Below are positions 1 through 31,788 of a stretch of DNA of 31,788 nt, piece after piece. The stretch spans positions 1-31,788 of the IMG/VR virus record IMGVR_UViG_3300008113_000607; one strand, 5' to 3'. The position numbers were made by a program, and so were the translations under genes. Source of the DNA: a virus. The notes below the pieces were generated by a model. That model had not been told where the DNA came from, ran no database searches, and saw nothing but the letters and a program-made list of their open reading frames with translations. The first letter of the stretch is position 1, and the number at the start of each line of letters is the position of its first letter.

Positions 1-35
1 TCCTCTAAATTGAAAAAACCAGATTGGATTTGATT

Positions 36-977
36 ATGAGTGATTTTATTTGGGTTGAGAAATATCGCCCGAAGACTATTGAAGATTGTATTCTCCCAGA
101 GTCTACCAAGACTATGTTTAGGGAGTTTTTGAATAAGGGTGAGATTCCTAATATGCTTCTTGCAGGTCCTCCTGGTATCGGCAAGACCACTGTTGCTAAA
201 GCACTTTGTAACGAACTGGGGGTAGATGTTTATGTCATCAATGGATCCGACGAGGGTAGATTCCTTGATACTGTCCGAAACAATGCGAAGAACTTCGCTT
301 CGACCGTCTCACTTTCGTCAGATGCTAAACACAAGGTCGTTATCATTGATGAGGCAGACAACACAGGCAACGATGTACAACTCCTCCTACGGGCGTTTAT
401 TGAGGAATTTGCTGGTAATTGCCGTTTCATCTTTACCTGCAACTACAAGAACAAGATCATCGAGCCCCTTCATAGCAGATGTGCCGTTGTTGACTTCTCG
501 ATCAAAGGGAAAGAAAAAACCGCACTGGCAGGACTCTTCTTCAAGCGTCTACAAGACATCCTGGATGCGGAAGGCGTCCGATTCGATCAAAGAGTACTTG
601 CGGAGATTATCAATAAACATTTCCCCGACTGGCGACGAGTCCTCAACGAATGCCAAAGATACTCCGTAGGAGGAGAAATCGACTCTGGTATTCTTGCTTC
701 TTTCTCTGACATCTCTGTAAATGACCTCATTAAACATCTCAAGGAAAAGAATTTCACCGAAGTCCGCAAATGGGTGGTCTCCAACCTGGACAACGATGCT
801 TCTAGCCTACTTCGCAGGGTTTATGACTCCTGTTATAGTTGCCTTTCTCCCAGTACTATCCCCGCTGCCGTTCTTGTTATTGCTAAGTATCAATACCAAT
901 GTGCGTTCGTGGCTGATCAGGAAATTAACCTCCTAGCAGCACTAACTGAAATTATGGTGGAGTGTGAGTTCAAGTAA
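36..977 (+). CDS. 44: Sliding-clamp loader large subunit gp44
   Basis: AAA+ ATPase subunit that, with gp62, loads the gp45 clamp onto primer-template DNA. The 313-residue protein shows Walker A GPPGIGKT (44-51), Walker B VVIIDEAD (101-108), a sensor-1-like region TCNYKNKI (134-141) and the SRC arginine-finger motif (147-149). Length fits T4 gp44 (about 319). I chose ATG at 36; a TTG in frame at 24 is possible, but the family usually begins just before WVEKYRPK. No clear SD precedes it. The last codons (VECEFK) lie in a 17-bp sequence that recurs at the end of the HNH gene downstream. The first bases of the window probably hold the end of the preceding gene, usually clamp gp45, but too little is present to call it. 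Confidence 0.96.
   Translation: MSDFIWVEKYRPKTIEDCILPESTKTMFREFLNKGEIPNMLLAGPPGIGKTTVAKALCNELGVDVYVINGSDEGRFLDTVRNNAKNFASTVSLSSDAKHKVVIIDEADNTGNDVQLLLRAFIEEFAGNCRFIFTCNYKNKIIEPLHSRCAVVDFSIKGKEKTALAGLFFKRLQDILDAEGVRFDQRVLAEIINKHFPDWRRVLNECQRYSVGGEIDSGILASFSDISVNDLIKHLKEKNFTEVRKWVVSNLDNDASSLLRRVYDSCYSCLSPSTIPAAVLVIAKYQYQCAFVADQEINLLAALTEIMVECEFK
957..973 (+). repeat. 17-bp direct repeat, copy 1 (gp44 3' end)
   Basis: GTGGAGTGTGAGTTCAA encodes the C-terminal VECEF of gp44. The identical 17 bases recur at 1783-1799, at the end of the HNH endonuclease gene. The two copies bracket the 67-residue ORF and the HNH gene. Confidence 0.95.
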
Positions 978-981
978 GTGA

Positions 982-989
982 TATAAATA
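982..989 (+). promoter_or_regulatory. T4-type late promoter box TATAAATA
   Basis: A perfect match to the T4 late -10 box, just after the gp44 stop and upstream of the cassette ORF at 1076. Between box and ORF are a small hairpin, GTAAG/CTTAC (1012-1027), and an AC-rich leader with no SD. Activity is inferred from the motif alone. Confidence 0.45.
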
Positions 990-1075
990 AAACAGATTTG
1001 ATGTTAGTCGCGTAAGGTATATCTTACACACAGACACACAAACACAAATCAAACACATACTATTTTAATAAAACT

Positions 1076-1279
1076 ATGGCTCGCAATCCATACGACCTGC
1101 GCTGGGAACTTCTCCAGCAGGCAGAAAGTCGTCTTGTAAACCGCTACAATGCGGAAGAAAATCGCTACAATATTCTCCTTGATAAAGGAGAAGATCCTGG
1201 TAATTATCCAATCTACCCTAGTGATGAAGAAATTCATAGACTTGCGGAAGAAATGCGTTCCTTTATTGAGAGGAACTGA
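1076..1279 (+). CDS. Small conserved-type phage protein, unknown function
   Basis: A charged 67-residue soluble protein beginning MARNPYDLRWELLQQAE. The NPYxLR...AExRL start and the later YPSDEEIHRLAEEMRSFIE resemble small proteins found repeatedly in T4-like cyanophages; this is recognition by memory, not a search. It looks mostly helical and has no membrane segment. It sits 2 bases upstream of the HNH gene and inside the segment bracketed by the 17-bp repeats, so it may have moved with the nuclease. There is no SD before the ATG. Function is unknown. Confidence 0.7.
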   Translation: MARNPYDLRWELLQQAESRLVNRYNAEENRYNILLDKGEDPGNYPIYPSDEEIHRLAEEMRSFIERN

Positions 1280-1281
1280 TT

Positions 1282-1803
1282 ATGTTGAACATTTTTGGTG
1301 AAGAAAGATTTAAACCACTGGTTAGATTTGGGAAAGAGATTCCTGGATATTATGTTTCTAAAGAGGGGGAGATATACAGTTCAAAATCAAATAAATTCAT
1401 GACCCATACGCAAAACTTTGAATACTATGCGAGTGGAAGAAAACGTCTTAAATGTTTAACAACCGCATGTCGTGTTCCAAAAGGATTTTATGAAGATTTT
1501 GAACATTCAGCAGGAACCAGCACACTAATTCAAGAAAAATATAACTTTACTACATCGAAAATTCGTATAGACATTCACAGGGCAGTAATGGAAACATGGA
1601 AACCAATCGATAGGTATCCGCCAGACTCTTTGATAGATGAATGGGACGATGCCCCAGAGTGTTTCAAGCAGTGGGTAAGAGACACTGCATATATTGACCA
1701 TATTGATAATGATCCCTCAAACAATTCTATTGATAATTTGAGATGGGTTACACCATTACAAAATCATTATAGAAGAAAACAAGTGGAGTGTGAGTTCAAA
1801 TGA
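1282..1803 (+). CDS. HNH (homing-type) endonuclease
   Basis: A 173-residue putative free-standing homing endonuclease. An NUMOD4-like segment, IPGYYVSKEGEIYSS (20-34), precedes an HNH fold: a histidine in IDIHRAVMETW (97-107) and IDHIDNDPSNNSIDNLRWVT (138-157) with the typical HIDxxxxNN and NLRWVT elements. The last six residues, VECEFK, are identical to the end of gp44 and encoded by the 17-bp repeat, so the native stop region has been replaced or supplied by duplicated gp44 sequence. Its stop overlaps the start of the next gene (ATGA). Such genes spread by cutting cognate alleles that lack the insert; activity here is untested. Confidence 0.9.
   Translation: MLNIFGEERFKPLVRFGKEIPGYYVSKEGEIYSSKSNKFMTHTQNFEYYASGRKRLKCLTTACRVPKGFYEDFEHSAGTSTLIQEKYNFTTSKIRIDIHRAVMETWKPIDRYPPDSLIDEWDDAPECFKQWVRDTAYIDHIDNDPSNNSIDNLRWVTPLQNHYRRKQVECEFK
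1783..1799 (+). repeat. 17-bp direct repeat, copy 2 (end of HNH gene)
   Basis: Identical to 957-973. Here it runs into AATGA, forming a coupled stop/start with the next gene. That arrangement looks like the ancestral gp44-to-next-gene junction. Confidence 0.95.
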
Positions 1804-2015
1804 AAAACAAACAACATCAAGTAAAGTCCAAGTGGTATTACATTTTCTGGGGTGCTATGGCGGTTGCCGTAGTTGGCGGACAGATTTATGTTGGGTCTGG
1901 ATATCGCCAAATGGCTGAGGCAACCAACGGTGCTGATATTCATGTGACTTGTGAGGTTATTCCTCCTTATACACCACCCGCAAAAAAGTTTAATGCTTCT
2001 AGGGAGTTTGAGTAA
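1800..2015 (+). CDS. Small single-pass membrane protein, unknown function
   Basis: A 71-residue protein with a lysine-rich N-terminus followed by one hydrophobic segment, WYYIFWGAMAVAVVGGQIYV (about residues 12-31), then a short polar tail. The tail contains PPYTPP. The start is coupled to the preceding stop by ATGA, and the stop is coupled to the next ATG by TAATG. Before the HNH cassette arrived, this gene probably followed gp44 directly. It has no recognised family beyond similar small membrane ORFs in cyanophages. Confidence 0.75.
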   Translation: MKNKQHQVKSKWYYIFWGAMAVAVVGGQIYVGSGYRQMAEATNGADIHVTCEVIPPYTPPAKKFNASREFE

Positions 2016-2233
2016 TGGGACTTCTTAAAATTGATAAGAGTAAGTTGGTAGAAGAAAAAGTGAAGACTACACCAGAAAATGTCCAAGAAGCAAATGAAGC
2101 ATTGTTTCGTGCTAAAATGACTCTACCTGCTGCCGCAAAACATTGCGGTATGACTCACAAGGAAATGAAAATGACCTTCCTTGAATACTTGAAGTATCAC
2201 CCTAAAGATTATGATCAATCCCAAACTGTTTGA
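2015..2233 (+). CDS. Small conserved-type protein, unknown function
   Basis: A 72-residue soluble protein. The segment LPAAAKHCGMTHKEMKMTFLEYLKYHP (about 38-64) reads like a small helix-turn-helix: a LPxAAKHCGMTHKEMK helix pair followed by an amphipathic helix. DNA binding is therefore possible but not shown. It starts at TAATG on the stop of the membrane-protein gene. Its last 23 bases overlap the next gene. It lies in the gp44-gp62 interval and is probably part of that transcript. Confidence 0.72.
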   Translation: MGLLKIDKSKLVEEKVKTTPENVQEANEALFRAKMTLPAAAKHCGMTHKEMKMTFLEYLKYHPKDYDQSQTV

Positions 2234-2729
2234 TTTTTCTTCTATTTTTGGTGTAGTTAAATCTACTGATGGACTAAAAAGAAATCAAACTAGACCTCTA
2301 CGAGCAGAAGTTCAAGAGATTGCTATTGCTAAGTATAGTGGCGGTCAACTTCAGTATGTTGGTGATAAAGAAAATGGTAGAGACTTTTATGGTCTGGTTG
2401 ATAATCTTTATTACGAATCAAAGGGAAAGGATGGTCTCTTTTGTAAAACTATTCCGTGGACGAAAGAAATAACTTTAAAAAATTTTCAAGGTAAAAGTTT
2501 AGGTTTGCCTGAAAAAACTTTTGATTATATGCTATTGTGGGATACTAAAACTTATACCATTGGTATTTGTGATTGGGATTCTTGTATGAAGCATACGAAC
2601 ATCAAAGACACTAATATTTCTTTCAGAGTTCATTTTGATGATATTACATTTCTTGCTAAGAATGTAATTCCGGTAGAGAAGGAAGACTTCGCTACTAAAC
2701 TTTATAATTTGATTGAGGAAACAGTATGA
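2211..2729 (+). CDS. Putative PD-(D/E)XK-type nuclease next to Dam
   Basis: A 172-residue protein of no certain family. The central GRDFYGLVDNLYYESKGK has the spacing of a PD-(D/E)XK active site: an acidic residue in LVDN, then ExK in YESKGK. It is followed by ITLKNFQGKS and a strand-like FDYMLLWDTKTYTIGIC, reminiscent of type II restriction enzymes. It overlaps the dam gene by four bases (ATGA), an arrangement expected of a restriction-modification pair. The assignment rests on this motif and context only. It could instead be an unrelated phage protein. Confidence 0.5.
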   Translation: MINPKLFDFSSIFGVVKSTDGLKRNQTRPLRAEVQEIAIAKYSGGQLQYVGDKENGRDFYGLVDNLYYESKGKDGLFCKTIPWTKEITLKNFQGKSLGLPEKTFDYMLLWDTKTYTIGICDWDSCMKHTNIKDTNISFRVHFDDITFLAKNVIPVEKEDFATKLYNLIEETV

Positions 2730-3444
2730 AGTCTCTTAAAACACCGTTACGCTACCCAGGCGGTAAGTCCCGTGCTTGTGAAAAGATGGGATCTTACTTT
2801 CCAGACCTTCGTAACTATGATGAGTTCCGTGAACCATTCCTTGGAGGAGGAAGTGTTGCGATTTATATCACCAAGAAATATCCCTCGTTAAATATTTGGG
2901 TGAATGATTTATACGAACCCCTTGTAAACTTCTGGCAGCAACTGCAGATGTTTGGCTTTCCTCCAAGGAGAAAGTCAATGACCAAGATGTGCCTAGCATT
3001 GAGCGTGCTGTGGCTTTTTATGTTGTTAATAAGTGCTCTTTTAGTGGGCTCACAGAGAGTTCATCATTTTCACAACAGGCAAGCGTATCCAACTTCAGTA
3101 TGCGCGGGATTGAAAAGTTGCCTGGGTATTCTAAGATAATCGAAAATTGGCGTATAACTAACTATTCCTACGATTATCTGATGGATGGAAACAAAGGTGC
3201 GTTTATGTATCTTGACCCTCCTTACGATATTAAGGATAATCTCTATGGGAACAAGGGATCAATGCACAAAGGATTTGATCACGATAAGTTTGCTGCTGAC
3301 TGCGACTCTAACGATATGGATCAGTTGGTGAGTTACAACTCTGACCAACTTGTAAAAGACCGTTTTAAGGAACTACTACTTTTTAATTATGGAATTGAAG
3401 GACTGGTTAAACTCGATCAATCAGACGAAAGAGAATCTGATTGA
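2726..3444 (+). pseudogene. dam: DNA adenine methylase (D12 class), frameshifted
   Basis: N6-adenine methyltransferase split between two frames. The 5' part (2726 to about 2942) encodes PLRYPGGKS (AdoMet-binding motif X) and FREPFLGGGSVAIY (motif I). The 3' part, one frame back (about 2944-3444), encodes the catalytic LDPPYD (motif IV) and SYNSDQLVKDRF. Adding one base near 2942 would restore FWQQLADVWLSSKEKVND, so a 1-base deletion is the simplest explanation. After VKDRF the sequence jumps to KELLLFNYG, which looks shorter than related phage Dams. The end overlaps gp62 by 56 bases. No slippery heptamer is visible at the shift. A sequencing error remains possible. Confidence 0.82.
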
Positions 3445-3769
3445 CGAAGACCCTTCACTTGAGAAGGAATATCCTCCTTATATTATCAACCGTTGTTTCT
3501 CTGGGCACTTGGATTCTGTGTTGTTTGCTAATGAACTCAACAGGTATCATTTCCTCCCCAAAAAACTGCAATATGATTTTTATCTAAATAGTCTGAGGAA
3601 AAAGAAGAGATTTTCTCCCTGGCTCCGACAAGATAAAATCAAAGATCTTGATTATGTCAAACGTTATTATGGTTATAGTAATGAAAAGGCAAAACAAGCT
3701 TTGAGGATTCTTACAGAAGAACAACTTAATTTTATTAAATCGAAATTTGAAACTGGAGGAACAAAATGA
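3389..3769 (+). CDS. 62: Clamp-loader small subunit gp62
   Basis: A 126-residue partner of gp44 in the clamp loader. The body shows PPYIINRCFSGHLDSVLFANELN and FLPKKLQYDFYLNSLRKKKRFSPW, typical of cyanophage gp62, which is shorter than T4 gp62 (187 residues). The start ATG at 3389 lies inside the remnant of dam. The nearest AAGGA is about 16 bases upstream, so initiation may be inefficient or coupled. The stop overlaps the regA start (ATGA), the same gp62-regA order as in T4. Confidence 0.88.
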   Translation: MELKDWLNSINQTKENLIDEDPSLEKEYPPYIINRCFSGHLDSVLFANELNRYHFLPKKLQYDFYLNSLRKKKRFSPWLRQDKIKDLDYVKRYYGYSNEKAKQALRILTEEQLNFIKSKFETGGTK

Positions 3770-4206
3770 GTGTCGTTCAAGAACCTGAAGTGAAGTGGTC
3801 GCCTGAACAAATGGTTGAAGTGGTTCTTAACGAACCAGACGACTTTTTGAAAGTGCGTGAAACTTTGACTCGTATTGGAGTCGCTTCAAGAAAAGAAAAG
3901 AAAATCTATCAGTCTTGCCATATTCTTCATAAGCAAGGCAGATACTATCTGGTTCACTTTAAGGAACTGTTTGCCCTTGATGGTAAGCACGCAAACCTTA
4001 CTGCGAATGATGTCCAGCGTCGCAATCGTATTGCCCAACTTCTTGCTGACTGGGGTTTGATTGAGATTGTGGATGTTACTAAGATTCAAGACATTGCTCC
4101 ACTGAATCAAATCAAAGTTCTTGCTTATAAGGACAAGGGTGACTGGATTCTGGAAACCAAGTACAACATTGGTTCTAAGAAGAAGAGAGCAGAAGAAACC
4201 GAATGA
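3766..4206 (+). CDS. regA: RegA translational repressor
   Basis: Sequence-specific mRNA-binding protein that in T4 represses translation of early genes, including the clamp-loader genes and itself. The 146-residue product has a recognisable RegA core: FLKVRETLTRIGVASRKEK, YQSCHILHKQGRYYLVHFKE and RRNRIAQLLADWGLIEIV. It is longer than T4 RegA (122) through N- and C-terminal extensions. GGAGGA lies about 10 bases upstream of the start, within the end of gp62. A strong terminator follows the stop. Confidence 0.95.
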   Translation: MSVVQEPEVKWSPEQMVEVVLNEPDDFLKVRETLTRIGVASRKEKKIYQSCHILHKQGRYYLVHFKELFALDGKHANLTANDVQRRNRIAQLLADWGLIEIVDVTKIQDIAPLNQIKVLAYKDKGDWILETKYNIGSKKKRAEETE

Positions 4207-4213
4207 TTCTGTA

Positions 4214-4236
4214 GGGAGTTCAACACTCCCTTTTTT
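4214..4236 (+). terminator. Rho-independent terminator after regA
   Basis: GGGAGT/ACTCCC stem, 5-base loop TCAAC, then six T. It closes the gp44-gp62-regA transcript. Confidence 0.9.
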
Positions 4237-4247
4237 ATGTTTTCTTG

Positions 4248-4253
4248 TATAAT
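4248..4253 (+). promoter_or_regulatory. Sigma70-like -10 box TATAAT upstream of hsp20
   Basis: A perfect TATAAT just downstream of the regA terminator and 60 bases before hsp20. No good -35 box is present at 16-18 bases. The -10-only form fits middle-type cyanophage promoters. A short hairpin GTGGA/TCCAC (4259-4279) follows in the leader. Confidence 0.45.
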
Positions 4254-4313
4254 TAGTAGTGGATGCCGTAAGGGTCCACACAACACAAACTCGCTTTTAA
4301 AGGAGCTACTATA

Positions 4314-4748
4314 ATGACCAACCTCACAAGGTATACTGCTGCGGATCTTCCTGCCCTGATGGAAAGGATCACAAGAAACAGTATTGGTATGGATGAATAC
4401 TTTGATCGTATCTTTAATCTTCACGAAACTTCAACAAATTATCCACCTTATAACCTTATTCAGGTAAATAACGTAGAGTCGCATTTAGAAATTGCACTCG
4501 CAGGTTTTAAGAAAGGAGAAGTCAATGTTTTCACGGAATATGGAAAGCTTTTTGTCGAAGGACAAAAAGTGGATGCCGACTCGGAACGGACGTTTATCCA
4601 CAAGGGAGTGGCTAGCAGAAGTTTTAAACGAGCGTGGACTCTATCCGACGACACAGAAGTCGGGGAAGTTGTATTCGAAGACGGACTTCTACGGATCGTA
4701 CTTGGGAAAGTAGTTCCAGAACATCACGCACGTAAGGACTATCTCTAA
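4314..4748 (+). CDS. hsp20: Small heat-shock protein Hsp20
   Basis: A 144-residue alpha-crystallin-type chaperone, a common T4-like cyanophage gene thought to hold unfolding proteins, perhaps during capsid assembly. The alpha-crystallin domain runs from about 44 to 135: YNLIQVNNVESHLEIALAGF, LFVEGQK, a variable loop, then FKRAWTLSD and the end-of-domain LRIVLGK. AAAGGAG sits 7 bases before the ATG. The gene has its own -10 box and leader and is followed by a two-tier terminator, so it is probably a single-gene unit. Confidence 0.94.
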   Translation: MTNLTRYTAADLPALMERITRNSIGMDEYFDRIFNLHETSTNYPPYNLIQVNNVESHLEIALAGFKKGEVNVFTEYGKLFVEGQKVDADSERTFIHKGVASRSFKRAWTLSDDTEVGEVVFEDGLLRIVLGKVVPEHHARKDYL

Positions 4749-4775
4749 ATAGTATCGAATATCGTCGGCGCAGAC

Positions 4776-4817
4776 GGGGAGGTAACTGGCACAATCCAGT
4801 TGACACCTCCCCTTTTT
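4776..4817 (+). terminator. Two-tier rho-independent terminator after hsp20
   Basis: GGGGAGGT (4776-4783) pairs with ACCTCCCC (4805-4812), and the adjoining AACTGG (4784-4789) pairs with CCAGTT (4796-4801), leaving a 3-base GAC bulge. Five T follow. The 3' arm contains the -35 box of the next promoter. Confidence 0.88.
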
Positions 4818-4828
4818 ATTGGTAGAAT
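4800..4828 (+). promoter_or_regulatory. Near-consensus sigma70 promoter for the gp43 operon
   Basis: TTGACA at 4800-4805, a 17-base spacer and TAGAAT at 4823-4828. The -35 box is consensus and the -10 is 5/6. Predicted start is near 4835, directly upstream of or inside the GAGGAG ribosome site (4834-4839) of the gene at 4851. It resembles host-type early promoters of cyanophages. The -35 lies in the 3' arm of the hsp20 terminator. Confidence 0.75.
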
Positions 4829-4850
4829 GACTTGAGGAGTTGAGTAATTA

Positions 4851-5165
4851 ATGTCAATCAAACTTGTATTATTGAAGTCTGGTGAACAAGTTGTTTCTGA
4901 TATAAAAGAACTTGTATCTGAAGATAGCGTCCGTGGTTACGTTTTCAATAAACCACATAAGGTTCAGGTGAATAGAACTCTTCTTCTTACTGAAGATGAG
5001 AATGCTATTGATGATAGAAATGTAGAGATTACATTGTCTCCATGGATTCTGTTGACCGAAGATGAAGATGTTCTCGTCACTCCAGACTGGATTGTAACTA
5101 TTGTTGAACCACTAAATTCTATTATTGAAATGTATCAGGAGAAAGTAAATGGACAAGTCGATTAA
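4851..5165 (+). CDS. Small conserved-type protein upstream of gp43 (paralogue A)
   Basis: A 104-residue acidic protein, predicted beta-rich. It begins with IKLVLLKSGEQVVSDIKEL, a strand-turn-strand start resembling small Sm-like folds, and ends with WIVTIVEPLNSIIEMYQEKV. The end matches the next protein (DILTIADPTEEVIEKYLEL), so the two look like tandem paralogues. GAGGAG lies 11 bases upstream of the ATG. It is first in the putative operon leading into DNA polymerase gp43, and overlaps the next gene by 17 bases. Function is unknown. Confidence 0.8.
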   Translation: MSIKLVLLKSGEQVVSDIKELVSEDSVRGYVFNKPHKVQVNRTLLLTEDENAIDDRNVEITLSPWILLTEDEDVLVTPDWIVTIVEPLNSIIEMYQEKVNGQVD

Positions 5166-5403
5166 GTGCTTGCTAATGGACGTTGATAATGTTATTATCA
5201 GTGAGGTTATTGAGGTTGATGCTCAGTTAGGTGATCCAAACTGTAGGTTGATTAACCCATATCTATTCAAGACAATTGATGATATGATTCCTTGGCCAAA
5301 GGCAACAAATCAGAGAGAATTAATGATTCGGTCGGAAGATATTCTAACCATCGCAGACCCAACAGAAGAAGTTATTGAAAAGTATCTTGAACTAACAGCA
5401 TAA
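5149..5403 (+). CDS. Small conserved-type protein upstream of gp43 (paralogue B)
   Basis: An 84-residue protein related to its upstream neighbour: both open with an LLxxxxxVIxxxxEV-like strand pair and close with an I(V/L)TI(V/A)(E/D)P...(I/V)IExY helix. AGGAG precedes the ATG inside the upstream gene. Its stop overlaps the gp43 ATG (TAATG), so it is probably translationally coupled to the polymerase. A role in replication is suggested only by position. Confidence 0.8.
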   Translation: MDKSIKCLLMDVDNVIISEVIEVDAQLGDPNCRLINPYLFKTIDDMIPWPKATNQRELMIRSEDILTIADPTEEVIEKYLELTA

Positions 5404-7904
5404 TGCGCTTTTATACAAACGTCCAAATGGTCGGGGACCACTTCTTGGTTCGTGGTTATGAAGATGGTAAACACTTCATGACTCGTGAGAAGTTCAACCC
5501 GACCCTTTTTGTCCCCGCAAACAAAAAAACCAAATATCAAACTCTGACTGGTGATTATGTGGAGGCAGTTCAACCAGGATGTGTTCGTGACTGTCGTGAG
5601 TTCATCAAAAAGTATGAGGGGGTAGAAAACTTTAAAATCTATGGAAATACTGGATATATTTACCAGTATATTTCTGAGATGTATCCTGAAGAGGAGATTA
5701 AGTTTGATACAAATAAAATCAAAATCACAACATTGGACATTGAGGTTGCATCGGAGAATGGATTTCCTGATGTAGAATCTGCTGCTGAGGAAGTACTTCT
5801 TATTACTATCCAGGACTATGCAACTAAACAAATTCGTACTTGGGGTAAGGGTTCATTTTCAAATAAACAAGATAATGTGATCTATAAGGGTTTTAGGACA
5901 GAGTATGAGTTGCTGGATGATTTTATCAACTGGTGGATGATTGAGCAAAATACTCCAGAAGTTGTAACTGGGTGGAACAGTGAACTGTATGATATTCCTT
6001 ACCTAGTAAGACGTATTGATAGAATTCTTGGTGAAAAGTTGATGAAAAGACTATCACCTTGGGGTCTAGTTACTGAAAGAGAAACTTTTATTGCTGGTCG
6101 CAAACACATTTCCTATGATGTTGGTGGTATCACTCAACTTGATTATCTTCAGCTTTATAAAAAGTTCACGTATAAAGCACAGGAATCGTATCGTCTAGAT
6201 TACATTGCAAGTGTAGAACTTGGTAAGAAAAAACTGGATCACAGTGAATTTGATACTTTCAAGGACTTTTATACGCACGGTTGGCAAAAGTTTGTAGAGT
6301 ACAACATCATTGACGTGGAACTTGTTGACCGTATGGAAGACAAGATGAAACTTATTGAACTTGCCGTCACTATGGCTTATGACGCTAAGGCAAACTATGC
6401 TGATGTATTCTCACAAGTCCGTATGTGGGATACCATTATTTACAACTATCTGAAGCAAAGGAATATCGTTATTCCCCCAAAGGAACGTTCTGATAAGGAT
6501 TCTAAGTATGCTGGTGCCTATGTGAAGGAACCGATTCCTGGAAAGTATGACTGGGTTGTGAGTTTTGACTTGAACTCACTATATCCTCACCTGATTATGC
6601 AATACAACATATCACCAGAAACTCTTCTGGACGAAAGGCATCCTTCTGCTACTGTAGATAAGATTCTTAATCAAGATCTTACTTTTGAGTTGTATAAGGA
6701 CTATGCCGTTTGTGCTAATGGTGCTATGTTCCGCAAAGATGTTCGTGGTTTTCTTCCAGAACTGATGGAAAAGATCTATAAGGATCGAACTATCTTTAAG
6801 AAGAAAATGCTTGCAGCAAAGCAGGAGTATGAAAAGAAAAAGACAAAGGATCTTGAAAAGGAAATTGCAAGATGCAACAACATTCAGATGGCTCGCAAGA
6901 TCCAATTGAACTCTGCTTATGGCGCTATTGGTAACCAGTATTTTAGATATTACAAACTCGCAAACGCAGAAGCGATTACACTCTCTGGGCAAGTCTCTAT
7001 TCGTTGGATTGAGAATAAAGTAAATACATATCTAAATAAACTTTTGCAAACTGAAGAAGTAGACTATGTTATTGCATCGGATACCGATTCAATCTATCTT
7101 AATATGGGACCTCTTGTTACTAAATTTTTTGGTAATAAGTCTGACGATAAAGCAGCGATTGTTTCCATACTTGATAAGATCTGTCACGACAAGTTGGAAC
7201 CATTCATCGAATCCAGTTATCAGGAACTTGCGGATTACGTTTCGGCATATGAACAAAAAATGCAGATGAAGCGTGAGAATATCGCTGAACGTGGTATTTG
7301 GACCGCAAAGAAGCGATACATTCTCAACGTATGGAACAGTGAGGGTGTTCAATACAATGAACCCAAACTGAAGATGATGGGCATTGAAGCAGTGAAGTCT
7401 TCTACACCTGCTCCTTGCCGTCAGATGATTAAGGATGGTCTAAAACTCATGATGAACGGAACTGAAGATGAGGTTATTGAATTTATCGAACAATGTCGCC
7501 GTGAATTCAAGACACTTCCTCCAGAATCTATCGCTTTTCCAAGGACAGCATCTGATGTTCGAAAATATCATTCTTCATCGGACATTTATATGAAGGGAAC
7601 TCCGATTCACATTCGTGGAGCACTGCTGTTTAATCATTATGTGAAAGACAAAAAACTAACCAATAAATATTCACTTATTGGTAATGGAGAAAAAATTAAG
7701 TTTCTCTATTTGAAAAAACCAAATATCATCCAGGAGAACATTATCTCCTTCATTCAAGACTTTCCTAAGGAACTTGGTCTTGACAAGTACATCGACTATG
7801 ACCTACAATTTGAAAAGAGTTTCGTAGAGCCACTCAAGTCTATCCTAGATTCGATTGGATGGTCTGTCGAAAAAACTGTAAACCTTGAATCATTTTTCTT
7901 TTAA
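5403..7904 (+). CDS. 43: DNA polymerase gp43 (family B)
   Basis: Replicative polymerase with 3'-5' proofreading, 833 residues against 898 in T4. Exonuclease motifs are LDIEVASENG (111-120, with D112 and E114), TGWNSELYDIPYL (Exo II) and YNIIDVELVDRME (Exo III). Polymerase motif A is SFDLNSLYP (387-395), motif B KIQLNSAYGAIGN (499-511) and motif C SDTDS (559-563), followed by a KKRY motif. All catalytic acids are present. The start is fixed by the TAATG overlap, and the stop overlaps the next ATG in the same way. I saw no intron, intein or split, although phage polymerases are frequent insertion targets. Confidence 0.98.
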   Translation: MRFYTNVQMVGDHFLVRGYEDGKHFMTREKFNPTLFVPANKKTKYQTLTGDYVEAVQPGCVRDCREFIKKYEGVENFKIYGNTGYIYQYISEMYPEEEIKFDTNKIKITTLDIEVASENGFPDVESAAEEVLLITIQDYATKQIRTWGKGSFSNKQDNVIYKGFRTEYELLDDFINWWMIEQNTPEVVTGWNSELYDIPYLVRRIDRILGEKLMKRLSPWGLVTERETFIAGRKHISYDVGGITQLDYLQLYKKFTYKAQESYRLDYIASVELGKKKLDHSEFDTFKDFYTHGWQKFVEYNIIDVELVDRMEDKMKLIELAVTMAYDAKANYADVFSQVRMWDTIIYNYLKQRNIVIPPKERSDKDSKYAGAYVKEPIPGKYDWVVSFDLNSLYPHLIMQYNISPETLLDERHPSATVDKILNQDLTFELYKDYAVCANGAMFRKDVRGFLPELMEKIYKDRTIFKKKMLAAKQEYEKKKTKDLEKEIARCNNIQMARKIQLNSAYGAIGNQYFRYYKLANAEAITLSGQVSIRWIENKVNTYLNKLLQTEEVDYVIASDTDSIYLNMGPLVTKFFGNKSDDKAAIVSILDKICHDKLEPFIESSYQELADYVSAYEQKMQMKRENIAERGIWTAKKRYILNVWNSEGVQYNEPKLKMMGIEAVKSSTPAPCRQMIKDGLKLMMNGTEDEVIEFIEQCRREFKTLPPESIAFPRTASDVRKYHSSSDIYMKGTPIHIRGALLFNHYVKDKKLTNKYSLIGNGEKIKFLYLKKPNIIQENIISFIQDFPKELGLDKYIDYDLQFEKSFVEPLKSILDSIGWSVEKTVNLESFFF

Positions 7905-8068
7905 TGGATCTTCCTATTAACGACAATGAGCTTGCTACTATTGTAAAAGCAATGGCTCTTGGTGGTGATACTGCATTGTATCAAAAACTCAAACTGGTAA
8001 AGGAATTGCGTGAGCAAGACCTGCCTTATAAAAAAATACTTCGTGAACAATACGGGATGGTAGCGTGA
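7904..8068 (+). CDS. Small protein between gp43 and uvsX
   Basis: A 54-residue protein, MDLPINDNELATIVKAMALG at the start, then a basic helical region with KLVKELREQDLPYKKILREQYG. The ATG overlaps the gp43 stop (TAATG), and the stop overlaps the uvsX ATG (TGATG), so it is wedged into a coupled series. Reading-frame continuity and this tight packing support it as a real gene. It looks helical and has no membrane segment. Function is unknown. Confidence 0.78.
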   Translation: MDLPINDNELATIVKAMALGGDTALYQKLKLVKELREQDLPYKKILREQYGMVA

Positions 8069-9069
8069 TGGATTTTTTAAAAGATATTGTAAAAGAGATT
8101 GGGGATGACTATACCAAACTTGCTGCAGACATCGACGAAACAGAAACTTACGTTGACACAGGTTCGTTCATTTTTAACGCACTGGTCTCAGGTAGTATTT
8201 TTGGTGGTGTATCTGGGAATAAGATTACTGCTATTGCTGGAGAGTCTTCTACTGGAAAGACTTTCTTCTCTCTCGCTGTGGTTAAGAATTTTCTTGATAC
8301 CAACCCTGATGGTTATTGCCTCTATTTCGACACTGAAGCTGCTGTTAACAAATCCCTTCTCGAATCTAGGGGTATTGACCTCAATCGGTTAGTTGTAGTT
8401 AATGTTGTGACTGTTGAGGAGTTCCGTAGCAAGGCACTCAAGGCAGTGGACATTTACTTAAAAAAACCTTTAGAAGAACGCAAACCCTGCATGTTTGTGT
8501 TAGACTCTCTGGGTATGCTTTCCACAGAGAAAGAGATCACTGACGCACTGAACGATAAACAAGTTCGGGACATGACCAAATCCCAACTTATCAAAGGTGC
8601 TTTCCGTATGCTCACACTCAAGTTGGGTCAGGCAAACATTCCAATGATTGTAACCAACCACACCTACGATGTTATTGGCGCTTACGTTCCTACAAAAGAA
8701 ATGGGTGGTGGTAGCGGTCTTAAGTATGCCGCTTCTACTATCATTCATCTCAGTAAGAAGAAGGAGAAAGACGGAACAGAAATCGTTGGAAACATTATCA
8801 AGGCTAAGACTGCTAAGTCACGTTTAAGCAAGGAGAACCAAAATGTGGAAGTGCGTCTCTATTACGATGAGCGTGGTCTTGATCGTTATTACGGTCTTCT
8901 TGAACTCGGTGAACTGGGCGGTCTCTGGAAGAATGTCGCAGGTCGGTATGAAATTGATGGAAAAAAAGTCTACGCTAAAGCAATCCTCAAAGACCCAGAG
9001 CAGTATTTCACCCCAGAAGTAATGCAGCAACTTGATGCTATAGCGAAGGAACAATTCTCTTATGGGTAG
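8068..9069 (+). CDS. uvsX: UvsX RecA-like recombinase
   Basis: A 333-residue strand-exchange ATPase for recombination-dependent replication and repair. Walker A is GESSTGKT (58-65), Walker B is MFVLDSLG (142-149), and GGGSGLKYAAS matches the DNA-binding loop/NTP-contact region. IPMIVTNHTY fits the RecA-fold sensor segment. I prefer ATG at 8068, which overlaps the upstream stop; GTG at 8065 would add one Met. The final 8 bases overlap the 2OG oxygenase gene. Confidence 0.96.
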   Translation: MDFLKDIVKEIGDDYTKLAADIDETETYVDTGSFIFNALVSGSIFGGVSGNKITAIAGESSTGKTFFSLAVVKNFLDTNPDGYCLYFDTEAAVNKSLLESRGIDLNRLVVVNVVTVEEFRSKALKAVDIYLKKPLEERKPCMFVLDSLGMLSTEKEITDALNDKQVRDMTKSQLIKGAFRMLTLKLGQANIPMIVTNHTYDVIGAYVPTKEMGGGSGLKYAASTIIHLSKKKEKDGTEIVGNIIKAKTAKSRLSKENQNVEVRLYYDERGLDRYYGLLELGELGGLWKNVAGRYEIDGKKVYAKAILKDPEQYFTPEVMQQLDAIAKEQFSYG

Positions 9070-9610
9070 TTTATCAGACTTTGTTCATGTTTATCCAAAG
9101 GTCCTTTCCAATGAAGTATGCGATCAATTGGTCTCATACTTTGAAGAAAACCAGGATAAACATGAACGGGTAAGTAATGATGGATATCCAAATTTTACAC
9201 AATTAAATCTTACTCAAAACAGAGAAATCTGTGAGGTTGTTCATAATCTACTTATTAGGACTACCTTAGAATATAAAAATAAGTATTACACATACTTTTC
9301 CAACTATCCTTTACCAGAAAAACATTCGTTTGAAGAATTTAGGATAAAGAGGTATAATCCTAATGGTGATGATAGATTTGATACACACGTCGATGTCGTC
9401 AATCACTCTAGCGCCAGAAGATTTTTATCATTTTTCTGGTATTTAAATACCGTTGAAATCGGTGGGGATACAGTCTTTGAGCATTGCGAGATAAAACCTT
9501 GCAAAGGTTCTCTAGTTGTATTTCCCCCACTATGGATGTTTCCCCATCAGGGAAAGACACCTATTAGTGGGTCAAAATATTTGTTAAGTACATACTTGCA
9601 TTACTTATAA
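9062..9610 (+). CDS. 2OG-Fe(II) oxygenase (prolyl-4-hydroxylase-like)
   Basis: A 182-residue non-haem iron dioxygenase. The iron triad reads H109 and D111 in FDTHVD and H162 in FPHQG. The 2-oxoglutarate anchor is probably in GKTPISGSKYLLSTYL, where a lysine takes the place of the usual basic residue. The double-stranded beta-helix core is evident in SFFWYLNTVEIGGDTVFE and KPCKGSLVVFPP. Such enzymes are frequent in cyanophages and their substrates (protein or nucleic acid) are mostly unknown. It overlaps uvsX by 8 bases and is coupled to gp41 by TAATG. Confidence 0.9.
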   Translation: MGSLSDFVHVYPKVLSNEVCDQLVSYFEENQDKHERVSNDGYPNFTQLNLTQNREICEVVHNLLIRTTLEYKNKYYTYFSNYPLPEKHSFEEFRIKRYNPNGDDRFDTHVDVVNHSSARRFLSFFWYLNTVEIGGDTVFEHCEIKPCKGSLVVFPPLWMFPHQGKTPISGSKYLLSTYLHYL

Positions 9611-10989
9611 TGGAAAGGATTGAAACCACTATTCTTAGGAACCTTGTTTATAATGAAGAATACTCTAGGAAAGTAATTCCTTTCATTCAACCAGACTACT
9701 TCGATCAGCGTACTGAAAAGGTAATCTTTCAGGAGATAGTTCACTTCATTGTGAAGTATGGTTCCGCTATTACAACAGAAGCACTCAAGATTGAACTTGA
9801 GAGTAGAACTGATCTGACTGAAAGTGAAATTAAGGAAGTTAGGGAAATTAGCGGATCTCTTCATGATACTGCTGTGGATCAACAATGGTTGTTAGATACT
9901 ACAGAGAAGTGGTGCCGTGATCGCGCCATTTACTTAGCACTTATGGAATCTATTACCATCGCTGATGGTAATAATGAGAAAAAGAATCGTGATGCTATCC
10001 CAGCAATTCTTTCTGATGCCTTAGCGGTATCATTTGATAATCACATTGGACATGATTACTTACAAGACTTTCAGGAAAGATATGACTCTTATCACCGTAA
10101 GGAGGATCGTATACCGTTTGATCTTGAATACTTTAACAAGATTACGAAAGGTGGTCTTCCTAACAAGACTCTTAACATCGCTCTTGCTGGGACAGGTGTT
10201 GGTAAGTCTCTATTCATGTGTCATATGGCTAGCGCCTGTCTGCTTAACGGACACAATGTGCTTTACGTTACAATGGAGATGGCAGAAGAGAAAATTGCTG
10301 AACGTATTGATGCAAACCTTCTCAATGTCAATATCCAAGATCTAACAGATCTTCCCAGAACTACATTTGAAAATAAGGTTACCAATCTTTCTAAGAAGAC
10401 TCAGGGGACTCTTATAATTAAGGAATATCCTACTGCATCGGCACATAGTGGGCACTTTAAAGCACTCCTTAATGAACTCGCACTTAAGAAGTCATTTAGA
10501 CCTGATATTATTTTCATTGATTACCTTAATATATGTGCTTCCTCCCGCTATAAGTCAAACCTTTCTGTAAATTCATATTCATATATTAAGGCAATTGCAG
10601 AAGAACTTAGAGGTCTTGCAGTCGAAGCAAATGTACCAATCGTATCAGCTACCCAGACTACTCGCTCTGGTTACGGTAGTAGTGACGTTGAACTCACTGA
10701 TACTTCTGAATCATTCGGTCTTCCTGCTACTGCTGACCTTATGTTTGCTCTTATTTCCACCGAAGAGTTGGAAGGTCTTGGACAACTCATGGTGAAGCAG
10801 TTGAAGAATCGCTATAATGATCCAACTATCTACAAGCGTTTCATTGTGGGTATTGACAGAGCGAAGATGAGACTGTATGATTGTGAACAGTCCGCCCAAA
10901 AGGACATACTTGACTCTGGGCAGGATGACGAGTATAATGATTACGAAGACAAGAAACCTAAAAAGTCGTTTGAGGGATTTAAATTTTAA
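9610..10989 (+). CDS. 41: Replicative DNA helicase gp41 (DnaB-like)
   Basis: Hexameric 5'-3' helicase of the T4-type primosome, acting with primase gp61, whose gene is at 17802. The 459-residue protein has an all-helical N-terminal domain (1-150), the DnaB signature GGLPNKTLNIALAGTGVGKS (181-200) with Walker A, LYVTMEMAEEKIAERID (motif H1a) and Walker B IIFIDYLNI. A loop with RSGYGSSDVELTDTSES precedes the arginine-finger region. The C-terminus is acidic then lysine-rich (DDEYNDYEDKKPKKS), as in T4 gp41. Both ends overlap neighbours by TAATG. Confidence 0.96.
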   Translation: MERIETTILRNLVYNEEYSRKVIPFIQPDYFDQRTEKVIFQEIVHFIVKYGSAITTEALKIELESRTDLTESEIKEVREISGSLHDTAVDQQWLLDTTEKWCRDRAIYLALMESITIADGNNEKKNRDAIPAILSDALAVSFDNHIGHDYLQDFQERYDSYHRKEDRIPFDLEYFNKITKGGLPNKTLNIALAGTGVGKSLFMCHMASACLLNGHNVLYVTMEMAEEKIAERIDANLLNVNIQDLTDLPRTTFENKVTNLSKKTQGTLIIKEYPTASAHSGHFKALLNELALKKSFRPDIIFIDYLNICASSRYKSNLSVNSYSYIKAIAEELRGLAVEANVPIVSATQTTRSGYGSSDVELTDTSESFGLPATADLMFALISTEELEGLGQLMVKQLKNRYNDPTIYKRFIVGIDRAKMRLYDCEQSAQKDILDSGQDDEYNDYEDKKPKKSFEGFKF

Positions 10990-11405
10990 TGGAAACTGCA
11001 AAACACGTTGATTTTGATAAGTATGCTGAGTTTGTAGATGCTGTAACTTCTGATGCATCTAAGGACTTTCTTGCTCTCTCTGACCGCCTAGTTGCACTTG
11101 ATGAGAAGGGTGCAAACATTGAGCGTCTCCTGACTGCTGCCGTTGGTATCAATGCCGAAGGCGGTGAGTTTATGGAAATCGTCAAGAAAATGGTATTTCA
11201 AGGTAAACCTTATAATGAGGACAACCGTGAGCACCTGATTATTGAGTTGGGCGATATCATGTGGTATGTTGCTCAGGCATGTATGGCTCTAGGTGTTTCT
11301 CTTGATGATGTTGTTGCTCGTAATGTGCAGAAACTTCTTAAGCGTTATCCTGAAGGTGCTTTTGATGTTTACTTCTCCGAAAACCGTGCTTCTGACGACC
11401 GATGA
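10989..11405 (+). CDS. mazG: MazG-like NTP pyrophosphohydrolase
   Basis: A 138-residue all-alpha NTP-PPase domain protein. The metal-binding helices are EGGEFMEIVKKMVF (EExxE-type motif, degenerate) and ELGDIMWYVAQA (ExxD). Cyanophage MazG has been proposed to adjust (p)ppGpp or to hydrolyse dGTP/dCTP-type nucleotides and aid use of host nucleotides; which applies here cannot be read from the sequence. It follows gp41 with a TAATG overlap and precedes a small gene through ATGA. Confidence 0.9.
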   Translation: METAKHVDFDKYAEFVDAVTSDASKDFLALSDRLVALDEKGANIERLLTAAVGINAEGGEFMEIVKKMVFQGKPYNEDNREHLIIELGDIMWYVAQACMALGVSLDDVVARNVQKLLKRYPEGAFDVYFSENRASDDR

Positions 11406-11572
11406 AAAATGTAAAAGTTGAAATGAATGTTCGTGCTGCAGCAGCAGTCCGTCAAGTTCTCTTTGATTCTCAAAAAGGATACTCTACTGATGCTTCTTGC
11501 CCAGAGCGTGTCTTTGAGATTCGTGAGGTCATTGCTGACCTTGACGATGCTATTGGTGCTGTGGTAGAATAA
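11402..11572 (+). CDS. Small conserved-type protein after mazG
   Basis: A 56-residue protein: MKNVKVEMNVRAAAAVRQVL, then a loop with DASCPERVFEIREVIADLDDAIG. It is predicted to form two helices. The ATG overlaps the mazG stop (ATGA). It is the last gene before the tRNA pair. The pattern AAAVRQxLFxxQKGY...IRxVIxDxD resembles small cyanophage proteins I recall, but no function is known. Confidence 0.72.
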   Translation: MKNVKVEMNVRAAAAVRQVLFDSQKGYSTDASCPERVFEIREVIADLDDAIGAVVE

Positions 11573-11582
11573 ACCAGCAAAC

Positions 11583-11596
11583 GACCCGAAAGGGTC
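11583..11596 (+). other. GAAA-tetraloop hairpin before the tRNA genes
   Basis: GACCC-GAAA-GGGTC is a 5-bp stem capped by a GNRA tetraloop, 4 bases upstream of tRNA-Ala. No T tract follows, so it is more likely an RNA-processing or stability element than a terminator. Confidence 0.5.
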
Positions 11597-11600
11597 CCTT

Positions 11601-11674
11601 GGGGAATTAGCTCAGTCTGGTAGAGCGCCTGCTTTGCAAGCAGGATGTCAGCGGTTCGAGTCCGCTATTCTCCA
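11601..11674 (+). tRNA. tRNA-Ala (anticodon TGC)
   Basis: Full cloverleaf: acceptor GGGGAAT/ATTCTCC with one G-U pair, D arm GCTC/GAGC, anticodon stem CCTGC/GCAGG with loop TTTGCAA, T arm AGCGG-TTCGAGT-CCGCT, discriminator A. CCA is not encoded as a 3' extension. It probably supplements decoding of GCA codons in this AT-rich genome. Confidence 0.96.
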
Positions 11675-11676
11675 TT

Positions 11677-11758
11677 GCTCGTGTGGCGGAATTGGTAGAC
11701 GCGCTGGGTTTAGGTTCCAGTAGAGTAATCTGTGGAGGTTCAAGTCCTCTCACGAGCA
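11677..11758 (+). tRNA. tRNA-Leu (anticodon TAG)
   Basis: Class II tRNA: acceptor GCTCGTG/CACGAGC, anticodon stem CTGGG/TCCAG with loop TTTAGGT, a long variable arm, T loop TTCAAGT, discriminator A. It lies two bases after tRNA-Ala, so the two are presumably co-transcribed. No CCA is encoded. Confidence 0.95.
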
Positions 11759-11766
11759 CTAAATAG
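11759..11766 (+). promoter_or_regulatory. Late promoter-like CTAAATAG
   Basis: A cyanophage/T4 late-type box immediately after the tRNA-Leu discriminator and 12 bases before the ATG at 11779. The resulting leader would be only a few bases long, so the call is tentative. Confidence 0.35.
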
Positions 11767-11778
11767 TTCAAAAAGGTA

Positions 11779-12708
11779 ATGGCTTCATTATCACCTGCAG
11801 AACTAAAAAAAAGAAACAACTTTTCTCTTTTTAAGACTAGAATTGCTAGTAGAGGTGATTTTACTCTTGTTGAGGGAAATGGTTTAAAAGTAAAGATAGA
11901 TCCAAGAGTTGCTAAGACTTTAAACAGTGTAGATGATCTAGCACAATATCAGCAGGGTCAAAGTATTGTCTTACCAACAGTAACGAACAGTTTAATTAGA
12001 CTAACCCAGTTATATAAAGACTCTACTTTTTCTGGAAGAACTCAAAATACTACTGCTGCAGAGGATGAGCAGGTTAGACTTATCAGAAGAAAACTTGAGG
12101 AAATAAAGCAGAAAAATGGTAGTGATATTGTTACTTTAAAGATAGGCAAAAACTATTATAGAGTTGTTGCTGTAGAAAGCACACCAGGAACACCGAAGTC
12201 AGACTTTCATTTTAGAGATGACCAGGGTAGAATGGTTGGTTTTGTATCACATAAGGATGGATTATCGGCAACTGCTATTCAGCAGTGGGGAGGTATTACT
12301 GTAAGAGGTGAACCAGTTCTTGCTTCTCACCCAGAAACTCAGGCATTTGTTGCGACAATACGAGAAATGTATCCTAATGGTATTCCACCAGCCACAACTG
12401 TTGCTAGACAGATTAAAGATACAAGATTGAAAATGATGTCTGTATATGGTAATGGATATGGCGGTCCTTCGAGTATACAGAATGTTGACCTTCTCCTTCA
12501 GGGAACTGTAAATATACAAATGGTAACCACTGGAAAGTATAAGTTGATTGCTTCATCACAAACTCATAATAATGGTGATGCTATCACTGGAAATTATGAA
12601 CCAGTTTTTATGGCGATTTATAAGGGAGATAGAGACAACTATGGTGTTAAAGGTGCTAGAATGGTCATCAGCGCAAAGGGTGGTAGGTCTATCAAGCAGT
12701 ATGTCTGA
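11779..12708 (+). CDS. Conserved-type T4-like phage protein, nuclease-like motif
   Basis: A 309-residue protein not confidently assigned. The middle contains SDFHFRDDQGRMVGFVSHKD (about 140-159) followed by an IQQWGGI segment. The D...G...SHK spacing recalls a degenerate PD-(D/E)XK core in which serine replaces the second acid, which would favour a nuclease fold. The rest is basic and beta-rich with no membrane segment. It opens the late-type block after the tRNAs, so a virion or packaging-related role is equally possible. AAGG lies shortly before the ATG. Its last 8 bases overlap the next gene. Confidence 0.6.
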   Translation: MASLSPAELKKRNNFSLFKTRIASRGDFTLVEGNGLKVKIDPRVAKTLNSVDDLAQYQQGQSIVLPTVTNSLIRLTQLYKDSTFSGRTQNTTAAEDEQVRLIRRKLEEIKQKNGSDIVTLKIGKNYYRVVAVESTPGTPKSDFHFRDDQGRMVGFVSHKDGLSATAIQQWGGITVRGEPVLASHPETQAFVATIREMYPNGIPPATTVARQIKDTRLKMMSVYGNGYGGPSSIQNVDLLLQGTVNIQMVTTGKYKLIASSQTHNNGDAITGNYEPVFMAIYKGDRDNYGVKGARMVISAKGGRSIKQYV

Positions 12709-12913
12709 GTATCTAAAACAATTGATTAGCGACTTTAGAAGTAAAGACTTTAAGAATTTTGCTGGATATGTGTATACAACACTTCAGCGTGAAATTGACT
12801 CTGCTACCAATAATAAACAAAAGAATAAATATATATTGATACGAAAACAAATTTTAAGGTATATCGTTACTAACGAAGTGGCGGTAACCAAGGAGTTGCA
12901 AAATAAAAAGTGA
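12701..12913 (+). CDS. Small helical protein, unknown function
   Basis: A 70-residue basic protein, MSEYLKQLISDFRSKDFKNF at its start, predicted helical throughout and ending in ELQNKK. I start it at the ATG that overlaps the upstream gene by 8 bases; longer in-frame starts lie deep within that gene and are unlikely. The stop overlaps the next ATG as TGATG. The amphipathic pattern suggests a small structural or scaffold-like protein, but this is a guess. Confidence 0.65.
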   Translation: MSEYLKQLISDFRSKDFKNFAGYVYTTLQREIDSATNNKQKNKYILIRKQILRYIVTNEVAVTKELQNKK

Positions 12914-14154
12914 TGAAAAATTTCTTCCAGTTCTTATCCGAATCTGCTGCACAACAAGCAGCAAGAATGGGTCTTAAGGGTGATGGTCACGGTGGTTGGT
13001 ATGATCGCAACAGTGGTGAGTTTGTAGCAAAGACTGAAAAAGGAAAACTAGTCTTTTATAATAAGCGCCAAAAAGTTGGCGGAAAAGATCCAGAACAGAC
13101 TGAAACTGAAAAGAAATATTCCAATCCAAACTTTGTAGATCCTGCACTACAGCAGCAGAAGGAAGCTCCCCAACCAAAAGCAGAAAAGGGTGGGGAGCAG
13201 AAGGATGATGGTCCAAAGTTTGAACCTGTTAAAAAAACAAAAGGAACTTTGACCATTGCTTTTGGTCGTTTCAATCCACCTCATCTTGGTCACTTGCAGT
13301 TAATGGATACTGCTGCTGGTTCTGCTAAGAGTGATGGTGGGGACTATCTTATTGTTCCATCACGCAGTCAAGATCCAAAGAAGAATCCACTTGATGCTGA
13401 TACTAAAGTAAAAGTGATGATGGATATGTTCCCACAACATAAAAAGAATATTGCTAACGATGCGGCAACTAAAACCATCTTCGATGTTCTTAAGAAAGCA
13501 CATAACGACGGTTATGCTAATGTAAGAATAGTTGGTGGTGCTGATAGAGTTAAAGAATTTGAAAAACTTTCTGGAAGTTATAATGGTAAACTATATCAGT
13601 TCGATAAACTAGAAGTTGTTTCCGCTGGAGATAGAGATCCAGACTCCGAAGGTGTGGAAGGTCTTTCTGCCTCAAGAATGAGACTTGCTGCCGCAGAAAA
13701 TGACTTTAAGACATTTCGCTCTGGTATGCCTGGAGATATGAAACCAGAAAAGGCAAAAGAAATTTTCAATACAGTTCGCCGCTCTATGGGTATTAATGAA
13801 GAGTGGGGAATCTGGGAGATGGCTCCAAAGTTTGATTATCAGACTTTACGTGAGAACTATGTTGCTAAGACGATTTTCAAGATTGGTGAACTTGTAGAAA
13901 ATCTAAACACTGGACTTGTTGGACGTATTATTCGTCGTGGAACTAACTATCTTATTTGTGTTACCGAAGACAATATTATGTTCAAGTCCTGGATCAAAGA
14001 TGTGAATGAGGCGGTTGTAAATGGAACTGAACAAGGTGGAGTTCCTGCCGATCAACGTCTAGTTGGAACTGATTCCCATCGCAGATATGTTGAATCAATG
14101 GTCCCCGGTTCTAGTTGGGGTCTACAATTCATAAATAAATATAGGAAAAAGTAA
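12913..14154 (+). CDS. Nucleotidyltransferase-like protein with capsid-targeting-like N-terminus
   Basis: A 413-residue protein. The first residues MKNFFQFLSE resemble the T4 capsid-targeting peptide (MKTYQEFIAE), with a possible gp21-type cleavage after LSE. A module follows, DGHGGWYDRNSGEFVAKT (about 24-41), that I recall from cyanophage virion proteins, then a low-complexity linker. The catalytic-looking domain has the HIGH-type motif GRFNPPHLGH (118-127) and GLSASRMR (250-257), equivalent to the ISxTxxR of cytidylyl- or NMN-adenylyltransferases. The C-terminal part (290-413) is unassigned. I start at ATG 12913, overlapping the previous stop, rather than GTG 12910. Substrate is unknown. 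Confidence 0.82.
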   Translation: MKNFFQFLSESAAQQAARMGLKGDGHGGWYDRNSGEFVAKTEKGKLVFYNKRQKVGGKDPEQTETEKKYSNPNFVDPALQQQKEAPQPKAEKGGEQKDDGPKFEPVKKTKGTLTIAFGRFNPPHLGHLQLMDTAAGSAKSDGGDYLIVPSRSQDPKKNPLDADTKVKVMMDMFPQHKKNIANDAATKTIFDVLKKAHNDGYANVRIVGGADRVKEFEKLSGSYNGKLYQFDKLEVVSAGDRDPDSEGVEGLSASRMRLAAAENDFKTFRSGMPGDMKPEKAKEIFNTVRRSMGINEEWGIWEMAPKFDYQTLRENYVAKTIFKIGELVENLNTGLVGRIIRRGTNYLICVTEDNIMFKSWIKDVNEAVVNGTEQGGVPADQRLVGTDSHRRYVESMVPGSSWGLQFINKYRKK

Positions 14155-14171
14155 GTCTGTAACATCTTCCA

Positions 14172-15608
14172 ATGAAAACCAATATCTCTGAAGAACTTCC
14201 AGCAAGAAAGCACGCTCCTGCTGCTCCTGCTAATGGTGCTAAGAAAGCTGCTCCTTCTGCGAAGAAAGAAGGTGGCGGATCAACTGCCGAAAACTCTGAG
14301 AAAAGAATTCGTCAGGCAGTATATGACATCCGTTATCGTGCCAGAAGAGAGGACATCGATCTTAAACAAGCCTTCTCTCAGTACATGTCTAATAGTTCAT
14401 TGAACCCTGCTGAGAGGAAAGCAGTTAAGGATAAACTATTTGGAAAGAAGGTTGGTGTTACTGAGTCACATTTTGTGGATAGTGTAGACTGGGCAGTAGA
14501 CTCAGTTGCTGGTGCTCTGTACAGAGTATTTGTTGAGGGAGTGCAGAAAGAGGAAGTTATTAATCTTGAGTATGAGAATCAACTTGCTGAAGAAACTGAT
14601 AGAAAGTATAAGATAAGAGTTACTGATCCTAAGAGCGGTAAATCTTATGTTAGATATGCTACTCGTGAAAAGATCACTGCTTTGAGAGGTAGGGGTCTTA
14701 AAGTTGAGATGACTGAGTATGGTGAACCATATGAAGGTGAGCGTAAGAAAAAGAAAAAAGATATTCCAAATAACAAGAGTGGTTTAGACAAACCAGTACA
14801 TCCTTCCAAGAGAGATGGTGATGTAAATGATGATGGGAAGAAAGATAATACGGATTCTTACATCTATAATCGTCGTGACGCAATCCGCAGAGCAATGAAC
14901 AAAGAAGATTATCTTTGGTTTGAGGGAACCACTTCAACCGATGGTAAGAATAGAGTTCCTGCCGCTATTGATGTAGGTGTTAAGGTTGATAATTCCAAGA
15001 GAATTACAGTCTTCCCAGATGATGGTTCCAATCCACAAAATAATGGTGGAGTTATTAGTGCCGGTAATGAGATGGAAGGACCATTCCTTATTGAAAAGGC
15101 AAAGAGCAAAGCACAGCAACGCTTTATGGGTATGGTTTATGCACGCAAAAAGGGTGAGATGAAGAAAGGTGAGGCATCGCCTGAGGTTGAGGCTGCAGCA
15201 AAGGGTATGACTAAAAAGGAAGCAAAGAAGTATGCTAAAACCAAGCATAAGGGTCTTCCTGAAAATGTAAAAGAAGAGAATAGTAAAGCGTGTGAATGTT
15301 GTGGAGAAAATCCATGTGATTGTAAAGAGAAGAGAACTTACAGAGAACTTCTTAAGAATAAGTTTAGAGCAATGGGAATTAAGAATCCTATTATGCTCGA
15401 TGCTCCAACTGATGGAAAAGAAGTCATGAAGATTATGACTTCTTCAAGTGCTAAAATGAACTCTGAGGGTTATGATAGTAGATATGGTAGGGGTGAAAGG
15501 GGGGAACCAAAAAAAACTGAGAACCTTGAACTTTCTCCTGAGGCTCAAAAAAAGTATGATGCAATGATGAAAGAATTGAAAGCAAAATCCAATCTTAAAG
15601 GAGTCTGA
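14172..15608 (+). CDS. Putative virion/core protein with EF-hand-like and DUF3008-like segments
   Basis: A 478-residue lysine-rich protein of modular, partly disordered build. N-terminus MKTNISEEL, then an Ala/Lys-rich stretch. An EF-hand/dockerin-like loop DVNDDGKKDNTD lies at 217-228. A DUF3008-like segment runs about 308-370: SKAQQRFMGMVYARKKGEM through SPEVEAAAKGM to KHKGLPENV. A compact cysteine cluster CECCGENPCDC (374-384) could bind metal. There is no SD before the ATG, which is 17 bases after the previous stop. Related modular proteins are usually listed as structural in cyanophages; this is inference from layout and neighbours. Confidence 0.75.
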   Translation: MKTNISEELPARKHAPAAPANGAKKAAPSAKKEGGGSTAENSEKRIRQAVYDIRYRARREDIDLKQAFSQYMSNSSLNPAERKAVKDKLFGKKVGVTESHFVDSVDWAVDSVAGALYRVFVEGVQKEEVINLEYENQLAEETDRKYKIRVTDPKSGKSYVRYATREKITALRGRGLKVEMTEYGEPYEGERKKKKKDIPNNKSGLDKPVHPSKRDGDVNDDGKKDNTDSYIYNRRDAIRRAMNKEDYLWFEGTTSTDGKNRVPAAIDVGVKVDNSKRITVFPDDGSNPQNNGGVISAGNEMEGPFLIEKAKSKAQQRFMGMVYARKKGEMKKGEASPEVEAAAKGMTKKEAKKYAKTKHKGLPENVKEENSKACECCGENPCDCKEKRTYRELLKNKFRAMGIKNPIMLDAPTDGKEVMKIMTSSSAKMNSEGYDSRYGRGERGEPKKTENLELSPEAQKKYDAMMKELKAKSNLKGV

Positions 15609-15610
15609 TA

Positions 15611-15618
15611 CTAAATAT
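15611..15618 (+). promoter_or_regulatory. Late promoter-like CTAAATAT
   Basis: Late-type box 28 bases upstream of the gene at 15647, a normal distance for a T4 late promoter plus leader with the CGGAGGA ribosome site. Confidence 0.5.
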
Positions 15619-15646
15619 CCCAGGATACTCTCACACGGAGGACACC

Positions 15647-15826
15647 ATGGGTGCAGTCGTAGCGGTTGTAAAACCAATCGTGCTTCAACTTGCTTCACAT
15701 CCAGCAGTTAAGAATCTTGTTATTGAACTCCTTGAAAAGTATGTAAAATCCACCGACAACAGTATTGATGACATGGTTCTTCTTACTGTTAAGGAACTTC
15801 TCTTCAAGCCACAAGCTGAAGGATGA
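15647..15826 (+). CDS. Small protein, unknown function
   Basis: A 59-residue protein. The first half is hydrophobic/helical (MGAVVAVVKPIVLQLASHPA) and the second amphipathic (LVIELLEKYVKSTDNSIDDM). CGGAGGA lies 6-7 bases before the ATG. Its stop overlaps the next start (ATGA). The pair with the membrane protein downstream, ending at a terminator, looks like a two-gene unit. A peripheral membrane or holin-accessory role is conceivable but unsupported. Confidence 0.72.
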   Translation: MGAVVAVVKPIVLQLASHPAVKNLVIELLEKYVKSTDNSIDDMVLLTVKELLFKPQAEG

Positions 15827-15987
15827 TTACCTGCTTTCTAACTAACTGGGGAGTAACCATTGCTTTAGGTCTACTACTAACTGCTTCCGAGTGGTTAGCA
15901 AAAACAAAAAGATTTGAGGAGAATGGGTTGCTCGACCTTATTACTCACTTTTTAAAAATAGTTTTACGCAAGGAGACCAAGAAGTAA
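15823..15987 (+). CDS. Small single-pass membrane protein
   Basis: A 54-residue protein with one hydrophobic N-terminal segment, TNWGVTIALGLLLTASEWL (about 7-25), followed by a basic cytoplasmic-like tail ending in RKETKK. It is coupled to the upstream gene by ATGA. The final codons and stop lie within the terminator hairpin. Size and topology would suit a small membrane-acting phage protein. No family is recognised. Confidence 0.72.
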   Translation: MITCFLTNWGVTIALGLLLTASEWLAKTKRFEENGLLDLITHFLKIVLRKETKK

Positions 15988-16002
15988 AGGTCTCCTTTTT
16001 TT
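15972..16002 (+). terminator. Rho-independent terminator
   Basis: GGAGACC (15972-15978) pairs with GGTCTCC (15989-15995), followed by seven T. The stop codon of the upstream gene sits in the loop. The T tract runs directly into a TATAAATA late box. Confidence 0.93.
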
Positions 16003-16009
16003 ATAAATA
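16002..16009 (+). promoter_or_regulatory. T4-type late promoter TATAAATA
   Basis: A perfect late box immediately after a terminator and 30 bases before the ATG of the structural-type gene at 16040. AAGGAAA is the ribosome site. Confidence 0.75.
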
Positions 16010-16039
16010 TCAATATAAGAATTTTATAGGTAAGGAAAC

Positions 16040-16807
16040 ATGGCTCTTTGGGGCAATAAAGATTCGGTTTACTCAGACGGGACTATTGCCGTCAACCTTG
16101 GAACCAATACCGTAACCGGTACTACTGGCGTTGTAACCTTTACAACCGCAGGAATTAAGACAGGTGATGTAATAACTGTTGGAACTGGTGGAACTTACGG
16201 TCAGGCAGTTATCACTGGATTTACTTCAACTACGATTTCGATTGCAGGCACTGCTAACTTTATTTCTGGAATTACTACAATTCCTGCAGTAGCATATAAT
16301 GTTAACGAACAACCAATTTATACTTTAGGTGATAGTAGCTTTAATAATAGAAATGATTCTGCTGCTACGTTCCAAAATCTTGGGGTAACTGGAACTGCTA
16401 CAACTAATGCTGGAGTTGGAACTAATATTATCCCTGTTGTTGTTGGAACTAAGGATGTTATTGTTGGTGATGCAATTGTAAATAATGGAAATAATATTGT
16501 TATTTCAACAATTGGAGAAACCACAGTAAGTTTAGCATCTACTATTTCTGTCGGTATTAATACTGGAGATACAATTTCCTTCAGAAGAAAAACTGATGGA
16601 TATTTTAGAGATGTATTCGGTGTAGATCGTGTTGAAGTTGGTGTTGCCGCAACTACTAAATACGCTGTTGCTCACAGTGGTTGGGTTGGAATCATGACTT
16701 ATATTGATACTCACGGAAATCTAAGAGTTAAGAGTGAAGTATTAGTTGCTGGTGGAATTCTAACTACAACTGATGCTGCCGATGACGCACAATATCCAGA
16801 TACCTGA
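16040..16807 (+). CDS. Putative virion structural protein
   Basis: A 255-residue protein rich in Gly, Thr, Val and Ile, predicted all-beta. Two imperfect internal repeats are visible: GIKTGDVITVG...ITGFTSTTISIAGT and GDAIVNNGNNI...ISTIGETTVSLAST. The C-terminal SGWVGIMTYIDTHGNLRVKS is a motif I associate with a conserved cyanophage structural protein beginning MALWGNKD. Late promoter and AAGGAA ribosome site fit late expression. It is probably a small tail or head decoration protein; the exact position in the virion is unknown. Confidence 0.78.
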   Translation: MALWGNKDSVYSDGTIAVNLGTNTVTGTTGVVTFTTAGIKTGDVITVGTGGTYGQAVITGFTSTTISIAGTANFISGITTIPAVAYNVNEQPIYTLGDSSFNNRNDSAATFQNLGVTGTATTNAGVGTNIIPVVVGTKDVIVGDAIVNNGNNIVISTIGETTVSLASTISVGINTGDTISFRRKTDGYFRDVFGVDRVEVGVAATTKYAVAHSGWVGIMTYIDTHGNLRVKSEVLVAGGILTTTDAADDAQYPDT

Positions 16808-16813
16808 TAAAGT

Positions 16814-17185
16814 ATGAGATTTGATGAATTGAATGAGAGCAACTATTTGCTCTTTGCTATAAAATTCTACGATAATCCGCAGGCAGTTACAAAGGATGAC
16901 TTTGAATCTGATCTGAAACGGATTAGATATGTAAAACGTTTATTAAAAAAATATAAGAATACAGGTGAACTTAAAGTTCATCTTATATTAAACCACCTTA
17001 TAATACTGTTTAATGTCTTTAATGATGCGGCAGTTCCTCTTTTATTCTATAACTTAGAAGAGGAACTTTGGCCATCTATTAAAAGTTTTCTGATATTCTT
17101 AAAAAGAATTCCAGAATATCCAAAGACCGTAGTTGATGATATTGAGTCTGATGTAAACTGTTTAGAACAATTAAATGCACTATGA
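16814..17185 (+). CDS. Conserved-type T4-like phage protein (DUF7207-like)
   Basis: A 123-residue helical protein: NYLLFAIKFYDNPQAVTKDD, DLKRIRYVKRLLKKY, then LKVHLILNHLIILFNVFND and LFYNLEEELW. This pattern matches, from memory, a widespread T4-like phage family listed as DUF7207. The hydrophobic core helices are amphipathic rather than membrane spans. It starts six bases after the previous stop with no good SD. It overlaps the next gene by ATGA. Confidence 0.75.
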   Translation: MRFDELNESNYLLFAIKFYDNPQAVTKDDFESDLKRIRYVKRLLKKYKNTGELKVHLILNHLIILFNVFNDAAVPLLFYNLEEELWPSIKSFLIFLKRIPEYPKTVVDDIESDVNCLEQLNAL

Positions 17186-17394
17186 ATATCGACAGAGTTA
17201 TTGATATTGTTCGTCAGTATAAACTTGACGAAGAAATGACAGTTGGTGCTGGTGGTATTGCAGGTACTGTTGAAGCAGGAGATGATCCTCCTGTAGACTT
17301 GAGACGTAAAAAAGAAAGAGGGTGGAATATCTTTTTCAGAGGTCTTGTAAAAGCAAGTAGAAAGAAAAAGAAGAAAAATGTTCAGTCAAGCTAA
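17182..17394 (+). CDS. Small basic-tailed protein, unknown function
   Basis: A 70-residue protein with a short helix, then TVGAGGIAGTVEAGDDPPVD, a glycine-rich linker, and a strongly basic tail (RKKKKKN). Proteins with GGIAGT...DDPPVD occur beside DUF7207-like genes in cyanophages as far as I recall. It overlaps both neighbours (4 bases upstream, 17 downstream). Nucleic-acid binding by the tail is possible. Confidence 0.7.
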   Translation: MNIDRVIDIVRQYKLDEEMTVGAGGIAGTVEAGDDPPVDLRRKKERGWNIFFRGLVKASRKKKKKNVQSS

Positions 17395-17791
17395 AGTTGC
17401 GGTTCTTGAATCTAAACTCGATATCTATGAAGACTTGTCCCGCGAAATGTTATCAAAACTGGAGTCGGCAGTCGATAAGATTTCCGAAGGGAATTCACGC
17501 ATCGCAGCAATTCTTGCTAAGCATGACGAAAGAATAGAGCAAAGTATAAAGACAGACGATCTACTCATCAAGATGATTGATGAAGTTAAACAAGCAAGTG
17601 ATAGAGATCATAAGATTATTCACGAAAGAATTGATAGAATACAAGTAGAGATAAAAGGTTTATCTAAATTTAGATGGCAGGTTGGTGGTGTTTTGGCTGT
17701 TTCTGTTATCGCCATAAGCACTGTAAACGCATTTGTTCCAAGACTATTGACTGCTGCTCAAGCAGGGGTTAGAATAGAGCAGCAGAAATAG
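17378..17791 (+). CDS. Coiled-coil protein with C-terminal membrane segment
   Basis: A 137-residue protein. Residues 5-95 form a long heptad-patterned helix (LESKLDIYEDLSREMLSKLE through IDRIQVEIKGLSKF). A hydrophobic segment, GGVLAVSVIAISTVNAFVP (about 103-121), follows, with a short tail. It resembles a cyanophage family (DUF7201-like, from memory). The layout suits a membrane-anchored coiled coil such as a spanin- or antiholin-like part, which is untested. It starts inside the previous gene. Confidence 0.75.
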   Translation: MFSQAKVAVLESKLDIYEDLSREMLSKLESAVDKISEGNSRIAAILAKHDERIEQSIKTDDLLIKMIDEVKQASDRDHKIIHERIDRIQVEIKGLSKFRWQVGGVLAVSVIAISTVNAFVPRLLTAAQAGVRIEQQK

Positions 17792-17801
17792 CATTCGCAT
17801 A

Positions 17802-18773
17802 ATGGATTTGGTTGACTCCAAGTATATTGGACTCGTTTCGTCACGCCTTCAAAAATTTAAGAGGGTAAAGTCGGATCTATACAACTTCCGATGTCCTATC
17901 TGTGGGGACTCCTCACGTAATAAAAATAAGGCGAGGGGATATTTGTATCCTGTGAAGAATAACACCAACTTTAAATGTCATAATTGTGGTGCTAGTCTGT
18001 CTTTTAATAACTTCCTTAAGGAACTGGACCCTACGCTTCATAAGCAATATACGCTTGAGAAGTTTAGGGATGGTCATACTGGTAAGGGATTTGTTGTAGA
18101 AGCACCAAAACTGGAGTTTAGTAAACCAACTTTCAAAAAGAGATTAGATCTTCCTAAGGCATCGGAAGTTCCTACTGCTAGAGAATACTTGGAGAAAAGA
18201 AAACTCAACCCAGAAAAGTTTTACTTCGCTAACAAATTCAAAGAGTGGACTAATTCCCAAAAACAAACATTCGACACCATAGGTGGTGATGAATGTCGTA
18301 TTATTATACCAATGTATGGTAAAGACAATGATCTTATTGGTTTTCAGGGAAGAAGTCTAGTTCCTAACTCTGTTAAATATATCACTGTGATGCTTGACGA
18401 GGAGGCACCGAAAATTTATGGACTTAATACAATCGATGAGAAACTACCAGTCTACGTGGTTGAAGGACCCTTCGACAGCACTTTCGTCAACAATAGTGTG
18501 GCTCTGTGTGGTAGTGATGGTGATGTTCGTTGTCTTGAAGGAAGTAGTATTGTTTTTGTTTATGATAATGAGCCCCGCAATCGAGAAATCGTCAATCGCA
18601 TTAGCAAATGCATATCAAGAGGCGAAAGCGTCGTCATCTGGCCAAGCGGAATCGTAGACAAGGACATCAATGATATGGTCCTCTCTGGACTTAATGTTAT
18701 GGATGTGATAGAATCAAATACCTACTCAGGTTTAGAAGCAAAAATTAAGTTTAACAACTGGAAGAAAATATGA
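17802..18773 (+). CDS. 61: DNA primase gp61
   Basis: Primase that makes RNA primers for lagging-strand synthesis with helicase gp41. The 323-residue protein begins with a zinc ribbon: CPIC (31-34) and CHNC (59-62) around RNKNKARGYLYP. A TOPRIM-like core follows with VYVVEGPFDS (catalytic Glu) and IVFVYDNEPRN (acidic pair). Length is close to T4 gp61 (342). It lies apart from gp41, as is common in cyanophages, and its stop overlaps the nrdA start by ATGA. Confidence 0.93.
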   Translation: MDLVDSKYIGLVSSRLQKFKRVKSDLYNFRCPICGDSSRNKNKARGYLYPVKNNTNFKCHNCGASLSFNNFLKELDPTLHKQYTLEKFRDGHTGKGFVVEAPKLEFSKPTFKKRLDLPKASEVPTAREYLEKRKLNPEKFYFANKFKEWTNSQKQTFDTIGGDECRIIIPMYGKDNDLIGFQGRSLVPNSVKYITVMLDEEAPKIYGLNTIDEKLPVYVVEGPFDSTFVNNSVALCGSDGDVRCLEGSSIVFVYDNEPRNREIVNRISKCISRGESVVIWPSGIVDKDINDMVLSGLNVMDVIESNTYSGLEAKIKFNNWKKI

Positions 18774-21067
18774 GCAATGGAACTAAAGTTGTCAAGAGAA
18801 ACGGTAAGACTGAACCTCTTGACTTAAATAAACTCCACGTTATGGTGGAAGAAGCGTGTAAAGATCTAGCAAATGTATCTGCATCGCAAGTTGAAATGCA
18901 GTCTGGTATTCAATTTTACGATGGCATTACCACTGCAGAAATTCAGGAGATTCTGATCCGTTCTGCTTCTGACCTGATTGACCTGGAGCATCCCAACTAT
19001 CAATTTGTTGCTGCTCGTCTGCTCCTGTTTGCTACTCGCAAGCAGTTGTATGGACGTATGCACGAAATTCCGAACCTGAAACAACATGTAGAACGTTGCG
19101 TTGAAAAGGGTGTATATGATGAAGAAATTCTCAATCTTTACACTGAAGAAGATTTTGATAAACTTCAGTCGTTTATTGATCATCAGCGTGACTATCTGTT
19201 CACTTATGCAGGTCTACGTCAGGTCGTTGATAAGTACCTCGTGCAGGATAGAAGCACTGGGGCACTTTACGAAACGCCACAATTTATGTACCTTTTGATT
19301 GCGGCAACTATCTTCTCTAAATATCCAAAAGAGACTCGTTTGGATTACGTTAAGAGGTATTATGACGCAATCTCCAAACACAAAATCAACATCCCAACCC
19401 CCATCATGGCGGGAGTGCGGACACCACTTAGACAATATGCTAGCTGTGTCCTTATTGATGCTGATGACACCCTCGATAGTATCTTTACTAGCGATATGGC
19501 TATTGGCCGATATGTTGCACAAAGGGCGGGCATCGGTATCAACGCAGGTCGCATCAGGGGCATCAACGCTAAAATCAGAGGCGGAGAAGTTCAGCACACA
19601 GGCGTTATCCCTTTCCTCAAAAAGTTTGAAGCGACTGTCCGATGCTGCACTCAAAATGGCATCAGAGGTGGATCAGCGACTGTCCACTTCCCGATCTGGC
19701 ACCAAGAAATAGAAGATATCATTGTTCTGAAGAATAATAAAGGAAGTGAAGATAATCGTGTCCGTAAACTAGATTATTCCATTCAAATTTCCAAGTTGTT
19801 CTATGAGCGTTTCATCAAAAACGAAAACATCTCACTCTTCTCTCCACACGACGTTCCTGGTCTGTATGATGCTTTTGGTACTGATGGATTTGATGAGTTA
19901 TACAATGTTTATGAATCAGATAAGTCTATTCCAAGAAAGACTATCGGAGCTCAAGAACTCTTTTTGGATATTCTGAAAGAGCGTGCTGAAACTGGTCGCC
20001 TCTACATTATGAATATCGACCACTGCAACTCTCACTCCTCCTTTATGGATAAAGTTGAGATGAGCAATCTGTGTCAGGAGATCACTCTGCCTACTAAACC
20101 ACTTCAACATATTGATGATACTGATGGCGAAATTGCTCTTTGCATTCTTTCTGCTGTTAACATTGGAAAAATTAGGGATCTTGAGGATCTTGAAGTTCTC
20201 TGTGATCTTGCTGTTAGGGGTCTTGATGAACTCATTGATTTTCAAGGATACCCAGTCAAGGCAGCAGAGATCGCTACAAAGGCACGTCGCTCCCTTGGAA
20301 TTGGTTATATTGGTTTAGCACACTATCTCGCCAAGCACGGGCACTCATACGACTCTCAGGGTGCCTGGAACGCGGTTCACGACCTCACTGAGGCATTCCA
20401 ATACTACCTCATTCAGGCAACTGTAAACCTTGCTAAAGAGAAAGGTGCTTGTGAATATTCACATCGAACCAAGTATGGTAATGGAATTCTTCCCATTGAT
20501 ACATACAAGAAGGACGTTGACGAAATCGTCCCCAACGAGTTAAAATATGATTGGGAAGGTCTTAGAACACAGGTTAAGCAATACGGAGTACGGAACTCAA
20601 CATTGTCCGCACAAATGCCTTCAGAGAGCAGTTCCGTTGTGTCAAACGCAACAAATGGAATCGAACCTCCCCGTGCATTCCTGTCCGTTAAGAAGTCAAA
20701 GAAAGGAGTCCTTAAGCAGATTGTCCCCCAATATCAATCTCTTAAAAATGCTTATACGCTTCTTTGGGATATGGAGTCCAATCGTGGTTATATTAATGTT
20801 GTTGCTGTGATGCAAAAGTTCTTCGACCAAGCAATCAGCGGCAACTGGTCTTATAATCCAACTCAATATCCTAACAATGAGATCCCCATTTCGGTATGGG
20901 CACAAGACCTTCTGACTACATATAAGTACGGTTGGAAAACCAGTTATTATCAAAACACTTACGACAGTAAGAATGATGAGGTTGAAGAAACTACTCAATC
21001 TCTAAATGATTTAATCTCTCAACTAGAAAACGCCGAGGAGGAAGATTGTGAGTCTTGTAAGATTTAA
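18770..21067 (+). CDS. nrdA: Ribonucleotide reductase class I alpha subunit NrdA
   Basis: Reduces ribonucleoside diphosphates to deoxyribonucleotides for phage DNA synthesis. The 765-residue protein has an N-terminal ATP-cone (about 5-95), ASCVLID (E. coli C225), SNLCQE (N437, C439 and E441 equivalents), ALCILSAVN (C462), YYQNTYD (tyrosines of the radical path) and a C-terminal CESCKI. The terminal cysteine pair is separated by two residues, whereas E. coli has CESGACKI. Length and motifs look intact. The partner nrdB follows after 22 bases but is disrupted. Confidence 0.97.
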   Translation: MSNGTKVVKRNGKTEPLDLNKLHVMVEEACKDLANVSASQVEMQSGIQFYDGITTAEIQEILIRSASDLIDLEHPNYQFVAARLLLFATRKQLYGRMHEIPNLKQHVERCVEKGVYDEEILNLYTEEDFDKLQSFIDHQRDYLFTYAGLRQVVDKYLVQDRSTGALYETPQFMYLLIAATIFSKYPKETRLDYVKRYYDAISKHKINIPTPIMAGVRTPLRQYASCVLIDADDTLDSIFTSDMAIGRYVAQRAGIGINAGRIRGINAKIRGGEVQHTGVIPFLKKFEATVRCCTQNGIRGGSATVHFPIWHQEIEDIIVLKNNKGSEDNRVRKLDYSIQISKLFYERFIKNENISLFSPHDVPGLYDAFGTDGFDELYNVYESDKSIPRKTIGAQELFLDILKERAETGRLYIMNIDHCNSHSSFMDKVEMSNLCQEITLPTKPLQHIDDTDGEIALCILSAVNIGKIRDLEDLEVLCDLAVRGLDELIDFQGYPVKAAEIATKARRSLGIGYIGLAHYLAKHGHSYDSQGAWNAVHDLTEAFQYYLIQATVNLAKEKGACEYSHRTKYGNGILPIDTYKKDVDEIVPNELKYDWEGLRTQVKQYGVRNSTLSAQMPSESSSVVSNATNGIEPPRAFLSVKKSKKGVLKQIVPQYQSLKNAYTLLWDMESNRGYINVVAVMQKFFDQAISGNWSYNPTQYPNNEIPISVWAQDLLTTYKYGWKTSYYQNTYDSKNDEVEETTQSLNDLISQLENAEEEDCESCKI

Positions 21068-21089
21068 GACAGGGTTGGAGGGAAAACCA

Positions 21090-22120
21090 ATGGTTGATTC
21101 CATGACAGTTTTCAACTCCAACGAGGTTGATACAAAGAAACAACCAATCTTCAAAAGGATCGCAGCGACTATCATATGCTGCGTCCAGAACAAAAGCATA
21201 TCTTTACCAGCAATCTGAAGTATCAGATTATGCTGGATTCCGTTCAGGGACGTGGACCTGGTATGGCGTTCGCGCCCTACTGTTCTCTCCCAGAACTGGA
21301 AGCTTGCATGAAAGTGTGGGAATTCATGGAGATGATTCACTCACGTTCCTACACCTATATCATCAAAAACATTTATTCAGACCCATCTGAGGTTTTTGAT
21401 ACTATCCTCAGAGAGGATCGGATTATGGAGCGTGCTGTGAGCGTTACGCAAGCGTATAACGACTTCATTAACGCAGCACATCAATATGATAATGGAAATG
21501 ATTGGTTGCACGCATTAGAGCAAGTCCCCACCGCACTAGAAGGAAGGTATGAACTCAAGCGCAAACTATTCAGAGCAGTTGCAAACGTTAATATTCTTGA
21601 AGGCATTCGCTTTTACGTGTCATTTGCTTGCAGTTTTGCATTTGGCGAACTCAAACTTATGGAAGGAAGTGCAAAAATCATCTCACTAATTGCTAGAGAT
21701 GAAAACCAGCACCTAGTCATCACCCAGAACATCCTTAAGAACTGGATGAATGGAGATGATCCAGAAATGGCGCGTATCGCCAAAGAAGAAGAACAGTGGA
21801 TCTACAAGACCTTTGAGAACGCTGTAAACCAGGAAAAACTTTGGGCAGAGTATCTGTTCAAGGATGGATCTATGATTGGTCTGAATGACAAACTGTTACA
21901 GCAGTATGTTGAATGGATTGCGAACCGTAGAATGAAGGCAATTGGATTCAAACCACTTTATGATATTTCCGCAAAGAATAATCCTCTTCCTTGGACAGAG
22001 CACTGGATTTCTTCAAAGGGTCTTCAAGTTGCACCACAAGAAACTGAGGTCGAATCATATATTGTTGGAGGAATTAAGCAAGATGTTACCAAAGACTCTT
22101 TTACAGGATTCCAATTATGA
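21090..22120 (+). pseudogene. nrdB: Ribonucleotide reductase beta subunit NrdB, internal deletion with frame break
   Basis: The start is well marked: GGAGGG about 8 bases before ATG 21090, then MVDSMTVFN...KKQPIF. After PIF the frame breaks; that frame ends at 21218 after 42 codons. Another frame resumes directly with KDRSDYHMLRPEQKHIF and runs intact to 22120. Against E. coli NrdB about 38 residues are missing, including the equivalent of W48 of the radical-transfer chain. All iron ligands and the radical tyrosine remain (LDSVQGR, EMIHSRSY, LEGIRFY, ARDENQH), as does the C-terminal tyrosine in ESYIVGG. A shortened product from ATG 21176 would lack an SD. The lesion may be real or an assembly artefact. 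Confidence 0.88.
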
Positions 22121-22235
22121 TGAGTGGGTCGAACAAGAAATTATAAATGCTTATCAAGAAGCAGCAGAATGTGATGAATTCTTGTTCGGAGACTATGATT
22201 ATTGCAAAGAATGGTTGAAGGAAACGGAGGGGTAA
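22083..22235 (+). CDS. Small acidic protein after nrdB
   Basis: A 50-residue acidic protein starting MLPKTLLQDSNYDEW and ending CDEFLFGDYDYCKEWLKETEG, with many aromatic and acidic residues. ATG 22083 has GGAGG 11 bases upstream and overlaps the nrdB end by 38 bases. The stop codon sits in the loop of the terminator. Being the last gene of the nrd unit it might assist nucleotide metabolism, but nothing in the sequence shows that. Confidence 0.62.
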   Translation: MLPKTLLQDSNYDEWVEQEIINAYQEAAECDEFLFGDYDYCKEWLKETEG

Positions 22236-22250
22236 TACCCTCCTTTTTTT
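22226..22250 (+). terminator. Rho-independent terminator of the nrd unit
   Basis: GGAGGG (22226-22231) and CCCTCC (22238-22243) with loop GTAATA, followed by seven T. The last T begins a TATAAATA late box, the same terminator-late promoter junction as at 15972-16009. Confidence 0.93.
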
Positions 22251-22257
22251 ATAAATA
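22250..22257 (+). promoter_or_regulatory. T4-type late promoter TATAAATA
   Basis: A perfect late box 21 bases upstream of ATG 22279, right after the terminator. It marks the start of a late unit with two large low-complexity proteins. Confidence 0.75.
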
Positions 22258-22278
22258 CTAAAAAAAGTGTCGATAGAG

Positions 22279-24366
22279 ATGAAGTCCTTTAAGGAAATAT
22301 TACATGAACAGGGTAGAAGTAAGAAGGAATTCAAAGATCCTCTTAGAAACAAAAACATTGAGATTAGAATAGATAGACAACCTTCTTCTCAACCATCATA
22401 TCAAGGTAGAGCTGCTAGACGAGCAGCAAAAATTGCTGTTCAACAAGCAGCAACAACACCTTCTGCTCAGAGAGTTGCTGATACTGCCTTATCTGCCAAA
22501 GAGCAGCAGGCGCAAGCAAAAGGATATAGATCGCCAGAAGGTAACATTACTCAGCGTGGTGTTGAAACTTATGCTACCCGTAGAGGATCACTTGGATATG
22601 GTGATCCAGGAAAGGACCCATCAAAGTATGGTATAGACCCAAGACAAGCAGCAGCAGATGCTAGGGAAAGAAGTAGAACTGCTTCTCAGGGTGTAGGTGC
22701 CGAAAGAAGAGCGGCAAGAAGAGGAATTAAGATAGATATTGCTAAGATTGAAAAAAATTATCCATCACCATCAACTGCTAAACAGACTGGATTTGGTGAA
22801 TTTAGTAGAAGAGCATCTACTACCACAACGGATTTAAAAACTGGTAGAGCAAATATTTCAACACCAGAGATGTCTGCAAAGGACACCAAGTTTTTCAAAG
22901 GTTTAGAACCAGACCCAGTAAAAAGAACTACTGCTAAAATCGATGCTGCTATTCATCAGCAGGCAGACGATTTGATGGGTAAGAAAGGACCACAACAATC
23001 GTCAGGATATAGTCAGCAGGGTCTGAAGGACCTCGGCAAGGCAGTTCAAGATGTAGATACAAAACCAGCAAAATCCTCTCCAACACCCAAGGTAAGAGGA
23101 GGACAGGGTTCTGGTTCTACAACCACTAGAGGTAGTGGTCCTAAACTACCAGATGTATCTAAACCATCTAAACCAACTGGTGCTTCTAGGGTAACCTATG
23201 GTAGAGGTGGAACACCTCCAGCCAATACCTTTAAAGCATTTAGTCAGCAGGCATCAGTTCAAGCAGCAAAACCAGGGTCTACTGGTCCTACATCACAAGC
23301 AGTTCAGAAAATTGATACTGCTAGAAGATTATCCACCCCTTCAGGAAGATTATCTAATCTAGCATCAAAAACAAAATCCATTGGTGGTAGGCTAACTCTT
23401 CCTGTTACCGCTGGTATTGAAGGTGTATATGATATAACAGCACCAGAAAAACAAGCATCAATTGGAAGAACTGCTGCTAAAAAAGGTTCTCAACTATATG
23501 CAGCTTCTCAGGGAGCTAAACTAGGAGCAAACATTGGCGGTCTAGTTGGTCCTTGGGGAAGAATTGCTGGTGGACTCATTGGTGGTGGTCTTGGTTATGC
23601 CGGTGCTGGTGGTGCTTTTGAAACCTTAGCAGGTCAAACTCCAACCGAGAAAAAACTTGCTAGACAACAAAATCTAGACACTCAACAGATGAGGAAACCA
23701 TCTGTTGAACCTGGTTCTTTCGGCACCAGATCACTTCAAACAGTTGTTAAAGATCCAAGAACTGGTAAAGATACTGTAGGTTATCTTACAAAACAAAGTT
23801 ATCAGGGTCAGGAATATACAGGATATAAGGCGGCAGACACTTCTAATGCTGCTAGAGCACGTACATCATCTAATCCTTTTGAAAGGATTGGAAGAACTCT
23901 CTTTCCAGATGCTTATACCAAGAGTGATGAGGAAAACATGAGGAAAAAAGTTCGTGAAATTAAAAAAATTCAAGGATTACCAGAGTCTGTTAACAGGAGG
24001 AAACCAATGAAGACTTATTCACAGTTTATGGAACAAGCGTATCAACAGAGCGGACCATCTCAATGGTCTCAGCGTGCAACAGAAAAATTTTTGAGAGGGT
24101 CTGATTATCTTGCTAATCTTGCAGGAAAAGGCATTGGTAGAGTAACTGATTTTGGAGGTTCTCTTGCATCTGGTATTGTTAAAGGTGCTACTGGAGGTAG
24201 AATAGATCCAGAAAAAATCGGTCATGAAGCAGAAAAATGGATTAACAAAAAAGGTAGAGAAGTAAGAGATACTGAAGTAAGAGCAGCAGACACACTATCA
24301 AAAACTAAGATGGAGTTAATTCCACCTGGTTCCATGTATCCATCAACATTCAAAAAAGGACGCTGA
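22279..24366 (+). CDS. Large low-complexity putative capsid-core protein
   Basis: A 695-residue protein beginning MKSFKEILHEQ, similar to the T4 capsid-targeting peptide with a possible cleavage site LHE. Residues up to about 370 are rich in Ala, Gln, Arg, Gly, Ser and Thr and appear disordered and basic. A glycine-zipper-like hydrophobic segment follows, KLGANIGGLVGPWGRIAGGL and GYAGAGGAFETLAG (about 414-452). A second methionine start with its own SD lies in frame at 24007. GTG 22267 would add four residues, but ATG 22279 gives the targeting-like start. Probably packaged or injected with DNA; this is inference. Confidence 0.75.
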   Translation: MKSFKEILHEQGRSKKEFKDPLRNKNIEIRIDRQPSSQPSYQGRAARRAAKIAVQQAATTPSAQRVADTALSAKEQQAQAKGYRSPEGNITQRGVETYATRRGSLGYGDPGKDPSKYGIDPRQAAADARERSRTASQGVGAERRAARRGIKIDIAKIEKNYPSPSTAKQTGFGEFSRRASTTTTDLKTGRANISTPEMSAKDTKFFKGLEPDPVKRTTAKIDAAIHQQADDLMGKKGPQQSSGYSQQGLKDLGKAVQDVDTKPAKSSPTPKVRGGQGSGSTTTRGSGPKLPDVSKPSKPTGASRVTYGRGGTPPANTFKAFSQQASVQAAKPGSTGPTSQAVQKIDTARRLSTPSGRLSNLASKTKSIGGRLTLPVTAGIEGVYDITAPEKQASIGRTAAKKGSQLYAASQGAKLGANIGGLVGPWGRIAGGLIGGGLGYAGAGGAFETLAGQTPTEKKLARQQNLDTQQMRKPSVEPGSFGTRSLQTVVKDPRTGKDTVGYLTKQSYQGQEYTGYKAADTSNAARARTSSNPFERIGRTLFPDAYTKSDEENMRKKVREIKKIQGLPESVNRRKPMKTYSQFMEQAYQQSGPSQWSQRATEKFLRGSDYLANLAGKGIGRVTDFGGSLASGIVKGATGGRIDPEKIGHEAEKWINKKGREVRDTEVRAADTLSKTKMELIPPGSMYPSTFKKGR
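23995..24000 (+). promoter_or_regulatory. Consensus SD inside a gene, before ATG 24007
   Basis: AGGAGG with 6 bases to an in-frame ATG, inside the 22279-24366 gene. It is stronger than the ribosome site of the gene's own start. The codons here (NRRKP) give no reason for this exact sequence. Confidence 0.7.
24007..24366 (+). CDS. Nested in-frame gene product with capsid-targeting-like start
   Basis: A possible separate 119-residue product from an internal start in the same frame as the larger gene. It begins MKTYSQFMEQA, nearly the T4 internal-protein leader MKTYQEFIAEA. The rest has AGKGIGRVTDFGGSLASGIV, a glycine-rich amphipathic segment, and a charged C-terminus. Either two products arise from one gene, or two once-separate genes have become fused by loss of a stop. 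The perfect SD favours real initiation here. Confidence 0.6.
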   Translation: MKTYSQFMEQAYQQSGPSQWSQRATEKFLRGSDYLANLAGKGIGRVTDFGGSLASGIVKGATGGRIDPEKIGHEAEKWINKKGREVRDTEVRAADTLSKTKMELIPPGSMYPSTFKKGR

Positions 24367-24367
24367 A

Positions 24368-25603
24368 ATGGAAAACTTTAACGAAAAATACGACAGACTA
24401 ACAACTGGTGGAGTAACCAGATTTAGATATCCTATTCCAGGAAAACTTCCTGGATGGATGAGTGGTATGGAAGATGCTCTTAAAAGAGCTGCTGGTGAAC
24501 CAACCAGTGCATTTATGACTCCTCAACAGATTAACAAACTCAGACAGTCTAGTGGTCAGAGTCCATATACTAGAGCAGAATTTGAAACTTTTGGTATTAA
24601 TCCTGCTGGACCACGTAATGTTCCTGTACAGGGATGGGATGAACCAGGGGCAACACCTCCAAAACAGGATCCAAAACAGGATCCAAAGCAAGATCAAAAA
24701 CCAGATCAAAAACCAGATCAAAAACCAAAAACTCATGATGAATTGAGAGCGGAACTTAATAAACTTTTCCCATTACCAACATCAGAACCAGCAAAACCTG
24801 CAGCAGAAGCAAAGCCTGCAGCAGAAGCAAAGCCTGCAGCAGAAGCAAAGCCTGCAGCAGAAGTAAAGCCTGCAGCAGAAGCAAAACCTGAAGCAACAAA
24901 AACAAAACCCGCTCCACAGGTATCACCTTCTCAACGTTACCGCGATCTAATCAAACAAGGTAACACAAAAGAAGCAGAAGCAGTTGGTAAGGAAATATGG
25001 GCTAAAAAGTATGCTGGTAAGTTTACTGTCCCTAGCGTTGAGAAGGGTGGATCCAGAATTGATGTGTCAACTGCTCCCCAAAAAGAGCTGTTCAAGGCTG
25101 CTGAGAAAAAATACAATGTTCCAAGAGTTCAGTCAATCAAACAAGATCTTGAAGATCTGAAGAACATTAGTGTATCGAATACATCCTTAGAACCTGCATC
25201 TAGCATACAGGCACAAACACCAAAACTCAAGACAAAGGGGGATCCAGGTTGGGCAAATAATGCAAGATATAATGTTAAAGAAGGATATGACGCCTATGAC
25301 TTAGTTCTTGAGTATCTCCTCTCTGAGGGGCACGCAGACACCGTAGAAGAAGCGCATTACGTTATGATGCAGATGGATGCTGAATATATCCAGAGCATTG
25401 TTGAAGGGTTTCCAATTGAACCAGAAGGTGAAGTTATCGAAGGTGTAATGCCAGAACCTATTAATCCTGAGGCTCATAGAAAAAATCAACGCATTGAAAA
25501 AGCAACTCAACTGAAGAAAGGCACTTCTGGTGCCGAATCTGATGCTGCTGGTGCTGCTGTTAAAAGACTTGGTGGTTCTGGAATAAGTCTTCCCCCAGTC
25601 TGA
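24368..25603 (+). CDS. Modular low-complexity putative core/virion protein
   Basis: A 411-residue protein. The start MENFNEKYDRLTTGG is followed by a Pro/Gly-rich part, a KQDP/QKPD tandem tract (about 98-118) and an AEAKPA tract (about 142-177). Then comes SPSQRYRDLIKQGNTKEAEAV, a short basic helical region. The C-terminal YDAYDLVLEYLLSEGHADTV (about 306-325), continued by an EEAHYVMMQM helix, is a module I recall from several cyanophage head-associated proteins. It starts one base after the upstream stop. A strong terminator ends the unit. Confidence 0.75.
   Translation: MENFNEKYDRLTTGGVTRFRYPIPGKLPGWMSGMEDALKRAAGEPTSAFMTPQQINKLRQSSGQSPYTRAEFETFGINPAGPRNVPVQGWDEPGATPPKQDPKQDPKQDQKPDQKPDQKPKTHDELRAELNKLFPLPTSEPAKPAAEAKPAAEAKPAAEAKPAAEVKPAAEAKPEATKTKPAPQVSPSQRYRDLIKQGNTKEAEAVGKEIWAKKYAGKFTVPSVEKGGSRIDVSTAPQKELFKAAEKKYNVPRVQSIKQDLEDLKNISVSNTSLEPASSIQAQTPKLKTKGDPGWANNARYNVKEGYDAYDLVLEYLLSEGHADTVEEAHYVMMQMDAEYIQSIVEGFPIEPEGEVIEGVMPEPINPEAHRKNQRIEKATQLKKGTSGAESDAAGAAVKRLGGSGISLPPV
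24659..24727 (+). repeat. 12-bp tandem repeat (coding)
   Basis: Nearly six units of CCAAAACAGGAT and variants, encoding KQDP/QKPD repeats in frame with the host gene. The register keeps the frame, so unit number can vary without breaking the protein. Confidence 0.92.
24791..24898 (+). repeat. 18-bp tandem repeat (coding)
   Basis: Six units of GCAAAGCCTGCAGCAGAA, three of them identical, encoding AKPAAE repeats. The near identity suggests recent expansion by slippage or recombination. Confidence 0.95.
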
Positions 25604-25622
25604 TGCAACTATCATAACACAT

Positions 25623-25651
25623 AAAGCACCCTCTTGACAGGGTGCTTTTTT
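25623..25651 (+). terminator. Rho-independent terminator
   Basis: AAAGCACCCT pairs with AGGGTGCTTT around a 6-base loop, with a run of T. It ends the 22279-25603 late unit. Confidence 0.92.
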
Positions 25652-25680
25652 ATTGCTAGACTAGGTTTGTCCCGGTTAAA

Positions 25681-25688
25681 GATAAATA
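25681..25688 (+). promoter_or_regulatory. Late promoter-like GATAAATA
   Basis: A 7/8 match to the T4 late box, 22 bases before ATG 25711. The 12-bp palindrome ATAGAATTCTAT lies between box and start codon. Confidence 0.5.
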
Positions 25689-25710
25689 ATAGCTCATAGA
25701 ATTCTATAGT

Positions 25711-26160
25711 ATGAGTTATGGGAATCCCTGGAGATATAGTGGGGAAATTTTTAACAGTGATGATATTGGGGACTACTTTGGTTTTGTTTACTGTATTACC
25801 AATAAGACCACCGGTAGAAGATACATCGGTAGAAAATACTTCTGGGCATTCAGAACTCCTCCAGGAAAGAAGAGAAGAGTAAAACAAGAATCAGACTGGA
25901 AGAAGTATTATGGTTCTTGTCCTGAGTTAAAGGAAGATATCAAAAAGTATAACAAAGAGAATTTCAATAGAGAAATATTGAGTCTTCATAAGGCAAAGGG
26001 TGACTGTAATTATGAAGAAACGAAACAACTTTTTCTAAATAATGTGTTGAAGGAGTCTCTTGACGATGGAAGTCCAGCATTCTATAATAGCAATATTCTA
26101 GGACGCTACATGCGAAAAGATTATGGTAACTTTGGAGCAGACTCTACAAACAACACATGA
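25711..26160 (+). CDS. GIY-YIG-type endonuclease
   Basis: A 149-residue protein with the GIY-YIG core in GFVYCITNKTTGRRYIGRKY (about 24-43), where GFVY and YIG stand for the two signature tripeptides. The arginine at GRR/GRK fits the catalytic position. A basic loop (PPGKKRRVKQE) and YYGSCPELKEDI follow. Similar proteins occur as single copies in many marine T4-like phages, so this may be a resident nuclease rather than a homing gene. The gene shows no flanking duplication. It overlaps the next gene by 38 bases. Confidence 0.82.
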   Translation: MSYGNPWRYSGEIFNSDDIGDYFGFVYCITNKTTGRRYIGRKYFWAFRTPPGKKRRVKQESDWKKYYGSCPELKEDIKKYNKENFNREILSLHKAKGDCNYEETKQLFLNNVLKESLDDGSPAFYNSNILGRYMRKDYGNFGADSTNNT

Positions 26161-26311
26161 TTGGGCAGTTGACCGCATTCATACTCTTTGTGAGGAAAAT
26201 ATTGAGAATGCCCATGCGATTCAATCAGAATTCAGTGAGTGGTTGGATCCAGATATTTTAGATCATGATATTTTCTCATTAGAGTTTATAGGAGACAAAG
26301 ATGACACTTGA
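26123..26311 (+). CDS. Small acidic protein, unknown function
   Basis: A 62-residue acidic, mostly helical protein: MVTLEQTLQTTHDWAVDRIH, then EWLDPDILDHDIFSLEFIGD. It begins within the nuclease gene and ends 11 bases into the C39 peptidase gene, which suggests coupling across the three. It has no recognised family and no membrane segment. Confidence 0.6.
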   Translation: MVTLEQTLQTTHDWAVDRIHTLCEENIENAHAIQSEFSEWLDPDILDHDIFSLEFIGDKDDT

Positions 26312-26972
26312 CCTTCATAACTTTTTCAAGTATTACGACGAAAACAATTCAAATCATGTTGCGGCAGTTCAGTGGTTAGAAGATAACCTACCTGCTAACT
26401 TCATGGATGATTCAGAGACTGACTGGATTGGTATCTTTAGAACGAAACCACCAACTCCAGAAGTTCTTGCAGTTCCATACTATAACCAAGTAGACAACTA
26501 CAGAGATGCACATAGAACTTGCAACTCTTCATCGTGCGCTATGTGTTTATCTTTCCTCAAGCCAGGAAGCATTAAAGGCGACGATGAGTATGTTAAGAAA
26601 GTATTTGAGATTGGTGATACAACGGACCACGCCGTTCAGACGAAAGTTTTGGCGGCTTATGGAGTTAAGTCACACTTTAGTTACAATCTATCTTTTGCTG
26701 ATATTGATAAAAGTTTGGACGCTGGGAAGCCAGTTGTTATTGGCATCCTTCATAGGGGTTCTCTTTCTGCACCTACTGGTGGGCATATGTGTGTCGTCAT
26801 TGGTAAAACCCCAGATGGAAAGGGATATTACATAAACGATCCATACGGTTCTCTCAACGACAACTACACTGGACCTGTGACGAATGGTAAGAAGACCATT
26901 TATACCAAAGCAGTTCTTAAGCACCGCTGGTGTCCAGGAGGGAACGATGGATGGGGCAGAATCTTCGATTAA
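26301..26972 (+). CDS. C39-like cysteine peptidase with shared N-terminal module
   Basis: A 223-residue two-part protein. Residues 4-31 (DLHNFFKYYDENNSNHV plus AAVQWLEDNLP) form a module found nearly unchanged in the lysozyme two genes on. The papain-like C39-type domain has oxyanion Q63, nucleophile C74 in RTCNSSS, H162 in GGHMCVVIG and N179/D180 in INDPYG. It lacks a signal peptide and an ABC-transporter part. Plausible roles are cleavage of peptidoglycan cross-links, as an endolysin-type amidase/peptidase, or processing of a virion protein. AGGAG precedes the ATG. Confidence 0.82.
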   Translation: MTLDLHNFFKYYDENNSNHVAAVQWLEDNLPANFMDDSETDWIGIFRTKPPTPEVLAVPYYNQVDNYRDAHRTCNSSSCAMCLSFLKPGSIKGDDEYVKKVFEIGDTTDHAVQTKVLAAYGVKSHFSYNLSFADIDKSLDAGKPVVIGILHRGSLSAPTGGHMCVVIGKTPDGKGYYINDPYGSLNDNYTGPVTNGKKTIYTKAVLKHRWCPGGNDGWGRIFD

Positions 26973-27093
26973 TTTTAAAAGAAAGATGCTCAAGGTGATT
27001 AAAGACCTCACAAATAATGGAAAGCATGTAGAAGCAAGTCAACTGTATCAAAAGTATTTCGGAGACAACAATGGCACGAATCGACCTTCATAA
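26947..27093 (+). CDS. Tiny protein bridging peptidase and lysozyme genes
   Basis: A 48-residue basic helical protein with FKRKMLKVIKDLTNNGKHVE and LYQKYFGDNN. AGGAGG lies 5-6 bases before ATG 26947. It overlaps the peptidase gene by 26 bases and the lysozyme gene by 23, so its ends share coding space with both. The KRKMLKVIxDLTxNGKxxEAxxLYxKYF pattern resembles small cyanophage proteins I recall. Confidence 0.68.
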   Translation: MDGAESSINFKRKMLKVIKDLTNNGKHVEASQLYQKYFGDNNGTNRPS

Positions 27094-27736
27094 CTTTTTT
27101 AAGTTCTACGACGAAAGAAACCCTAACCATGTGAAAGCAGTTCAGTGGTTAGAAGATAATCTTCCCGTCAAATATTTGGAAGATAATATTGACTGGGCAG
27201 AAATCTATAGAGGAAAAAAGTCTAGTGCTGCACCAGCCCCTGCTGCTGCAGCTCCTGTAACTGCGAGTGGTGATGTCCCTATGATGGGCATCAAGTTGAT
27301 CAAAGAGTTTGAGGGATGTCATTTAAATGCATACCCTGACCCTCTTTCTGGTGGACTTCCAATCACTATTGGTTGGGGTTCTACCCGTAAGAAAGATGGT
27401 TCTCCTTTCAAACTTGGTGAATCAATCACTCAACAGGAAGCTGATGACCTACTGATTAGTCAGTGTAAGAGTCAGTTTATTCCAGCACTTCAAAAGATTC
27501 CTCATTGGAATGAAATGTCAGATGGTAAAAGAGGCGCTCTATTATCTTTCGCTTACAATCTTGGTGCTGGGTTTTACGGTGGCGATAATTTTAATACCAT
27601 TACTAAGCGACTTAAAAATAAGGAGTGGGATTTAGTCCCTGATGCTCTTTATCTCTATCGTAATCCTGGTTCAAATGTAGAGGCAGGACTCGCAAGACGC
27701 CGCAAGGCAGAAGGCGAAGCGTGGAAGAAAGGATAA
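27071..27736 (+). CDS. GH24 phage lysozyme (endolysin) with shared N-terminal module
   Basis: A 221-residue protein. The N-terminal module (5-32) is 24/28 identical to that of the C39 peptidase two genes upstream. An Ala/Pro linker (51-66) follows, then a T4-lysozyme-type domain: E81 in KEFEG, D90 in AYPD, T99 in ITIGWG and LLSFAYNLGAGF further on. It cleaves the MurNAc-GlcNAc bond of host peptidoglycan. No signal peptide, so release would need a holin or the enzyme is virion-borne. GGAGA precedes the ATG. Confidence 0.92.
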   Translation: MARIDLHNFFKFYDERNPNHVKAVQWLEDNLPVKYLEDNIDWAEIYRGKKSSAAPAPAAAAPVTASGDVPMMGIKLIKEFEGCHLNAYPDPLSGGLPITIGWGSTRKKDGSPFKLGESITQQEADDLLISQCKSQFIPALQKIPHWNEMSDGKRGALLSFAYNLGAGFYGGDNFNTITKRLKNKEWDLVPDALYLYRNPGSNVEAGLARRRKAEGEAWKKG

Positions 27737-27739
27737 ATA
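27732..27739 (+). promoter_or_regulatory. Late promoter-like GATAAATA
   Basis: Late-type box overlapping the lysozyme stop codon, about 137 bases before ATG 27876. If used, it gives an unusually long leader that contains the large stem at 27791-27873. Confidence 0.5.
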
Positions 27740-27790
27740 AGATACAGTCATAACTGATTTTGATCTTAATGGTCTGAATCTACATAGTCC

Positions 27791-27873
27791 GAGTCCTCTG
27801 TGATTCGGTGAATACTTTACTTTTCATACTTCGGTTTGTTTCGTTTAGTACACACTGAACTCACAGAGGATTT
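27791..27873 (+). promoter_or_regulatory. Long RNA stem sequestering the SD of the surface-protein gene
   Basis: TCCTCTGTGA (27794-27803) pairs perfectly with TCACAGAGGA (27861-27870). It continues inward as TTCGGTG (27804-27810) with CACTGAA (27853-27859), with one G-U pair and a single bulged C at 27860, and outward by three weak pairs. The AGAGGA ribosome site (27865-27870) is in the 3' arm, six bases before the ATG at 27876. Five T follow the stem. This is either a translational on/off element or a terminator-like structure. Confidence 0.75.
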
Positions 27874-27875
27874 TT

Positions 27876-29456
27876 ATGTCTTACACTAAGAAGGCGTTGG
27901 CTGCAGCGTCTGCATTATTAATGGGCACATTGCCTACAGCAGCATTGGCGCATACAAACTCTATTGGTTATGTTGGGGATGGGCAAGGTGGTATTACTTT
28001 CTGGTATGGATCTTGGCACGGTGGAACTAACTTTAATGAAGCAGAAATTAAGTTAGAAGGTGCCAATGGAACCAGTTATACAACCACAATCAATCAATTT
28101 AATCTACTTGAGAGTTCAACTCCTGCTGGTTTGATTCCTGGAACAAACTACTTCACATCTGATGGAACCCAGTTAGTTCCTTATGGTGATCCTAATGGTG
28201 GTGGAGATTCTTACACATGGCAGGGTCTAAACTTCACTGGACTTTCTGCTGGTGACTATACCTTCACATATATTCCTTTAGGTGATGTTGAGTCCTACTG
28301 TACTACCTGTTCTCCAACGGCAGACTGGATGCCTATGGATAATATTATTCGTAGTGCTACTGTAACTCTTTCAGCAACACTTCTTTCTGGTGATGCTAAC
28401 CAGAATGGAATCCTGGATATCTATGAGTTTGGAACAGTACAACAACCATCAACACCAACTCTGGTAAGTTCTGTAACCAATCCATATTCTCAGTCTGTTG
28501 TTACTACAATAACCGAAACCCCATCAGAAGCAGATGGTGTTCAGACTGTTGATAGAAACACCAGAACTGATACAACCACAACATATGCGACTGTAGATAC
28601 TTATAGTGATAACTCTACAACAACCGCATACTCAAGTTCTACTGTAACTACAAACGCAGCAGATAAGTTTACTGGACGCATTGACCAGTATCAAATGCTT
28701 GATAAGGTCGGTAATACTCTTCGTGGTGCCCTTAACCATACTCCTTCTCAAACCAAAGAGAAAGTTAGAGTCTTTTCCAAAAACTATCTTGGATGGGCAC
28801 ACGGAGACTATGGATACTACGGCACTTCTACCATTCTTGGAACTGGTGTAGAGATTGATGTAAAACCAACTTGGACTATTGGTGGTCAGTATAATAATGT
28901 AAGTGTTGATTTAACTGGTGCCGACAGCACTTCGAGTCTTTCTAAAGAACACTTTGGTGTATTCAGTATGATGCGTGGTAATACATTATCACTTCGCACC
29001 AATGCTGGATATGCTCTCAACAAGTATTCTGTTTCCAGAAATGTTGCTGGTGTATTCAATAATGATAGTGCTTCTAATGGGCAAGAGTGGTGGGTCAACA
29101 ACAGACTCTATTGGAATGCTCATAAGAATATCACTCCATTCGTAGGACACACTGTAAGTAATGTTTGTAGAGATGCCTTTAGTGAGAATGGTTCAGTTCA
29201 GTCTGCTAGAAGTGTTGGTGACTACAACAAGACAGAGAATGTCGGTGAAGTTGGTGTAAATGTTTCTCACCGCTTTGGTGGTAAGAAGAAAGATAAGTTT
29301 GGTGTTGCTTTAGAAGCATCCGTGAATACTAATACTGATGTGGAAGTTATTGCCTCTGTTGACTATAACCAAACTATTTTCATTGAAGGACTTCACCAGA
29401 TTGCTGATGGTATTAACAACACTCAAGTAGCAGCAAAGGTCAAATTTAGATTCTAA
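27876..29456 (+). CDS. Secreted outer-membrane beta-barrel (autotransporter-like) protein
   Basis: A 526-residue exported protein. A Sec signal peptide (1-25: KK, hydrophobic AAASALLMGTL, ending ALA before H26) is clear. The passenger part is beta-rich with an EF-hand-like loop DANQNGILDIYE (173-184) and a Thr/Ser-rich linker (about 205-265). From about 270 to the end alternating strands (GWAHGDYGYYG, WTIGGQYNN, SLRTNAGYAL) form a putative beta-barrel ending in KVKFRF, a C-terminal phenylalanine typical of BAM substrates. It may be displayed on the infected cell or be a virion protein. Family not identified. Confidence 0.75.
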   Translation: MSYTKKALAAASALLMGTLPTAALAHTNSIGYVGDGQGGITFWYGSWHGGTNFNEAEIKLEGANGTSYTTTINQFNLLESSTPAGLIPGTNYFTSDGTQLVPYGDPNGGGDSYTWQGLNFTGLSAGDYTFTYIPLGDVESYCTTCSPTADWMPMDNIIRSATVTLSATLLSGDANQNGILDIYEFGTVQQPSTPTLVSSVTNPYSQSVVTTITETPSEADGVQTVDRNTRTDTTTTYATVDTYSDNSTTTAYSSSTVTTNAADKFTGRIDQYQMLDKVGNTLRGALNHTPSQTKEKVRVFSKNYLGWAHGDYGYYGTSTILGTGVEIDVKPTWTIGGQYNNVSVDLTGADSTSSLSKEHFGVFSMMRGNTLSLRTNAGYALNKYSVSRNVAGVFNNDSASNGQEWWVNNRLYWNAHKNITPFVGHTVSNVCRDAFSENGSVQSARSVGDYNKTENVGEVGVNVSHRFGGKKKDKFGVALEASVNTNTDVEVIASVDYNQTIFIEGLHQIADGINNTQVAAKVKFRF

Positions 29457-29460
29457 AAAC

Positions 29461-29468
29461 CTAAATAC
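29461..29468 (+). promoter_or_regulatory. Late promoter-like CTAAATAC
   Basis: Late-type box 4 bases after the surface-protein stop and 23 bases before ATG 29492. It would drive the run of tiny genes that follows. Confidence 0.5.
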
Positions 29469-29491
29469 ATAGAATTCATCACACGGAACTG

Positions 29492-29866
29492 ATGGACAAG
29501 AAAAAGGAAAACCGTATGGGGACATTGATTCGTATTTTGATTTTGAGTTGGTCTGCTGCACTCCTCACCGCAAGTTATGCTGGGGCTCTATCTAAGATGG
29601 ACCCCACCTTCATTGCTACCGTCTTCACAGCTTCTGCTGCGACTTTTGGTATCAATACAATGAAGAAAGGTGGTGACGACGATGACCATGATCATCCAGC
29701 ACCTGAACCAAGAAGAGAATTGGTTGTTGCTCCACCAGAACCACCAGCACCTGAGTTAGTTGTAGCAGAAACTCCTGTATCCCTTGAGGAAAGAGTAGAA
29801 GCACTTGAGACTAAAGTAGAAGGTGAAGAAGGTGAAGGGTTCGTCACACCCCGCACAGGAGCATAA
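29492..29866 (+). CDS. Small membrane protein with acidic/proline-rich tail
   Basis: A 124-residue protein. A hydrophobic segment, IRILILSWSAALLTASYAGA (about 13-32), and a second moderate one, FIATVFTASAATFGIN (40-55), are followed by the metal-like DDDDHDH, a Pro/Glu-rich stretch and a short coiled coil SLEERVEALETKVEGEEG. Two short membrane segments and a charged tail are compatible with a holin-like protein near the lysozyme, but this is not demonstrated. A second ATG at 29516 has a better SD (AAGGA) and would remove eight residues. Confidence 0.72.
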   Translation: MDKKKENRMGTLIRILILSWSAALLTASYAGALSKMDPTFIATVFTASAATFGINTMKKGGDDDDHDHPAPEPRRELVVAPPEPPAPELVVAETPVSLEERVEALETKVEGEEGEGFVTPRTGA

Positions 29867-29973
29867 TGTCCAAGTCACCAAACAAAGGTAAGAAAGGTTC
29901 CGCTGGTAATAAGAAGCAGAATCAAGGCAACGCAACCGCTAAGAAGGCGAAGAATGGCGGCAAAAAGAAGTAA
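29866..29973 (+). CDS. Tiny lysine-rich basic protein
   Basis: A 35-residue protein with 12 lysines and no acidic residue, with a KGKKGS start and NGGKKK end. It starts at TAATG on the previous stop and its own stop is TAATG for the next gene. The composition suggests nucleic-acid or membrane binding. The ends in perfect overlap support it as real in spite of its size. Confidence 0.62.
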   Translation: MSKSPNKGKKGSAGNKKQNQGNATAKKAKNGGKKK

Positions 29974-30149
29974 TGGAACTCATTGCTTTTTTAATAGTTG
30001 GTTATGCCGAAATTAGTCCTGGTAGTTGCCAGTTGGAATATTTTAGATACAATGAAATACACTCGCTCGTAATCCCGTGCCACGAGAATGGAACACTCCA
30101 AAAAGGGAGTGTTGGAATGCTCCCATCCATAAAATACTCCAAGCAATAG
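29973..30149 (+). CDS. Small protein with hydrophobic N-terminus
   Basis: A 58-residue protein, MELIAFLIVGYAEISPGSCQ at its start, where the first 12 residues could be a short signal or anchor. The C-terminal half overlaps another reading frame (30077-30277). It is coupled upstream by TAATG. The overlap region includes a perfect 8-bp hairpin. No family is recognised. Confidence 0.58.
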   Translation: MELIAFLIVGYAEISPGSCQLEYFRYNEIHSLVIPCHENGTLQKGSVGMLPSIKYSKQ

Positions 30150-30277
30150 ATAATCACACCCGTCTTTTTTTAGAGACGGGTGATTTTTGGCATCAAGAGC
30201 AAGCAGATATACTAAGGAAATATATAAAAGACCTGAAAGTATGGATACACAAAGAAGAGGGTTGGTGGAATGAATAG
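30077..30277 (+). CDS. Small helical protein, GTG start, overlapping frame
   Basis: A 66-residue protein. The C-terminal two thirds, HKILQAIDNHTRLFLETGDF then WHQEQADILRKYIKDLKVWI, resemble a small cyanophage protein family I recall. No ATG exists in this frame, so GTG 30077 is the likely start, lying 73 bases inside the preceding gene and lacking a clear SD. A terminator-like hairpin (30157-30188) lies within its coding sequence. Confidence 0.65.
   Translation: MPREWNTPKRECWNAPIHKILQAIDNHTRLFLETGDFWHQEQADILRKYIKDLKVWIHKEEGWWNE
30092..30188 (+). promoter_or_regulatory. Cluster of hairpins in overlapping genes, attenuator-like
   Basis: Hairpin 1: AACACTCC (30092-30099) with GGAGTGTT (30106-30113). 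An alternative, mutually exclusive pairing is GGGAG (30105-30109) with CTCCC (30120-30124). Hairpin 2: CACCCGTCT (30157-30165) with AGACGGGTG (30174-30182), followed by A and five T. Hairpin 2 resembles an intrinsic terminator 8 bases after the stop at 30149, yet lies inside the next gene. Confidence 0.5.
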
Positions 30278-30425
30278 TGAGTTTAACTGGGGAGTATTCA
30301 TCATCTTATCCTGTGGACTTGCGTTCACAGGATATTGTGTTTTCTATATACTTAGGTTAGCCCACTTGGAGATGAAAGATGAAACACATAAGTCTGATTC
30401 TGTCCCTGACAAGTCTAAGCATTAG
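30270..30425 (+). CDS. Small single-pass membrane protein
   Basis: A 51-residue protein with one hydrophobic helix, WGVFIILSCGLAFTGYCVFY (7-26), and a short charged tail. It overlaps the preceding gene by eight bases and the next by 47. GGTGG lies upstream of the ATG. Small consecutive membrane proteins (this and the next) near lysis genes recall Rz/Rz1-type nested pairs, but no lipobox or clear spanin pattern is visible. Confidence 0.6.
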   Translation: MNSEFNWGVFIILSCGLAFTGYCVFYILRLAHLEMKDETHKSDSVPDKSKH

Positions 30426-30591
30426 TGCTGCGATTGGTGTAGGAGCATATATCACCTATCAAAAAGCACAGAAGATTTTAGACAACCCAGAAGAGTTTGT
30501 TGGTGCTGTTGTAGAGAAGCAGGTCAACAAGGCATTTGAGAAACTTCCTCTGCCTAAACTAAATACGAAAGAGTTTAAACTTCCTTTCTAA
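30379..30591 (+). CDS. Small membrane-anchored protein
   Basis: A 70-residue protein with an N-terminal hydrophobic segment, ISLILSLTSLSISAAIGVGA (about 4-23), then a helical amphipathic part and a proline/lysine tail ending FEKLPLPKLNTKEFKLPF. The segment could be an uncleaved anchor. It is coupled to the nuclease gene by a TAATG overlap. Similar small membrane proteins occur before thermonuclease genes in cyanophages as far as I recall. Confidence 0.7.
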   Translation: MKHISLILSLTSLSISAAIGVGAYITYQKAQKILDNPEEFVGAVVEKQVNKAFEKLPLPKLNTKEFKLPF

Positions 30592-31022
30592 TGTCAGAAA
30601 AAGATCCGTATATTTACAGAATTAAGTCAGTTGGAAGAGTTGTAGATGGCGACACCATTGATGCTGACATTGATTTGGGGTTTGATATTTCTCTCACTAA
30701 ACGAATTCGTCTGGCGGGTATTGATACCCCAGAAAGTCGCACGAGAGATCTCAAAGAAAAAGAACTTGGATTAGATGCGAAGAACTGGTTGAAGCATCAG
30801 TTAGAAGATGCTTTTGATGTTGTTATCCGCACAGAAAAACCAGATTCTACTGAGAAATATGGGCGCATTATCGGACATCTTTTTATTAACGGACAAGATG
30901 AATCTTTGAATAACCAAATGATTACTGAGGGTTATGCTCTTCCTTATGATGGTGGAACAAAAGATAAGGACTGGGAACCACTCAGAGAAATTCGTAGAGC
31001 AAAGGGCACATTGATTGAGTAG
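30591..31022 (+). CDS. Staphylococcal-nuclease (thermonuclease) homologue
   Basis: A 143-residue SNase-fold, calcium-type nuclease. VVDGDTIDADIDLGF (18-32) with D21, KRIRLAGIDTPESR (37-50) with R40 and E48, and KYGRIIGHLFI (89-99) with R92 reproduce the catalytic set D21/R35/E43/R87 of the S. aureus enzyme. There is no signal peptide. The upstream gene encodes a membrane-anchored protein with an overlapping stop. Host DNA or RNA breakdown to feed phage nucleotide supply is a possible role. Confidence 0.92.
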   Translation: MSEKDPYIYRIKSVGRVVDGDTIDADIDLGFDISLTKRIRLAGIDTPESRTRDLKEKELGLDAKNWLKHQLEDAFDVVIRTEKPDSTEKYGRIIGHLFINGQDESLNNQMITEGYALPYDGGTKDKDWEPLREIRRAKGTLIE

Positions 31023-31025
31023 GGA

Positions 31026-31788
31026 ATGGAAATCCCAGAGATACAAGTTCACCAAGTTGAGGTTCCAGTTGTTCGTAGATTGGAACCACCTGTTGTCTTA
31101 ACACCATCCATAAGATCTTTACAAAAACCAGTAGTCCAAGTTCCTACTGCTGAAATTCCTTATTATGAACCCATTGATGTTCCAACAACGGAACAATGGA
31201 AACAGATAGTGGAGGGACAGAATTCGCAAAAAGAAAAGGAAGAAACCCAAGAAGAGAAGTCTAGGCAACTACCACCTGCCGCTCCTGTTGTTCCTCCTGC
31301 CGTTCAGGTTCCACAAGAAACACAGGTAGTTACACCACCACCAACAACAAACTTAGGAGTACCCGTCATTGAAGTACCCCTCATCGGACAAGTTCCCATC
31401 CCACCTAAAGAGCAGGTTATTCTTGCTGGCACCACTGCTACTGCTTCTGTTGCTGCGGCTCTTGTTGGCAAATCTCTGGTGGAATGGATGGTAGGTAAAA
31501 TGAAACCTATCGTCCAGCAGGTGTACGTTCAGGCAAAGAAACGGCTCCACCGAGACCTGACGCCTTATGAGTTACAGGTTGACTTCGCTGCCCAACTGGA
31601 ACTGAAGAAGAAGGTTTTGAAGACATTCCAGAAGGAACTAAAGCAGCAGAAGAAGGAACAATACCTCCATTGGACACAACAACAACATCAGCACATATCT
31701 TCGCATAAGGAGACTGGGGATGAAAATGTATCCCAGCCTTCATTGCTTCGCCGCATTTTAAGAGGCGGACGAGCTCAAAGTCCAAACG
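31026..31788 (+). CDS. Proline-rich membrane protein, 3' end beyond window
   Basis: At least 254 codons, open to the window edge. The N-terminal half is Pro/Val-rich (QVEVPVVRRLEPPV, PAAPVVPPAVQVP). A hydrophobic segment, VILAGTTATASVAAALVGKS (about 138-157), follows, then a basic/Gln-rich helical tail with ELKKKVLKTFQKELKQQKKE. It resembles a cyanophage family with EVP/PPxVxxP repeats, which I recall without known function. It starts 3 bases after the nuclease stop with GGGA just upstream. Partial gene. Confidence 0.75.
   Translation, partial: MEIPEIQVHQVEVPVVRRLEPPVVLTPSIRSLQKPVVQVPTAEIPYYEPIDVPTTEQWKQIVEGQNSQKEKEETQEEKSRQLPPAAPVVPPAVQVPQETQVVTPPPTTNLGVPVIEVPLIGQVPIPPKEQVILAGTTATASVAAALVGKSLVEWMVGKMKPIVQQVYVQAKKRLHRDLTPYELQVDFAAQLELKKKVLKTFQKELKQQKKEQYLHWTQQQHQHISSHKETGDENVSQPSLLRRILRGGRAQSPN

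Follow-up and report, generated by a model that had tools for sequence, protein, structure and literature searches.

The use of a short N-terminal leader to bring proteins into the phage head is already known from bacteriophage T4. Mutants of the T4 leader place targeting chiefly at positions 4 and 7 and processing at positions 8 and 10, and a leader with Asp at position 10 is targeted, yet not processed (PMC9026906). A 2023 review of T4 still describes the localization of proteins in the scaffolding core as mysterious (PMC9958956), and the leader considered here bears on what achieves it. The first-pass annotation of the present DNA had taken MKTYQEFIAE as the T4 leader of internal proteins and of Alt alike; ipII and ipIII indeed begin in this way, while Alt begins with MELITELFDE. 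It had also held such leaders to be little recognised in cyanophages, and no published report of the T4-type principle in these phages was found in the literature that we searched.

Our analysis considered a window of 31,788 nucleotides, which is the whole stretch of viral DNA given above, and in which two ORFs begin with a leader, namely those at ATG 12913 (MKNFFQFLSE, 413 aa) and ATG 22279 (MKSFKEILHE, 695 aa). Both leaders had been proposed beforehand and are real and above chance. In the motif scan of the phage's proteins that had been suggested, here limited to the 43 window genes tested, a strict amino-acid pattern matched these two genes, where 0.0012 were expected upon shuffling of residues 2–40 and none of 5000 shuffles attained two matches, while a looser pattern also gave two matches (0.16 expected, P 0.012); it should be noted that both patterns were drawn up after the leaders were known and that the strict one tolerates I at position 7 and Q at position 10. 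As had been suggested, LSE and LHE match the L/I-x-E protease motif at positions 8–10, such that the predicted cut falls after E10 in both leaders (F-L-S-E in 12913..12942 and I-L-H-E in 22279..22308, + strand). The only match among 174 internal Met of the window genes tested was MKTYSQFMEQ at 24007. MKTNISEEL at 14172, proposed as a weaker carrier, was rejected, being without an aromatic residue at position 4 and without F at position 7; its P-SSM2 homologue begins MSKNIVEELPARKHAP (MSKNIVEEL). No match to gp21 was found within the window, which is a genome fragment. In all, the window holds one protein with orthologues known from virions (12913), one strong candidate (22279), the latter with a further leader in its interior (24007). 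The earlier observation is partly confirmed and its interpretation as a capsid-packed set partly supported: orthologues of the 12913 product occur in the virions of four cyanophages, but 14172 is lost as a carrier and 24007 as an independent ORF.

We consider it probable, at roughly 0.83, that the ten-residue leader is a T4-type capsid-targeting sequence, leading to docking, a gp21-type cut and entry together with the DNA. F4 and F7 (I7 in the 22279 product) would dock the fresh protein to the prohead's scaffold core and, following closure of the shell, a gp21-type protease would cut after [L/I]-x-E10. Such a cut would free the mature protein within the head, from which it would reach the host together with the DNA. 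Scaffold docking, cutting and injection are steps that we infer from the observations presented below.

The ORF at 12913 (12913..14154, + strand) encodes a leader-tagged nucleotidyltransferase (PF01467) with a CoaD/NadD-like fold. In a predicted model of the product (mean pLDDT 68), the nucleotidyltransferase domain is the sole recognised part and the leader is a separate short helix at residues 4–9, predicted with low confidence. A small module of the protein gave no standout fold match among the best 50 matches listed, and a sequence search of solved structures returned nothing at E 0.01. Among 62 distinct N-termini of this type (consensus MK[SN]FFQFLxE), residues 1, 2, 4, 7 and 10 are invariant, position 8 is L or I and positions 3, 5, 6 and 9 are variable; F4 and F7, at the T4 targeting positions, and L/I at 8 with E at 10, forming the protease motif, are found in 62/62. 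To judge from sequence, conservation falls on those positions on which targeting (4, 7) and processing (8, 10) depend in T4.

The ORF at 22279 (22279..24366, + strand) follows nrdB and occupies the same place as the leader-bearing PSSM2_211 in P-SSM2. Its leader contains F4, and position 7 is I, not F; in T4 Alt and gp24 this position is L. The phage collection gave no homologue at E 1e-3, and only four IMG/VR contigs (L001–L004) contain the ORF; these agree with the window throughout the ORF and the 700 bp ahead of it, such that the frame joining 22279 and 24007 is no one-off assembly slip. The product can be regarded as a strong candidate for a head-packed protein. The internal leader at 24007 is present as described in the first-pass annotation, although not as a separate ORF, as it lies in frame within the 22279 ORF at codon 577, with no stop between (24007..24366, + strand). 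It reads M-E-Q at positions 8–10 and so lacks L/I-x-E, with E at position 9. A Shine-Dalgarno-like AGGAGG (23995..24000, + strand) is found 6 nt before this ATG and, of eight AGGAGG on the + strand, is the only one placed 4–12 nt ahead of a listed start, in a start list that had 24007 in it. As the sole matching internal Met with a well-placed AGGAGG, 24007 is likely an internal translation start with a predicted product of 119 aa, or possibly an internal processing point. The choice lies between an internal start and the leftover of a gene fusion. The latter, in which the long protein alone is made with no separate product, is a serious contender that we place somewhat short of even odds: the single open frame without a stop is identical in five contigs (the window and L001–L004), while the spacing of the AGGAGG, the intact leader residues and the annotated in-frame internal start that T4 gene 21 also has speak against a remnant.

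According to published proteomes, orthologues of the 12913 product were detected by mass spectrometry in the virions of four cyanophages (S-SCSM1_91, S-SM1 GC190, S-CREM2 ORF154 and S-SZBM1_140). The orthologue is given as undetected in S-PM2 virions in the available portion of PMC3037559, and is not among the proteins named in the available account of the 14-protein S-CREM1 proteome. Authors of such proteomes admit possible carry-over of abundant enzymes into virion preparations and were undecided as to whether NMNAT, kinase, SAM hydrolase and Cas9 are packed or carried over. That these proteins share the leader at the residues used by T4 argues for packing. Among the S-CREM2 virion proteins, the SAM hydrolase, kinase, cytidylyltransferase and ORF13 (detected by one peptide) bear the leader at the start, and Cas9 bears it internally. 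Of ten leader-bearing proteins from four phages, eight were detected in virions (P about 5e-5), in a set chosen with the data in view (F/L near position 4, F7, [ILMF] at 8 and E10), as were 10/15 in a looser-pattern set (P 5e-5). The nucleotidyltransferase orthologue is counted four times here, once per phage; a count by family removes such repeats and finds 5 of 6 leader families in virions (P 0.002). The enrichment leans on S-CREM2 and is modest when this phage is excluded (3/5, P 0.03; looser pattern 4/9, P 0.04). SSCSM1_30 and SSZBM1_191, belonging to one small family, contain the leader and were not detected in virions, and many cyanophage virion proteins are without it.

The ten-protein set included S-CREM2 ORF6, 13, 14, 136 and 154, SSZBM1_140 and 191, SSCSM1_30 and 91, and SSM1_190. 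SSZBM1_140 was counted though its leader is one residue shorter, and S-CREM2 ORF154 was entered by hand, as the scan passed over starts lying far inside an open frame. The 15-protein set further included S-CREM2 ORF15, SSZBM1_57, SSZBM1_80, SSCSM1_96 and SSM1_022, the gp5 that is reported from S-SM1 virions; Cas9, with its internal leader, was left out of both. The virion labels of S-SCSM1 number 48 in the record and 45 in the paper, both of which yield about 5e-5, the S-SM1 gene total used is approximate, and the S-CREM2 annotation used leaves out 50001–100000 and 150001–174876, including a short match at 174336. S-SCSM1 alone, with two strict leader genes, offers too few for an enrichment test. 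The strict DNA pattern gave no matches in S-CREM2, S-SZBM1, S-SM1 and HTVC008M, and the leaders of the first three were recognised by looser amino-acid patterns. Looser-pattern matches in P-SSM2 uvsX, S-SZBM1 57 and 80 (endonuclease V and a small hypothetical protein) and S-SCSM1 96 (DUF7207-type) were set aside, and none of these is virion-labelled where labels exist.

The leader is modular. In IMG/VR, one leader form starts 131 proteins of at least 50 aa, falling into 64 BLAST clusters when compared after residue 13, and ADP-ribosyltransferases are among the leader-started proteins of this database. At least 120 leader stretches were found there, as compared to 1 for a permuted control; some of the loci are near-identical copies, and at least one contig contributes two. 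Of 20 leader contigs of at least 60 kb, 11 contain both gp21 and gp23, versus 1 of 11 controls (Fisher 0.02); 9 show neither, and these contigs may be fragments. Reference phages contain gp21 in 7/7 cases, and all seven gp23s read have L-x-E where T4 gp23 is known to be cut. HTVC008M contains gp21 and no convincing leader. S-TIM5, considered as a further T4-like case, was rejected: nothing in it matched Gp23, and the DNA pattern that yields one leader or more in every one of five T4-like cyanophages gave none there. In T4, the strict DNA pattern occurs at three places, namely ipII, ipIII and the unknown gene 61.1; read backwards, it gave no matches in 38 records. A separate scan of T4 gave two matches, at 41039 and 58534, that were left out of the gene check.

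It is unlikely, in our view, that the leader brings about docking on the scaffold core and packing of the protein, but is itself left uncut. The T4 leader with Asp at position 10 behaves in this way (PMC9026906), E is found at position 9, instead of or alongside E10, in 48 of 77 leaders (a set biased against E10), and the 24007 leader ends M-E-Q; however, E10 is invariant, position 8 restricted and position 9 free in the 62 N-termini, as if read by a protease, and the F-L-x-E form is also found at gp23 sites. Very improbable is an amphipathic N-terminus preserved for some different purpose, for instance translation or membrane contact, with virion detection reflecting carry-over, which the proteome papers allow and the modest enrichment outside S-CREM2 would fit. 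Against it, conservation sits on the T4 targeting and cutting residues, the same peptide is found on 64 clusters of proteins, leader proteins are over-represented in virions, and S-TIM5, which gave no Gp23 match, also gave no leader by the DNA pattern that detects leaders in five T4-like cyanophages.

Several other window genes, all on the + strand, match virion proteins or are placed like them but have no leader. Parts of the 478-aa product of 14172..15608, which contains DUF3008, match two virion-labelled S-SCSM1 proteins (92 and 93), and the 255-aa product of 16040..16807 matches virion-labelled SSCSM1_95. In the 411-aa neighbor of the 22279 ORF (24368..25603), residues 285–346 match virion-labelled SSCSM1_89 and residues 303–355 match PSSM2_212. 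The 70-aa basic protein of 17182..17394 has an N-terminus ending LDEE and then GAGGIAGTVEAGDDPPV, which is not of the leader type. Its location is like that of T4 61.1 and of virion-detected SSCSM1_97 and S-CREM2 ORF160: one gene separates it from gp61 (17802), as is also the case in S-SCSM1, S-CREM2 and P-SSM2, while T4 61.1 adjoins 61. T4 61.1, S-CREM2 ORF160 and SSCSM1_97 each match the arm of the gp23 found in the same phage (0/2000 shuffles); for 17182, whose own gp23 lies outside the window, comparison with five gp23 arms gave no convincing match (38/2000 shuffles at best).

Taking these results together, we lean towards a joint reading in which T4-type phages far beyond the coliphages use the leader as a general code for head loading, and in which a second device copies the gp23 N-arm. 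A large and fast-changing arsenal would be loaded, trimmed and injected, comprising Cas9, SAM hydrolase, kinases, including zeta-toxin-like ones, an NMNAT-like nucleotidyltransferase, ADP-ribosyltransferases, acetyltransferases and nucleases. In the second device, T4 gp61.1 and its gene-61-side cyanophage counterparts would be small head proteins that mimic the mature gp23 N-arm, a kind that would have gone unrecognised even in T4. A sequence scan for the leader could predict which proteins a marine phage carries into its host, and the findings draw attention to T4 61.1 as a little-studied gene.

The closest known system is that of T4 IPII and IPIII, where ten N-terminal residues with an aromatic at 4, F7, I/L at 8 and E10 likewise form a modular leader on differing cargo. 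In cyanophages, however, the cargo includes enzymes, other leader forms have E at position 9, and SRWxxW precedes the core on S-CREM2 Cas9 and, in five relatives, on the gene that takes the position of Cas9. T4 gp61.1 itself begins with the leader MKTFKEFIKE and, like the cyanophage proteins, is small, with a lysine-rich end, and encoded beside gene 61, whereas its cyanophage counterparts (17182, SSCSM1_97 and S-CREM2 ORF160) have other N-termini. T4 Alt, an enzyme that is packed and then injected, loses a short N-terminal propeptide to gp21 (PMC9026906, PMC9958956), and leader-bearing ADP-ribosyltransferase (ART)-like proteins were found in IMG/VR, although the start of Alt is not of the MKTYQEFIAE form. 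Polyvalent, head-packaged effectors overlap in class, with ART domains foremost, and are predicted to be head-packed, but there packaging was inferred from fusions and gene neighborhoods (PMC9503650), while here the N-terminal signal points to it. In the giant phage SPN3US, N-terminal propeptides are likewise thought to target the prohead and to be cut by a gp21-related protease, although several exceed 100 residues and only that of gp45 is of T4 length (PMC5694885).

The window, a 31.8-kb IMG/VR virus record, keeps the gene order of P-SSM2 (gp44, dam, gp62, regA, hsp20, gp43, uvsX, gp41, mazG, nucleotidyltransferase, gp61, nrdA, nrdB), with 58-89% identity over the aligned parts of the genes. 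A match to gp21, the T4 prohead protease, was sought in the window and none was found. The window is a T4-like cyanophage fragment without head genes. The adenine methylase gene (2726-3444) appears to be divided between two ORFs, which overlap, differ in frame and both match P-SSM2 dam.

The first-pass annotation had listed four N-termini here as resembling the T4 capsid-targeting leader (MKTYQEFIAE in ipII and ipIII). MKNFFQFLSE at 12913 and MKSFKEILHE at 22279 each begin a real ORF, while MKTYSQFMEQ at 24007 sits in frame inside the 22279 ORF, at its codon 577, and MKTNISEEL at 14172 does not fit the leader. The motif scan proposed at that stage, run on 43 window genes, gave 2 matches to the strict pattern against 0.0012 expected from shuffling; among 174 internal Met of these genes the only match is 24007. 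The window's + strand has eight AGGAGG, one of which lies 6 nt upstream of 24007; none of the others is located 4-12 nt ahead of a listed start. The 22279 ORF, together with 700 bp upstream, occurs as identical copies in 4 other IMG/VR contigs. Its candidacy as a leader protein draws on the leader, on its place after nrdB, where P-SSM2 carries the leader-bearing PSSM2_211, and on its neighbour 24368, which has one stretch in common with the virion protein SSCSM1_89. Pro-Ala-Ala-Glu-Ala-Lys repeats lie within the 24368 ORF (about 24750-24930), and further on a C39-type peptidase (26301-26972) and a lysozyme (27071-27736) have a common N-terminal module, LHNFFKxYDExNxNHVxAVQWLEDNLP.

For the 12913 protein, 450 IMG/VR stretches with relatives were confirmed. 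Among the best 80 of these 450, 67 carry the strict leader and 12 a near variant (e.g. MKSFFKFLSE), the start position of the remaining one, on database stretch L346, not being covered. The 76 of the 80 loci that meet the spacing rule gave 62 distinct N-termini. Residues 1, 2, 4, 7 and 10 are the same in all of them, variation being seen at 3, 5, 6 and 9 and, between L and I, at 8; it should be considered that this set required M followed by K or R, and that one of the six search peptides was MKNFFQFL. In T4, according to the parts of a review consulted, targeting depends mainly on residues 4 and 7 and processing on 8 and 10 (PMC9026906), and the conservation coincides with these functional residues. 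The window protein can be aligned with S-CREM2 ORF154 only from residue 95 and with S-SZBM1_140 only from residue 113; both start with leaders (MKNFSSFLTE and MRFRQFIIE), so the leader is kept where the remaining N-terminus is not. The predicted structure, only moderate because mean pLDDT is 68, opens with a short helix; next come a small beta module, a disordered linker and finally a CoaD/NadD-like nucleotidyltransferase domain. The small module following the leader (DGHGGWYD...EFVAKT..GKL; window 12970-13065, residues about 20-50) was also found by hmmsearch in the S-CREM2 Cas9 (E 2.7e-8) and APH-like kinase (E 1.6e-7).

Leader proteins are found in virions. In the S-SCSM1 record the 12913 orthologue, SSCSM1_91, is labelled a virion protein, as are SSCSM1_89, 90, 92, 93, 95 and 97 around it (proteome in PMC9602691, seen in part). 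From the parts of the reports consulted, orthologues were detected in virions of S-SM1 (PMC3037559; gene identified in our analysis), S-SZBM1 (PMC9146016, Table 1) and S-CREM2 (PMC10665884, Table 3 section); the S-PM2 orthologue is among the proteins not detected (PMC3037559), and the text parts on the 14-protein S-CREM1 proteome do not name one (PMC9964418). Besides endolysins, the non-structural S-CREM2 virion proteins given in the section consulted are a SAM hydrolase, an APH-like kinase, a cytidylyltransferase and Cas9 (PMC10665884). The first three start with MKDFDSFLEE, VKRFDAFLTE and MKNFSSFLTE, and Cas9 has RFASFMAEA from residue 18; the leader or a variant is likewise present on ORF13, ORF15 and ORF136, all detected in virions (ORF13 by one peptide). 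In the part of the S-CREM2 annotation scanned, all 6 pattern-bearing genes encode virion proteins. Counted over four phages, virion detection covers 8 of the 10 leader proteins (about 5e-5), or 5/6 by family (P 0.002) and 10/15 with a looser pattern (5e-5). Without S-CREM2, the 8 of 10 falls to 3/5 (P 0.03) and the looser 10/15 to 4/9 (P 0.04). Two leader proteins of the strict set lack virion detection, SSCSM1_30 and SSZBM1_191, which form one small family. In five S-CREM2 relatives, ORF13 homologues keep [KE/D]LxxFLxE (5/5) and the gene at the Cas9 place keeps [FL]xxF[IL]xEA after SRWxxW (5/5). For the kinase, S-CRM01 alone shows a clear leader (MISFDQFLSE), and in this phage the kinase is reported from virions, as cited in the part of PMC10665884 consulted; in S-B68, S-H34, S-N03 and MA01 the kinase start has drifted. 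The leader marks virion proteins, and of the proposal that such a set is packed and injected, the packing is favoured by this over-representation and the injection would follow from T4.

The leader accompanies T4-type head genes. Among all contigs of at least 60 kb in the matches listed, gp21 (PF03420) and the major capsid protein gp23 (PF07068) were detected together on 11 of 20 with a leader, compared with 1 of 11 control contigs (Fisher 0.02); L196, which belongs to the 20, lacks E at both 9 and 10, and its match probably arose by chance. In the seven reference phages gp21 is always present, and L-x-E stands at the place of T4's known cut in 7/7 gp23 sequences read. In S-TIM5, neither a Gp23 match nor the leader DNA pattern was found; this pattern gave at least one leader in each of five T4-like cyanophages. 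As a positive control, a strict DNA pattern found only ipII, ipIII and 61.1 in T4, and a looser pattern also gp2, gp24, Alt and two further ORFs. The strict pattern matched twice each in P-SSM2 and S-SCSM1 and not in S-CREM2, S-SZBM1, S-SM1 or HTVC008M. The T4-type pelagiphage HTVC008M (KC465899) has gp21 and a convincing leader on no ORF, and the leader device is therefore not universal.

The signal reaches well beyond the window and is general. Back-translation of MKTFx[EQ]F[ILMF]xE gave a DNA pattern that matched at least 120 IMG/VR stretches; for a control with the codons rearranged the count was 1. The loci so found hold 134 matches, which are almost always at ORF starts (132 preceded by fewer than 30 open codons, median 6), and 131 encode at least 50 aa. 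After residue 13, these 131 proteins fall into 64 single-linkage clusters (BLASTP E 1e-4), between which distant kinship could still be hidden. A second scan with MKTFxQF, leaving residues 8-10 unconstrained, again matched at least 120 stretches, against 64 for its own control. Its 87 newly obtained loci are biased against E10 because loci of the earlier scan were not counted as new. Of 88 matches, 77 start an ORF of at least 40 aa near its beginning, compared with 6/64 in the control (Fisher 2e-23), and E stands at 9 or 10 in 68 of these 77. One IMG/VR contig (L057, 6505-9422) carries four leader genes in 3 kb, each its own BLAST cluster. A Pfam search of 54 proteins representing clusters, plus another 29, found ADP-ribosyltransferases (ART-PolyVal, ADPrib_exo_Tox), zeta toxin, GNAT acetyltransferase, HNH, glucosaminidase, SAM lyase, lytic transglycosylase, cytidylyltransferase and several DUFs, mostly with 1-2 proteins each; the majority of the cargo has no family in the list searched, and a Phage_capsid match may be a chance carrier.

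Likeness to the gp23 N-arm may be a second device beside the leader. T4 gp61.1 (NC_000866, 18966-19130) combines a leader, MKTFKEFIKE, with likeness to the T4 mature arm. Against the mature arm of their own phage, T4 61.1, S-CREM2 ORF160 and SSCSM1_97 score 69, 95 and 83 (Smith-Waterman), each reached by 0 of 2000 shuffles; SSCSM1_97, compared in a form extended upstream of its annotated start, scores slightly higher, 88, with the S-CREM2 arm, and T4 61.1 scores 20-27 with four cyanophage arms. ORF160 and SSCSM1_97 are both virion-detected. For the P-SSM2 counterpart, its own arm is the best of five (3/2000 shuffles). The window counterpart (17182-17394) matches that of P-SSM2 by sequence and place and has no convincing match to any of five arms; all of these genes lie beside gene 61. 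At E 0.1, 61.1-like sequence turns up in 1402 phage records, with capsid genes themselves among the matches. Upstream of SSCSM1_97 (MK867354.2, 93055-93306) the open frame gives MDKTDRVIQLIRE, with a protease-like site just ahead of the annotated start, which may be placed too late. No study of gp61.1 was found in the open-access literature, which is not proof of absence.

The view that the leader is little recognised in cyanophages agrees with our search, as no report of it there or on these enzymes was found in the open-access literature; most subscription journals lie outside this, and the result is therefore not proof of absence. By analogy with T4, a leader protein would dock on the prohead scaffold, have its leader trimmed off and be injected into the host. 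The T4 internal proteins differ, yet the targeting sequence is common to all, and it has been suggested as a route by which T4-like phages acquire various proteins (PMC9026906, PMC3012670, in the parts consulted).
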